From positions 982,828 through 1,046,827 of the forward strand of contig JAGMUV010000026.1 of the NCBI GenBank assembly GCA_020744425.1: a DNA stretch of 64,000 nucleotides. The letters are read 5' to 3'. Below, one piece after another: positions 1 to 64,000 of the stretch. This stretch comes from Dactylonectria macrodidyma (lineage: Eukaryota > Ascomycota > Sordariomycetes > Hypocreales > Nectriaceae). Made by a program: the position numbers and the translations under genes. The notes beneath the pieces are model-generated. The model did no database searches and had not been told where the DNA came from. It worked only from the letters and a program-made list of their open reading frames with translations. Position 1 is the first letter of the stretch. Each line of letters begins with the position of its first letter.

Positions 1-453
1 GTTTGCCAAATATTTTTCCTCATTAAGGTCTCGATTGGCTTGACGTTCCTCCTGGCTTCCAAACAAATCCGTAATGGTGCCATGTTGCCGCTTCTTCAGA
101 TCCGACCTTTCTACATGCTCGATAACCCGGATGCCATGAAAGTCCCGCAGGTGCTTGCGGGCTCGGCTCAGGTTCGTCGTTACCGAATTAGGCTTTTTCG
201 TGGAGTCGCAGTGCTTGCAGTACCAAATTTCGTGGTATGAGGTATCGCGAGCTTTCTCTCCTCTCTCTTCATAAGGGTCACGCGCCTCGTTCCAAGTGCT
301 TTTGTTTGTACGGCCTTTGGCGCGCTTGCCAGCCCGATCAGAGGGAGAACGATGCAATGCGCGCTTGGCGGGAACGGGAGAGTCAGGCGAAGCAGGTCCC
401 AAGACCTCGTCAGAAGGCTCCGATAACAAGGGAGCGGGCGAAGCTGATGACAT
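1..453 (-). CDS. hAT-family transposase, N-terminal part (runs off left edge)
   Basis: The minus strand reads 151 codons from an ATG at 453 to the window edge without a stop. The first ~70 residues are rich in Ser, Pro, Lys and Arg, which looks like a nuclear-localising tail. A BED-type zinc finger follows: CKHC within WYCKHCDSTKKPNS, then the pair HLRDFH about 20 residues on. This is the usual start of fungal hAT transposases, where the BED finger binds the element ends. The RNase-H-like catalytic domain and the C-terminal dimerisation domain lie outside the window, so intactness cannot be judged. The element is inserted in a copia retrotransposon whose reverse transcriptase resumes at about 660. 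The start is supported by the non-coding, repeat-rich stretch just upstream of it. Confidence 0.8.
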   Translation of the reverse strand, partial: MSSASPAPLLSEPSDEVLGPASPDSPVPAKRALHRSPSDRAGKRAKGRTNKSTWNEARDPYEERGEKARDTSYHEIWYCKHCDSTKKPNSVTTNLSRARKHLRDFHGIRVIEHVERSDLKKRQHGTITDLFGSQEERQANRDLNEEKYLAN

Positions 454-657
454 ATTTACTGTTAGCAAGTTTCTAACTGCGTTGAAGGCATTTGGTTTGC
501 GAAATTTTCTTGGTTAAGTACTAAGATATTTGGGACTCATCGGGCGTATATGAAACATATGAAACCGACTGAAACATATGAAACTGGGAGAGTTACAGTT
601 TCGTATGAAACCGGGTCCAGGGACTGTTTCAGTTTCATATGAAACAATATGAAACAA
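454..657 (-). repeat. Subterminal repeats of the hAT element
   Basis: The stretch upstream of the hAT start codon carries at least five copies of the motif CATATGAAAC or close variants between about 545 and 657. Clustered short motifs next to the ends are typical transposase-binding sites of hAT elements. The exact element boundary against the copia sequence is not clear; it falls between about 640 and 665. Confidence 0.55.
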
Positions 658-1662
658 CACGCGTGGCTATGCAGCACTGCCTACATCGCCGTCTATGTAG
701 ATGATCTCCTAATCGCTGGTCCCGATAAGGAAGAAATCCGCCAAATCAAAGCCGCCTTGAGCAAGAAATTCGAAATGACTGACCTTGGTCCGTGTCAGTA
801 CTATCTGGGAATGTCCGTCCGGAGAGACAGACGCAACAAGGCCATCTTCCTCTCCCAACGAGCATATGTCGAGAAGGTCCTACGGGAATTTGACATGCGG
901 GAGAGCAAGCCAGTCACAACTCCCCTGAGCACGTCAAAATTCCAACCTGTCCCAGACGAATATAAAGCGTCTGAAACGACGAAACTATGGTACGCAAAGG
1001 CAATTGGTTCACTTATGTACGCCATGCTTGGCACTCGCCCAGACATCGCATTTGCCGTCTCTCTCTGCAGCCGATATCTGGGAAACCCAACCAACGAACA
1101 CGTCCAAGCCGTCAAGCGCATCATGAGGTACTTGCGAGGAACGACCGACTTGGAACTCGTTTTCAGCGGACCACTCAGACCGTTAGTTGGGTACACCGAC
1201 TCAGACTGGGCTGGCGACCACGACACCAGACGATCAACGGCTGGCTATGTCTTCAACGTCGGCACAGGCGCCATCAGTTGGAGCTCCAAACGACAACCAA
1301 CGGTCGCACTATCATCCTGCGAAGCGGAATACATGGGACAAACACAATGCACCAAAGAAGCGATCTGGCTACGAGGGTTGCTGCGCGAACTTCTGGCCCA
1401 ATACAAATATGGGGACCTTCCGACAACTATCCTCTATGGAGACAATCAAGGGGCAATTGCAATGGCCAAAAATCCACAGTTCCATGCCAGGACTAAACAC
1501 ATTGACATTCAATGGCATTACGTCCGAGAAAGGGTCTCGGATGGAGACGTTGAACTCCAATATGTCCCAACCGAGCAACAAATCGCAGACGGACTTACAA
1601 AAGCCCTTCCAAAAGAGCGTTTTATCGTGTTTCGCAACGCGCTGGGCCTCTCCAACCCGTGA
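658..1662 (+). pseudogene. Ty1/copia polyprotein, C-terminal fragment (reverse transcriptase and RNase H)
   Basis: About 330 codons are open from the hAT junction to a TGA at 1660-1662. The fragment begins just before the reverse-transcriptase catalytic motif YVDDLLIAG and continues with the copia landmarks YYLGM, KRIMRYLRGT, the RNase H segment GYTDSDWAGD, SSCEAEYM and the closing GDNQGA...RTKHIDIQWHYVR and ADGLTKALP. Gag, protease, integrase and the first half of the reverse transcriptase are missing here because a hAT element is inserted directly upstream; the rest should lie left of the window. No internal stop or frameshift is seen in the remaining part, so the interruption is the only visible damage. 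The 3' LTR is at 2786-2926. Confidence 0.85.
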
Positions 1663-2143
1663 TTCACTGTCGGTCACGCAAGTATGGATCATGAGAAAAG
1701 GAGGTGACCGGGAAAACCTAGTCAACTGACACTCCGCGCTGTCTCGACAACCAAGCAAGCTACCAACAAATTGAGTTGGGATTTGGAAGCAGCGGCATCG
1801 AAAGTCCATTACATCAAATTTACACGATCTCTTATCCTTTCCATCATACTCCAAGTGGGAGAAAAAGGGGAGCCCAACAGTCTATCACACTCATGGAGCC
1901 TCCAAGCGACTCACAGGTCCTCGGCTTCCTGCAAACAAAACTACAAAACTACAAAACTACAAAACTACGAAACACAGCAAACACTGCTGGATTGGCCTCT
2001 TCAGCCTTAATAATCACAGTCCTAGGAGACATGCAACGGAACCTGCTCAATCGGATCCGGCCAAAGAAAACAAACACTTCGACTATCGTAATCAGTCAGC
2101 AATACCAACAAAGGACTATCAATGTCCTCTATATTTACTTCAA
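1663..2143 (+). other. Copia 3' non-coding region, first part
   Basis: No convincing gene. This part of the copia element between the polyprotein stop and the tandem repeats contains a short array of four copies of CAAAACTA (1936-1967). Small ORFs here have no recognisable domain. Confidence 0.5.
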
Positions 2144-2671
2144 ACATCAACTTGGGATGAAGTGGGAGATCTGGAGTGCTAAGGCTCCAGTGATCGAAGA
2201 ATCCAAGGCTTCATTCAAACTTTAAATATTAAACATCAACTCGAGATGAAGTGGGAGATCTGGAGTGTAAATGCTCCAGTGATCAAAGAATCCAAGGCTT
2301 CATTTAAACATTCAAACATCAAAACAAACATCAAACATCAACCTGGGATGAGGTGGGAGATCTGGAGTGCAAATGCTCCAGTGATCGAAGAATCCAAGGC
2401 TTCATTTAAACATTCAAACATCAAACAAACATCAAACATCAACTTGGGATGAAGTGGGTGATCTGGAGTGCTAAGGCTCCAGTGATCGAAGAATCCAAGG
2501 CTTCATGCAAACTTCAAACATCAATCAAACATCAAACTACCTGGTAGATCTGGGGTGCTAAGGCCCTAGTGACCAGAGAATCTAACAGGCTGTTCGCCCC
2601 ACAAACTTATCTATCAAACAATTCGGGAGACCCGGGGTGCTAAGGCCCCAGTGACCGAACAATCCAACGCA
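2144..2671 (+). repeat. Tandem repeats of ~75-100 bp, each carrying a hairpin
   Basis: Six units lie head to tail, beginning near 2144, 2231, 2334, 2432, 2532 and 2617. The first four share most of their sequence, including GGAGATCTGGAG, CCAGTGATC and GAATCCAAGGCTTC. The last two have diverged. Every unit keeps a short stem with an 8-base loop. CTGGAG pairs with CTCCAG in units 1-4, CTGGGG pairs with CCCTAG in unit 5, and a GGGG/CCCC core is kept in unit 6. The array lies between the copia polyprotein and its 3' LTR, so it is transcribed as part of the element's RNA. Confidence 0.8.
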
Positions 2672-2785
2672 GGTGTGGTAATAGAAGCTCTTTCCTGTTT
2701 TTCACCCACGAAGGTGTTTTTGAGGTTTTAATGAGGCCACACTCTGTTACGCAGAAACATCTCGCACCAATGGCTCGAGTGGGAG

Positions 2786-2926
2786 TGTTGAGATCCGTCG
2801 TTTAACGGATCAATGGCTATTCCGATCCATTGGTGGCTGGGATGTGGATGTCTTCTTGTCAATAGCTTCCGCTGGTTAGCGCTGGTCTTTTTCTCCTTTA
2901 ATCAACACAACATGCTCATTTCAACA
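2786..2926 (+). mobile_element. 3' LTR of the copia element (141 bp)
   Basis: The segment begins TGTTGAGATCC and ends CTCATTTCAACA, giving the TG...CA termini and a short TGTTG/CAACA inverted repeat expected of an LTR. It is preceded by a purine-rich tract (CGAGTGGGAG) that fits a polypurine tract. It lies on the correct side of the copia coding fragment. The matching 5' LTR is outside the window, so the pair cannot be compared. The five bases after it (ATCAT) should be the target duplication. Confidence 0.7.
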
Positions 2927-3235
2927 ATCATGTCAACCGGGGGGTAAAATCGGATTGCCTAGCTTGTCAGGGCTTTCAACAGAGGCAGCCTAGGTCAAGG
3001 GGCCAGAAAAGAAGCCCCTTAGTGGAGGTAACAGGCAATACGAGGAAGAAGCGCGGCGGGCAGACTTGGTACGGATGTACGTTGTGCAATGTTGCGATTT
3101 GTAACAACCAAAATTGCTGGGACTTCTATCACAGGCCAATTTACTAGGAAAAAGAAGTACCTTTCACTTGGCTTATTTTAATTGGCTCGAGACCCCTGTC
3201 GTGACCACAGTGGAGGTTTTTAGCAGCCGAAGGGA
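2927..3235 (+). pseudogene. piggyBac-like transposase, C-terminal relic with right element end
   Basis: From the LTR junction an open frame runs to a TAG at 3145-3147. It encodes the Cys-rich tail of a piggyBac-like transposase: CLACQG, then CTLCNVAICNNQNCWDFYH. The order of cysteines and the ending CWDFYH match the C-terminus of the complete transposase at 3912-5788. The non-coding tail ends at GGGA (3232-3235) followed by TA, the same terminus seen in the intact elements nearby. The copia element was inserted into this copy, so the rest should lie to the left of the window. Confidence 0.65.
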
Positions 3236-3820
3236 TAACAACACTACACTTGAATCTTATGGGGCCATCGGGGGTAGATTTGTCCCGCGCTGGATTACCC
3301 CGTCACACTCATAGTTGCAGTGGCAAATGGCTGATTCAATATTGCCGAGGCGCTGATGTAAGAATGATGTAATAGGGAGGAAGCCATTTGCGATCCTATC
3401 GACGCAGCCCAAGAGTACATTTACGTCGCCCCGTCTGAGGGCCGTTGTACTATGGGTAGTACCTATCACATGCGATTCCTCCTCGCATATCAGGCATGCG
3501 TATGTGCCGTAAATGAACGAGCGTTACACGTGAGAGCTCTGTGTAACGGTTGTGCTAGACCGCTGGACCATAGGGCAAAAGATTGGTCAATAATCGCTAT
3601 TGTGGCGACTACTGGGCACACTAGCTGCTCTTTTAAGCCAATCGCTGTCCCGATGAACCAAGCCGTGACACTCTGAATTCTGTTTTTAGCACGGGATGGA
3701 GTCACTCCACCTGGGGCAGCCCAGCCAACCCAGCCAGCCCTATGACGACGCCTCAGCGCCCGCAGCGGCATCAACCGAGCTACTATTTCGTCGTGTCACT
3801 AGGCAAATCTGCGGTACCCA
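3236..3820. other. Spacer without recognisable gene
   Basis: Stretch between the piggyBac-like relic and the next piggyBac-like element. The short open frames present on both strands show no domain, conserved motif or repeat that I recognise. It may be host DNA or old transposon debris. Confidence 0.4.
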
Positions 3821-5928
3821 TCCCTTTGACTGTGTTAAGGCTCCAGACAGGGGGTCGCAGGGGGGTCGGCCCAATTAGGGAACGAGCGTTCAGAGGTACA
3901 CCAATTCCCACCTATTTTGTATGGTGATAGAAGTCCCAGCAATCCTGCGAGCTACAAAGAGCTACATCGCACTGGTCACAGTCACGGCGAGACTGCCGCC
4001 GGATCCGGACCCTGTTGCCGTCGGCCTCACTCAACGGCCGCCGCGAGCTTCGTGACCTGACCTCTCCACGCCGTACGCCCTGACATGCGAGGCAGTTACC
4101 CTTTTTCCCTCGCTGGACGTATTTATGCTGTGACAGAGGCGTAAATTCGTCTCCCGCCCGAAACCTCTGCCTAGAGTCAGATTGACCGCTGTACGCCTGG
4201 ACGAGGTCATCAACAAGGCGCCCTCGCCACTTAGCCTGACGTGTATATGACTTCCAAATAGGCTTGCCGCGTAGCTGAAGAAGGTAACTGTTGACTACAA
4301 TGACGTCAATTAGGTAGGACCAAGCTAGGGCTTGCCAACCCCCTCGGCGCACACGGTGTTCGAAGCCCAAATATGACCTCAGTTGGTCACCGCGGTCTAC
4401 CCCGTTCATCTCGTCATTGTAGAAGGCAGCAACAGACGGGATAATAATCTCTTTCACTGGCTCGTCACCGAAAAATCGCTGTATTGGGCGTGCTCGAATT
4501 TGGTCTGTTGTCGGCCTCTTGCGTAACCGAAGGACGGTCTCGTCGCCTGCGTACACAGTAGATAAGAACAACACAAGGGCGTTGTCTTTCCACGCGATCT
4601 GATTTACCTGGCCCAGGACAAATTAGTAGGGCATTTACAGCTAAAGCTGTCTGCTTGACTGACCTTATTATCCTTAGTTGGGACGGTCCTGATTTCGTTG
4701 AATTTGATATTTGCGGCAGCTGTGTTATCGTCATTTTTGAGCTTGACTAAGGGCTTGTAGATGCCACAGTTGACTCGGGCTGTACCCGTAGCGCCGTGGC
4801 CGTGCTCGCGGAGGCTGCGTAGGAGGTCGGGAGAGGAAAAGAGGTTATCGATAAAGACGTGATAGTTGGCTTCTGGCAGCAAGTTTAGTAGGGCAACAAC
4901 CACAGCCTGCGTCGGGTTCAGATAGACTGTCTTCTCCTGCTTGGCCTCACGCCGCCGTTGCCGGGCAGGCTTGAGACCAACAGGTCCAAACTTAGGTCCG
5001 GGCCTATGCCAAATCCAACGTAGGAAATAGCCCTGCTGTGCTGCAACCCAAACTTTGAAGCCGACGGGGATCGGCTTGTTAGGGACTCTTGTTGTCTCTT
5101 TTGACCTCCCGGTATAGCGGGCCATACACTCATCTACAGCGATGCAAGTGCCTGGAACATAGAAATCCGTAGACACGCGCTGTATGTGGTCAGACCACGG
5201 CGTCACACGGTCATAGGTGAGGGCGCTGTTGCTGCTTATGGTGATGTGAGGGCTGAAAATGCGAATGTGACGATGTAGCTGCTGAAATCGGTCATAGGTC
5301 ATATATTTGATGATAGAGTGAGTAGAGTGTTGGTGCCCCGGCCGAGAAGTCTCCCAATGGTCTTCGAGGTCAAGTTCAGTGTGAATCCCTAAGTAAATAA
5401 GGATTGCGACCCATATGTAGACTTCTGCAATAGAGGTTGGTCTCCAGAGGCGTAACCGTGATCTTGGCGGTAATGTGTGTGCACTACCGCGAGCCTCTTG
5501 CTGCAGGTGGCTAACCCAGTCATTGGTATATTTGACCCAGCTTTCTACTAGGGAAATAGGTAGGAATTGCTGGAAAAGAGATAACGGGTCCTGGGGCAGG
5601 TCCTTGACCTTAAAGTCGCGTGTTGGAACCTCGAAAGGCATGAAGTTGTAGCCGCGTTCGTTGACAGGGGCTAGGTTCGGCCGGCAGGTGTTGTCAGCTG
5701 CCTGCTCCCGGCGGCTGTTATCAGTGCAAATGAAGCTGTTATCGTCATACACATTGATTGCCTGTGTTGAGGGCACTTGGGTATCCATCGCGAAAGTCAG
5801 AATCGTTTGTATGTGTATTTTGGTGGGGTTGATTCTGACTACGCGACGCGTTACTCTGATGTACCTCACTGTGAGCAGGGGTCATGTGGGGCACAATCTG
5901 GCCTGGAGCCTTAACACAGTCAAAGGGA
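3821..5928 (-). mobile_element. piggyBac-like DNA transposon, apparently complete (2.1 kb)
   Basis: Perfect inverted repeats of 26-27 bp bound the element: TCCCTTTGACTGTGTTAAGG and onward from 3821, and its reverse complement ending at 5928. The single transposase gene between them is open. The right flank is TA; the left flank reads CA, which can be a mutated TA. The element does not show the TTAA flanks of classical piggyBac; a TTAA does occur, but inside the repeats. The complete ends and coding region suggest an autonomous or recently autonomous copy. Confidence 0.8.
3912..5788 (-). CDS. piggyBac-like transposase (DDE_Tnp_1_7)
   Basis: Two predicted exons, 5788-4664 and 4607-3912, are joined by a 56-bp intron with GTCAGT donor and CCAG acceptor; the spliced frame gives about 606 residues. 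The start MDTQVPS is preferred because the frame upstream of it runs into the element's 5' non-coding end. The three catalytic aspartates of piggyBac transposases fall in AVDECMARYTGRS, VFIDNLFSSPDLL and EMNGVDRGDQLRSYL. The conserved RRGGWQALAW segment follows the third. The C-terminus is a Cys/His-rich finger (CLACQG, CDQCDVALCSSQDCWDFYH) expected to bind the element ends. The protein would cut and paste the surrounding element in the nucleus. No frameshift or stop is visible. The same exon structure is seen in the copy at 20080-22058, which supports the intron. Confidence 0.85.
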
Positions 5929-5938
5929 TAGCAGTCTA

Positions 5939-6193
5939 TCCCTTTGACTGTCGTAAGGCTACACTTACGCTAGTAGCAGGGATCCAGACCAACTACACAG
6001 CGAGAAAGTTAAGGTCCATAATTTCCCACCTATTTTATATGATGCTAGAAGTCACAGCTCTGAGGGATCTATATCACAGTACATAACAATCCATACAGCT
6101 ACGCAACTCTTTAAAGTCAACCAGAGTACTGTCCATCTCCCGGGCCTCTGTGGGTCGCCAAGCCCAAGTGTAGTCTTACGACAGTCAAGGGGA
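5939..6193. mobile_element. MITE, deletion derivative of a piggyBac-like element
   Basis: A 255-bp unit begins TCCCTTTGACTGTCGTAAGG and ends with its near-perfect inverse, with a TA dinucleotide on both sides (5937-5938 and 6194-6195). The interior keeps a stretch around 6030-6055 (TTCCCACCTATTTTATATG) that resembles the 3' coding end of the neighbouring transposase (3905-3925). It therefore looks like an internally deleted relative mobilised in trans. It sits 10 bp beyond the end of the larger element. Confidence 0.75.
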
Positions 6194-6195
6194 TA

Positions 6196-7247
6196 CCGTG
6201 TTGGGGGCCATTTTTCGGTCGGAGAGTTCACTGCGGACCTTCACGTTGCCACTTATGACTGCAGAACTGAAGTTTGATGCAACAGTACGGCCATGGTTCT
6301 ATTTAAATCGTGTCAAGCGGCTGAAGTGCATCCCCCCCCACCTCCCCTGTGCCGGATTCCCGTCGTGGCGCAATGTCGCTCAAGACATTGGAAAGCAAAG
6401 CACCCTTCCACCATGCCCTGTGCAGTGCATGTCTCGGCAGTAGCATGCCGAAGCGCCGAGAGAAGCGCGCAGTTCAGCGTGGTGTGAATTTCGAAGAATG
6501 GAGCCGATTTGGGGCTGCTGGCCGCGCTCCTAAGTCGGTGGGAAGCATTAGGATTGAGACATTGGTGTCGACCCTGCGCTCTCATGCATTTGGGCCTCAT
6601 CCCCTAGCTTCAGCTCATTTAGCCCAGGATTAGCTCAACCTGCCTCGTAGGGCAACGGTTTCTTGGCGATGCGGTGCAAGCGTCCATACTACGGCGCTCG
6701 CCTTACGAATCACGCCATCCCACGACTGCACGCCCCTCTCTGCGGACCAATTTCGACCAATTCCGACGGTTTATACCCTGCCAGCTGATGGACCACTACC
6801 TTGGTACTTAGGCCCCCCTGTGGGAGCCGCTCAGACTCCCACCATGCTCACGTCAGAAGCCAAATCCCCTCCAAAAGGCGTCGGGGTTTCAATTCTGTTC
6901 TCCTACTGGCTCTCGTCGCCTTGGTCTAAGCCGCCATATCACGTTGGCCTTCATTAAGGGCCAAGCGTGTGGGCTAGAGGCTGACACGCCCAGTTCGACT
7001 CCATCATCGTCCCCGGTCCCCAACGGAACTGTCCTTGCAAGTGGGCCGACCATGCTGGACGAAGCCTAGCAATAAGCGAGCCGCGCCTTTTTGGTCGATG
7101 CCACTATCCATAGAGGGTAGAACCGTCTTGTATAAGTATCTACCGTAGCCGTCCCTAGTGTGACCTCCTCAGTCTCCTTCGACCAGCAGTCCTGCTGTTC
7201 TGTGGTGCCGTTGAAGTGGCCATCATCCAGTTGTTTTCTCAATCAAG
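6196..7247. other. Intergenic region upstream of the LtrA-family gene
   Basis: Short open frames occur on both strands at 6200-6640, but none shows a recognisable domain and they overlap each other. The remainder, 6640-7247, is GC- and pyrimidine-rich and fits a fungal promoter. I see no transposon ends here. Confidence 0.5.
7131..7136 (+). promoter_or_regulatory. Possible TATA box of the LtrA-family gene
   Basis: TATAAG lies about 112 bp before the ATG at 7248, followed by CT-rich sequence that is common around fungal transcription starts. The match is short and could be chance. Confidence 0.3.
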
Positions 7248-9768
7248 ATGTCTAGCGAAACTCTCCAGACCCCCGAGCAAATTTCTGCCACTGAGAAGCT
7301 TCGGTTTCTCAAAAGCCCTGTCCTCATCGACCGAGCCGACTCTCTGCCGTTGACAAACGGAGGAGGAGGTGGCGCTCCCGACCTGAGCCTCTTCGGTGAC
7401 CGTTTCGACCATGACACTCCCCAGTTTCAGAAGGTTTGACAATTGTTCCGACGGGGCTGTTCTACAATGCTGACGCCTCGCAGCACGAGGATGCCAGTCT
7501 CCTCGAGCTTTTCTTCGACCTTCTCTTCGCTGCCAACTACACCGTCTTCTCCCAGACCCAGGGAGTGAATAGTGCGGACCGCTTTAGGGCCTACGTTGGA
7601 TACTTCAGGTGCGAGTTGTTGTTCTGGCGATGCTACTGATACTTGCTAATACTTCCCGAAAGCATCCTGTGGATCACATGGCTCATTGTCAGTTTGTACG
7701 ATGTCCGTTTCGTGACGGACAGCATTTTCGGTACGAAAACCTCGACTTATGGCTCAACTTATGCCTCGACCTCTACTGACCAGGAATAGAGCGTGTGGCG
7801 AGAGCTGTCCACATGGGTGTCATGATTGGCTTTGCTGTAGTTGCCCCCAACTTCAAGCCGACAAGCCAGAATTTGCAGACGATGAGAACCATGTGTATGT
7901 GATACCACCACTTTCGCGTGATTACCACAAGCTGACTATGTTAGCCCTTATTCTGTGCGTCTCGCGTTTTTGCTTGACTGTTGAATATGCAAGCATCCTG
8001 TGGCACATCCGAAAGTACAAGAAGCCGAGACTGCCTATGTTGCTGCAAACCGGCACGAATTTTGCCGCTTCCATGGTCTACCTGGGTATCACATTTCGGT
8101 TTAGGCATGGGAACAGCCAGGTGTACCTCGCTTGGTACGCCATGGCGGCTGCCGAAATCATCGTGACCTTCGGTCTCGCCATCGGTTTTTCCGTGCTCAG
8201 TTTCACTGGCACGCACTTGATGAAGCGCATAAGCACAATGACGGTTCTTTTCTTGGGCGATGGCGTGGTTATCGTGGCTCAGAATGTGGTCACCATTGTG
8301 AAGAGCCCGGATGCCTGGGGTAAGTCTCTCCGCCCTGGTCTTTGCAACAAACCTGACTCTTTGTCTAGACCCTCAAACCATTGCAATTGTCACGGCCGCC
8401 GCCACTACAATCTACTGTGTCTTCCTCGTCTACTTTGACTGGTGTGTCGGGGCTGAGGGCCCCGGGGCCCGGGACCCGGACAGTCACGTTACCTATTGCT
8501 AGCTATAAGAGGCAGCAGATTTCCCAAACTTAGATAGAAAAACAATGCTTCTTCCTTCTTTTACTTGATTTTTCCTGATTTTCCTAGCCTTGATTTTCTT
8601 CTTCTATTTTACTTAATTAACTGATATCCTTCTTCCTTTCCCAGCTAGCTACTTAGCTGATGATTTTATCTGCATTTTTGGCTATTTATTTCCTAGGCCT
8701 TATCTTGCCGTCCTTCGCCCTCCTTTCGGGCCCAGCTCGCCGTCACTTCGGGTGGTTGTTTGTCCCCCTGCCAACACACTGGATCAAGACCTCGTACCTC
8801 CCAACCTTCCGCCAGCAGTTTTGGACCCTCCTACACTTCCCCTTACACCTTTCCATGGTCCTCTTCATGCAAGGCTTCACGCAGTTCATTATCTGGTCTA
8901 AGATCATGGATACCCTCAGTAAGCTAATCTTAAAGTCGGTCTTCGACGACATCAACTCTCTTGCAAGGTCAACCACTGCTGTTGTAGTCGACAGCTTGAC
9001 CACAACGATCAACAAGTTCTTCGAGGAGTATCCGCCCAAGTACATTTCCACCATCGACAATGTTAATTGGGCCGTCGGAAACATTTCAGAACTTTCAGAC
9101 GACTTCTGGCCGGATCTCGCCAAGTATCTTACCACGCTCAACGAGAGTGATATTATAAACATGACCGAGTTCTCTGACTTCTGGACAAGCTTCAATAACA
9201 TGAGCACCTCGCTGCAGAACTCGCTGATTGAGACTTTCGGTATTGATCTTGTGGAGGAGGTCACAGATGCCAACAAGAATGTTACCGAAACCGGCCTCGA
9301 GTCTGAGGTTAACACGAAGATGTGGGCTCGTTTTGATCTTGTAGTAAGTCCCTCTCTCCGATAATAGTCTTTCACCCGTGCTAACCCATTATGTAGTTCC
9401 AATACGCGTATATCGCCGCCGGAATCACCCTCATCATCATGACCATCCTCACCATCGTCGCTCGCACCAAGCCCTGGCGCAAGTGGAGCATCGTCCGCAC
9501 TGGCATTTTTTTCGCCCTCGGCCTCGGCCTGAGTCTCGTTTCCACCCTCCACTTCAACCAGACCAAGGACTACAACTATAAGAACAGTCCCTGGCTGCTG
9601 CCCACCATCTGCCTCGTCTGGGTCTTGGTCCTGGTTATCACCCACATCCGCAACCCGTCGCCGCTGTTTTTCAAGCGCAGCCAGTCTTTCTTCAGCAAGC
9701 CCAAGCACGACTACGAGTCTATTGTCCCTATGACGGACGGCCCTGACACTCGTAAGCAGGGAAATTAG
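7248..9768 (+). CDS. LtrA-family (low temperature requirement A) membrane protein, exon broken by an LTR insertion
   Basis: Seven exons are predicted: 7248-7433, 7484-7608, 7663-7730, 7790-7894, 7945-8319, 8369-9343 (interrupted at 8443-8782) and 9397-9768. All introns are GT-AG. Leaving out the insertion, the frame gives about 621 residues. The N-terminal cytosolic part is followed by the LtrA signature ELFFDLLFAANYTVFS, then WITWLIVSLYDVRFVTDS, ERVARAVHMGVMIGFAVVAPNF and several further hydrophobic segments. A later part (QQFWTLLHFPLHLSMVLFMQG and a long region with Asn-linked glycosylation motifs) and three C-terminal membrane segments follow. Family members are multi-pass membrane proteins of unknown transport or signalling role in fungi. 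The insertion brings an in-frame TAG 20 codons after the junction, so the present allele probably makes a truncated protein unless the insert is spliced out. Confidence 0.8.
8443..8778. mobile_element. Solo-LTR-like insertion inside an LtrA exon
   Basis: The 336-bp segment begins TGTGTCGGGG and ends CCAACACA, giving a short imperfect inverted repeat (TGTGTCGG/TGTGTTGG) with TG...CA ends. The bases ACTGG occur at both junctions (8438-8442 and 8778-8782), which is a 4-5 bp target duplication depending on how the shared A is assigned. It contains a TATAAG motif near 8504 and a T-rich second half. Removing the segment plus one duplicate joins VYFDW to IKTSYLPTF in frame, which shows that the exon was once continuous. 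No coding capacity is seen. A short MITE is the alternative. Confidence 0.75.
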
Positions 9769-9869
9769 ACCCGATTTTCAACGCTGCGTTTAGCCCCATT
9801 CCCTTTTGCATCAACACAGCCACAACAATGGGACGTCGTGGCCTAGAGCTATCACCTCAATTGCAGACT

Positions 9870-10264
9870 TGCGTATTGTGATATCACGCGTTAAAGTGAT
9901 ATGCATATTCATATTCACATATTCACACAAAATGTGCTAGAATATCGCTCTAGCACTTTAGCACGAATGATATCACGAATTAATCTACCTATAACCACCC
10001 GTAGACATCCGCAGATCAATCAAAATTACTATCTGAGTCTTCATCGCCACCGCTATCAAAACCCGTATCGGTAATTATGCCCATTCCACCATTTACAGTC
10101 TTCTGGATATGTCCTTCACGCAGCCAGTTACCGATACATTCAACCTTCTCAAGGTTCTCGCAAGTCATTCGCTCTCTATCCCAAGAGAGAGTACGTCGAC
10201 CGCCCGAGAAAGCAGATTCTGGATCAACTGACTCAGGCGCGATCGAGAGGATATCAATAGCCAT
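9870..10264 (-). pseudogene. hAT transposase relic, C-terminal dimerisation domain
   Basis: A minus-strand frame from 10264 to 10016 encodes 82 residues beginning MAIDILSIAPESVDPESAFSG and continuing RRTLSWDRERM. This is the hAT C-terminal dimerisation motif with small changes (the usual EPER appears as DPES). The rest of the transposase is missing. The adjoining 9870-10015 is AT-rich with repeated TGATATCAC and CATATTCA motifs, which fits the 3' subterminal part of a hAT element. The relic lies just downstream of the LtrA gene. Confidence 0.65.
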
Positions 10265-10620
10265 CAGTGATCGGAATGGTCTGGTATGGTCTGGTATGGT
10301 GATGCGAATATACCGCGGAGGTCACATAAAGTGAGGTTGTCATGTTGATTTAGAAAGATGGATGACGAGCTAAGACTACAGTTGAGGACGTGAGCATAAG
10401 GTCTCCTTTCTCACGTGATGTGACATATAATGCCAGTCTTAAGCACCAGGCCCAAGACTGGTTCTTCACGTATCATATCCCGGGCTTTAAAGGAAGTTAT
10501 CACTGCCCTCAGTGAGCCTTAGGAAGATGCTTTCCTTGCCGTCAGTCCGTTCGAATCGAATCCATCCTTGCTTCCTGATCTTTCCATCACACAGTCATTA
10601 TACCAGGCCCATCAGGGCGT
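10265..10620. other. Spacer, probably gypsy 3' non-coding sequence and hAT debris
   Basis: A short triplicated motif (GGTCTGGTATG) lies near 10276-10300. I could not identify an LTR in this stretch with confidence, although the 3' LTR of the neighbouring gypsy fragment would be expected here. Confidence 0.35.
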
Positions 10621-11205
10621 TCATTTCATCTTCCGCTGCGAGTTACGTCGCGGTCCTTCATCCACTTCGAATGCCTCTGGGTGAGCGGTCTTGAAGTCGG
10701 CGATGACTTCAGGATCGATGTCTGCAGTCCGGACCCAGGCATCGTGTTCAGGCCCCCAGCCTTTCCATCGAACCCAAAAGCCCTCAAACGGTGTAGCCTT
10801 CCGACCAAGGCGGCGGACCTCTCTGCGCATGATCCTTTCCACTACATACTGGCCGTCATCTTCCTCTACTGGGCTAGGTTCCTCAGGCTGGAAGGCGTCA
10901 GCGTGAGCGGGTTGAAGCTGCTGGCATGATATCACTGGATGTATCTTCCACGCGGGTGGTAGCTCGAGCTCGGCTGCGAGGTCTCCAACCATTCGCTTAA
11001 TCTCAAAAGGGCCGGTGCGTTGCTGCGACCACTTCCTTGCGGGCTTTCCTGGCAGGTGGTACCCGTCGTGAAGGCGTAGATACACCTTATCGCCAGCTTT
11101 AAGCTGAATTGGGCGGTGTTTCGCATCGTACCATCGCTTGGCCTTGGCCGCTGCGAAGTCCATCGCAGTGATGTTATTGGATTGGAGGGCAATTTGGATT
11201 GGACT
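10621..11205 (-). pseudogene. Ty3/gypsy chromovirus polyprotein, C-terminal fragment (integrase tail and chromodomain)
   Basis: About 190 residues are open up to the stop at 10621. The upstream part (AMDFAAAKAKRWYDAKHRPIQLKAGDKVYLRLHDGY, then GPFEIKRMVGDLAAELELP) is the GPY/F-like end of a chromoviral integrase. The last ~60 residues (YVVERIMRREVRR...GFWVRWKGWGPEHDAWVRTADI) form a chromodomain, which directs insertion to marked chromatin. The protein is cut off at about 11205 by the tail of a LINE, and no gag, protease or reverse transcriptase is found on the far side of that LINE. It is therefore a truncated relic. Confidence 0.8.
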
Positions 11206-11577
11206 GGAGTGGACGGAAAATGGCTGGACTGGATTTGGGTTTCTCGAAGATTTGGATTGGATTGGATTGATTGTCCTGGAGCTCCTGGAGCTCCAGTGGT
11301 CTAATACGGATTGGATTGGATTTTATTTCGCCCGGAGGGAAGTCCCTATAGGGCCTTGAGACAATCTAGTTCACATTTCAGTACATTGGTCCCTGACACC
11401 CCAAGCCCCACGGATCCTCGTCTCATCGCTTGCTGCTCAACCTCGTCGCTGCTTGTTCTATGACAGGCCTGCTTGAAGGCCAAATTCTGCAAGTGTTCAG
11501 CATCCTATCCTCGGCAGCTGAAGCACGGTCTGCCAAAATTGAGGCTGCTTTTTGTTAGTATAGTCGCACGCTAGAGG

Positions 11578-14500
11578 TTAGTTTGCCGATGGCCGCTGGC
11601 CCGCATCGAGCCTGTGCGTCGCGATAGCAAATTTGATTGCCGCACGCACAGCCTGCATGTTTGGCTTCCACTTTTCGTCGTCCGACGCAGCTTTTCCTCC
11701 CAAGAAGAAAGACAAATTCCCAATCTTTGTTCGCGAGCATTTAAACATGGCTTCCCGTTGCATTGTCCACTTTTTGCATCGGAAGAGGAAGTGCCCAATC
11801 GTCTCTGCTGCTTGTCCACAATCGCATATGTCCGATTCCGCTGCCCCTATCCTGTGAAGATAACTGTTCAGTCGTATCATCCCAGTCCGAAGCTGGGCTA
11901 TCACGTCCGATTCTTTTCTTTTTAACGAGTCGTATAGTGCACGGGTGTGCTTGCCCGGCAGCGCCTTGTCGATGCGCTTTGAGTACTGTCCAACCCCTTC
12001 CGGAAGTCGCCCACACTGCCGTTGTTGGAGGAGCGCCAGTCGAAGTGTTGTGGACCTTGCTTGGTACGACGGTGTCTCTACCACGCACTCTGCTTTGGTA
12101 GCTCTCTGCGCTGCTGCCTTGGCCATCGGTCCCAATGCAAAACCTTCGGCCTTAGCCGGCACCCACATGACTCTAACAGAACAGCCTCTTTTCCGAAGGC
12201 ACTTGGTGCGGTCGTATATCTGACGGATAGTGCATTGACCGGATTGCTGCCGGGGCCTCCTGATCACTTCCACGGCCGAGCGGTTGCTCGTCATGACCGT
12301 TACGTCCCGAAAAGGAAGCCTGGTCGGCGTGCACTCCAACGCCATCGCTATTGCTGCTAGTTCCGCTGTGTACGGATTCTGCTCGTCTCCGGGCCCGACA
12401 GTGACGGAATAGCTGGCAACCACCTCGCCTGCGCTGTTGCGAGTCGCGTCGCACACGACGCCTCCCATTCCCACTATGCCGCCCTTCTTCGAGCTAGATG
12501 TTGCTATGATGGTGCCCTCGACGTCGTTTGGTGCCTTGGCTGCCTTCGCTAGGTCGTCCTCGACCACTACTGGGATGCGACTGGTCCATGGCGGCAACGC
12601 ATACTCATGGATAACCTCCATCCGCTCCGTATGGTCCCTTTCCACCGCCGAGACAATTTTCTGCATTGGTGATATAAATCGCTTGCTTGCCTTGTTCTTC
12701 AAAGCTGCCAGCGGGTGTGTCTTCGGAAGGGTCCGCAAGTTGATGCAGAATCTTGTCGCGGCTTGTCTGCGTCGTTGCTCTACCGTCTGGATACTGGCTT
12801 CGGCCTCGGCCACCGCCGTTGCGACAGTACGGAACGCTCCTGTAATTGCCTGCGCTCCCACCAACTGCGCTTTGTTCAGCCAGGCAGCTTCTCTTGCGCG
12901 GCGAGCGTGCGTCCAGACGTTGGAGGCATAGTCCATCACCGGCGCGACCGTCGCTACGAATAACTGTCTCGCCACCCTCGGTGACAGCATTTTCAACCTT
13001 CTCAGACACATGGCGGCGGTGAGCCCCTTGGCGGCGGCTCTAGCCATGTGCTCCTGGTACCGCAGGCCTACGTCCATGACCACTCCCAGAATTTTTGCGC
13101 TGTTTTTAGGTTTGACCTCGTTCTCTTTGATCCAAAACGACCTGTCACTGTTACGCACGGCGACTCGCGTGAAGTGGATGACTGTCGTCTTGTCCGCTTC
13201 AAACGTTGCACCGCTGCGTCTCTCCCACTCGAGCGCTTGGTTAATGATCGACTGAATGCCTGCCCGGTTCGCCTCCGCGGTCGGGCCGGTCACCCAGGCC
13301 GAGTAATCGTCCACGAATGCAATTGAGCCGCCTTCCGCCTTAATTCTTCTCTGCACTAAATCTGCGTTGAAGAAGAGGAACAAGACGGGTGACAGCGGCG
13401 ATCCCTGAGGGAGACCTGCTTGGGGTAGCTCTCGCTGCTCAGACGTGTACCCGTTCACCACCATCGAGGCTGTTCGCCCGGAGCAGAAGGCATCGATCCA
13501 CCTGACCAGTCTGTCTGGTATCCCTCTCGCCTTCATCCTCTCGAGTAGTCGCTCTTTGCACACTCCGTTGTAGGCGCCTTTAACATCGAAACTGATCAGG
13601 CTGAGCACTTTGCGAGCTCTCCATGCCTTGTAAATTTGTTCCTGCAGGAGCAGGAGCGCTTGCTCGGCCGACCGTCGCTTCCTCGCTCCGAAGTGGTTTG
13701 CGGGCAGGAGCCCGTAAGTCTCTACTGCGTAGGAGATGCGCTCAGCGACGACCGCTTCCATTATTTTACCAAGGGTTGACAAAAGCGATATCGGTCGCCA
13801 CGCCTTCGCCACCGTGTAGTCTCCCTTGTCCGGCTTCTTCAGCGGGATGATTTTCGCACTTCTCCATTGGTGAGGCACTATGCCGTCTCTGAGCGACGCA
13901 TCGAAGAGAGCTAAGACCCGGTACTTTACCACCGGCCAGAGTCGTCTCCACACCATCGCCGGGAGGCCATCTTCGCCGGGTGCTTTCCACGGTTTTGCTG
14001 CCATGACTTCTTCCTCGATTTCTTCCAGGGTCAGGTCCGGCATGGGCACCGCCTTCCGCTGTTGTCGCACTCCTTCGTCTTCGATTCTCGCTGGCAAGGG
14101 AGGAAAGAACGTGCCGAGCAGCTCCTCGGCTTGTTCTGCCTTGTCCTTTGTCCTAGATCCATTTCCTCTCTTCAAGGGTGGCACCTTATCGCCCATGGTG
14201 TCCTTGCTAGGTTCGAGATACTTGGCCGCTTTCCAGATGTTGACATCTTCGGCCAGGAAGTCGTCCCAATGTGCTTTCTTCTGGCTCCGTATGGCGTCGT
14301 GGTACTCCTTGGCTGCTTCCTTGGCTCGTCGTTCCAGGTCTGGCCGCGCTTGACCTGCTCGCCGTTGCGCCCTCGCTTGGTTCCGCCAGAACGTGTATGC
14401 CCGCCGCAATCGTGTTAGGTCCTTTGTCCACCAGCGTTTCGCATACGGTGGAGGTTGTGCTCGAGGCGTCAGCTCGTGGATTGCCTCTATGACGACTCGC

Positions 14501-15357
14501 ATCAGCTGGTCCGTCTGCGTCTGCACGTCGACAGCCCAGGGGAGCGGCCGGAGGTTATCTTCCACTCTGGCTCCTATAAGAGTCCAAGGAGCGTTCTTGA
14601 ACAACAATCTTTGTGCCGTGATCCTCTCGGGCATCACGATGTCAAATATCGTCTGGATCGCTCTGTGGTCTGACCCGTGATCGGTCGGATGGAGGGCGCA
14701 CGTCACCATCTCGTCTGCCAATTCCGACGTTGCGAGCACCAAGTCGATGGTGCTCTCTTTGTCCGGGCCTTGCCACGTCTTCGTGCCCCTCGGAAGGAGG
14801 CTGCAGAGGCCGTGCTCGTTCATCAAGTCGATGATTGGCTCGGCTTCGCCTTGTCTTCTTGCTGATACCTCATCTCCGGTCCAGAGTAGGTCATGGCGAT
14901 TGAAGTCTCCAGCCAGCACCACGTCCGTACGCGTACCGGTGCCATTGCGGAATCGCTGGATCAGGCCATGCAGTACTCTAACTGTAGATGTCAGCGCCTC
15001 TGTGTTCTTCCCTTTCACATACACTGATACCATCAGGATGTCTCTCTCTGGCAGTCGAAGCACCGCGGCCGCGAGATCTGCTGATGGTATCGGCACCTGC
15101 TCCGCCTCGATGTCGCTTCGTACCCAGAGCATGCTTCGGATCGGCCAGGGCGCATCGTGCGTGTGCGTTGGTATCATCTTCGTCCAGTTGCTGTGCCCCG
15201 CAGGGCTCGTTACCACCTTGCCGTCGATCTTTTTTGCGTAAGGTTCAGAGACCGCCAGCACTCCGTAGTCCTTGAGGTCTGCGTCGTTCATCAAACTTTG
15301 TTGTACCGGTTCTCGCTTTCGTACATTGAGCTGTAGGATGCGGAAGGTCTTACACAT
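11578..15357 (-). CDS. LINE ORF2: endonuclease, reverse transcriptase and RNase H
   Basis: A single open frame of 1,259 residues starts at the ATG at 15357, which overlaps the stop of ORF1. An APE-type endonuclease occupies roughly residues 1-235, with AGDFNRHD near 150 and GSDHRAI near 230. The reverse transcriptase follows, with KAPGEDG, FGARKRRSAEQAL, SFDVKGAYNGV, GLPQGSPLSPVLF and the catalytic FVDDYSAWVTG near 685. A ribonuclease H domain lies around residues 1000-1130, and a terminal Cys/His motif (CDCGQAAETIGHFLFRC) near 1185. The enzyme nicks target DNA and reverse-transcribes the element RNA on the spot. An upstream extension of the frame to 15567 exists but overlaps the ORF1 zinc knuckles, so the later ATG is preferred. 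No disabling change is visible. Confidence 0.9.
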   Translation of the reverse strand: MCKTFRILQLNVRKREPVQQSLMNDADLKDYGVLAVSEPYAKKIDGKVVTSPAGHSNWTKMIPTHTHDAPWPIRSMLWVRSDIEAEQVPIPSADLAAAVLRLPERDILMVSVYVKGKNTEALTSTVRVLHGLIQRFRNGTGTRTDVVLAGDFNRHDLLWTGDEVSARRQGEAEPIIDLMNEHGLCSLLPRGTKTWQGPDKESTIDLVLATSELADEMVTCALHPTDHGSDHRAIQTIFDIVMPERITAQRLLFKNAPWTLIGARVEDNLRPLPWAVDVQTQTDQLMRVVIEAIHELTPRAQPPPYAKRWWTKDLTRLRRAYTFWRNQARAQRRAGQARPDLERRAKEAAKEYHDAIRSQKKAHWDDFLAEDVNIWKAAKYLEPSKDTMGDKVPPLKRGNGSRTKDKAEQAEELLGTFFPPLPARIEDEGVRQQRKAVPMPDLTLEEIEEEVMAAKPWKAPGEDGLPAMVWRRLWPVVKYRVLALFDASLRDGIVPHQWRSAKIIPLKKPDKGDYTVAKAWRPISLLSTLGKIMEAVVAERISYAVETYGLLPANHFGARKRRSAEQALLLLQEQIYKAWRARKVLSLISFDVKGAYNGVCKERLLERMKARGIPDRLVRWIDAFCSGRTASMVVNGYTSEQRELPQAGLPQGSPLSPVLFLFFNADLVQRRIKAEGGSIAFVDDYSAWVTGPTAEANRAGIQSIINQALEWERRSGATFEADKTTVIHFTRVAVRNSDRSFWIKENEVKPKNSAKILGVVMDVGLRYQEHMARAAAKGLTAAMCLRRLKMLSPRVARQLFVATVAPVMDYASNVWTHARRAREAAWLNKAQLVGAQAITGAFRTVATAVAEAEASIQTVEQRRRQAATRFCINLRTLPKTHPLAALKNKASKRFISPMQKIVSAVERDHTERMEVIHEYALPPWTSRIPVVVEDDLAKAAKAPNDVEGTIIATSSSKKGGIVGMGGVVCDATRNSAGEVVASYSVTVGPGDEQNPYTAELAAIAMALECTPTRLPFRDVTVMTSNRSAVEVIRRPRQQSGQCTIRQIYDRTKCLRKRGCSVRVMWVPAKAEGFALGPMAKAAAQRATKAECVVETPSYQARSTTLRLALLQQRQCGRLPEGVGQYSKRIDKALPGKHTRALYDSLKRKESDVIAQLRTGMIRLNSYLHRIGAAESDICDCGQAAETIGHFLFRCKKWTMQREAMFKCSRTKIGNLSFFLGGKAASDDEKWKPNMQAVRAAIKFAIATHRLDAGQRPSAN

Positions 15358-16702
15358 CGCTGCGTGCGTTCCGCACACGGCAGTTCCGGCTGAACGATTC
15401 GTGTGGTCCGCCGCACAGTACGCACTTCGGTTCCACCGCCAGGCACTCCCTGTGATGATGCCCCGGTCCCGCGCATCTTCCGCAAATCTGAGCGTTCTTG
15501 CACCGGAACGACTTGTGGCCAATCTCTTGGCAGTTGTAGCACTGTACTGGTCCCTTGCGTGGTTCAAAGACGTTTGTGCACGCTGATTCCCCGGCTAGGT
15601 CAAAGTAGTGTCCGTCCACGAGCCGCATCGCGTCGTTCCCCTTCGTGACGTACACCACCATCGATCCGTACGCTTTTCCCGATTCCTTTTTGCTTAGCCA
15701 TGAGATTTTGGCAATATTGACATTATTCTCGGCGCCGAGCGCTTCAGCCGCCCCAGGTAGGACGTTCCCTTCTGCGTCTAGCACTGCGGTTCGGTTGGCG
15801 TTGTCCACCTTCACCGGGTAGAGCTGGTCTCTCATCACCCTCACTCCCACGACCGCCGTCTTCTGCGCGGCTTCCTTGACCTGCTTTAATTCGTTTTCAT
15901 CTCTGCAGATGACCTTGACTCGCTCTGCGCTCCGGGCATCCCTTACGACTGCCGCGCATCTCCACGCCGCCTGGCCATCCTTCGCCCTCATCTCACTTTC
16001 GATGGCTTTCCGGATTGGTCCCACCTGTGCACGGTCTCTGTTCCCTTCTTCGACCCGCGACGTGTCAATCGTGCAATAGAGCTCATTTGCCAAAGACGAT
16101 GCCAAGGTGTTGTTAGAGACGTTCGTCCTCACATTGCTAGGCTCGGATGAGGGTGGCGAACGCGTGACGTCAGCGAAAGAGACCGGCGGGGTAGCCGGGG
16201 GGCGCGCCGCGATAGCTTCAAGCAGCTCGTGTGCTCGCTTCAGGTCATGGCCCATCTGCTGCTTGGTGTCCTCGAATCGTTGGCTCAAATCTCGTATACA
16301 GTTCAGCTGCCCCTCAGCTGCTTCCTTCAACTCTCGGATGGTCTCTTGCTGGTTACGGATGGTTTCGCTCTGCTCCTTGATCGCCTCCTTCATCCCTTGG
16401 AACTCAGCGCGGTACTGGCCCAACAACTCCAACGCACTCTGGAGCGTCGCTCCTCCCTCATCGGTGCTGTCGCTGCCGTTTCCATTTCTTATGTCGGTCG
16501 CGCATTCCACTTCAATTGTTTTCGCGTTCGTCGTCGTTCTTGTTGCATATCGGCTGCTTTTGTTCGATTCCTTCCCTTGGTCGTCAATTTTGCGTTTCAT
16601 GACACGGCGCCCTGTTGGCGTCGACATGGGACCCCGCGGCCCCACCACGGTCCCCGCACTCGCCAGGGCACTCATGATGCAGGGTGGTCCACCACAGCAC
16701 AA
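15350..16702 (-). CDS. LINE ORF1: gag-like RNA-binding protein
   Basis: An open frame of 450 residues. The N-terminal part is basic. A long Gln/Glu-rich coiled coil covers roughly residues 80-170 (repeated EQSETIRNQQETIREL). The central domain carries TIDTSRVEEGNRDRAQVG and a conserved region found again in the LINE at 59200-60684. Three zinc knuckles close the protein: CYNCQEIGHKSFRC, CGRCAGPGHHHREC and CVLCGGPHESFSRNC. It should bind element RNA and form the ribonucleoprotein used for insertion. The stop codon at 15350-15352 overlaps the ORF2 start. A later ATG at MSALAS could be the true start. Confidence 0.85.
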   Translation of the reverse strand: MCCGGPPCIMSALASAGTVVGPRGPMSTPTGRRVMKRKIDDQGKESNKSSRYATRTTTNAKTIEVECATDIRNGNGSDSTDEGGATLQSALELLGQYRAEFQGMKEAIKEQSETIRNQQETIRELKEAAEGQLNCIRDLSQRFEDTKQQMGHDLKRAHELLEAIAARPPATPPVSFADVTRSPPSSEPSNVRTNVSNNTLASSLANELYCTIDTSRVEEGNRDRAQVGPIRKAIESEMRAKDGQAAWRCAAVVRDARSAERVKVICRDENELKQVKEAAQKTAVVGVRVMRDQLYPVKVDNANRTAVLDAEGNVLPGAAEALGAENNVNIAKISWLSKKESGKAYGSMVVYVTKGNDAMRLVDGHYFDLAGESACTNVFEPRKGPVQCYNCQEIGHKSFRCKNAQICGRCAGPGHHHRECLAVEPKCVLCGGPHESFSRNCRVRNARSDV

Positions 16703-16772
16703 CTCTTTGAAGTAAGAAGATATAGAGATATAGAGATTTCAAGAAATCTTTTTCCGCTCAAAAGATAGATCA

Positions 16773-17099
16773 GTCTAATACGGATTGGATTGGATTGGAT
16801 TTTATTTCGCCCGGAGGGAAGTCCCTATAGGGCCTTGATACAATCTAGTTCACATTTCAGAACATTTGGTACCTGACACCCCAAGCCCCACGGATTGTCG
16901 TCTCATCGCTTGCTGCTCAACCTCGTCGCTGCTTGTTCCATGACAGGCCTGCTTGAAGGCCAAATTCTGCAAGTGTTCAGCATCCTATCCTCGGCAGCTG
17001 AAGCACGGTCTGCCAAAATTGAGGCTGCTTTTTGTTAGTATAGTCGCACGCTAGAGGTTAGTTTGCCGATGGCCGCTGGCCCGCATCGAGCCTGTGCGT
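16773..17099 (-). repeat. 5'-truncated LINE copy (3' UTR only), copy B
   Basis: The stretch repeats the LINE 3' region found at about 11300-11625, beginning with the tail (TAATACGGATTGGATTGG) and continuing through CGCCCGGAGGGAAGTCCC to GCATCGAGCCTGTGCGT. It differs at only a few positions. It stops where the ORF2 3' end would begin to extend, so it is a short, 5'-truncated insertion in the same orientation as the full element next to it. Confidence 0.85.
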
Positions 17100-17319
17100 A
17101 TTGGATTGGATTTTATTTCGCCCGGAGGGAAGTCCCTATAGGGCCTTGACACAATCTAGTTCACATTTCATACATTTGGTCCCTGACACCCCAAGCCCCA
17201 CGGATCGTCGTCTCATCGCTTGCTGCTCAACCTCGTCGCTCCTTGTTCCATGACAGGCCTGCTTGAAGGCCAAATTCTGCAAGTGTTCAGCATCCTATCC
17301 TCGGCAGCTGAAGCACGGT
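17100..17319 (-). repeat. 5'-truncated LINE copy (3' UTR only), copy C
   Basis: A third copy of the same 3' UTR starts directly with TTGGATTGGATTTTATTTCG and ends at GCTGAAGCACGGT, 220 bp in all. It has the same orientation as copies A and B and only scattered base differences. It is shorter at its 5' end than copy B. Confidence 0.85.
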
Positions 17320-18128
17320 AGGACGATAGGGGTCACTGTTGCAAAACCCCGTTTTGGGTTTAGGTGCTCTTCTCCTTAGTCATCGGGGTACTTTGAGTCG
17401 CCATGGAATATGTACCGCGGACTGGCTGCGGGCCCGCGTGGTGACCTTTGCCAGTCTAATATCCTGCTTCAAGCTTCAGGTGCAAAATGGGTTCCGATCG
17501 AGCTGTTTGGTGTCACATAGATACAGTACGCACAACGCGATATTAGGAACTTTGTTCCGATAATATGAATTAATTCTTTCTAATTCATTCACTAAACACC
17601 TTCACTATGCTATTATCACGATCGCAACGCACCTGCACCGCAATGAAAGCCCAGTTGCCCAACCCATCTGCAACTCGCGATGACGAGCAGCGTCGTGAGC
17701 CTAGCGAGGATTACCGCAGTAATCCCGCTCCCGGTCACCAGCGACCTAGCGCAGTAACCTCCCTCTTAAATGAGTCTAGTGAAGCCATCCATCATAGCCA
17801 AGGACGATGTTGTTTTTGTTCTTCTTAAACTAAAATCTCGCTTCAACCCGGATTCCAACCCCTTCCGGACCCAGGATCAAGCCAGGTCCAAAACTCTGGC
17901 ACTTCCGGGCTCATACAATGAGTTGGTGGACGTTGAGGACTCTCCGCCACGGTCAGTGAGTCCATAAGGGTAACCCTGGAGTCGATGTCTCAGCGCTTTG
18001 GGAATGATCAGGCTCGACTCTCCGACACTGATGTTGCTGGGACACTCCCACCCGCACACTCCAACCGCTTCAAAGGGACAGAAATCCCCACGACATTTGC
18101 TGTCCGACGTATGAAACGGAAGGATTAA
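17320..18128 (+). other. Unidentified region with a degraded coding stretch
   Basis: No domain is recognised. Two partial plus-strand frames read as plausible protein: one ending with YNELVDVEDSPPRS near 17960, and another from about 17960 to a TAA at 18126-18128 (ESIRVTLESMSQRFGNDQARLSDTD...VRRMKRKD). They are in different frames, so this may be the decayed 3' end of a gene. The last stop abuts, without a gap, the stop of the convergent integrase-like gene. 17320-17640 shows nothing I recognise. Confidence 0.35.
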
Positions 18129-19855
18129 CTACTCGGGCTCCCCATTCGAAATATCGCTATCCTCCCCATCATCACTTATTCCCTCCACGTCGTTTCCTTC
18201 TTCGTCCTCGTATCCTAGTTCAACAAGCGGTTGCTCTGCTGGTTCCCCATCTCCAAGTTCATCCTGGCAGGCTTGATTTGCTCGCTCATATAATGCTTGC
18301 TATATGCGTTTAGATTGAGCAATTCGGGACGAAAGGGAACGCCTTACATATTCAACAACGCCACCGGTTGGCGCTTTACGATATGCCAGTACAGGCTGCC
18401 GGCCGCTTTCGATGTGTTGAATGATTCTGTCTCGAAGACCAAGGTAGAAACGCTTGAAAGGCCGCAACTTGTCCGGCTCCTGGGGAGTCCCAAGGGCTAC
18501 GTTGTCGTAGCCCATTTCGTTGAGAACTTGGCGACACCAATCCTTTGTCTCTGGCTCCAAACAGGTGCTAATGTCGATCTCAGCCAATGGCCCCTCCATT
18601 TCAGCTAGAACGGAACGGTCAATGGGGATGCCCCAGTTGCATGCCTTGTCTGGGTCCGGGTAGTGGTAATTCATCCAGGGCTGGCCGTGGACCACATGGG
18701 GGCGGTTCTTCTGAAGACGAATTCGATGAAGATTCCACGCCTCCACAAAGTCGAAAAGTTCTTGGCGTAATAAATCTTCAAACACGGCGTAGATTGCGAT
18801 CTGATCCTCCAACATGTCGCCGTCGAAGTCCCGTCCCTGGCGAGCTCTCCAAAGTAGTCCACCCACTGCCGGGATGAGACATGCAGCATGCTCTCCCACC
18901 ATTTCTCAATCTTGATATTCTTCGTACTCGGCGCCGCCTTGTAGGAATCCTTTAGGCGTTTCCCTTGCTGGAAGACCTGCCCATTCCACTCCACCCGCCC
19001 ATCTGCGGCCAAAGCAAAGTTCCAATGGGCTGCTGCCACTAGGGGCGTTTCGCTGCCCCTGTCTGCCTGCAGATACCATGGCCGGAAGCCGTATGCGTCG
19101 CATGCAGCCAAGTACTGCTTCAAGACGCTCAAAGCAGTTGTAGAAGAGTGGCCAACATAGAACCAGATAATGTTGCGCGAGTAAGCGTCGATTGCGGCAT
19201 AGATCTCGAATCCATACGCCTTGAGCTTGTCATGGCCGTCAATGCACCACTGGTAATTTGGTCCTGGCACAAGGAACTGTCCCTTCTTCCTCCGAAACAT
19301 CCTTTTCCGGAGCTCGACCTCATTTGGGAACATGATTTTGTACATCTCAAAGAGAGGGTCTCTTGGTACCCAGAGCTGCTTTTGCTGACGAAGATACGGC
19401 TGGAGAAGGTTTCTGCCATAACCCGAAATGGCATTAGAACGTCGCGTCATTTCGATGATGGCCTGCTCTGTCTTCTCCAGCAAGGCGAGTCGCTCCTCAT
19501 CGCTGTTGAGCCTGCGTAGCCAGCGGCGGTCCGGGTGTAGCCTGATGCACTTCAGACCTCGTTTCGTGATCGGCCAGCCCTGTCTCTGTAGAACGCTCAG
19601 CGTCTGCTTCTCGGTAAGCCCAACGCGAAATATCAGGTCGCGAGTGGCCTCTATGAGCTCTGGACTTTCTTTGGTGCGGGCTTGCTGGCGCGGGAGACCC
19701 CAGCTTGCGATTCGGCGAGAGATTGTGCTGAGATTGACGGCGATATGGTAATGCTTCCGAAGCTTATGCTGAATCTTGCTTCGAGAGACACCGTTAAGGT
19801 AGAGGTGGGTGACATAGTCACGGTATTGATCGATTGGATTGGGCGGGCGTGCCAT
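18129..19855 (-). pseudogene. Fungal integrase-core (rve-type DDE) transposase, decayed
   Basis: The minus strand from the ATG at 19855 (MARPPNPIDQYRDYV) encodes an N-terminal helix-turn-helix region (GVSRSKIQHKLRKHY...STISRRIASWGLP). An integrase-like core follows, with aspartates in WCIDGHDKLKAYG, YAAIDAYSRN and LQADRGSETP and a glutamate in IEKWWESM. Two lesions are visible. A one-base frameshift near 18830-18850 moves the frame from YFGELA to DGDMLEDQIAIYAVFEDLL. An in-frame TAG lies at 18300-18302, after which the same frame continues for 56 more codons (an acidic tail) to the stop at 18129. The frame can be read further upstream into the adjoining piggyBac-like repeat, but the 19855 start is the natural one. 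Flanking ends of the parent element were not found. Confidence 0.65.
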
Positions 19856-19931
19856 TGCTGGCGGTGAGTTTGGGGGAATTTTCTTGGTTCCAACAAGAAA
19901 AGGGGGGGACGGCAAGGGCGTGGCCTCACTA

Positions 19932-22175
19932 TCCCATCGAGTGCGGATGGACCCCATTTTCGCCAAGGCCAAAATACCCACTCTTATACCCACTTTTACT
20001 CCGCACTTCAATCAGTACATGACGAAACATCATTTGCACCTATGTTTTCTTACCTGCTGTCACCACCAAAACCGTCATTTTGTTCAATGCTGCGATGTCT
20101 TCTAGTGATTCTGATGCTTCTGATGCCTCCGGTGCCTCCAGGGCTTCCGTACGGAGCTGTATTGTGGTTGAGATCCTTCCTGAAGACCTCGCTGTCGCCT
20201 GCACTGCCGACTGTACGCCGGAGCGGTGCGATAACAGCACAGTCCGGCCCCACGAACCTCCGGCTGTCGAGCGCGGGCCGCCGGGCTCCTTCGTACCCTT
20301 TGACGTACCGACCCGGCCCCGAGAGATACGGGAGCTGCCGGCAGCCCCGCTTGACCTATTCCTCCGGTACGTTCCCCGGGGCCTTATTGAGCGGTGGGTG
20401 CAATGGACGAATGCAGCGCCGTTATCTAAGGAAGGTCCCCGGGCTAAACGGTCAAGAGTGTATGATCGGAGGAAGACTTCTGTAGATGAGATTTACCTCT
20501 TCTTAGGAATCCTGCTTTATATGGGGATACATAGCGAACCTCAAATATCAAGATATTGGTCAACTCAACAGCAAAAGGAGGATCCTATCTATCTATTCAC
20601 CCGGTTTATCTCCCGGGACCGCTTCCAAAGTCTGCTCCGGCAGCTACGTATCTTTGATACCTCTGAATTCCAGCCCAGCCAGTCAGGAGGTCAACGCCAG
20701 GCCCGGGCCCAAGCCCCCGCCCAAGCCGGAATGCCAGATATATACCGGAAGGTTAATGAGTGGTCAGCCCATATCCAGGAGACTGGGGATTCCTTCTATA
20801 CAGCCGGCTCCGACCTTACCGTTGACGAGGCTATGGTCCGGTTTACGGGCCGGTCCCTAGAGACGACGACAATACCGACGAAGCCGATCCCAACCGGCTT
20901 CAAGGTCTGGATCCTTGCCCAATCGGGCTACTGCCTCCGGTGGCTCTGGCACGTACACGGAAAGGGCCCATACGGACTAGTCCCTCAGGCCCGGCCGGCA
21001 GGCAGCAAGGCTGGAGCAGCTGCCGCAAAGTGGGACCCGTTAACGCCAACGCAACGGGTTGTAACGACACTTATTACCCTACTTCCGGCTGCAGTCTACC
21101 ACGTATTCCTAGACAATCTCTTTGCTTCCGTACGGCTTCTCCGGGCCCTCCGGAAGCAGCAGGTCGGAGCTTCCGGGACCTGCCGGAAAGACAGTGGGAT
21201 AGATAAGATCCTCATCGCCGAGAAGGAAGCAGAAGGCCAGGGTATTCCTTGGGGTCAGATCCATTGCATCCCTACCTTAGATGGGGAGGTATGGTATTGC
21301 AAACTGCTTTCTATAGATATCTCCATACTGATCAATTTGTCTCTTCATAGGTCAACCAATTCACCTGGAAGGATAACGCCCTTGTCCTCTTCTTGACAAC
21401 CGTCTTCCGAGACGGCCGGGAGGTTATCCGTCTCCGGCGCCGGCCGGCCGGAAGCTCTGCTGGAAAGCGGGCTGCCCGGAAAGAAGCCTTCGGCCCAGAC
21501 GTCCGGAAGAACCTCCCGGTGCCTGAGGCAATTGATAAATATAACCATAAGATGAATGGGGTTGATATTAGTGACCAGATGAGGTCCTATTATCAATATA
21601 ACCGCCCTATTCGTCGAGGAGGCTGGCAGGCACTTGCTTGGAATTTCCTACTAGAAGTGATCGTTGTAAATAGCTTCTTCCTGCAGCTCTGGGGTAAGCC
21701 CGAGTGGCAAAAGGTTAAGACCCAGTATCAATGGCGGCGACTGCTTGCATCCCAGCTTATTCAACAGTTTGGACCATTAGCAGGAGGTCGAAGACTTTCA
21801 CGACCTCAACGGGCTTCAGATAAGAGGAAAACATCTATTCCTTGGCAGCACCATCGCAAGGGATCAAGGGGGGTTAACTCGCCTTGCACCTATTGCGGCA
21901 GGAGGAAGAAACGCCAGGCTCTAAGTGAGGTATCTAGGAATAGCCTCACTCAACAGCCGCAACAGCGAAAAAAGACTCGAAAAGGCTGCTTAGACTGTAA
22001 CGTACCGCTATGTACTGATGGAGATTGTTGGTACCTCTGGCACACCCAAAATCTATAGAGGAATCGAGGTACCCTGAATCTTAGCATATGATTCGATTAT
22101 TCTAGTGGTCCCATAAGCCCTGATTGGCTTTACCCCGCCCTTGGCGAAAATGGGGTCCATCCGCACTCGATGGGA
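19932..22175 (+). mobile_element. piggyBac-like DNA transposon pB1, complete (2,244 bp)
   Basis: Perfect 37-bp inverted repeats (TCCCATCGAGTGCGGATGGA and onward, at 19932-19968 and inverted at 22139-22175) are flanked by TA on both sides (19930-19931, 22176-22177). One transposase gene with a single intron fills the interior. It sits 77 bp upstream of the start of the integrase-like gene and belongs to a different subfamily from the element at 3821-5928. Confidence 0.9.
20080..22058 (+). CDS. piggyBac-like transposase of pB1
   Basis: Exons 20080-21288 and 21351-22058 are joined by a 62-bp intron (GTATGG donor, CATAG acceptor), giving about 638 residues. The intron position matches that of the related gene at 3912-5788 (LDGE followed by VNQFTWKDNALVLFL). 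The catalytic aspartates fall in TVDEAMVRFTGRS, VFLDNLFASVRLL and KMNGVDISDQMRSYY, followed by RRGGWQALAWNF. The tail is Cys-rich (CTYCGRRKKR, CLDCNVPLCTDGDCWYLWH). A Pro/Ala/Gln-rich insertion (QARAQAPAQAG) lies in the middle of the first exon. The frame is open throughout. An ATG 15 bases later (MSSSDSD) is an equally likely start. Confidence 0.85.
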
Positions 22176-22177
22176 TA

Positions 22178-22338
22178 AGTTTGACTTACCGTGATGATAC
22201 TGGCCCACAGCGGCCTAACGTCAGGGGTTTTGTTGGTGGTACCTTCCCAACTTGGAACAGGATGATGCCGCTATCCGGAATTACAGACCCCAGATCCCTT
22301 CCAATCTGGATCACCATGGCCGTGGAAAAGCCAGTGGT
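22178..22338 (-). pseudogene. Exon fragment of an unidentified gene
   Basis: On the minus strand, from the hAT junction at 22338, an open frame reads TTGFSTAMVIQIGRDLGSVI and continues to a good splice donor (CACG followed by GTAAGT near 22190). It is cut on one side by the hAT element and on the other by pB1, which lies in what would be the intron. I do not recognise the protein. Confidence 0.35.
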
Positions 22339-25139
22339 CAGTGTTGCTAATAATATGGCAATAAAGTAGTATATTGCAATATAACCCATATGATATAGAC
22401 TTTCTCATATTGTGACAATATGATATGAAGATTTTGATATTGTGACAATATAATATGAGGATATCCATATTGGCAATATATTATTTATATTGGGTTGTCA
22501 GTCCTGGGGCGAAATTGCCTGTTGACAGTAGCCGGGGCAGGCCTTACCCTATACCAGCGACCGGGATGCTTGGCATTTATTGGCTAGCATTTACCTCAGC
22601 ACGCGTCTTTATTGACAATCAGACCTAACACGCGACCACGCGTTTCTGCCACGCGTCAGGGGAGGTACGATTGGTACGGACCTTGTTGAGCTGGGCCTAC
22701 CGGTGGTTGCCTGTCGACACTGGCCATCGTCACCTCTGCTCATTTTCTTTATCACTGTCGAGCCTAGACAAGACTTACCGCCATGCCTCAACAGCGCCTC
22801 CCTTTTGCAAAATGGTCACAACGAAGAGAGTCGTCAATTTCAGTCGACTTTTCAGAGTCTTCCAGCCAGCAGTTACATGGCCTAGACGAAAGCCAAACGT
22901 CCAAATCTCGACCTTACACAGCCTCTACAACCTCCTCCACCAAGCCCAGAACATCATGGGTCTTCTCCCATATGCCAGACGAGGAGATAGAGACGAGATA
23001 CTACAATCAGCGGACCGGAAAAGAAGAGTGGCGGTGCAAACATTGTAACAGAACCTATGCCTGTTCTGGGGGTACTGCGGCTCCCGCAAAACATCTTATG
23101 GACCCTCCTCCTGACGGCCACGGTCTGCCAAAAGGAGCCCCGCGAACAGCTAAAGCGACAACGATACGAACGATTCTCGAACAAGCTCGTGCTGTGGCAG
23201 AAGAAAATCCCCGCAAACGCCGTCGGCTCAACGATCAATCCGGAGATTCGATCGACCCTGACCAGCTCGAGGTATTATACGTGAGGTTTATTACAGCCTG
23301 CTCTCTCCCATTTCGGCTCGTGGAATGCCCAGAGTTCCGAGCCCTCTTGGCCTACATCAATAACGATATCGATACTTGGCTTCCAGATACGCACGAGACT
23401 ATCAGGAAATGGATCATGCGGCAGTACGAAGACCAGAAGGAGAAGGTCAAGCAGCGTATACAGTCGGCGAAGTCAAGAGTTCACATCAACTGCGACCTTT
23501 GGACTTCTCCCAACTCTTTGGCCATCTTAGGCGTAGTTGGTCACTATGTCACGGAAGACGGTCAGCTCGAACACCATATTTTGGCGTTGAAAGACATCGA
23601 TAGTGAGCATGACGGTTCTCACCTCGCTGAGGCAATTTTGGAAGTGGTTGACGAATGGGGCTTTGCTTCGAAGCTTGGATATTTCGTGATGGACAATGCT
23701 GGCAATAACGATACAATGATGAGATCCCTTTCGCTTGGTCAGTATAACTCACTATTTCTACTGATTGGCCCTAACATCCCACAGGCCTCCTACGCCGATA
23801 TGATATCCAATACGACCCCAAGGTTCACCGACTCCGCTGCCAAGGTCATATCATCAACCTCGCCGCCAAAGCTTTCCTCTTCGTCACCGACAATGAGAAG
23901 CTCGAACGCGACGATGCTGGCCTGCATAATGTGACACTAAAGCATATTGAAGCGTGGCGGAAGAAGGGTCCTCTTGGCAAGCTTCACAACTTCGTCGTTT
24001 ACATCCAACAGAGTGTTCAGCGCAGCCAAAAGTTTCTGGCTATCAGCCACAACCGTAAGCTTGCGCGAGACAATGACACAAGATGGAGCTCGTGGTATAC
24101 CATGTTGAGGGCGGCATTGAATCTTAGAGATGCAATTGACGGCTATTTTAACAAATGGATGGACGCAGATTGCGATAGAGACGAGCTCTCTCCAGAGGAG
24201 TGGATCATCTTGGAGAAGATCAAGTCCTTCTTAGAGAAGCTGAAGATGACGACCAAGGCTCTCGAGTCATCGTTTGCAACACTCGACAATGTCCTCTTGG
24301 CGATGGACTTCGTATTGGCACAATTCGAAGCCGGCAAGGAGGCAAGTATCGACGATCCGGTGATGGCACCGATGCATAACTCGGGCTGGGCCAAGTTGGA
24401 TAAGTACTATCGCCTTACTGATGAATCGCCTGCGTATGTTGCAGCCATTGTGCTCCACCCTTCGCATAAATGGCACTACATCCAGGAGAACTGGAAAAAG
24501 GAGTGGGTTGAGCCTTCAGAGAAGTTGATTGAGACACTGTGGAACGAATATAAACCTGTGGAATCACCGCTTCCTCTCTGCGAGGTCCCATCGACGACCA
24601 CGAACGAGTTCTTGAATTGGAGGAACAAGCACCTGCAGCCGTCACTTGTCATGGACGAATACGAGCGATATTGCAATTCTGAACGGGTTTATGGCTTTAC
24701 AAGCGCCCTTGCATGGTGGCTAGAGGAGACGCAGCAGAAAACCTACCCGAGCCTGAGCAAGATGGCCGTGGATATACTGTCAATTCCTGCAATGTCAGCG
24801 GAGCCTGAACGACTCTTCTCTGGGGCAAAGATAACGATTACAGACCGTCGAAATCGACTTGGGAGTGATGTAATTGAAGCATTGGAGTGCCTGAAGTCAT
24901 GGTTTGGGATACGAGATTATCAGGGTGACGAGATTTGTGCAGAAGCGGTTTAGTGATAGGGTCACGTGGGATATATTGGATGTATTGTCACACTGCCAAT
25001 ATATTGGGTTCTTGGCAATAAATACAATATGAGTCATGTTCATATTGGGTAATACAATATGCACCCCTTGACAATACAATAATATTGCGAGGGGGTCCAT
25101 ATTGCCAATATCGTATTGTTTATATTATTAGCAACACTG
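22339..25139 (+). mobile_element. hAT transposon, copy 1 (2,801 bp)
   Basis: Inverted repeats beginning CAGTGTTGCTAATAATAT (18 bp, perfect) lie at both ends. The subterminal 150-180 bp on each side is very AT-rich with many CAATAT and ATGATATG motifs, probable transposase-binding sites. The transposase gene between them is open. The 8 bases outside the ends (CCAGTGGT and ATGCTTTC) do not match, so the normal 8-bp target duplication is missing. Confidence 0.9.
22783..24953 (+). CDS. hAT transposase, copy 1
   Basis: Exons 22783-23737 and 23785-24953 are joined by a 47-bp intron (GTCAGT...CCACAG), giving 707 residues. Splicing joins SLSLG to LLRRYDIQYDPKVHRLRCQGHIINLAA, which restores the conserved RCxxHIINL motif of hAT transposases. 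A BED finger lies near residues 83-115 (WRCKHCNRTYACSGGT...HLMDPPPDGH). The catalytic core includes LGYFVMDNAGNNDTM and DNDTRWSSWYTML. The C-terminal dimerisation domain reads MAVDILSIPAMSAEPERLFSG...ITDRRNRLG. The enzyme excises and inserts the element with 8-bp duplications. No stop or frameshift is seen, and the protein is identical to that of copy 2, so both may be functional. Confidence 0.9.
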
Positions 25140-25831
25140 ATGCTTTCTGCACCATTTTGGCGCCGGAACGACGCCGTAAGTCTCGCGCCGCCCCCTCCTG
25201 GCGTAAACCCGAACTTCGTCGACCCGCCGACCTTGGATCACCTCATCATCGGCTATTCCGTTGGATGTTTGGCTGCTTCGTCATGTTTTGTGTTACTCCG
25301 TATCTACACGTTCGCCGCAATCACAAAGACGCGGGACTGGGCTGACTGTAATGTTCTATCCTCGATGCCTGGCGAGGAGATGCTGACATGACAGTATAGA
25401 TCTGTTGGTTCCTGCATGGGTAGGTTTCCAATAGCATGATTAACGTTGGCTAACAGGGAGCACACTGGGACAGATCTTGGCGGCAATATTTTCAGTGTTG
25501 TCATGTACTCCCAGTAAGCAACCACGCCCCAGATAAAGGATACCGGTAATCGCTCACTTTTCCGAGTGATAAAGTACGGCTTCGGGCGCCACGCATGGGA
25601 TATCCCATTCTCAACTTTTAATAACCACTTTATGAAAGTATGGCCTTCTATTGTGATGTCTCTTCTTAAAGCTGACGCATCATACCTCAGGTTGGGGGCA
25701 TTACCGGCACATTCTACGGAATGTCCATCATGTTGACGAAACTTTCCATCTTGGCCTTTTATCTCAGATTTGTTGTAGAATCAGGAAAGCTCAGGGGCAT
25801 TATTTATGCCACTATGGTGATCACCATACTT
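25140..25831 (+). pseudogene. PTH11-like rhodopsin-domain receptor, N-terminal fragment
   Basis: Five exons are predicted: 25140-25347, 25400-25419, 25474-25513, 25567-25637 and 25691-25831. Joined, they read PPPPGVNPNFVDPP, a first membrane segment (LIIGYSVGCLAASSCFVLLR), TRDWADYLLVPAW, ILAAIFSVLSC, then the signature YGFGRHAWDIPFSTFN and the segment GGITGTFYGMSIMLTKLSIL. These are landmarks of fungal PTH11-like seven-helix membrane proteins. The gene is cut at its 5' end by hAT copy 1, exactly at or near its first ATG (25140), and after about the third helix by the piggyBac-like element that starts at 25834. The missing part is not found elsewhere in the window. Confidence 0.7.
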
Positions 25832-25833
25832 TA

Positions 25834-27357
25834 TCCCATCGAGTGCGGATGGACCCCATTTTCGCCAAGGGCGGGGTAAAGCCAATCAGGGCTTATGGGA
25901 CCACTAGAATAATCGAATCATATGCTAAAATTCAGGGTACCTCGATTCCTCTATAGATTTTGGGTGTGCCAGAGGTACCAACAATCTCCATCAGTACATA
26001 GCGGTACGTTACAGTCTAAGCAGCCTTTTCGAGTCTTTTTTCGCTGTTGCGGCTGTTGAGTGAGGCTATTCCTAGATACCTCACTTAGAGCCTCGCGTTT
26101 CTTCCTCCTGCCGCAATAGGTGCAAGGCGAGTTAACCCCCTTGATCCCTTGCGATGGTGCTGCCAAGGAATAGATGTTTTCCTCTTATCTGAAGCCCGTT
26201 GAGGTCGTGAAAGTCTTCGACCTCCTGCTAATGGTCCAAACTGTTGAATAAGCTGGGATGCAAGCAGTCGCCGCCATTGGTACTGGTTCTTGACCTTTTG
26301 CCACTCGGGCTTGCCCCAGAGCTGCAGGAAGAAGCTATTCACAACGATCACTTCCAGCAGGAAATTCCAAGCAAGGGCTTGCCAGCCTCCTCGACGAATA
26401 GGGCGGCTGTATTGATAATAAGACCTCATCTGGTCACTTATATCAACCCCATTCATCTTATGGTTATACTCGTCAATTGCCTCAGGCACCGGGAGGTTCT
26501 TCCGGACGTCTGGGCCGAAGGCTTCTTTCCGGGCAGCCCGCTTTCCGGCAGAGCTTCCGGCCGGTCGGCGCCGGAGACGGATAACCTCCCGGCCGTCTCG
26601 GAAGACGGTTGTCAAGAAGAGGACAAGGGCGTTATCCTTCCAGGTGAATTGGTTGACCTATGAAGAGACAAACTGATCAGTATGGAGATATCTATAGAAA
26701 GCAGTTTGCAATACCATACCTCCCCATCTAAGGTAGGGATGCAATGGATCTGACCCCAAGGAATACCCTGGCCTTCTGCTTCCTTCTCGGCGACGAGGAT
26801 CTTATCTATCCCACTGTCTTTCCGGCAGGTCCCGGAAGCCCCGACCTGCTGCTTCCGGAGGGCCCGGAGAAGCCGTACGGAAGCAAAGAGATTATCTAGG
26901 AATACGTGGTGGACTGCAGCCGGAAGTAAGGTAATAAGTGTCGTTACAACCCGCTGCGTTGGCGTTAACGGGACCCACTTTGCAGCAGCAGCTCCAGCCT
27001 TGCTGTCTTCCGGCCGGGCTTGAGGGACTAGTCCGTACGGGCCCTTTCCGTGTACGTGCCAGAGCCACCGGAGGCAGTAGCCCGATTGGGCAAGGATCCA
27101 GACCTTGAAGCCGGTTGGGATCGGCTTCGTCGGTATTGTCGTCGTCTCTAGGGACCGGCCCGTAAACCGGACCATAGCCTCGTCAACGGTAAGGTCGGAG
27201 CCGGCTGTATAGAAGGAATCCCCAGTCTCTTGGATATGGGCTGACCACTCGTTTACCTTCCGGTATATATCTGGCATCCCGGCTTGGGCAGGGGCTTGGG
27301 CCCGGGCCTGGCGTTGACCTCCTGACTGGCTGGGCTGGAATTCAGAGGTATCAAAGA
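25834..27357 (-). pseudogene. piggyBac-like element pB2, truncated and frameshifted
   Basis: The left boundary has the same TCCCATCGAG terminal repeat as pB1, with TA before it. The minus strand then repeats the pB1 transposase from its C-terminus back to VFDTSEFQPSQSGGQ at the junction with hAT copy 2 (27357). The first ~560 coding bases and the other terminal repeat are missing. The intron is kept at about 26663-26724. A homopolymer that has six G in pB1 (near 21869) has five C here (near 26138), which shifts the frame just before the Cys-rich tail. The copy is otherwise nearly identical to pB1, so the duplication is recent. Confidence 0.85.
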
Positions 27358-30158
27358 CAGTGTTGCTAATAATATAAACAATACGATATTGGCAATATGG
27401 ACCCCCTCGCAATATTATTGTATTGTCAAGGGGTGCATATTGTATTACCCAATATGAACATGACTCATATTGTATTTATTGCCAAGAACCCAATATATTG
27501 GCAGTGTGACAATACATCCAATATATCCCACGTGACCCTATCACTAAACCGCTTCTGCACAAATCTCGTCACCCTGATAATCTCGTATCCCAAACCATGA
27601 CTTCAGGCACTCCAATGCTTCAATTACATCACTCCCAAGTCGATTTCGACGGTCTGTAATCGTTATCTTTGCCCCAGAGAAGAGTCGTTCAGGCTCCGCT
27701 GACATTGCAGGAATTGACAGTATATCCACGGCCATCTTGCTCAGGCTCGGGTAGGTTTTCTGCTGCGTCTCCTCTAGCCACCATGCAAGGGCGCTTGTAA
27801 AGCCATAAACCCGTTCAGAATTGCAATATCGCTCGTATTCGTCCATGACAAGTGACGGCTGCAGGTGCTTGTTCCTCCAATTCAAGAACTCGTTCGTGGT
27901 CGTCGATGGGACCTCGCAGAGAGGAAGCGGTGATTCCACAGGTTTATATTCGTTCCACAGTGTCTCAATCAACTTCTCTGAAGGCTCAACCCACTCCTTT
28001 TTCCAGTTCTCCTGGATGTAGTGCCATTTATGCGAAGGGTGGAGCACAATGGCTGCAACATACGCAGGCGATTCATCAGTAAGGCGATAGTACTTATCCA
28101 ACTTGGCCCAGCCCGAGTTATGCATCGGTGCCATCACCGGATCGTCGATACTTGCCTCCTTGCCGGCTTCGAATTGTGCCAATACGAAGTCCATCGCCAA
28201 GAGGACATTGTCGAGTGTTGCAAACGATGACTCGAGAGCCTTGGTCGTCATCTTCAGCTTCTCTAAGAAGGACTTGATCTTCTCCAAGATGATCCACTCC
28301 TCTGGAGAGAGCTCGTCTCTATCGCAATCTGCGTCCATCCATTTGTTAAAATAGCCGTCAATTGCATCTCTAAGATTCAATGCCGCCCTCAACATGGTAT
28401 ACCACGAGCTCCATCTTGTGTCATTGTCTCGCGCAAGCTTACGGTTGTGGCTGATAGCCAGAAACTTTTGGCTGCGCTGAACACTCTGTTGGATGTAAAC
28501 GACGAAGTTGTGAAGCTTGCCAAGAGGACCCTTCTTCCGCCACGCTTCAATATGCTTTAGTGTCACATTATGCAGGCCAGCATCGTCGCGTTCGAGCTTC
28601 TCATTGTCGGTGACGAAGAGGAAAGCTTTGGCGGCGAGGTTGATGATATGACCTTGGCAGCGGAGTCGGTGAACCTTGGGGTCGTATTGGATATCATATC
28701 GGCGTAGGAGGCCTGTGGGATGTTAGGGCCAATCAGTAGAAATAGTGAGTTATACTGACCAAGCGAAAGGGATCTCATCATTGTATCGTTATTGCCAGCA
28801 TTGTCCATCACGAAATATCCAAGCTTCGAAGCAAAGCCCCATTCGTCAACCACTTCCAAAATTGCCTCAGCGAGGTGAGAACCGTCATGCTCACTATCGA
28901 TGTCTTTCAACGCCAAAATATGGTGTTCGAGCTGACCGTCTTCCGTGACATAGTGACCAACTACGCCTAAGATGGCCAAAGAGTTGGGAGAAGTCCAAAG
29001 GTCGCAGTTGATGTGAACTCTTGACTTCGCCGACTGTATACGCTGCTTGACCTTCTCCTTCTGGTCTTCGTACTGCCGCATGATCCATTTCCTGATAGTC
29101 TCGTGCGTATCTGGAAGCCAAGTATCGATATCGTTATTGATGTAGGCCAAGAGGGCTCGGAACTCTGGGCATTCCACGAGCCGAAATGGGAGAGAGCAGG
29201 CTGTAATAAACCTCACGTATAATACCTCGAGCTGGTCAGGGTCGATCGAATCTCCGGATTGATCGTTGAGCCGACGGCGTTTGCGGGGATTTTCTTCTGC
29301 CACAGCACGAGCTTGTTCGAGAATCGTTCGTATCGTTGTCGCTTTAGCTGTTCGCGGGGCTCCTTTTGGCAGACCGTGGCCGTCAGGAGGAGGGTCCATA
29401 AGATGTTTTGCGGGAGCCGCAGTACCCCCAGAACAGGCATAGGTTCTGTTACAATGTTTGCACCGCCACTCTTCTTTTCCGGTCCGCTGATTGTAGTATC
29501 TCGTCTCTATCTCCTCGTCTGGCATATGGGAGAAGACCCATGATGTTCTGGGCTTGGTGGAGGAGGTTGTAGAGGCTGTGTAAGGTCGAGATTTGGACGT
29601 TTGGCTTTCGTCTAGGCCATGTAACTGCTGGCTGGAAGACTCTGAAAAGTCGACTGAAATTGACGACTCTCTTCGTTGTGACCATTTTGCAAAAGGGAGG
29701 CGCTGTTGAGGCATGGCGGTAAGTCTTGTCTAGGCTCGACAGTGATAAAGAAAATGAGCAGAGGTGACGATGGCCAGTGTCGACAGGCAACCACCGGTAG
29801 GCCCAGCTCAACAAGGTCCGTACCAATCGTACCTCCCCTGACGCGTGGCAGAAACGCGTGGTCGCGTGTTAGGTCTGATTGTCAATAAAGACGCGTGCTG
29901 AGGTAAATGCTAGCCAATAAATGCCAAGCATCCCGGTCGCTGGTATAGGGTAAGGCCTGCCCCGGCTACTGTCAACAGGCAATTTCGCCCCAGGACTGAC
30001 AACCCAATATAAATAATATATTGCCAATATGGATATCCTCATATTATATTGTCACAATATCAAAATCTTCATATCATATTGTCACAATATGAGAAAGTCT
30101 ATATCATATGGGTTATATTGCAATATACTACTTTATTGCCATATTATTAGCAACACTG
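27358..30158 (-). mobile_element. hAT transposon, copy 2 (2,801 bp, inverted)
   Basis: Same length, ends and subterminal sequence as copy 1, in the opposite orientation: every landmark maps to 52497 minus its copy 1 coordinate. The outer 8-mers are ATCAAAGA (inside pB2) and CTGTTCAG (inside the GH64 fragment) and do not match. The two copies form an inverted repeat of 2.8 kb around a 2.2-kb spacer. Confidence 0.9.
27544..29714 (-). CDS. hAT transposase, copy 2
   Basis: Exons 29714-28760 and 28712-27544, with the same 47-bp intron as copy 1, give an identical 707-residue protein: BED finger, MDNAGNNDTM and DTRWSSWYTML core motifs, and the EPERLFSG dimerisation domain. Identity with copy 1 over the whole open frame implies a very recent duplication or gene conversion between the inverted copies. 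Confidence 0.9.
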
Positions 30159-31150
30159 CTGTTCAGGTTACCCAGAATATTGCCATTCCCATGACTTCGT
30201 CTGGTCATACACTTGAGCTCACCCTGCCAATCTCTATGAGCTCCGGACGCATCTATTTTTCCGAGGGTGCAATGTCGTTTTACATGATGAGTATTGGCAC
30301 AGGGGATTGCTTGGTTCAGCCGTCCCTTACCAATCTCCAGGATGCAAACGTTGGCCTCAAGTGGGGCTTCGTTGAGTTCACCTATACTGGTGGGACCATA
30401 TATGCCAACATTAGCTACGTTGACTTTGTTGGCATGATTTTGGGCATCCTGCTAACAGTCACCGACGGCACCACCCAGAGCGCAGCAGGACTTCAGGCCG
30501 ATAGCGTCATCAACATTTGCAATGACCTGGTGACGCAGACGGGGACTGATGGGTACCCGTGGAGCTCCATGTGCCTCGCCAATACTACAGGAACTCCCAT
30601 CCGAGTCTTGTCGCCCGGCAACTTCTACTACCTTAACGCTGATGCCTTTGCGAAATACTGGCATAGTTATGTTGACCAGGTCTGGGCCCAATATACCACC
30701 TCGATCTTGACAATCAACACGCAGACAGACTATAGAGACGTTAGCTGCACGGTTTCGGGAGATGAATTGGTCTGCAACGGCGACAACCGAGGCTACGCAA
30801 AGCCCAGTGCTAATGATATTTGGGGCTGCAACACTGGGCCATTTGCTATTATGGATGGCGATAATACCATTCATAAGGCAGTGGTGCCGCGTCTCTGCGC
30901 TGCATTTGCCCGCTCCACTCTTCTTCTGGATGGAGGCAATGTGCAGCCAAGCCTCAATAGTGCCTCATATTACACGATTGATCCTACCAACCACTACAGC
31001 CGCGTCATTCACCAGTACGAGGTGGATGGAAAGGGATATGCATTTCCGTACGACAATGTCAACCCGGACGGCAATGAGAATGCCTCAGGTATTGTTTCGT
31101 CCGGAAACGTTGCTAACTTAACTATTTACATAGGGGCCCCTCCTTCTTAG
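30159..31150 (+). pseudogene. GH64 beta-1,3-glucanase, 5'-truncated by hAT copy 2
   Basis: From the hAT end an open frame of 330 codons runs to a TAG at 31148-31150. It matches the glycoside hydrolase family 64 core: SSGRIYFSEGAMSFYMM, LVQPSLTNLQDANVGLKWGF, EFTYTGGTIYANISYVDFVG, ICNDLVTQTGTDGYPWSSMC and the C-terminal YDNVNPDGNENASG. Family members are secreted enzymes that cut beta-1,3-glucan in fungal cell walls. The secretion signal and the first residues are missing, because the sequence begins in the middle of a beta strand (VQVTQNIAIP) at the transposon junction. The remaining part shows no internal damage. The frame can be read back into the hAT end, but that extension is not a real N-terminus. 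Confidence 0.8.
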
Positions 31151-31260
31151 CAGGGCATTATAGGACTGGATCAGGTCTTTGACCGTCGGGTTAGGTATAA
31201 ATAAGTCAGAAGAACGCTACATTATCGCTGCTGGACATTGGCAAGGGTAGCTAAAGATTC

Positions 31261-31521
31261 TGTTGGATAACTCAGGTATCCTGCTGTTATAGCAATTGCT
31301 CTTTCGGGCGGGTGAGACGTCAAAACCGTGATGGTTAACTTGGTGTTTTACTTGATGTCTTAAGAACAGAATCTAGGCTAGGTAATAGGGCCACGAAGTG
31401 GCCCTATATCTAGCAGGGAGGCACCTGCACGTGCCCTTACAGCTGTTACTAGCTGTGGTCTACACACGTGGGTGCCTACGATCCTGGCGCTAGCCCTGGC
31501 AGTGTTAGTGATATTCCAACA
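31261..31521 (-). repeat. 3' LTR of the copia element (left copy)
   Basis: Plus-strand ends TGTTGGATAACT and GATATTCCAACA. It includes the palindrome GGGCCACGAAGTGGCCC and a tract rich in CACGTG-like motifs. No difference from the right LTR was found on reading. Confidence 0.95.
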
Positions 31522-31720
31522 CTGGCAGTCTTCAATTTTGTGCCAGGGCCCAGGATCACCTAGATATATAAAAGAAGCAGTAACTCCCGCAAGCCTGATT
31601 CCGTAACTGCGTATTCAGCATCGCAGCTCCGGCGCCCGTATCTCGGCCGGAGCTTCCTGGTCCTGTTAGGGCTGCGCCCGCGCAGCCAGCTCTTGGGACA
31701 GCTGGTTCTTATGAAAATCA

Positions 31721-34700
31721 TCACCTTGCGACCCATCCCTCCATCCGAATCACAGCAGTTGCCGTATCCATGAAGCGCTCAAACGCCTTGTTGCAGCTGT
31801 TCTTAGTAAAGGCATCTGCTAGGTTGTCTTCACCGCTGATCCAACGGATCTCAAACAGCTCTCGGCGTTCGTATGACTGCCGAAGTGCCATTATATCGAC
31901 CATCAGCCGTTTCTCTTGCGTTGTTCCGAGCTTTACCAGGCACTCGTATAGTGAGTACGAATCGGTGCATGCAATGGTGGGTACTGCTGGGAGATCCAGG
32001 CGTTCTAGCACTTGATTGATGGTGTTTGTAATAACGTAGGCCATATCCACGCCTGCCACCATGCCATAGACCTCTGAAGCCAAGGAACTACGGGTAATGC
32101 GTTTGCACTTTGTGGAGCTGTAATGCACAAGGTTGCCAGTTAGCGTAAAGGTATCGTCGCTAACTGCTGTTTCGTTGCCTAGGATGATCGCAAATCCAAG
32201 CTGAGATGTCAGGTCAGGGTTATTTGCTAGAGACCCGTCTACGAAGACGAACAGCTTCGCAGTTGACAGGTCGATGGGCAGGTACCGGATGCCGCGGTCT
32301 TGGTGGTCTATTTGCCATTGCAGACGCTGATTCAGCGCCTTCGCCTGCTCGAGAGTTGGCTCTTGGTGCTGCGCTGCAGCAGACAGGTCGTAGCAGGCCT
32401 CGGGTTGGCAGATGGATGCAATGTATGCACCGCGCGCACGCTGTTCGGTGTACTGGGCCTTGATGGAAGCAGCGGTTGATTCAGGGGTGATCTCTAGGAG
32501 CTGCAGTTTTTCGCCTTGCCCCTTTTGCCGTAGTTGTATGATACCGGTTGCTGCACACAGTGTGATGGTCCCGCCGTTGAAGGCAAGCGGTTTGTCCGGT
32601 TGTAGGCGTTCCTTGGGCTTTGCGGTAAAGCTGGCTGCCTGCAAGGCAGTATCTTCATGTCGGTCAAACGCTTCATCTGACACGCCGATGGTGTCGTCCG
32701 TTTGCATGCCAACGATGCCGAAGTGCTGGTTTTCCTTGGTAGTTATAAGCAGGCACGGGTCGTACGTAGATGTTTCCATCTGGAGCTTTTCTCTATGGTG
32801 GGCGTAGTACGTGGCCCACCAGTAAGTGCCTGCCTCGGCGATGCCGTACAGCGGTTTCACCACCTTCATGATGGTGTTGTCCGGGTAGTGGTGCTGTATC
32901 TGTGTCGGCAGCTTGGCGAGGATGGTGCGGTTCAGCGGCATAGCCGCCTGGACATACGCCTGCGTGATGTCTCGTAGCCATAGGTGCTGGCCACGAAGTA
33001 GCAGAGATGGTGCAAGTGCGAGGATCAACCGTTGGCTGGACCGTTGAATTGTAGGTGCTTGCGTTAAAATAGTGCGTTTTCCGTCGTCTGCGAAGCCCTG
33101 GATGACGAGGCGTGACTTCTCGTAGGGCTGTGAGGTGCCCTTGCCTTTGAGTTCGTTGACGATCCGGGAGCGGAAGATGCGGGTGCCCGAGTGCTGTTTC
33201 GGATCGAATGGAACGAACTCAAATACGCCTCTGCTGATGAGGGCGTCGATCTCCTTGTACGTGGATGCTACAAACGGCTCTCCAGGAGCTGTTATAATGC
33301 CTTCAGCACGCAATATAGCAACCAAGGCCTGATCGTCCTGTTCCTTCGACGATAGGTACGCTACCGTACACACGATGGGCAAGCTGACGTCCGTTTCGCT
33401 GATGTATACGGAGTGCTGTTGTGGCGGTTCGTCCTGTTCCACGGGGGCAAGTGGGTGTTTTCTGGGACGCCCGCGTCTCCGTCTTTGGGGAATTGGGTCT
33501 TGTGAGGTCGCCTGCTGCGGGAGATGTGACTTCCCGGGTCGACCTGGGCCACGTCTGGGCTGGGCTTGGGCTTGGGGGGGGGTATCGGGCGTAGTAGAAA
33601 CGATGATCTCGTCGTGGATAGTGTTATTTTCGGCTGCTATTACTGCTGACGTAGGTGATGTAGTAAGCACTTGGTCTTCGGAATCATCGTGCCATGGCTT
33701 GACGGCAGTAGAGCGGAAGTCTCGTGGGCCGTGTGGCAGTTGCAGAGTGCAAGTCTGGCCAGCAGTTGCAATCAGGGTAAATGGGCCTTGCCATCCCTTG
33801 TTCTCGCGCCACACGCGGACCTGTGATTGCAGTGGTAGGCTGATCGTAGGGACCATGTCAGGCCCGTTGCGGGCGGCCAGCGCTTCCTGGACCTTGCGTT
33901 TGGCTTGTAGGTGCTGCAGTTCCTTCATTGCTTTGTGAATTGCTGCAGCCCTCCGCACGTTAGATGGTGAGGGTGGTGAATCCTCGGTTATCCGTGGGTA
34001 GGAGCCAAAAACCAACAGTGTAGGCACAAGGCCGTTAGGGCCAGCAGTGTCATTGATAGCTTTGACGGCCATCTGGAGGGCGCTCTCTGGTAACACGGTA
34101 TTGTCTGCTGATCTGATGATATAGTAGGCTCGCCGTAGTGCAGGGTGGGCTCGTTCGATCTTGCCAATGCTGTTATGTGCCTCAATAGGCACTTCCTTGA
34201 CGCTGATTCCTGCAGCTCTTGCTGCCGCCTTGAATTCTGCGGCGTGGAAGTTGGTGCCGGCGTCGCAAACGATCCAGTCAGGGGGTCCTTGGTAAACGTC
34301 TATCCAGCATAGGCGCAGTGCGTCCCACGTGTCTTGTGCTGATAGACTGCGGAGGAAACGGGCTGCCGTAAAGGATGTAGCTGTATCCACGACATGTAAC
34401 ACTTTGCCGTCGTCTAGGGTGACGACGTCAACCACAATCTCGTAGTTGAACTCGTAGTCGTCGCGCAATGTGAATTTGAAGCGGTTAGGCGGTGTCCCGT
34501 GTAGCTGACATTGGCTGCAGATGTCCGTGAGGGCTCTAATAGCGTTGATTTCCACGTCGTGGCCTGCTTTATATAGCAGGTCATATAGGCGTTGCACGGA
34601 TGGATGGCCACATCGGCGGTGTACTCGACGTAGCTCGGCCTCTGTCAGGTGGTTGAACGCCAGTGGTATCTCTGGCTGTAATAGCATCCATGGGTGGCCC

Positions 34701-36898
34701 CATTTGCGGATGACTGGTACAGTAAGTGCCCCTTTTCGAAGGACATTGGCCAGGTTATCAAATGTGATGCCCATGCGGTCCATGTCTGCTAAGCAGAGCA
34801 GAAACGGCGTATCTGCTGGCACCACGTGAAACACCATCTGACCAAGCGGTGTAGGCACGTCGATCGTGCCTGTGGAGTAGGTAGGGGGCCCGGCTCCGAA
34901 GGTGATCTTGGAGCCTGCTGCTGTCTGGTTCAATGCTAGGCTTGGGAGCTGTTTTTGCAGTGCTATGAACTGCTGGTTGCCAGCAGTAGAAAGACCGGAA
35001 GCTCCTGTGTCTGGCAATATCCCCTGAAAAATGTCTCTGTACCGGGCCTGCAGTGTAAATGCATATGCGGATTCCGTCGTATATGTGGGAGCAGTCGGGA
35101 GACGGCCTGTGAAGGCGTGGTACATTGCCTGATTAGCTAGTTGGTTAGCGAGGGCGGGGCCATCAATCGTCGTTGTCGATGTGAAGTAGCTGGTGAAGAA
35201 CTGTTGGGAGTCTTCCCACGCAGCATCCTCTTCGCTGCTAGGCTCGTTGTTCCTGCTGTCTGCGAGTTCCTGGAAGTACTGCTGTACGAGATCAGGGCTG
35301 CCGCTGCGTGACAGCGTTACAGTTGGTTCAGGGCCTTCGTGCCACGTTAAAAACGCCTTGTAGGAGGATTGCGAAGTGCTGGTGGCTGCCCTGTTGGTCC
35401 TGAATTTCCGGTAGGCCTGTGTTCGTTCGTCTGCTGTATGCCTTGTGGACCAGCAGTCGGGCTTGTTGCAGACGTAACACTTCTTGCTCTGGGAGCTGGG
35501 ATTAGAGTCGCGGTTGCCGTACTTCGTATCTCTCCCTTGGCCACGGAACGTTCGGTCCGTCCAGTACTGTACTGGGTTGCTGGTGGGTTCTTGAGGGAGC
35601 GTTGCAGCGGTATGGAAATGCTGCGTTGACGCTGCTAGCTTAATAGAACCGCGGATCTGTTGGATAACGCCCTCGCAATCTACTGCAGGTCGGTATAGCG
35701 CGTTGGCGCACTCGGGTTGGCCGTAGCAGGCGTTGATGATTTGCTCCTTGAGAGCAATTCTGCTGCCACTGACCGTAGGTAGTGCGCTGTGGAGTAATGT
35801 TATCCTTTCCAGTAGTAACTCGAAGACTTCGCTCTTTGACTTTGCTGGGTGCTCGGTTATCATCTTCGCAAGTGTAATAGACCGCCACTCTGACAGGTAC
35901 GTCTGCTGCATCTCTTCGGGCTCGAAGTGCTGTAACGTCTGTTGTACCATGTGTGTGAACTGCATTACTGGGCGGGTCCGGGCGAGGTTCGAGAAGTAAA
36001 AGCGTAATGCCCGTCCCTTCAGCATCAGGGAGAATACATGTGAAAATTGCGTCTGCGGAATTGAAACTTTACCGCAGAAGTCCCGGAAAATCAGCAGCTT
36101 GTTCTCTAACACGTCATATATGTCGCCACCGTATTTGTTGTCGTCGGTGTACATCTTAGAGAGGTCTGTCACCTGCCGTGAGGTAGGGACATCTGGCTCC
36201 GTGGGTGTGTCAGTTGCTGTTAACGGTGCTGTATGTCGTGGGGTGTCATACTGCAGCTGCTGCTGCTGCTGGTGATGTATAGCTGGGGCTGGAGGTGGAG
36301 TGGTATTCTCGGGGCTTGGCAACTGCAGTTGCAGTGGCCGTACTGGGGCTGTGACTGCTGCCTTCGCAAGGACTGCTGGGTCCTCCTTGAGGTGTTCCCT
36401 GAATCTGGGGATCTTGTCGAGGTTGTTGAGGAACCTGGGGTATTTGCTAGCAGTTTGTTCGATCTCTAGGTCTGTCCATACGTGGTACTGCTGTAAAGCG
36501 GTTGCCACGTTGATGGCGTGGGCCTGGCGGTTGGTGCCCATCCATATACCTTGTTCTAGCATGAACGACCTTAGTATCTTGCAGGCTTTCTTGTTGACCC
36601 GGAAGTGCTGTTCTTCAAACTCTTCGAAGTCATCATAGGCTCGGGCCCATAGGTAACGGCCGTACAAGCCCTGGCGCTTATAGGCTGTTACATTGAAGAG
36701 AATGAAGGAGCCGATGTGCTGTTCCGAAGGTGGGTTACTTTCATCGTCCAGATCTAGCAGGTTGAGTTTGCCCCAAAGTGCTGGATCAATGAAGTCCTGG
36801 TATTCCTCGGGAATAGGCGTTCCCCTTGACGTCCCCTTGAGGGTATCGCCACTGCTGTTGTCGCTGCTCTGGGAGCTGTCTGGCGTCTCTGATGTCAT
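31721..36898 (-). CDS. Copia Gag-Pol polyprotein
   Basis: A single frame of 1,725 residues. The Gag part ends with a zinc knuckle of CCCH form (CYVCNKPDCWSTRH) near residue 475. The protease has the active site DTGAS near 630. Integrase follows, with the HHCC finger closing at CSQCQLHG (~795), then VVDVVTLDD, WIVCDAGTN and a glutamate in NSIGKIERAH. The reverse transcriptase has SRLVIQGF, LRDITQAYVQA and, in place of the usual YVDD, MQTDDTIGV near 1400. RNase H begins at FVFVDGSLAN near 1556. The order protease-integrase-RT-RNase H defines copia elements. Nothing is broken, and all products would come from this one polyprotein. The leader between the 5' LTR and the ATG is about 470 bp. Confidence 0.92.
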   Translation of the reverse strand: MTSETPDSSQSSDNSSGDTLKGTSRGTPIPEEYQDFIDPALWGKLNLLDLDDESNPPSEQHIGSFILFNVTAYKRQGLYGRYLWARAYDDFEEFEEQHFRVNKKACKILRSFMLEQGIWMGTNRQAHAINVATALQQYHVWTDLEIEQTASKYPRFLNNLDKIPRFREHLKEDPAVLAKAAVTAPVRPLQLQLPSPENTTPPPAPAIHHQQQQQLQYDTPRHTAPLTATDTPTEPDVPTSRQVTDLSKMYTDDNKYGGDIYDVLENKLLIFRDFCGKVSIPQTQFSHVFSLMLKGRALRFYFSNLARTRPVMQFTHMVQQTLQHFEPEEMQQTYLSEWRSITLAKMITEHPAKSKSEVFELLLERITLLHSALPTVSGSRIALKEQIINACYGQPECANALYRPAVDCEGVIQQIRGSIKLAASTQHFHTAATLPQEPTSNPVQYWTDRTFRGQGRDTKYGNRDSNPSSQSKKCYVCNKPDCWSTRHTADERTQAYRKFRTNRAATSTSQSSYKAFLTWHEGPEPTVTLSRSGSPDLVQQYFQELADSRNNEPSSEEDAAWEDSQQFFTSYFTSTTTIDGPALANQLANQAMYHAFTGRLPTAPTYTTESAYAFTLQARYRDIFQGILPDTGASGLSTAGNQQFIALQKQLPSLALNQTAAGSKITFGAGPPTYSTGTIDVPTPLGQMVFHVVPADTPFLLCLADMDRMGITFDNLANVLRKGALTVPVIRKWGHPWMLLQPEIPLAFNHLTEAELRRVHRRCGHPSVQRLYDLLYKAGHDVEINAIRALTDICSQCQLHGTPPNRFKFTLRDDYEFNYEIVVDVVTLDDGKVLHVVDTATSFTAARFLRSLSAQDTWDALRLCWIDVYQGPPDWIVCDAGTNFHAAEFKAAARAAGISVKEVPIEAHNSIGKIERAHPALRRAYYIIRSADNTVLPESALQMAVKAINDTAGPNGLVPTLLVFGSYPRITEDSPPSPSNVRRAAAIHKAMKELQHLQAKRKVQEALAARNGPDMVPTISLPLQSQVRVWRENKGWQGPFTLIATAGQTCTLQLPHGPRDFRSTAVKPWHDDSEDQVLTTSPTSAVIAAENNTIHDEIIVSTTPDTPPQAQAQPRRGPGRPGKSHLPQQATSQDPIPQRRRRGRPRKHPLAPVEQDEPPQQHSVYISETDVSLPIVCTVAYLSSKEQDDQALVAILRAEGIITAPGEPFVASTYKEIDALISRGVFEFVPFDPKQHSGTRIFRSRIVNELKGKGTSQPYEKSRLVIQGFADDGKRTILTQAPTIQRSSQRLILALAPSLLLRGQHLWLRDITQAYVQAAMPLNRTILAKLPTQIQHHYPDNTIMKVVKPLYGIAEAGTYWWATYYAHHREKLQMETSTYDPCLLITTKENQHFGIVGMQTDDTIGVSDEAFDRHEDTALQAASFTAKPKERLQPDKPLAFNGGTITLCAATGIIQLRQKGQGEKLQLLEITPESTAASIKAQYTEQRARGAYIASICQPEACYDLSAAAQHQEPTLEQAKALNQRLQWQIDHQDRGIRYLPIDLSTAKLFVFVDGSLANNPDLTSQLGFAIILGNETAVSDDTFTLTGNLVHYSSTKCKRITRSSLASEVYGMVAGVDMAYVITNTINQVLERLDLPAVPTIACTDSYSLYECLVKLGTTQEKRLMVDIMALRQSYERRELFEIRWISGEDNLADAFTKNSCNKAFERFMDTATAVIRMEGWVAR

Positions 36899-37371
36899 CT
36901 TAGGTATTGCTTGCTAGCGTACCTTATGAAACCTTATGAAACTGATGATGTGATGGTGTGGCTGGCTAGCCCTGATCGGGCTAATGCTGCCCCTTATTGC
37001 TTTGTTGTCAGGGTCTCCGGGATTCCCACGTCCTTGGGTGACGATGGTACTCCGTAGTCTTGTCGATTGTGATCGGGTGGCTGCTGTTGCTGTGGTTATA
37101 TAACCGTTGAAGCAGCTGTTGTCGTGCGTGATGGACGCGCCTAGCTGGGCCTTGGAAGGGGAGCTAGGATGAGGGTGCCGGTGATCTAGCTGGGCCAGTG
37201 ACGGGGAGCTAGATGAACCGGTTTCCTGGTAGCACAGTAGCTACGATAGTGAGGGGCTGTTGGCGCGTAATGGGCCGAAGCCAGCTATATCGTAACTGCT
37301 GTCTCTTCTGATGAACCTTGCTGATCTGCGGTATTCTGAGTGGTGGACCTGGTAGGTTAACCACTGATCAG

Positions 37372-37632
37372 TGTTGGATAACTCAGGTATCCTGCTGTTA
37401 TAGCAATTGCTCTTTCGGGCGGGTGAGACGTCAAAACCGTGATGGTTAACTTGGTGTTTTACTTGATGTCTTAAGAACAGAATCTAGGCTAGGTAATAGG
37501 GCCACGAAGTGGCCCTATATCTAGCAGGGAGGCACCTGCACGTGCCCTTACAGCTGTTACTAGCTGTGGTCTACACACGTGGGTGCCTACGATCCTGGCG
37601 CTAGCCCTGGCAGTGTTAGTGATATTCCAACA
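37372..37632 (-). repeat. 5' LTR of the copia element (right copy)
   Basis: Identical in length and, on reading, in sequence to the left LTR. On the minus strand it is followed by CTGATCAGTGGTTAACC, where the primer-binding site should lie; I did not assign the tRNA. Confidence 0.95.
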
Positions 37633-37723
37633 GATTCATTAGAAATATTGGACCAACTAGAAATAGCTACTAAGCAGAGTCCCCGTGTCCGAGCGAAGCT
37701 GCGGCAAAATTTTATGCACTACT
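37633..37723 (+). pseudogene. Short ORF relic split by the copia insertion
   Basis: Joining 31202-31260 to the bases after the duplicated GATTC gives one frame: RTLHYRCWTLARVAKDSLEI continuing to KLRQNFMHY and a TAA near 37723. The left half is preceded by a stop. It may be the end of an old gene or transposase. I do not recognise it. Confidence 0.25.
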
Positions 37724-38185
37724 AAATTAGATGTCTGTTATATCTTCACAGGAAAAAGAGCCGAAACTAAAGCTAGGTATATGTTGCTTGCGATATTGCT
37801 TTCCCCGTTAAATCCGTTGCTCTTAATATATCTCCACTGCCTTGTCATCTGCGATTATCTCATAGAACTCACCGCCATTAGGTGTGTATTTTGGATAACT
37901 GGGCGTGTAATTGTGATAGCAATATCCTTCTAGCTATTTAGCATAAAGGATGTACAGGGACTCAGAGCGGGGACCTGGCACAATGAAGAACATACATACG
38001 CCCAATCGCCTCACTGTGAGTTGCCTATTGAGAAGAGTGAGGGGCGCAGGTCAATAGCTGTAGAGTCACAGGTAGGGGTCATGTCGGTGTAAGATTAACC
38101 TCTGGCCTTCTATCCTAAGGCCTAAGCTCGCTATAAACACCCTCTCCAGGGTCGCACCAGTGGCTCGCCCGGCCCAAGCTGGTGT
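37724..38185. other. AT-rich spacer, no gene recognised
   Basis: The stretch before the DUF6589 element contains one 82-codon frame without features. No repeats or transposon ends were identified apart from the terminal repeat that begins at 38186. Confidence 0.4.
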
Positions 38186-38209
38186 TTACCTCAGCAAGCT
38201 CAGACCATT
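38186..38209 (+). repeat. Left terminal inverted repeat of the DUF6589 element
   Basis: 24 bp starting TTACCTCAGC, one mismatch (A for G) to the right repeat. A foldback partner lies at 38267-38284, beginning AATAGCCTGAG. Confidence 0.7.
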
Positions 38210-38437
38210 TGTGGGTCTGCGGAATGGACTATACCTAATCGGTAGGTCACATGCGGTCCTCGACCAAATAGCCTGAGGATTCTGTCAACGTTTTTGGGCG
38301 TGTGCGGAGAAACTTCATACCAAACAGAAGACCATGCTTAAAACCCATTTTCATCCGCAACCACACTCTGCCCCGTTGATTAAATATACTTTTTCGATTC
38401 ATCTACTGCTATTCCACCGTTGATTGAATTTTGGGCC

Positions 38438-41167
38438 ATGCCGGTGCGAAATCAGCGTCGCCAGAGTGCGCGGTTGAACCCGCCCGCCCTTCCACCCGCA
38501 CCAAGTCCTCAGCATAATGCTTCTTCAAACACACCCAATGCACCTCGTCAAAAAGTAAGAGGGTCTCAAAGACGCAGCAAGGCGCGGAGAGTAGACGAGA
38601 TATGCCAATTCATGAGGAAAAAAGACATTACATTACGAGAATTTATCCATGTCTACGCCACGACTCAAGGGTCTGGTGGTTATGGGGAACGCCCTGCCAC
38701 GCGCGCCAAACGGCTTGCGGAGGCTATCTACGGTCAGCCAGAGGTCTTGGACGCGCTGCGAGATCATCCTGCTTCTCATGCGGCAGGGATAATCACTGCC
38801 AAGGCCCTGAGGAAGGAAATGAAGGCACTGGAAGAAGCCGGAGATATGTTTAGTGCCTACCGAGTTGACCGTGGCCAAGAAAAAACTTCACATGTTGGCG
38901 TGCCGCGGGAGGAACAACCTGAAGAGAGCCAGAAACTCGAGGATTACGAGCGCATGCTTGGCGACATGCAGTTCGGCAAGATGTACGAGCAAGTCAACAC
39001 TCATGCTCCTCTTCTAGGTGGACTTCTTAATGGCCTCATGGCGCCCAAGATCGAGCGAAAAGACCGAGCACCACGAGATCCTGCTAAATTCAACCACAGG
39101 ATTGCGATCATCACCTCAATTCTCTGCTACTCTCGAGCCTCGGACGGGAGCAACAAATTCCCCCGTGTCTTTGGTGCCTTTCTGCATTCTAACGGCGTGA
39201 AACGACGTGTTCTGGATCTATTTCACCAGTTTGGGCTCTGCGAGGGCTATAAAGGGGTCCACAAGCACCTCGAAACCGTGGCAGAACAAGCAAAGGCATC
39301 ATCACTGTCTCTAAGCACAGACGTCGGCTGATGGTAAGTAGGGGACAGTCCGTCGATATGGCCAGCAGCTGGATGCTTGCGTTGTGTACGACAATTTCGA
39401 TTATCGAGAAGGTGTCAAGCACCAGCTCATTTCAACCCATGCAGAAATGCGCTCTGTGACAACGGGAAAGGTTTTCAGAGGCGCCGACATCCCCTCTGGC
39501 GGATTGAGGAAGTCGATGCTGCACCGCGAGGTTCCACTTACAATAGAGGATCTCCTATACTCTCCTGGTGCGGCAATATATGACGAGACTGCGGCCGAGA
39601 TTGACACCTACTCCATAGCCGAGGCAATTCGAACAGCATATCCAAAATCGGTCAAATCCATATTCTCTAGCTCCGACATCCCTTTCCCCGTTATGCCAAC
39701 TATCGAGCTGCTCGAGGTTCGACGAACCGACAGCAAGACACTTGGGCCGATTCTCTTTAACGAAGGTACTTTGGATGGCTCCTACGAGGTTGTGGAGAGT
39801 ATCTACAAGCATCAGTTCCAGCTGGATGATGCGGCATTCGACAACCGTCTGTTCTTGGCGTTTGGCGATCAGAAAACGTCTGCACTCATCCGATCTATGC
39901 AAGCTGAACAGGTGGACGCATCTGCAGCATATGATTCCAAAGACTGGCTGATAGGAGTTGCCGCTCTCTTTCACCTGCGCATGAATTTCCTCTGGCTCAT
40001 GCAAAAGACACATTATGGCAACATAGAGCAGCAAGACGCTTCAACCCTCTACCACAACATCAACTTTTGGGGACGCAAGAGTATTCCAGCGGACCGTGCA
40101 GCCTTTCAAGTTCTGGAAGAGCTGGTACTTCATAGTTTCGACGCTCGGGTCGTTGGACTACTGTATATCCGCCTCGAGCAGCGCGGCATCGATACCTCAG
40201 AACAAGAGGAGGTCGACAAGGCTATTCAGAAGATGAATGCCAAAGGTTTCATGGAGGTAGTGGAAGATATTCGCAAATCGACTTTTGAACCGCAAGCCTG
40301 GCGACCATCCAAGGAGAAGTACGCCAACAACACGGTTGATGAGGAGTTCCTCAGTCATGCTCGATATCTTCAGCAGATGATTGTCTACAAGACCTTGAAG
40401 TACGGTATCAAGAACGGAGACATAGGACTCATCGATCGAGTCATTGGCGTCTGCTGCTTCTACTTCGAGGGAACCGGACAGTCAAACTACGCATTTGAGA
40501 TGCTCTACCTGAAGCGGCTCACCAGCACCAAAGCTTGTGACAAGGAGCTTCGGCGCGCGATACTCTCGAATAGCCTCGTCAATCCGCATGGTCGTCGGGA
40601 CACCTGGCAGGAAGTTGATCGTAGTCTTGAATATCTGAACCTGGAGCTGAAGAGAGAACTGTGGGCCCGTCGAACGTCGACTTTTGGATTGGATGCTCTG
40701 TTCAAGACTACCTCGTTGACAGCGGAATATACTGTTTGCCTACGCAAGGCGATAGAGAAGGCATTTGCCCGGAATGACGACTTCACACATTCCGTGCCCT
40801 CTCCGGTGGATGATATCCATACGTTGGCATTTGAGTTGGCATGCGACTCGATTAAATTTTATGATGGCGGCCGGCAGGGAAGACACCACGCGCCAGACAT
40901 ACATACGATCGGGGTCGAAAGAGTAGCAACAAAGAAACTGGAAGTGTTCAATGCAAAAGTCATGAGAGATGAAGATCGAATAATAGTACCACCTTATGAA
41001 AGGAGAAGAGCCACGGCCGATTTGGATCCTAGCAGCGATTCGATGGCGATTTTGGTATGTACATACTCATGCCGTACCAACTTCGGGCTAATATATGTCA
41101 CCAGCCCTTGGAAGACAGAGATGAAGCCCGCGAATGGGGTTTGCCCTCAGATGCCGAGCTTGACTAA
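38438..41167 (+). CDS. DUF6589-domain protein (candidate transposase of the element)
   Basis: The first exon starts at the ATG at 38438 (MPVRNQRRQSARL) and is open to about 39330. It is Pro/Arg-rich, then helical (MRKKDITLREFIHVYATT). The second part is open from at least 39345 to 41054, and a last exon at 41105-41167 follows a clear intron (GTATGT...CACCAG). The second part carries the DUF6589 landmarks VYDNFDYREGVKHQL, MRSVTTGKVFRGADIP, FLAFGDQKTSALIRSMQ and DWLIGVAALFHLRMNFLWLMQKTHYG. The join between the two large parts near 39260-39345 is unresolved: the frames differ, and either an intron ending at GGGGACAG or a frameshift is possible. The family is of unknown function. Conserved acidic residues in YDNFD and FGDQ could be catalytic, but that is speculation. 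Its stop lies 5 bp from the helicase stop. Confidence 0.7.
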
Positions 41168-41172
41168 CCCGC

Positions 41173-43719
41173 TTATAATATCCACTCTCTGTGGTCATAA
41201 CGCCTATTCTTCCCCTTCTCCCTGCGAGGACTTCGCCTTGCATTAGGATCCAGAACACCGAGGACGACCCCTTTTGCCATTTCTCCTTCCCGCCGACTTG
41301 ATGCGGGGCGTTTCGACAACTGATCGCCATTGATTACACTGGGCAACTCATTCTCAAAAACGGTAAATATGGCTGAGGAAGAATCCTTGCTTGTCGATGC
41401 TATCGACCTGTCGATAGATGTGGATGGCGAGTTGGCTGGTGCCTGGATGATTGTTGGAGTGGACGGATCAGGAGAGAACGAGACTGGAGTCTCTCTGGCC
41501 TTGGCAATGATTCGCTCTAGTGACGAAGCGTACTCTTCTCGCCCACGCAAGAATGACGCTCTCTGTTCCTGATCAAGAGCCTTCTGAGTCTCCGCTTCGA
41601 CATCGACAGATGCTCTTCTCTTTCGAGACACTTGCCCTTCCGGAGCAAGACGAGCTCGTCCTTCCAACGACGCTCGATGGATTGGAACTTGAGCTGCAGC
41701 AACCGTTCCTAGCCTGCTCCCTCCGGGCCAGTTCCTCACTACATAGGATTTGATATCATTGAACTCTTTAAAGAGTTCATCGGAATGCTCTTTCAGCCAA
41801 CTCGACTTCGCAAACTCTTCCAACTCAGCGGCCGTGCGGATATAAGCGTACTCTGTCGACATTGATATCCACTCGCCCTTCTGCGTGAATAGCCGCACGG
41901 AGAGCTCGGGCTTCACCATCTGATGAGCCGAATTGACAACGTTGTCTCCCCAGAGCATCAGGCGGTCATAAAACGCACCTGACGCTGTCCCGGCCTGGGG
42001 CCTCCTAAGACTAGGAGCAATATCCCACGGGAAAGGCATCGTTCGCGTCAGGCTGGGGTTGCAAACATTACAACACTCGTCCGGCTCAGGGGCAGGTGAC
42101 TTGGATGCCGGGTCTGACAAGCTCTCTTGCAGCCAATCCATCAGAATTCGTCGCAGACATGCGGATCGATTGACAAGATTGAACAGGGCCGGACTGTCAC
42201 TGTACAAGTCCGTTCGGCGCTCTCTGTCTGTTTTACGCCTGCGCTGCTCTTCTGGCACGTCATAGTCAATGACATCTACAGCAACATCCGATTCATCGTC
42301 TGGAATGTCACCCTCCACCCCTAGTTCAGCGGAGCATGACCGAGCTAGTCGGCTTGTGCCGGAAGACCGCTTCGAAGACGACGGCCTCTGACTGCTGGGA
42401 AAGATTGCCGCTCTTGTCGATGCAATCCTGTCACCTACAGCCCAGCTTTCCACCAGGAAAATAGCCTCTCCCTTGATTCCGCTCATCCTAGCTGCACGAC
42501 CAAACCGTTGGATAAGGACGCACAAGAGCCGCTCCAGAGGGAAGCCATATTGGACAACTCGGATGACATCCGAGAGATCTACTCCCGTTCCCAATGATTC
42601 CGTTGCCACCACAATTCGAATCTTCGAATCTTCCTTGGAGAACTCGTCGTATATGGCATTCTTGTCATTCAGAGAGGTGTGTGAGTGGTAGACTCCGATG
42701 ATCTGTCGGCAGTCACGGTCTCTAATGGCCCCGGCCGACAGTTTGTGCAGCCAATCGCGCAAGCATTCTGCACATTTTTGTATATCGTATCGTGAATCTA
42801 TGAAAATTACCGTCTTCGGGACTTTCTCTGGCGTTGGCGACCCATTCGTTATGGCGTCTTGAAGAACGAAGAAGAGGGTGGTGAACCTCTTCGTCGTTCG
42901 TGGCTCGATAGTCTCCACGATTAACTTTATCTCCGGCCTGTCGACGGAAGTTCGGTAAAACTCGCAGCTGGCTTGGAAGCCTGTCATTTTCCTCGCAGTA
43001 TCCAATGTCGCCTGGTCCAAAGTGGCAGAACAACCAAACCAAGGGATATGCGCTCCTAATCTTCGACGAAGGAGAGAGAGCTGTGCATACTGTGGACGGA
43101 TACCACTTCCCCATAGTGCCACCAAGTGGAGTTCATCCACAGCCACAACTGAGACACGCTTTTTGAAGGACGGGTTGCTTGCTATTGGCCGAAACCAACC
43201 AGCTGCGACCTCTGGGCCCATGATGAGATGAGTATACAAACCCGTCTCAATCTCTGGGACCAATGCATCAGTCTTGTCCGTCTTGGCATTGATAAACACG
43301 GGTCTCGCCCCAGGGAGTCTCTGGATCTTGATGCACTGCTCCTGTCCAATTCGATCGAGAGGGATGATGATAAGGCCGATGCTACCTCGACAAAACAACG
43401 GTGCTGCCTGGAATATGATACTCTTGCCGAAGGATGTCTTGGCAGAGAGGAGTAGATCCTCCTTCGTGAAGACTAAATGCCATATTGCATCTATCTGCTT
43501 CTGACGAGGCTCGAATGGATAAAGGTGGCGCTGCAAGCCTGCGCAAATGATGCCCTTCTGCACTTCCTCGGGTGCGTGTCTTGCCTTCACGACCAGGTCC
43601 TGTATAGCCAGCATACTCGTAGTGTTATTGGCATCATGGATGAGACATCCCGTGCTGTTTGTGGTCCTTCGGCGCCGTCTTCGAATGCTTGCACTGTTCC
43701 GCATGGATAATACGAACAC
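41173..43719 (-). CDS. RecQ-like DEAD/DEAH-box (SF2) helicase
   Basis: A single frame of 848 residues. Helicase motifs are complete and in order: a Q-like motif PRQKQIDAIW (71-80), Walker A AKTSFGKS (93-100), Walker B VDELH (194-198), FGCSATLD (228-235), IFIDSR (305-310), VATESLGTGVDLSD (371-384) and QRFGRAARM (404-412). The order and spacing resemble RecQ-family helicases, with DELH in place of DEAH/DEVH. A Cys cluster (CCNVCNP) lies near residue 553, where RecQ proteins have a zinc-binding region. The Ser-rich C-terminal 250 residues show no domain. In the element it may unwind DNA during excision or copying; a host repair role is the alternative. The frame is undamaged. Confidence 0.8.
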   Translation of the reverse strand: MFVLSMRNSASIRRRRRRTTNSTGCLIHDANNTTSMLAIQDLVVKARHAPEEVQKGIICAGLQRHLYPFEPRQKQIDAIWHLVFTKEDLLLSAKTSFGKSIIFQAAPLFCRGSIGLIIIPLDRIGQEQCIKIQRLPGARPVFINAKTDKTDALVPEIETGLYTHLIMGPEVAAGWFRPIASNPSFKKRVSVVAVDELHLVALWGSGIRPQYAQLSLLRRRLGAHIPWFGCSATLDQATLDTARKMTGFQASCEFYRTSVDRPEIKLIVETIEPRTTKRFTTLFFVLQDAITNGSPTPEKVPKTVIFIDSRYDIQKCAECLRDWLHKLSAGAIRDRDCRQIIGVYHSHTSLNDKNAIYDEFSKEDSKIRIVVATESLGTGVDLSDVIRVVQYGFPLERLLCVLIQRFGRAARMSGIKGEAIFLVESWAVGDRIASTRAAIFPSSQRPSSSKRSSGTSRLARSCSAELGVEGDIPDDESDVAVDVIDYDVPEEQRRRKTDRERRTDLYSDSPALFNLVNRSACLRRILMDWLQESLSDPASKSPAPEPDECCNVCNPSLTRTMPFPWDIAPSLRRPQAGTASGAFYDRLMLWGDNVVNSAHQMVKPELSVRLFTQKGEWISMSTEYAYIRTAAELEEFAKSSWLKEHSDELFKEFNDIKSYVVRNWPGGSRLGTVAAAQVPIHRASLEGRARLAPEGQVSRKRRASVDVEAETQKALDQEQRASFLRGREEYASSLERIIAKARETPVSFSPDPSTPTIIQAPANSPSTSIDRSIASTSKDSSSAIFTVFENELPSVINGDQLSKRPASSRREGEMAKGVVLGVLDPNARRSPRREKGKNRRYDHREWIL

Positions 43720-44091
43720 TACAGGTGCTCAATAACACCATAGACGCGTAAATCCCGACCAAGGAAACTTTAGATGGCATCTGATGACATTTCACTGACC
43801 TTGGATAGTGTTTCTTCAGGCTCCTTTTGTCTTAATGGTAGGAATGGTAGTCGGAGAACAATTCTGACGCGATCTGGTGCACAACATATTAGCGTTTTCC
43901 ACAAGGCACAGGCATTGGGGGTGTAAAAAAAATCGATTTCTAGATAAAATATACCTTGCTGCACAGCCCAGTGAAATTGAGGGCAAATACAATGTGTTTT
44001 GGTGCGGTTATTGATGGATACAAAAAGTTGTGATTTTCCAGAATCGCGAAAAACACATACAAATTGTCGACCAGTCAGTGGCCGCGTTGGA

Positions 44092-44202
44092 CAGCAAGCT
44101 CAGGCTATTTACTCGAGGAGTCGTAAAAGTAACGTGATCTGTTGCGCTAGTCCTAATATCGCTAGACTCCTCTGAGTCAATGGCCTGAGCTTGCTGAGGT
44201 AA
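44092..44202 (-). repeat. Right terminal repeat of the DUF6589 element, with foldback
   Basis: The terminal 24 bp (44179-44202) is the inverse of the left end. The core occurs again in opposite orientation at 44092-44109 (CAGCAAGCTCAGGCTATT), so the right 111 bp forms an 18-bp stem with one mismatch and a ~70-base loop. Confidence 0.7.
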
Positions 44203-44358
44203 CTTTCTCTAACGTGGCCATTTTCGGCCAACCGGGGGTCCTTTTTTCTTCTTTTTTTCTTTCCCCTTAACTGACGCCAAACGATCCGATCCGCGTTGCC
44301 AACTTTCATTCAACTTACGTTCTCTCTCGGGAAATACTTATCGTCCACACAAGACGAC

Positions 44359-46186
44359 ATGGCTTGCTCGAATTATGCCATTCAGTTGCAAGGGTCCATC
44401 TCCAACTGGGACCGGGACCTAAAAGGGATGAAGGCGCCCGATGTTGCCTTTCGAGAGAAGCTGGCCCTTCTACAGGACCGTTCACGGAGAAGATTGGAAC
44501 AATTTGCGCTCGATCCTTCTCATGAGGACATATCATCTCTCCAGCAGGCATTGCTCCTGGACGGCGGACAGATCAAAGAACTGGAGCTTAAGCACGCAGC
44601 CACAATCAAGGAGAAGCAAGCGGTCTACAATCAAGGACTAGAGCTACTTGTGAAGAAGATACTCGGAGATTTGGTCAACATATTCGGCGTTGCGACTGTG
44701 AAGAAATTTGCTCCGGCGCTCTTTTCACAAGAGACGGATAGACGCCATTCTGCTAGGTCTCCTAATTGCGACGCGCTTACTCCAGCAAACCAACGGAAAG
44801 CAGCATCCGAGGAAATGCGATCGCAACCGCTTCGTTACAACACAAGACTTAGAAGCAGAATTGGCAACCTTGTGCCGACTGAGGAGATGCAAGGCTCTGA
44901 CTCGTGTATAGTGAGGCATAATGTAGGCATTTTACCCACAATCTCAAGAGTTATGTAACTGACTCTGTTTAGAACAAACGAAAGCAGGACACAATGTTGG
45001 AATGTATCGAGGGACAAAAACGTCCTCGGACGACAGTGGACCAACAGGCCCAATCTGGAGCGCCTATCATTGTTTCATCGAATCGAGCACAAAACATCCC
45101 CTCCGCAATGTGGGATTCGTATGAACACAGCACCAAACAAAAAGCGCTTATCAGAAAAACCGGTCACACGCTCCAGAGAAAGAGTTCCAGATTTGGAAAA
45201 GAGGGTCATACTCTTTGTGTCTTGATTTACGGAAACCCTACCCGTCGCACGTGGGTGTGTGCGGCGCATGTTCCAGAAGGCCAGGATGTTCCAGATCTGA
45301 ATGGCATTGTACGTCTCCTTCAACACATCTTATTTCACCTGAGGCTAATTCAAGAAAGCTGGTCAATCATCTCAAATGCCACCAACCACCGCGACCCTTG
45401 CCAGTGTCATTGGAATTTGATGAAGAGGAGCGTAGTATCGAGGAGTGCACAAATGGGGAACAACATGAAATTACGGTCAACGTAGAAGTGGCTGACCTAA
45501 GTGACCTCAATGATGACTCATCGGAGGACGAGGCGTTGCCGGAAAGACCTGAAAACAATGGATTGACCAAAGAGCGCAGGAACGACAGGGATCCAAGCAC
45601 AGCCCGGTCATCTGAGTGCAATGAACGTGAGGATCGAAATGACAACGCCTCATCCTGTCTCGACCGTCCGGATGACGAAGCTCGAGAATTTGATGAAAAT
45701 GCGACAATCAGGGAGGACGAATCCTCAGCGACTAGAGATCCACCGGCGGTTGATGTACAGCCTTCAGTCAACGAGATAGATCGGAATTCCATGGCTGATT
45801 CAAGCTCAGAAGTCAGAGAGTGCCGTGCGATTGGCGAAGAATGCACGGTTTGTGTCGGAAGAACGAGTGGTCAAGCCCAACCTGTCCCTCATGAGGTACA
45901 ACCGCGGCCGCCATCATTCATACTACCCGCAAGCCGACCTCAAATTTCACGTTCGGAACCTGCCAGAGCCCAACCAGTTGGTTTCATGTCCCAAGTTATA
46001 TACCGTCTGCCTCGAATCGACCTTCTCGATACTCCCGTTCCACCGGCTAGGTCGCCTCTCAAGACACCACGAAACCACGAAACCTTCGAACCGGTCCTGC
46101 TGCCTAACGGTAGAGACACTTTTCGTATCTCAACAACTTCCAAGCGCGAAACGACTTCGGCAAATGTTTCGGGAGTAACAAAATGA
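44359..46186 (+). CDS. Orphan protein with coiled coil and acidic region
   Basis: Exons 44359-44910, 44973-45308 and 45359-46186 give one frame of about 571 residues. The introns of 62 and 50 bp have donors GTGAGG and GTACGT. The first third is helical and charged (SISNWDRDLKGM, QALLLDGGQIKELELKH). The middle has a Cys/His pattern (WVCAAHVPEGQ...ILVNHLKCHQ) that could bind a metal but fits no class I know. The third exon is strongly acidic (DLNDDSSEDEALPE) and then Pro/Ser-rich with a basic end. It starts 157 bp outside the right end of the DUF6589 element. I do not recognise the family. An ATG 63 bases upstream in frame is a possible alternative start. Confidence 0.55.
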
Positions 46187-46941
46187 GAACGAAAAAGGCC
46201 CGGTCCAGTGAAGTAAATAGTGTGGCCGTGAATAAGACGATATCATATCTCCTTGAGTGCGCGAAGGCACATTGGATGTAGCTGCCCCACATGAACGTCA
46301 ATACATTGAGGGACTTTACAAAGCCGCCACAGCTAATTTTCTATGTATCTAATTCAGCCACTTCTTACATCATAGACATGGCACCCCAATTGAGCGTCAA
46401 AGGCCTTGAACAACGCCGCCCCGGCGGCCACAGCGCAGCGGCAACCATGGATGGCTTTGGCTACTATTTCACTAATCACTTTACACCGACTCGCTCTTAT
46501 CTCTTTCCTAAAAGGATAGCAGCATCAGGCCCTTGAAATACTTTAATTATAACACACCTTAGTATATATGCCTCTATCACCACTCAGGACCCAGCACTCA
46601 GAAAGTGTCGCATCTGATAATAAGGGTGCATTGAGATGTGTGTGATATACAGATAGATATATATTGTGGAAGCTCTTGATCTAGCTATCTGAGGCCGTAG
46701 GGACCGTAGTTATAGAAGAAAGATACAATAGTTGATGTCTGAGGCACCACAGACTAGCAGTTCAGCTGGATGTGGATAGCATCATAGCTAAAACAGTCGA
46801 ATAGGTAAAAACAAATAATTCCTCGTATCCTGATGACAGCTCCGTCTCCTAGCGGTAACTGCTATAGATAGATGTGACAGAAAGTCCAATACCTACTCCA
46901 GACAAACCTGCCGAAAACAACTCCACCTTCCAGCACACCCA
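46187..46941. other. Intergenic region
   Basis: One small plus-strand frame (46378-46536, MAPQLSVKGLEQRRPGG...) could encode 52 residues without recognisable features. The rest, from 46537, is AT-rich with no repeats or transposon ends noticed. Confidence 0.4.
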
Positions 46942-48524
46942 TCAGGGGGAATGCTTTGGGTCCGGGGACTGTGGCTGGGACAGGGGAATGGCCCCTAACT
47001 CCACGTCGTACTCGCTGACGACATAAAACAATTTAGTCTCAGTATCAAAGGTTAGCCACTTTCCTAGGGTTGCGATTTTGAGCCCCAGGTAAAGTATGCG
47101 TTCCTTTCTTTCGTCGGCCATTGATGCGAGTTCAAAGAACTTCTCCTCCTCGTCAATCTTCTCGTTGACAAACCATCCCTTCGGGTGGTAGTTCTCAGCA
47201 TAGGTAAGACCGCGCATGGCGTAGTCCTCTGGGAGTGGACGTGGAGGTTCGTCTTTCTTCAGGCCAGGGAAGTTTCCGTCCATTCTTGTTCTATACTCGC
47301 CTGAGGCTAGAATATAATTGAGCATAGCGGCGGTGAGCTTCCAGGGATACTCTCGTTCGAGATATGACATGGCGGTCGGATAACGTGTCATATGCTCGAT
47401 GAAAACAAGGGTTGTATGAACAAAGGGAAGGATGTTGGCATCTCCCCAGCGAGTGGTGACAATCTCGTAAGTCCGGACTGCAAACGAGAGTGACTTCTTG
47501 AAGGTGCCACCGGGGGTAACTTCCGGGATAGTGCTTCCATCTCTAGTGGTGTCGGTCTCATCCAGTCGCTGGGACATTGCTCTTGTGAGGACATTAGAAT
47601 CAGCTCCATACCCAAGGAGAGAGCACCCGATCGCGATCCCGATAAAGTAGCTAAGTCAGGTCAATGAAAATTCAACGCAAAACGCACTAATAGTACTGAC
47701 CCAGCTTCGAGCCATCGCCTTGTTGTTCGACTGATGTGATTGTCGAGGAGACTTAAGAACTCTTCAATCGAATCTTCTAGCTTATCCTCTGACTTGCCCG
47801 AGAAGAAAATCCCATGTACCCGCACAAAGGCTGCATCAATTGGGGTGAGGTGCGTTGTATTAGAGCCCAGTGCAGGGTCAAACAGGGTCATAATACTTTC
47901 CTTTGTGCTGAGGAACGGGATCGGCACACACAGCGATTTGGCGTAGTAGTATAGCTGTTGCAAGGCATTCGGTCGAGCCAAGATAGCCAAGTGGTGATAG
48001 AGGCGTCCTGTGGTCGGAGACTTGTCTGATGCCTTGCTATACCAGTGCCGACTCACTCCTGTCCACACTTCTCGGTCCTTAATGTCATCATCCTCAATCA
48101 CCATCCTGTAACGGCCAAGATCTCCTAGGCACTCAATCCAGGTATCCTCAAAAGCTGGCACGGTTTCATATAATAACGCCGTCATACTATATGCAAGGCA
48201 TAGAAACGTCAGTATATGCTCTAGGGATGCTGGCAGTCTATGTCGAAGGAGCTCCAGGAAGGAATGGATGCCGTGTCGCCACATTCGAGCTGGCATGTCA
48301 TATTTTGATGCAAGCCCCCGTAGTGGAACACTAGCCGAGGGATGCTGGCTTGCAAGAAAGAAGTCGTGGTGCTCATGCAACAGCGTGCGATGCAGCGCAA
48401 TCAACGCTTGCCACTGCTCGTTATTCAACGGCTCTGCATCCGTTGTGTTGGATGACTGTGCGTTATCGACTTCGATGCACTTCGCCTCAACCATGATCAG
48501 GCCAGCATATATCCTTAAGCCCAT
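46942..48524 (-). CDS. Est1-type DNA/RNA-binding domain protein
   Basis: Two exons, 48524-47701 and 47650-46942, are joined by a 50-bp intron (GTCAGT...CTTAG), giving about 510 residues. Splicing joins RRWLEAG to YFIGIAIGCSLLGYG. The central part shows the EST1/SMG-type landmarks: DLGRYRMVIEDDDIKDREVW followed by WYSKASDKSPTTGRLYHHLAILARPNALQQLYYYAKSLC. The C-terminal half has RPLPEDYAMRGLTYAENYHPKGWF and RKERILYLGLKIATLGKWL, found in the many fungal Est1-like paralogues. Related proteins act in telomere maintenance or RNA decay; for these fungal paralogues the role is unknown. A hydrophobic stretch (YFIGIAIGCSLLGYG) may be buried or membrane-associated. The start could also be the later Met at MVEAKC. 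Confidence 0.75.
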
Positions 48525-48613
48525 TCATATTGCGTAAAATGCGAAAGTCAAGGCTAAAATATATCGGTTGTTCCTAAATAGAATATCCCGTACAGTTTTA
48601 CATTCCTATACTC

Positions 48614-49648
48614 TTACGCATCGTCGCGTATAACCCCTCTGATAAACCGTATGGCCACTTCTGTCTCTGACCACGAGTACCATGAGTTCCGAAAAACGAG
48701 CACAGCCTCCTCTCGTGATCCGAAAGCATAAATCGTCGGCACACTATGAGTGTACAGGTTCGGACTCATGATGCCCGGCCAGAAATGTGGGTTCTTTTCC
48801 TTGACTATCCTATACAGCCGTAGTGCCTGGTGCCGCAGCTCAGCGATCATCTCTTCGTAGTTGTCTTGCGCGACAATGTCCGGCCGTCTCAGGAGTATAT
48901 CGCTCATCGCCTCCTCCTGCAGATGATCATACCTAGCTTCCCCTGTCGCGTTAGGATTACTCCGCAAGAATCCTTGGAGGGACTCTAAATCCTTCATCAA
49001 TCGAATCTTGATAAGCGTCAAGGCCACGAAGAAGGACAACTCGATGTGGTGGGGCTTCTCGTCGACAGCCTCAAACGCATCCTCTCCATGCATGTCGAGA
49101 AACGGCAAGTTCATATCGCGCCAGTCATAGTGAGAGTCGCCTCTGACAGCATACCAATTGATGAAATCGTATGCATCCTGGTCCCTCCCAAGCCGGAGAT
49201 ACAGCGCAGGAACCTGGCAACGAACGCGTAAATTGTCGCCTCGGCAGAGACGAAGCAGATCGAGGGAATGGTCGAGTGCGATCTCGACGGCTTCGCCGGT
49301 GCGGACGTTCAGAACGGCAGTGATGTAGTCAAAGCGAGCTTGCATGTAAGGGCGAGTGCTTTTGAAGAACCAGAAAAGGCCCGCGACGTTGTTGAAAGGG
49401 TTCCCGTCTGTGTCTGCGCCAGGGCTGGTCCGCAGCTTTGCCTCTTCCTCTGAGACCTTGTCTCTGGTCTGCTTTATCGGGTTGCATTGGACCTTGTGCT
49501 TGGGTCGGTCGGCCCTTTGGTGCGGCTGGCCACAATACTTGACGACATGACAACCACCGCAGCGGAGAAGGTCAGGGCTCTGGAAGCCAACCTGGCATAG
49601 CTGATGGCTACAATGGTTGTAGGGAAGGCCCAGATTCATCCGCGGCAT
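48614..49648 (-). CDS. MYND-type zinc finger protein
   Basis: A single exon of 344 residues. The N-terminus carries a MYND finger: CSHQLCQV, then CGGCHVVKYC, HQRADRPKHKVQC, with the Cys/His spacing of the family (residues ~13-55). MYND fingers bind proline-rich peptides in protein partners. The rest is helical with no second domain recognised; similar fungal proteins have a MYND finger and an uncharacterised helical body. The 5' end faces away from the Est1-like gene and both are transcribed leftward, 89 bp apart. No lesion is seen. Confidence 0.8.
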   Translation of the reverse strand: MPRMNLGLPYNHCSHQLCQVGFQSPDLLRCGGCHVVKYCGQPHQRADRPKHKVQCNPIKQTRDKVSEEEAKLRTSPGADTDGNPFNNVAGLFWFFKSTRPYMQARFDYITAVLNVRTGEAVEIALDHSLDLLRLCRGDNLRVRCQVPALYLRLGRDQDAYDFINWYAVRGDSHYDWRDMNLPFLDMHGEDAFEAVDEKPHHIELSFFVALTLIKIRLMKDLESLQGFLRSNPNATGEARYDHLQEEAMSDILLRRPDIVAQDNYEEMIAELRHQALRLYRIVKEKNPHFWPGIMSPNLYTHSVPTIYAFGSREEAVLVFRNSWYSWSETEVAIRFIRGVIRDDA

Positions 49649-50558
49649 CTTGGTGGGTAGAGCCTAGTGTGGATATCGAGGTTTCGGAAACGGTCACAGA
49701 ACTGACGCGATGAGCAAACACTCACGAAGTCGCGGCGTTATCTGTTAGATGCGCACTGGTTACCTTATAGTAATTTCAGGGTAGGGTGAGTTCAGTATAT
49801 CGCGATTCACAGGATAGGATTGATTGAAGATTGCAGTGTTCTTGCTCGTTCTGTTCGTGCGGGGGCGGCGGTCTTCTGACGTGTTCGGACAACAAACCGC
49901 TAGTATCGCTTCCTGCAATGCATATTGACGTCAATCTAAAATCGTCTTACCTCAGCAAGCTCAGGCCATTGTGGCTCGTGCCTACGGCAGTTACCTCAGT
50001 GCCTCAGGCCACACTGTGAAGGCCGCGGCTATGCGCGCTTACTAAAGCACGCTAACCCGATCGGGCAATGCCTTCACAGAGGGCCTGAGCGCTTTTGGCC
50101 AAATTTTGTGTGGCGTTGTCGTTCGTCGCTTCCTAATTCGCGCAACGCGGTACCATTCGCCACCAACACCGATTACGCCAAAGATACCCTCAACTGTCCT
50201 TGGAAATTGCAGTTGGTTCTGCGTATAAGTCTCTGCTACTGACAGTGCTACATACCCCTTTACGTTGCCCCGATCCTGAGTCATTAACCTCGACATTGGC
50301 AAAGGGGTCTCTTCAAGGAGTTCCCACAATGGGGCGATTGACTTGAGACTGTGAAACAGCTAGCAGGATCCCGGTGCCAAAGCGGCTATCGACCTTGTGG
50401 TGCACACGACGAGTTGATTGGGCCCTCTAGGACAAGAGCACGAACGAGGTTGAGTGTGAGTTGGGTAAAATGATTGTTTACGAGTAAAGAAAGAGACGCC
50501 TGAGGAAAACTCCGACTTAAGCTATTTACACAATATTCATAAAGTGAGACTATTCATT
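49649..50558. other. Intergenic region with a stray transposon end and an ORF fragment
   Basis: Contains the extra DUF6589-type terminal repeat at 49947-49970 (annotated separately). A minus-strand frame at 50042-50329 (95 residues, VEGIFGVIGVGGEWYRVARI) looks like the conserved end of a fungal accessory protein, but it has no start context and no partner exon. I treat it as a fragment. Confidence 0.4.
49947..49970 (+). repeat. Extra copy of the DUF6589-element terminal repeat
   Basis: The 24 bases are identical to the right terminal repeat of the element at 38186-44202 but in plus orientation. A weaker copy (TTACCTCAGTGCCTCAGGCC) follows at 49991, and a weak inverse (GGCCTGAGCGCTTTTG) at about 50082. 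No second element end was found to its right, so this may be the remnant of another copy. Confidence 0.7.
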
Positions 50559-53500
50559 CAGCCGAAGGCTGACTCTACATTAAGGGTTTGGTGCAGACAG
50601 GGGTCAATAAGTTTCCCGGGTTCTGATTGGCCAGCAATTTGTATGGATGGCCGCAAAACGTGCAACAACTGGACAATGGCTGCTAAGAAGTGGGCCTAGC
50701 TTTCTGCGGCTCGCAGCACCCCTGGTTTGTTTACTTGCGCTTCGCTTGACATGGAAATTTCATTGAAACAACGCGTCTTGATGCGTGCTTCATTAAGTAA
50801 TGAGTCCTAAGTCTACTCCTCAAGGGCTTCAAGATGACTTGATTTCCATCGTCTGTGCCCGCTGTGGCGAGGAGAAACCGGCGGGTGACTTCGTCAGTAA
50901 ACGGAAATCTGCTGGGAAAACCAAAAACTGCCTCGGCTGTCGTAGTCAGTGCAATTCTCATGTCAGCTCTGTCTCCCCACTCACTCTGTAAGACCATAAG
51001 AGCATTCAACACTAACTGAATAAAGAATTCCAGATCCAGAAGCGCGATCCAAACATTGAGGAACCTCGCCGTCCGTTCTTCCTCAGCTGAAAGACCTGCC
51101 CGGAAGCGAACTGACGGAGAAGCTGGCTTATCCCCTGCTAAGGACAGGTCTGGAACCCAGCCCACGTCGCCAGAGAAGCTACAACAACTTCATGCAGCTA
51201 GGAGGTTATTCAGAGAGTCAATCAGCCAGCCTCACGTAGTGCTAGGGACGCCAATTCCACCAACCCAACAAAGCTCGCGGCTCTTCCGGGAAATGGCTCC
51301 CTCACCTCCCGCGCAGCCAACGACCCATCCAACCGCCTCACATTCTGATCCATCTACTGTCCGAAGCAGCACAACTAGTGTAGATTACTCTTACTTGGCT
51401 GCTAGGTTCCACAGGGCCGGGAAAGACTCGCAAGATGATCCTTCCAAGGCCGGGGCGAGGGCCAAGCTGGCCGCTGTCCAGCGCGACCATCGTTCACGAC
51501 GCCGTGCAGGGGAGACTGTGTCACTGACTCCCACAATATCTCAACTCGGCGTCTTTGATGGGTCTGAGGGTCCTGGAGAAGGTATCCTTGTGCTGTCGTC
51601 CTGGTAAATTGTTCAGGCTAACCACGGAGCGTAGATGGGAGTCGAGATCGACTACAACCGAGTTGGTTTCAAGACGGGAATGGGATAACCAAGGGAGGCA
51701 ATGACAGGGGACATTTCTCTGAATCTGATATTGACGCCGAGGACTATTTCAACTTACTCCTTTCGCCTGCTCGACCACAGAGGTACCTCAAACAATTAGG
51801 GGTGGAGTGTGATTCCGATCCAGGGGACGAAGACGAGAACGACAATAATAATTCCGTGGATGGAAGCCCTCTTCGCCATCGCTTGCCGCAGCCTTCCGCA
51901 CAGCCAAGGCGTGGTCGCCGTGGTCCTGCCCCTGGTACAGGAGGGCGGCCGAGACAATCTCAAAGGCAAACTCCATCGTCGAGGCCGCCACGACGGTATC
52001 GGAGCCCAGTGATGATTCCACCTGAAGAATCGGCGGTATTTCATGCACAAGACCCGGTGTGGAATGGAGACCTTGAGGCTTGCGCCTTGACTGGTCGCGA
52101 CAAGGAAATCCTCCGCGAGTTCTGGACAGAGCTGGACAATGACCAAATGCAGTTTTGCAGTCGATGCCAAGAGAGTTGGTTCCAGATGAAGATCGATTGC
52201 GATGGCATTTGTGCGCGTTGTTATCGGAGGGATGAGAAGCGCCAGCCCGACGAGCCATATTTCTTCTCTGCGGACAATCAGCTCGACTTTGGCCCTGTGC
52301 CGGGCCGGTTGCCCCAGCTCACGCCTACCGAAGAGTCGTTGATTGCTCGTGTTCACGTCCACGTGAACATTATGCTTGTGCGAGGGCAGCAGTACAAGTA
52401 TCGAGGGCACGTAATTCACTTTCTCCGGGAGGTTGGCTTAGTGTACAACCAGCTCCCGCTTTTGCCGCAAGAGTTGAACACTGTGTTACTACGTCCTGCG
52501 AATACGTCGTCCCACGCAAATCTTAGCCGGCAATTCACCCGCCAGTTCCGCGTGCGCCGCCAGCCGGTTGTCATATGGCTAGACTACCTCCGCCGCCATC
52601 ATCCCGGCTATCGATGCGTCGCCATCGACGAAGAGCGGCTGAATCAATTGCCCCAAGATGGTAATGTCCTGGATGCTATCCCCCAGAGTCAGGTGGAGGC
52701 TGCCGATGTTGGACCCGACTCACCCGAGGAAGATCAGGAGGCAGAGCCTGACCTGGAGGACGAGGCTGCGGTGCCGGACCTGTTGGCTAAGGACACGGAG
52801 CTCGATGCTCTGCGGTCTATTCTCTCCGGAGAATCAGGCGCTGATTCAGGGCTTTCCACAAGCTTCCAGGCGCAGGCACAACACGAGCTGCAGCTCCCGA
52901 ATATACGACACACACCCATTAATGAGTTCAATCGCTCTCATGCCCTACTCTCCTTGGCATTTCCCTGCCTCTTTCCTGACGGTAGAGCCGACTTTGTTGA
53001 ACCCCGATTGCGCTCCATTGATTACAAGGATTACGTCGAGCACGCGATGCGCTGGCACGACGGGCGTTTTGCACGCCACCCGACCTTCCGCTTCGTCGCC
53101 TTCAACACGCTAATGCGGTCACAAGCACGTTCGCGGTCCAGATTCTTCGTGAAGCAACATGATGGGAGACAGCAGCCGCTGACGCGAGAGCAACTTATTC
53201 AGGCGCTCGAACACAGCGAGGACCCCGAGGCGCAGGCGCTGATCAACTCGATCACAAGGCATGCGGTGTCTATTCGCGGTACGCGTCCATTCTGGAACAA
53301 AAAGAGGCAGGACCTCGAGGCCTACGCCTATAACCTTGGTTGTCCTGGTGCATTCATCACGTTTAGCCCGGCAGATTTACACTGGCGGAGTCTCTACCAG
53401 CACATGCCCCAGTATGACGACTGGCTAGCCGCCACCGAGCCGGAGAGGATGGCTCTATCGCGCCGCCTATTGCGGCAGAACCCTCACATTGCTGCTTTCC

Positions 53501-56500
53501 ACTTCTACCGCCGATACTGCCTCTTTCGGGATATCGTGCTAAGCAAGAAGTTTAGCATCACGGATTACTGGGATCGTTATGAATGGCAAGGGCGTGGGAG
53601 TCCACACAACCACGGCCTGTACTGGATGGAAAATTGCCCCGGAGCCGACATAGAGGACGAAGCCGCTCGTGATGTTTTTGCACGCACGTGAGGATTCCAC
53701 GTCACTGCCATTAACCCCGAGCCGAGTAGGACTATGCCTCAGGGTGAGGGTAATCCGCTGAGCGTAGATCCCCTAAGCATAGAGATGACATTCCTGCGGC
53801 TCTCGCAAATTGTCAACCGTTGCCAGCGCCACAAGTGCAACACCACGTACTGCTTGCGTGTGAGGAAGAGAACCGGTGACATCGCGAGGGATATGGAGGG
53901 CGCTGCTGCAGACATCGAGGCGGCCAACGCGGCCAATCCAGAGAGGGAGTGTCGTTTTGACTTCCCTCGTGCCTTGCGGGAGCTGGCTGCAGTTATCAGG
54001 AAGGAAGGTAGGTCGTACCACATCTTCGAGGCGGCGCGGAACGACAGCCTCATGAACCACTTCAATCCTGCTATCATCCTAGGCTGGCTAGCCAATATCG
54101 ACATATCTCCTTGCACCAGCTTACAGGCGGTTATTACGTACGCTGCGAAGTATTGCAGCAAATCTGAGAAGAAGACTGAGCCTTACTGCAAACTTGCAGA
54201 TCAGGTCTTGCCGCACACGGCACACCTCCAGCCCTTATTATCCTTCTCCTCTCGCCTTATGAATAAGCTGATTGCCGAGAGGGATTACTCGGCGCAGGAG
54301 ATTTCCCACCTTCTGCTTAACATCCCTCTGCAGGAAGGGACACGGATGGTCGTCTCCGTCGACTGCCGTCCGTTGGAGCAACATGCACGTTCGTATCGCG
54401 TCGACGAAGATGTCAATGAGACTATCGGCAGCTACAGAAAATATCTGGAGCGAAATGACCAGCATGAGGATGTAGCCTACCTCGAGTACCTGCAATCGTA
54501 CAATCTCAAGACGTGGAGGAGACTCGCTGCTAACGCGAAGCAAAGGGTCCTAGCTTACTTCCCTCGATACAAGTCCATAGAGGCTTCTCCCCAGTTTAAC
54601 GACTTCTGCCGTGTTAAATTGATGATGGTTCATCCACATCGCTCTCCACAAGAGTTGCTCGTGGTGGGCGGGCAGCGGTTCGATTCCTTCGCGACTGCGT
54701 ACAAGTGCTGCACAGAGCACCATGATGCCCACGCGGACGATCATTATGGGGAGCCAGATAACAAAGAATTGAGGGCAGAGGACGATGAATTTGAGCTTGA
54801 GCTCCATGAGGAGCCCATTGTGGAGGAGGACTGGCATGAACTCGCCCGCATGCTGCCTGACCGCCCGCTGGAGGAAGAGGACATCGACATCCTCGGCCGC
54901 CGAGATATCGACATCGATTATGATTGGGCCTCCCACGTTGGACGGTATACCGACGACGGCATTCTCAGCGGCGACTACTGGAAGCAACGCAAAGCGGAAA
55001 ACCCCTGGAATCTCGACGTGGACCATCAGCCCTTGGAAGCTCGCGATTCCCTAAATCGAGATCAGCGCCTAGTGTACGACACGGTGATGGGCCACTTCCT
55101 GACAGGGGTTCCTTCCCAGTTGTTACTCCATGTAGATGGGGAGGCGGCACTGGCAAGTCATACCTCATCAACCTGCTCTCCGCGCACCTTCAAGCCGCGA
55201 CGGGCGGGAGAGGGACACCCGTCTGGCGTGCCGCGCCCACGGGCGTCGCGGGAAATCAGATTTCGGGCACTACCTTGCATTCCCTGTTGCACCTGCCAAT
55301 TAATAAGGACTTCAAGCCTCTCTCAGCCATTGATAAGGCTCAGCTCCAGAAGAAGCTTAAAGATATCAAGTATCTGATCATTGATGAGAAGAGCATGCTT
55401 GGACTGCGTCAGCTATCTTGGATCGATGACCGTCTCCGAGAGGCGTTCCCGAATAAGAACGAAGAGTTCTTTAGCGGCCTGAACATCCTGTTGGTTGGTG
55501 ACTTCTTTCAGCTTCCCCCTGTGCTGCAGAAGCCGCTTTATTACGATAAAGAGGTTCAGGGAGTAGAGATCAAGGGCAGAAACGCATATAGGCGATTCGA
55601 TAAATCGGTCTTCTTGAAAGTTGTCCAGCGGCAGCGTGGCGACGATCAGGAGGCATTCCGCCTAGCTCTCGGGGAATTGCGACTGCTTCAACTATCTGTG
55701 GAGTCCTGGAAGCTCCTTTCCAGCCGCGTACAGGCAAAACTAGACGATCAAGAGGTCGCAAGGTTTGTCAACGCCTTACGAGTATACGCCACTAAAGATA
55801 GGGTGAACGAATATAACCACTATCACCTCGACCGCCTCAGCCGGCCAGTCATCCAGGTCATGGCTAAGAACGTCGGCCCCGGCGCGGCTGCTGCACCTGA
55901 TGACAAGGCGGGCAACCTTGCGAAGCAGATCCCAATATGCATTGGCTCCCGTCTGATGCTGACGTCCAACCTTTGGCAGCCAGTTGGCCTCTGCAACGGC
56001 GCTCGCGGCACAGTTTACGATATCGGCTGGGCACCTGGGGCCGACCCCATCCAAGACCCTCCCTGTGTTATCATGATGGAGTTTGACAAATACAGCGGAC
56101 CGGTATTCCTGACCACCGTTGATGGCAGGAAGGTTGTGCCGATTCTCCCAGTGGAGAGGGACTTCCTCATGGGAGCCATTCTCTGCGCTCGCACCCAGTT
56201 TCCCCTGATCGTATGCTACGCAATTACCGTGCACAAGTCACAAAGCATCACCGAAGACATGGTAGTTACAGATCTGTCCTGCCGGGACTTTCAGACTAGT
56301 TTAGGCTACGTGGCTGTCTCGCGTGAAAACGCTCAAGGGTCTGATGTTGGATGCACCATTTGATCGTAATCACTTGGTCTACGGGTCTCCCCCGGATGGC
56401 ATGAAGATGAAGATGAGGGATCAGGAGCTTAGGAAACGGCAGGTGCTCACACGGAATCCGTACATGTCACATAATACCAAGAATGGCCATGGCAATGGAT

Positions 56501-56609
56501 CAGTACGTAGATAATGCAGTAGTAGTAATAGCTTCCCGGCCCGCGGACACACAGCCTTCGGCTGAGGCTACTCCATGCACCCCATCGCCGCTCCAATGTG
56601 CATGGGGTG
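50559..56609 (+). mobile_element. Helitron (rolling-circle transposon), decayed
   Basis: A Rep/helicase gene on the plus strand is bracketed by two short palindromes that are each other's reverse complement: CAGCCGAAGGCTG at 50559-50571 and CAGCCTTCGGCTG at 56552-56564. Just inside the likely 3' end is a hairpin with an 8-bp stem (CACCCCAT at 56578-56585, ATGGGGTG at 56602-56609). Exact termini could not be fixed: a CTRR end after the hairpin and a TC start were not convincing. The boundaries given are therefore approximate. Confidence 0.65.
50800..56514 (+). pseudogene. Helitron Rep-helicase
   Basis: Exon 1 (from 50800) holds a double-CxxC finger (CARCGEEKPAGDF...NCLGC). A Pro/Ser-rich exon covers about 51041-51581, and the main frame starts near 51637 after an intron. 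It contains the Helitron-like N-terminal domain (HALLSLAFPCLFPDGRADF), the Rep part with RGSPHNHGLYW and the tyrosine motif VITYAAKYCSK, and a Pif1-type helicase with GGGTGKSYLI, LIIDEKSMLG, VGDFFQLPPV and VHKSQSI. Three lesions are visible. A TGA at 53689-53691 stands where a Trp is expected (FART-stop-GFHVTAINPEP). A one-base frameshift lies near 55135-55142, just before the Walker A motif. Another one-base frameshift lies near 56320, after YVAVS, with the true end (VKTLKGLMLDAPFDRNHL) in a different frame and a stop at 56514. The element cannot now encode its own replication protein. Confidence 0.85.
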
Positions 56610-56650
56610 ACGTAGTATTTTAAAGTATGAAAGTCACATGACCGTTCCCT

Positions 56651-56777
56651 GACACCAACTCAACGCCAATCCATTCAACGAAAGCGTTCAGTTCATCAAC
56701 TCAACGAGAGGCCGGCGATTACTAAGCCAATTCACTCAATATAGGTCGTCCGTTGAGTTGGTTGAGTTGTTTGGGTC
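56651..56777. mobile_element. Possible small MITE
   Basis: The ends GACACCAACTCAACG and (inverted) GACCCAAACAACTCAACC are similar. CAACTCAACG recurs inside, and its inverse GTTGAGTTG occurs twice at the right. No clear target duplication was found, so this is tentative. Confidence 0.35.
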
Positions 56778-56979
56778 TCTGGGCACTCTCATGAGATGCG
56801 GAGTCGACGAGACAAGACACATAAGTGATTAGTCCTTGTCATATATTCCGCGACTCATTTTCGAACGCCTGTCGCCCGATTCTATTCAAAACAAACATGT
56901 ATCATCGCTGGGGCTTCATTAATACTCCCATATTCACGACTGCAGCTGTTGCCGATGGCCTTGGCCTCAATCCCTTGCC

Positions 56980-58767
56980 TTAGAATATTTTCTTGACCAT
57001 GTCTAAGGCAATGCTCGACCACTGGTTGAGGATGTCCCATCCAGTCGACTTTCTTTCCTCACTCACCTCTAGGAGAGTCTCTTCAGGGACCTCGATGTCA
57101 CGTCTATCCAGAACAATAACAAGCAACAGGAACCCGGAGCCTGTCGTAAGCAAGCAGACTCCAAGCCAAGAGAAGACTCTGGCAAACGATACCTCGGCCA
57201 ACTGTCTCGAGATACCAGGTATCGCCTTGTACGTAAGGGAGATCTGGTCTGAGTCGAAGGAGTCGTGGCACATGTCCCATGCCGCCAGGTATGACTGCCG
57301 TAGCAACTGTTGGACGTAGCCATCGATGTTATCATACGTGGGCAACAGTGTGGAATTCATGACAGCAATCATGGTCATGAGGTCAGGCAGAAGCCAGAGA
57401 GACTCCAGGACCCAGGGATTTGCATCGAACACAACCTGGTCGAGTGGTGTTTGGTCTCCAACTACTCGCCCGGACAGATACCTGCTCTGCTTGCTGGTGG
57501 TCACTCCGGCCGTGAAGTTTACGAGGCCATACCAGTAGCAATTGCCAGACCACTGTTGAACGTACCAGCCAAGGGAGTCAACGCTTCCGAAGATAGTGGG
57601 GTCAAGGTGTGTACATGGCGATTCCGCGTCCGTTCTCCCAACACGCTTCACCATGACCCAGAAGGTCATGGGTCCTTCATGTAGCGTCGGTATAGGCTTG
57701 GAAGTCGACACTTGCGAGGAATTCCATGGCAAGCTGTTGTTATACACGACCGTCACGCCGGGGTCGTAGTACAGCGCTGGGTCGTCGTCGACAAGAGTGA
57801 GGTTAGGCGACCTGGTGGTGAAATCATCTGTCGGCCGATACCAGGTGATACTGTGGATGTTAATACACGGCAACACGGCGTCGATCAAGGTCGAATTTGG
57901 GCCAACAGCTTCGTTTCTGGTCACGACATGCCGACACCCGTTACCGGTCAGGGACGTGCCGTTCTCAGCAGCGTTTCTCACATCGCCCCAAGCCAACGCG
58001 GCATATCCGGCGGCATAGCGCAGATACGACCGCTTGCTGAGGCCTGACTGGGCGTATCCCGAGTATCGGTACCAGTACCAGCCGTCGAAGTCGGCTCGGG
58101 GGTCGACAGCGGCAACAGCCTCATTCGTCGAGTCGACAGGGACAAGCCTGGACGTCCAGTTGACGGCGCCAGTCAGCAGCGGGGGGATATACACTTGAAC
58201 CGAGGAGAGAAGAAGAGCGAAGGTGATTAACCACTGGCCGGGGCCCTTTGGCATCATGAACGGGCGCTTAAACCACGGGGGTAACTTCCACCGTGACATA
58301 AACTCCTCTGCCTCTGCCTCTGTTTGTGTGTCCTTTGCCTCCTGGTTGTTCTCTGGGCCAGGTGCTAACTTGCCCGTAGACGCGAGATGGTGAGCGCATG
58401 CCCACACGATAGTTGTCGTCCACCATGACACGAGAAGCTTGACAATGACCATGGCGGTCGAGAGAAGGGTCGTAACGTCAGCGACGCGCAGTATCAACCG
58501 GCCGTTAACGTAGGTCGCGTGGGTCGCATCCTCGTCGTCAAGAGCTTCGTATCCGTTCAAGGCCAAGACTATACTGAGGGCGACGGCCAGGCTCGCGGCG
58601 CCATGCGAAAGGAGAACACCCCAGGCGTTGAACTGGGGCAACCACTGGCGGATGTATTTCGTTCGAGCGGCATCTTCTTGCGGATCCTCGACCTTCTCGA
58701 GGTTTATGGTGGGTTTCGTGGTAGAGGCTGGCCTGGTGCCGTCTGTTACAGCCTCCTCATCAGCCAT
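56980..58767 (-). CDS. Uncharacterised fungal membrane glycoprotein
   Basis: A single exon of about 595 residues from MADEEAVTDG; an upstream in-frame Met at 58875 would add 36 unlikely residues. Three hydrophobic segments occupy the N-terminal third (GVLLSHGAASLAVALSIVLA, VTTLLSTAMVIVKLLVSWW, WLITFALLLSSVQVYIPPLL). A long non-cytosolic loop follows, with at least six Asn-glycosylation motifs (NGTS, NSTL, NLTL, NNSL, NSSQ, NFTA) and scattered cysteines. A last membrane segment (WLGVCLLTTGSGFLLLVIVL) lies near the end, with a short cytosolic tail. The layout fits a plasma-membrane or vacuolar protein of a fungal-specific family with unknown function. No lesions are seen. It looks like one of the few undisturbed host genes here. 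Confidence 0.7.
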   Translation of the reverse strand: MADEEAVTDGTRPASTTKPTINLEKVEDPQEDAARTKYIRQWLPQFNAWGVLLSHGAASLAVALSIVLALNGYEALDDEDATHATYVNGRLILRVADVTTLLSTAMVIVKLLVSWWTTTIVWACAHHLASTGKLAPGPENNQEAKDTQTEAEAEEFMSRWKLPPWFKRPFMMPKGPGQWLITFALLLSSVQVYIPPLLTGAVNWTSRLVPVDSTNEAVAAVDPRADFDGWYWYRYSGYAQSGLSKRSYLRYAAGYAALAWGDVRNAAENGTSLTGNGCRHVVTRNEAVGPNSTLIDAVLPCINIHSITWYRPTDDFTTRSPNLTLVDDDPALYYDPGVTVVYNNSLPWNSSQVSTSKPIPTLHEGPMTFWVMVKRVGRTDAESPCTHLDPTIFGSVDSLGWYVQQWSGNCYWYGLVNFTAGVTTSKQSRYLSGRVVGDQTPLDQVVFDANPWVLESLWLLPDLMTMIAVMNSTLLPTYDNIDGYVQQLLRQSYLAAWDMCHDSFDSDQISLTYKAIPGISRQLAEVSFARVFSWLGVCLLTTGSGFLLLVIVLDRRDIEVPEETLLEVSEERKSTGWDILNQWSSIALDMVKKIF

Positions 58768-58991
58768 TGCGTGCCTTGTGGGTGTAAATTGTATAGAGTG
58801 TAGAGGTGGAAAGGAGCAAAGAGCACACGAATTCGCATAGTACCGCGTTGGAGGAAATTCACGCGGAATTCTCAACCAGCATTACGATATGAACCCCTGG
58901 CAGTCCTAGACAATATTGGGCCGCTAGCTTAATAATAAAGCCTCACGTTGGGTCCCCAGAGAGTGTCAATGTCACAACATGCACCGACATG

Positions 58992-59153
58992 ACACTCTTT
59001 ACACTCTTTACACTCTTTACACTCTTTACACTCTTTACACTCTTTACACTCTTTACACTCTTTACACTCTTTACACTCTTTACACTCTTTACACTCTTTA
59101 CACTCTTTACACTCTTTACACTCTTTACACTCTTTACACTCTTTACACTCTTC
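58992..59153. repeat. Minisatellite: 18 copies of a 9-mer
   Basis: The unit ACACTCTTT is repeated 18 times without interruption; only the last unit differs (ACACTCTTC). It ends 46 bp before the ATG of the LINE ORF1 at 59200. It is open in several frames, which explains long apparent ORFs of Lys-Glu-Cys or Tyr-Thr-Leu repeats that should not be taken as genes. Confidence 0.95.
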
Positions 59154-59199
59154 TAGGCGAAAGAACGGGTTGGCGCTGCCGTAAGCGTGGCACCGGGAG

Positions 59200-60684
59200 A
59201 TGGACGCGACCGCCGAGGAGATCATGGTCGCGGGTGGGGATTCGGTGACCGCGACGCGTCGCTCGTCGAGACCCGTGAAACCAACCGCGAAAGCCCAAAA
59301 GTTTTGGCAAGTAGCCTCAAGCCAGGCCGGGACATCGAAGAATGCCGGCACAAAGCAAGTGGCAGCAGGCGACAACGACTGGGACAATGCGGACGAGGGA
59401 CTGCAGGCTGTGGATGGCGCGGCCCGCAGCGATTCATCGCTAATGCAGATGATGCTCCAGACGACGCTCCAGACGATGCTCCAGGAAACGTCGAGCCATC
59501 TTATGAGCAAGCAGAAACAGATGCTGGAGAGACTCTGGGATGCTTTGATGGAGAACCAGCAGAAAGCGACAAAGGTGATTAGCGATCAGCTGGAGATGAT
59601 CCGACAACTCCAGCAGGAGATACGGACGGTCAGGGCCGAGGCGGCTGACGACCGGAAGAAAGCCGAGGAAACCAGAAGCATGCAGGAACAGACAGCACGT
59701 GAGATGAAACAGATGCGCGAGCAGCTGATTGAACAGCTCAGGCAGGTGAGGGAACAAGCGGCAGAAGAAACAAAGCAGTTGCGAGAGCAACTAGACGCGA
59801 TGGCCAAAAGTATTCAGGCCAACAGCGCCCAGACGAGCCCGCACCCATCGTATGCAGACGTAGCCCGTACCCCGCCGTCAAGCCAGCCAAGCAACCTTCA
59901 AACCCTCGCGTCGATGCAAACAACACCATCCACACTTACGGATACTCTCTTCTGCACTATCGACACATCGCGTGTCAACGAGGAGGAGAAGGGCAAAGCG
60001 CAAGTGGGAGGAATTCGACAGGCCATTGAGGAGGAGATGCGAAAGAAGGAGGGCCGACAGGACTGGAGGTGTGCAGCTGTGGTGAGGAACGCAAAGAACG
60101 CAGACCGTATTAAGGTGATCTGCCGAGACGAGTCGGAGATGAAGTTCGTCAAGGAAGCGGCAGAGAAGACAGCAGTCAAGGGCGCAAGAGTCCTCAGGGA
60201 CCAACTGTATCCGGTCAAAGTTGACGGCGCAAACAGGGCAGCGGTCCTGGACGCAGCTGGCAACGTGCTGCCAGGCACAGCGGAGGCGCTGGGAAAGGAG
60301 AACGGAGTGACGATTGCCAAGATGCAGTGGCTCAGCGACAAGGAGAATGGGAAATCCTACGGCTCGATGGTGATCTACGTTACGAAGGTGAGCGATGCGC
60401 AACGCTTGCTGGAAGAGAGATACTTTCACCTCGCTGGGGAGTCGGCCAGCACCAACGTTTTCGAGCGACGCCAAGGCCCAGTCCAATGCTACAACTGCTG
60501 GGAGCTTGGTCACAAAGCCTTCACCTGCAACAGACCCCAGCGATGCGGCAAATGTGCGGAAACGGGACACCGCCACACACAGTGCCAGGCGATCGAGCCG
60601 AAGTGCGTTCTCTGCAGAGGACCACACGAATCGCTCAGTCGCAACTGCCGAGTACGACAACTACATGACGGCAATGTGCACTAA
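59200..60684 (+). CDS. LINE ORF1 (second copy): gag-like protein
   Basis: An open frame of 494 residues. The N-terminus is basic (RRSSRPVKPTAKAQKFWQ). A Gln/Glu/Met-rich coiled coil covers roughly residues 85-205. The shared motif SYADVARTPPSSQPSN and the central domain (FCTIDTSRVNEEEKGKAQVG) follow. Three zinc knuckles close it: CYNCWELGHKAFTC, CGKCAETGHRHTQC and CVLCRGPHESLSRNC. It is collinear with ORF1 of the first LINE, which supports the assignment. The frame is undamaged although its partner ORF2 is broken. The stop overlaps the ORF2 start. Confidence 0.85.
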   Translation: MDATAEEIMVAGGDSVTATRRSSRPVKPTAKAQKFWQVASSQAGTSKNAGTKQVAAGDNDWDNADEGLQAVDGAARSDSSLMQMMLQTTLQTMLQETSSHLMSKQKQMLERLWDALMENQQKATKVISDQLEMIRQLQQEIRTVRAEAADDRKKAEETRSMQEQTAREMKQMREQLIEQLRQVREQAAEETKQLREQLDAMAKSIQANSAQTSPHPSYADVARTPPSSQPSNLQTLASMQTTPSTLTDTLFCTIDTSRVNEEEKGKAQVGGIRQAIEEEMRKKEGRQDWRCAAVVRNAKNADRIKVICRDESEMKFVKEAAEKTAVKGARVLRDQLYPVKVDGANRAAVLDAAGNVLPGTAEALGKENGVTIAKMQWLSDKENGKSYGSMVIYVTKVSDAQRLLEERYFHLAGESASTNVFERRQGPVQCYNCWELGHKAFTCNRPQRCGKCAETGHRHTQCQAIEPKCVLCRGPHESLSRNCRVRQLHDGNVH

Positions 60685-63600
60685 CCTCCAGATCCTCCAG
60701 CTTAACGTGGGGAAGAGGGATGCGGTGCAATTGAGCATGATGAACGACGGAGACTTGCGGGACTACGCGGTGCTGGCAATAGCCGAACCATACGCGCTGA
60801 ACATTGACGGTGCGGTGGTGACAGCACCAAACAACCACAGAAACTGGACGAGATTTATACCGACAAAGAGACACGAGATGCGATGGCCGATCCGCAGCAT
60901 GCTCTGGATCCGCAGGGACCTGGAGGCGGAGCAGGTGCCGATACCGTCAGCCGACCTGACGGGAGCAATAATACGACTGCCCGACCGGGACGTCCTAGTG
61001 GTATCGGTGTATGTGGAAGGGAGTAATGAGAATGCTCTACGCACGGCATGGAGCAACTGCACAGGGTGATGACGGGCTTCCGCAACAGCACAGGGAAAGA
61101 ACGGACGTGATCTTGGCAGGCGACTTCAACCGCCACGACCAACTATGGGGAGGTGACGAGGTAACAGGCAGACGCCAAGGGGAGGCAGATGCAATCATCG
61201 GCCTCATGGACGAGCATGGCCTCCTCAGCCTCCTTCCCAGGGGAACGAAAACCTGGGAGAGGGGTAGTGCGGAGAGCACGATCGACCTGGTGCTTGCGTC
61301 GTCCGAACTGGCCGAAGAGATGGTTCACTGCGACATTCACCAGACCGAACACGGGTCGGACCATAGGGCAATCCAGACAGAGTTTGACCTCACGACACCG
61401 GAAAGGACGGCGAGTCCGAGACTGCTCTTCAAGAATGCACCGTGGAATGCGATCAAGGAGAGAGTGAAAGATCGGCTGGCACTCCTCCCATGGGACGGCG
61501 GGGTTCAGACACAGACGGACAGGTTGATGGAGGCAGTCCTCGGTGCAATCCACGCACTGGTCCCGCGGCGAAGCCATCACCATACGCAAAGAGATGGTGG
61601 ACAACAGACCTACCGACTCCGGAAAGCCTACACGTACTGGAGAACCTGGCAGGGCGCAGCGCGGCAGGCCATAGCAGGACAACCTAGAGCGGGCAAAGGT
61701 AGCCAAAGAGTACCACGACAGTATCAGAAGACAGAAGAGGCCCACTGGGGGACTTCCTCCAGACGGGCCAATATCTGGCAGCGGCCAAATACCTAAACCT
61801 GGTGGCGACATGGTCGGCGACAAAATCCCCCGGCTGAAAAGGGCGGACGGGACGACAACGCAGGAAAGCGGAACAGGCAGAAGAACTGCTGACGCATTCT
61901 TCCCGCCGCTGCCAGCAACCATCGAAGACGAAGGTCCACGCCGCGGCGGAGAGAAGTGGCATGCCGGATTTGACGTTGGAGGAGGTGGAGAGAAAGTCAT
62001 GGCAGCCAAGGCGTGGAAAGCACCCGGAGAAGACGGCGTGCCGGCGATGGTGTGGAAGCAACTGTGGCCGGTGGTCAAGGAACGCGTGATGCATCTGTTC
62101 CGCACCTCACTGGATGAAGGACAGCTACCAGACCAGTGGAGAAGCGCAAAGATCATCCCGCTCAAGAAGCCGGACAAGGGCGACTACGCACTCGCAAAGG
62201 CATGGAGACCAATCTCGCTGCTGTCGACGCTGGGAAAGATCCTCGAGGCGGTAGTGGCGGACAGGATCTCATACGCCGCCGAGACGTTCGGGCTCCTGCC
62301 CACAAACCACTTTGGGGCAAGGAAGCGGCGGTCGGCAGAGCAGGCTCTGCTGCTCTTCCAAGAACAAGTGTACAAAGCATGGCGGAACCGCAAGGTGGTC
62401 AGCCTGGCCAGCTTCGACATCAAAGGCGCGTACAACGGCGTGTTCGATGACAGACTGCTACAGAGGCTGGAAGCAAGAGGTATCCCCAAGAAGCTGGTGC
62501 AATGGATAAGCGCGTTCTGCTCCAATCGCACGGCCAGCATTGTGGTGAACGACTACACGTCAGAGCAACGGGAGCTGCCGCAAGCCGGCCTTCCCCAAGG
62601 ATCGCCGCTTTCGCCAGTGCTTTTCCTGTTCTTCAACGCAGACCTTGTGCAAAGCAAGATTAACTCGAAAGGCGGATCGATGGCGTTTGTCGACGACTAC
62701 TCGGCCTGGGTCACGGGGCCGACGGCGGAGGCGAACAGGGACGGCATACAAGCCATCATTGACCGGGCACTGGCGTGGGGGAAACGCAGTGGAGCGACGT
62801 TTGAGCATGACAAGACAGCAATTGTCCACTTCACGCGCGTAGCTGAACGCACCAGCGAGGCGCCGTTCACGATCAATGGAGAGGAAGTCAAGCCCAAAGC
62901 GAAGGCCAAACTCTTAGGGGTAATCATGGACACGGGGCTCAGGTTCAAGGAACACATGGCCAAGGCCGCCACGAAAGGTCTCTTGGCAGCCATGTGTCTA
63001 AGGAGACTCAGGATGCTGCCACCACAAGCTGCCAGACAACTCTTCGTCGCAACCGTGGCCCCAGCCATGGACTACGCGTCTGTCGTATGGGCGCATGCGC
63101 GCGGCGAAAGGGAATGAAAGAGTTTCAACAGGGCACAGAAAATAGGAGCGCTGGGCCATCACGGGAGCCTTTCAGACGGTAGCGAGGGCAGTAGCTGAAG
63201 CGGAAGCCAACATCCAAACAGTACACGAGCGACATGCTCTGGCGGGAATGAAGTTGTACATCAATATGCACACGCTGCCCAAAGAAGCACCCGCTAAGCG
63301 GACACTCAAGTATCAGTGAGTCGAAGGTACATCTCGCCGATGAAGAGACTGGCGCTTGCCCTCGGCGAGAGCGGAATCGGGCGGATGGAAACAATCGAAG
63401 CCTATGCAGCACCGCCGTGGCACCCCCGCGTGTCGCTGGTGTGTGAGGCAGATCGGAAGGGTGGCGATAGCGGCAGCCAACAGTGTCGAAGACATCACCA
63501 TCGCGACCAGCGCTTTCGACAGAGGAGGAATGACGGGCTGGGAGGCATCATCAGCCACAAAGCAGCAGGGCGAGAGAATAGGGTCATGGCCAGGTACTCG

Positions 63601-64000
63601 GTCACTCTCGGCTCGCGAGACGACCAGAACCCCTACACAGCGAGCTAGGGGCGATAGCAATGGCATTGCGATGCATGCCCGACGGATTACGGGACCGAAG
63701 GCTTACCATACTGTCAAGCGGCCAGTCAGCACTGAAGGCGATCGCGCGACCACGACAACAATCGGGACAGTGCGCCATCCGAGAAATCTACAACCACATC
63801 CGACGGCTAAGAAAAGGCAACAACAGGGTCAAGATGATTTGGGTACCCTCTGGGATGATGCGTTCCCCTTGGGGCCCAAGGCGAAGAGACAGGCCCAGAG
63901 AGCAACTGAATCGGGGCGCATGCCAGAGACACAGCCGTACCAAGCCCGATCGACGCGGATAAGACTAGCGAGAGAGCAGCTACAACAGCACCAGACACTA
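60674..64000 (+). pseudogene. LINE ORF2 (second copy): endonuclease and reverse transcriptase, multiply frameshifted
   Basis: The ATG at 60674 opens MCTNLQILQLNVGKRDAVQ, the endonuclease start. The frame shifts near 61045-61065 (continuing with ILAGDFNRHDQLWGG and GSDHRAIQ) and again around 61570-61810. Then a long open part (61810-63117) holds the reverse transcriptase: KAPGEDGVPAM, FGARKRRSAEQALLL, SFDIKGAYNGV, GLPQGSPLSPVLF and FVDDYSAWVTG. It stops early at 63115-63117. RNase H pieces follow in other frames to the edge (NPYTAS, RPRQQSGQCAIREIYNH). At least four frame breaks make it inactive. The copy at 11578-15357 is the intact comparison. Confidence 0.85.

What the first reader, a model, noticed from the sequence alone, without database searches (positions are those of the whole stretch)
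38186..44202. A DUF6589 gene and a RecQ-like helicase inside foldback inverted repeats: a possible undescribed transposon type
Seen: 24-bp inverted repeats with one mismatch enclose exactly two genes. The genes converge with only 5 bp between stop codons (41167 and 41173), and each end carries an inverted internal copy of the terminal core. Known: DUF6589 is a fungal family without assigned function, and RecQ-like helicases are not normally part of cut-and-paste elements. Inference: the pair forms one mobile unit in which DUF6589 supplies transposase or end-binding activity and the helicase unwinds DNA. The foldback ends could be structured origins or binding sites. Possible TA target bases flank the repeats. 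The helicase frame looks intact; the DUF6589 frame has one unresolved join.
Basis: partly seen in the sequence, partly recalled or inferred. Interest (0 to 1): 0.88.

Follow-up and report, generated by a model that had tools for sequence, protein, structure and literature searches.

The report
Fungal jumping gene with its own helicase
A stretch of fungal DNA is one copy of a mobile element that carries a probable cut-and-paste enzyme from a family with no assigned function together with a DNA-unwinding enzyme, and its ends can fold into hairpins whose pairing is kept where the sequence has changed.

Summary
The 24-bp inverted repeats belong to an element family with full-length relatives and short derivatives (MITEs) in this 77-Mb genome, which contig lengths and protein names identify as Dactylonectria macrodidyma. 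Of 30 distinct insertion sites examined, 21 carry a perfect 8-bp (17) or 9-bp (4) target duplication, and one 6-kb copy sits in a MITE whose uninterrupted relative shows the empty site. So the target is 8-9 bp, not TA. The window copy itself has no target duplication. DUF6589 and the RecQ-like helicase lie tail to tail at 17 of 22 DUF6589 loci found; the other five are partial matches. Both genes show purifying selection. The DUF6589 model is nearest to RNase H-fold transposases (P element, Hermes), though not decisively, so DUF6589 is most likely the transposase. Most intact ends can fold into a hairpin whose stem covaries between subfamilies. Helicase-carrying transposons are known (AcademH, KolobokH), so the type is not wholly new. 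I could not read the AcademH paper or compare sequences with it, and target length (8-9 bp here, 9-10 bp reported) does not match cleanly. I call it a new variant of a known kind.

The parts
38186..38209 (+). left terminal inverted repeat, TTACCTCAGCAAGCTCAGACCATT
38199..38277 (+). left-end foldback: CTCAGAC at 38199 and inverted GCCTGAG at 38271; stem imperfect, weakest of the 13 ends folded
   Evidence: (z -1.14)
38438..39295 (+). transposase (DUF6589 gene) exon 1, 286 aa; no Pfam match above its cut-off
39296..39341 (+). inferred 46-nt GC-AG intron
39342..41054 (+). transposase exon 2, 571 aa, DUF6589 (PF20231); D17, D176 and E386 of this exon are the proposed catalytic residues
41055..41104 (+). 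inferred 50-nt GT-AG intron; homologous proteins P0002, P0003, P0007 continue across it
41105..41167 (+). transposase exon 3, 20 aa and stop
41173..43704 (-). RecQ-like SF2 helicase, 843 aa, DEAD and Helicase_C; no RecQ zinc-binding, RQC or HRDC match in Pfam
44092..44196 (-). right-end hairpin (strongest of the 13 ends folded)
   Evidence: (z -7.95)
44179..44202 (-). right terminal inverted repeat

Best explanation
The region is one copy of a family of DNA transposons with terminal inverted repeats. DUF6589 is a DDE (RNase H-fold) transposase with a helical insertion, of the general P-element/hAT type. It recognises ends made of a 5'-TTACCTCAG tip followed by a foldback arm pair, cuts the element out and inserts it with an 8-bp (some subfamilies 9-bp) staggered cut. 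The helicase encoded tail to tail is a second working part of the element. I infer that it opens or remodels the hairpin-forming ends, or helps repair and copying at the donor site. Shown here: mobility, target duplication, a paralogous empty site, a conserved gene pair, purifying selection on both genes, foldback ends with covarying stems. Inferred from a predicted fold: that DUF6589 is the transposase. Inferred only: excision as the route, which residues are catalytic, and what the helicase does.
Confidence: 0.86

Rival explanations
1. It is simply an AcademH transposon (Kojima 2020), a described lineage with a helicase, and DUF6589 is the Pfam name of its transposase.
For: AcademH encodes a helicase and is reported as low-copy in Ascomycota, Basidiomycota and Mucoromycota (PMC10799480, passages). 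Its 9-10 bp duplications overlap the 9 bp of four sites here.
Against: 17 of 21 perfect duplications here are 8 bp. No held paper names DUF6589, and the one paper with the string PF20231 is on optics. The AcademH paper is not held and no Academ transposase sequence was available to compare.
Confidence: 0.6
2. A host or subtelomeric helicase gene pair, like fungal telomere-linked RecQ helicases, that only happens to lie between repeats.
For: The window ends at its contig end, and subtelomeric RecQ-like helicases are known in fungi.
Against: Copies at many places with exact ends, target duplications and an empty site. Helicase matches away from DUF6589 are short fragments or three long open frames at 25-26% identity, which I take for host helicases. 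No telomere repeat array at the contig end.
Confidence: 0.03
3. The helicase is passenger cargo captured by a P/hAT-like element and plays no part in transposition; the covarying hairpins come from neutral quasi-palindrome correction.
For: MITEs without either gene have moved, so the helicase gene is not needed in cis. The helicase C-terminal part evolves faster (dN/dS 0.30). Quasi-palindrome correction is a recalled neutral mechanism.
Against: The pair is kept tail to tail at all 17 loci that have both genes, down to 34% DUF6589 identity; helicase residues 1-440 have dN/dS 0.12.
Confidence: 0.2

Closest known systems
AcademH (Academ superfamily, Kojima 2020, Mob DNA 11:15; paper not held, seen only through citing papers)
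   Same: DDE transposon that encodes a helicase; found in fungi; duplications of similar length
   Different: reported duplications 9-10 bp, here mostly 8; no sequence comparison was possible
KolobokH (fungal Kolobok transposons with a RecQ helicase; PMC9587614, passages)
   Same: DDE transposase plus RecQ helicase in fungi; the same passage names a red-alga Kolobok with a RecQ helicase on the complementary strand, as here
   Different: in KolobokH the helicase is described as downstream of the transposase domain, here it is a separate convergent gene; Kolobok's TTAA target (recalled) is not seen here
P element and hAT (Hermes) transposases
   Same: nearest solved folds; 8-bp target duplication (hAT usually 8 bp, PMC12730594, passages; P element 8 bp recalled)
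   Different: no sequence match found; those elements carry no helicase (recalled)
Fungal telomere-linked RecQ helicases
   Same: RecQ-like helicase without detected zinc-binding and RQC domains (Colletotrichum case, passages)
   Different: here it sits in a TIR transposon beside DUF6589, at many genomic places

Membership tests
TIR DNA transposon | terminal inverted repeats shared by many copies | tested here: met
   72+69 hits against 5+3 control
TIR DNA transposon | target site duplication of fixed length | tested here: met
   21 of 30 distinct sites, 8 bp (17) or 9 bp (4); 9 without, the window copy among them
TIR DNA transposon | empty site | tested here: met
   paralogous empty site of one relative
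TIR DNA transposon | DDE/RNase H-fold transposase | tested here: inconclusive
   predicted fold nearest P element and Hermes, Foldseek E only 0.016; conserved D, D, E
AcademH | encodes a helicase beside the transposase | tested here: met
AcademH | 9 or 10 bp target duplication (as cited in PMC10045372) | tested here: not met
   17 sites with 8 bp, 4 with 9 bp; at 4 sites a neighbouring A lets the repeat be read one base longer
AcademH | transposase sequence related to Academ transposases | not testable with these tools
   no Academ sequence or profile on hand; papers not held
KolobokH | TTAA target duplication (recalled) | tested here: not met
   duplications are 8-9 bp of varied sequence
[quoted passage not shown]
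   helicase is a separate convergent gene
hAT | hAT sequence signatures such as Dimer_Tnp_hAT | tested here: not met
   Pfam shows only DUF6589; hAT ORFs elsewhere in the window do match
hAT | hAT transposase fold | tested here: inconclusive
P element | P-element fold | tested here: inconclusive

The most novel reading that the evidence does not exclude
DUF6589 elements form a transposon superfamily of their own whose ends are recognised as extruded DNA hairpins: selection keeps the base pairing of each end rather than its sequence, and the element brings its own RecQ-like helicase to open or process these hairpins before the DDE transposase cuts. This would be a eukaryotic DDE system working on structured ends.
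Probability: 0.22. Interest if true: 0.78.

Novelty: new variant of a known kind. Interest (0 to 1): 0.52.

Why it matters
It gives a likely function, transposase, to the unassigned family DUF6589 and attaches it to exact ends, an 8-9 bp target and non-autonomous partners, so the family can be annotated and assayed. Covarying hairpin ends next to an element-encoded helicase make a testable question: why do some DNA transposons carry a helicase? DUF6589 exon 2 is 89% identical to the Eremomyces and Stachybotrys proteins, close to the 92% between copies inside this genome. That suggests horizontal transfer, which I did not test against host genes.

Tried and rejected
TA target: rejected, since the TA lies inside the TIR and other copies show 8-9 bp duplications. 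Window copy made by exchange between two elements: I searched for the reciprocal flank combinations; the three matches read in detail lack the TIR, and two further one-mismatch matches were not read. Its missing duplication is unexplained. Relatives in viral contigs and in bacterial/archaeal genomes: pattern matches but no confirmed locus. Profile of DUF6589 against solved structures: two unrelated rows at E 0.12 and 0.2. Second structure job, for the N-terminal part: unusable (pLDDT 45, pTM 0.29). Literature: DUF6589 is in no held paper; the only PF20231 string is in an optics paper. Five further searches listed no paper whose title or shown abstract start describes this element; I saw those listings and the passages, no whole paper. 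One search lists seven papers naming AcademH. Arm-pairing test: the 26-end version gave own 25.5 against 20.0, but its ends are not independent; one search tried four groupings (13 ends p 5e-5; 8 classes p 2.5e-4; 8 classes with the window ends p 3e-4; 5 classes p 0.009), and I rely on the smaller ones. Some ends were chosen to represent a class. Rows set aside: from the dN/dS, the C20 transposase (stops in the matched stretch), the C19b helicase (split), C50 (partial, not fetched) and C56 and C77 (many stops); from the duplication count, L045, L054 and L055 (ends not paired or not resolved). Copies of one site were counted once (L028/L056/L057/L060; L032/L038; L011/L050/L048/L049/L033-L034). 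The hit list is capped, so further sites with mismatched ends exist and were not examined; the loci are lower bounds by the tool's own note.

Full report
What is there. The window is the last 64 kb of contig C19 of a 77.3-Mb fungal assembly. Proteins from contigs with the lengths of C19 and C32 are named Dactylonectria macrodidyma (P0021 and P0022). The plus-strand gene is three exons by inference: 38438-39295, 39342-41054, 41105-41167. The first join is a 46-nt intron with GC-AG ends, supported by the annotated proteins of two other copies, while gene models in other species place it differently. The second is a 50-nt GT-AG intron across which homologous proteins continue. Exon 2 matches DUF6589 at E 5e-66. 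The minus-strand gene, 43704-41173, is a DEAD/Helicase_C protein whose nearest solved relatives are WRN and other RecQ helicases. Pfam found no RecQ zinc-binding, RQC or HRDC domain.

It is mobile. The 18-bp end is found 72 plus 69 times in the genome with up to two mismatches, against 5 plus 3 for the reversed pattern. Many hits pair up as inverted ends, about 330 to 830 bp apart (MITEs) or 5 to 6 kb apart; others are 1.2 to 4.1, 6.9, 10.6 and 13.3 kb apart. I examined 30 distinct insertion sites with both ends, chosen from the listed hits and from the DUF6589/helicase loci. Seventeen have a perfect 8-bp duplication, four a perfect 9-bp one, and nine none. The nine include the window copy; one of them (L065) has a 9-bp repeat with one mismatch and one (L052) only 6 bp. 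One 6039-bp copy on C32 lies inside a 693-bp MITE of the same family. Its two flanks joined with one copy of ATTTGCTC give 693 bp, 98.1% identical to an intact 693-bp MITE elsewhere and identical over the junction. The C32 copy is 99.6% identical to the C20 copy and 99.7% to the C19:852979 copy over about 6 kb, so movement was recent.

Both genes belong to it. tblastn with each protein gives 36 DUF6589 and 47 helicase matches, which I grouped by place into 22 DUF6589 loci. Seventeen have a helicase match next to them in tail-to-tail orientation. The five without are partial matches: C19:478804, C20:1022586, C19:37845, C25:492891 and C8:502115. Identity of these loci to the window DUF6589 runs from 34 to 92%. 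Between the window copy and the C32 or C19:852979 copy, DUF6589 exon 2 has dN/dS 0.10 and 0.09. The helicase has 0.20 against C32 and C20; against C32 it is 0.12 for residues 1-440 and 0.30 for the rest. This rests on equal contig length, not on a map.

The ends. Of 14 elements scanned, 9 have at both ends a CTCAGRC core near position 14 and an inverted core at positions 68-98. C77 and the 10.6-kb C8 copy have it at one end, and C56, L032 and L038 at neither; C77 and C56 are mutated copies, and with one mismatch C77 shows it at its other end too. The C4, C8/C15 and C25 types have stem sequences different from the window type, yet mostly pair within themselves. Pairing of each end's own arms beyond the shared core scored 12.75 against 7.70 for arms swapped between ends (8 classes, permutation p 2.5e-4; 5 classes p 0.009). 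Folding as single-stranded DNA gave z from -7.95 to -1.14 for 13 ends, with 8 of 13 at or below -2.5; 7 interior control stretches gave -1.54 to +2.05. The window's own left end is the weakest. These data favour selection on pairing, but neutral correction of quasi-palindromes could also produce them, and the classes are related to each other.

Decay. The C77 copy has 23.7% G+C against 50.9% for the window copy, and 1685 of 2054 substitutions from the window to the C77 copy are C to T or G to A, with a raised TA/AT ratio (1.48 against 0.58) and a lowered (CA+TG)/(AC+GT) ratio (0.38 against 1.33): the mark of repeat-induced point mutation. The window copy shows no such mark.

Against known kinds. 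[quoted passage not shown] AcademH encodes a helicase and makes 9-10 bp duplications (PMC10045372, passages), and is reported at low copy number in Ascomycota, Basidiomycota and Mucoromycota (PMC10799480, passages). I expect that a curator would place this element in or near AcademH, but the defining paper is not held, no Academ sequence was available, and the measured target length is mostly 8 bp. I therefore do not file it as AcademH; it works like one. That DUF6589 proteins also occur in animals is my recollection and comes from no call.

How it probably works. Shown: insertion with an 8-9 bp target duplication and movement of short relatives that carry neither gene. Inferred from the fold: DUF6589 cuts and joins the ends. 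Inferred only: the helicase acts on the hairpin-forming ends or on donor repair.

Noticed in passing
window 49947-50100: A lone left end of the same family (MITE type, TTACCTCAGCAAGCTCAGG) with a second left end of another subfamily (TTACCTCAGTGCCTCAGG) inside it at 49991; no matching right ends were found downstream in the window.
   Followed up: partly
window 20651-30158: Large inverted duplication: 22339-25146 is 99.9% identical to 30158-27353 and holds a hAT transposase ORF in each arm; a second piece 20651-22178 pairs with 27357-25831 at 97.4%.
   Followed up: no
window 31721-36913: Uninterrupted ORF of 1725-1730 aa, Copia-type retrotransposon by RVT_2 (rve only weak), left of the element.
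   Followed up: no
window 51802-53691: Helitron-type ORF (Helitron_like_N plus DUF6570) near the contig end.
   Followed up: no
L033/L034 (C8:944290-954914): A 10.6-kb copy with the same ends has a Helitron-like PIF1-type helicase ORF and a zinc-finger ORF inside (domain names by eye); its outer flanks recur at C46, C36 and C8:1475379 around 1.2-1.3 kb elements.
   Followed up: partly
C4:1212781 (L032) and C22:66236 (L038): Two elements of different length (2.9 and 4.1 kb) share the same outer flanks in opposite orientation, without a target duplication.
   Followed up: no
P0016 (Metarhizium anisopliae): A DUF6589 protein whose 970-aa gene model also carries PF02171 (Piwi; name recalled): fusion or annotation error.
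   Followed up: no
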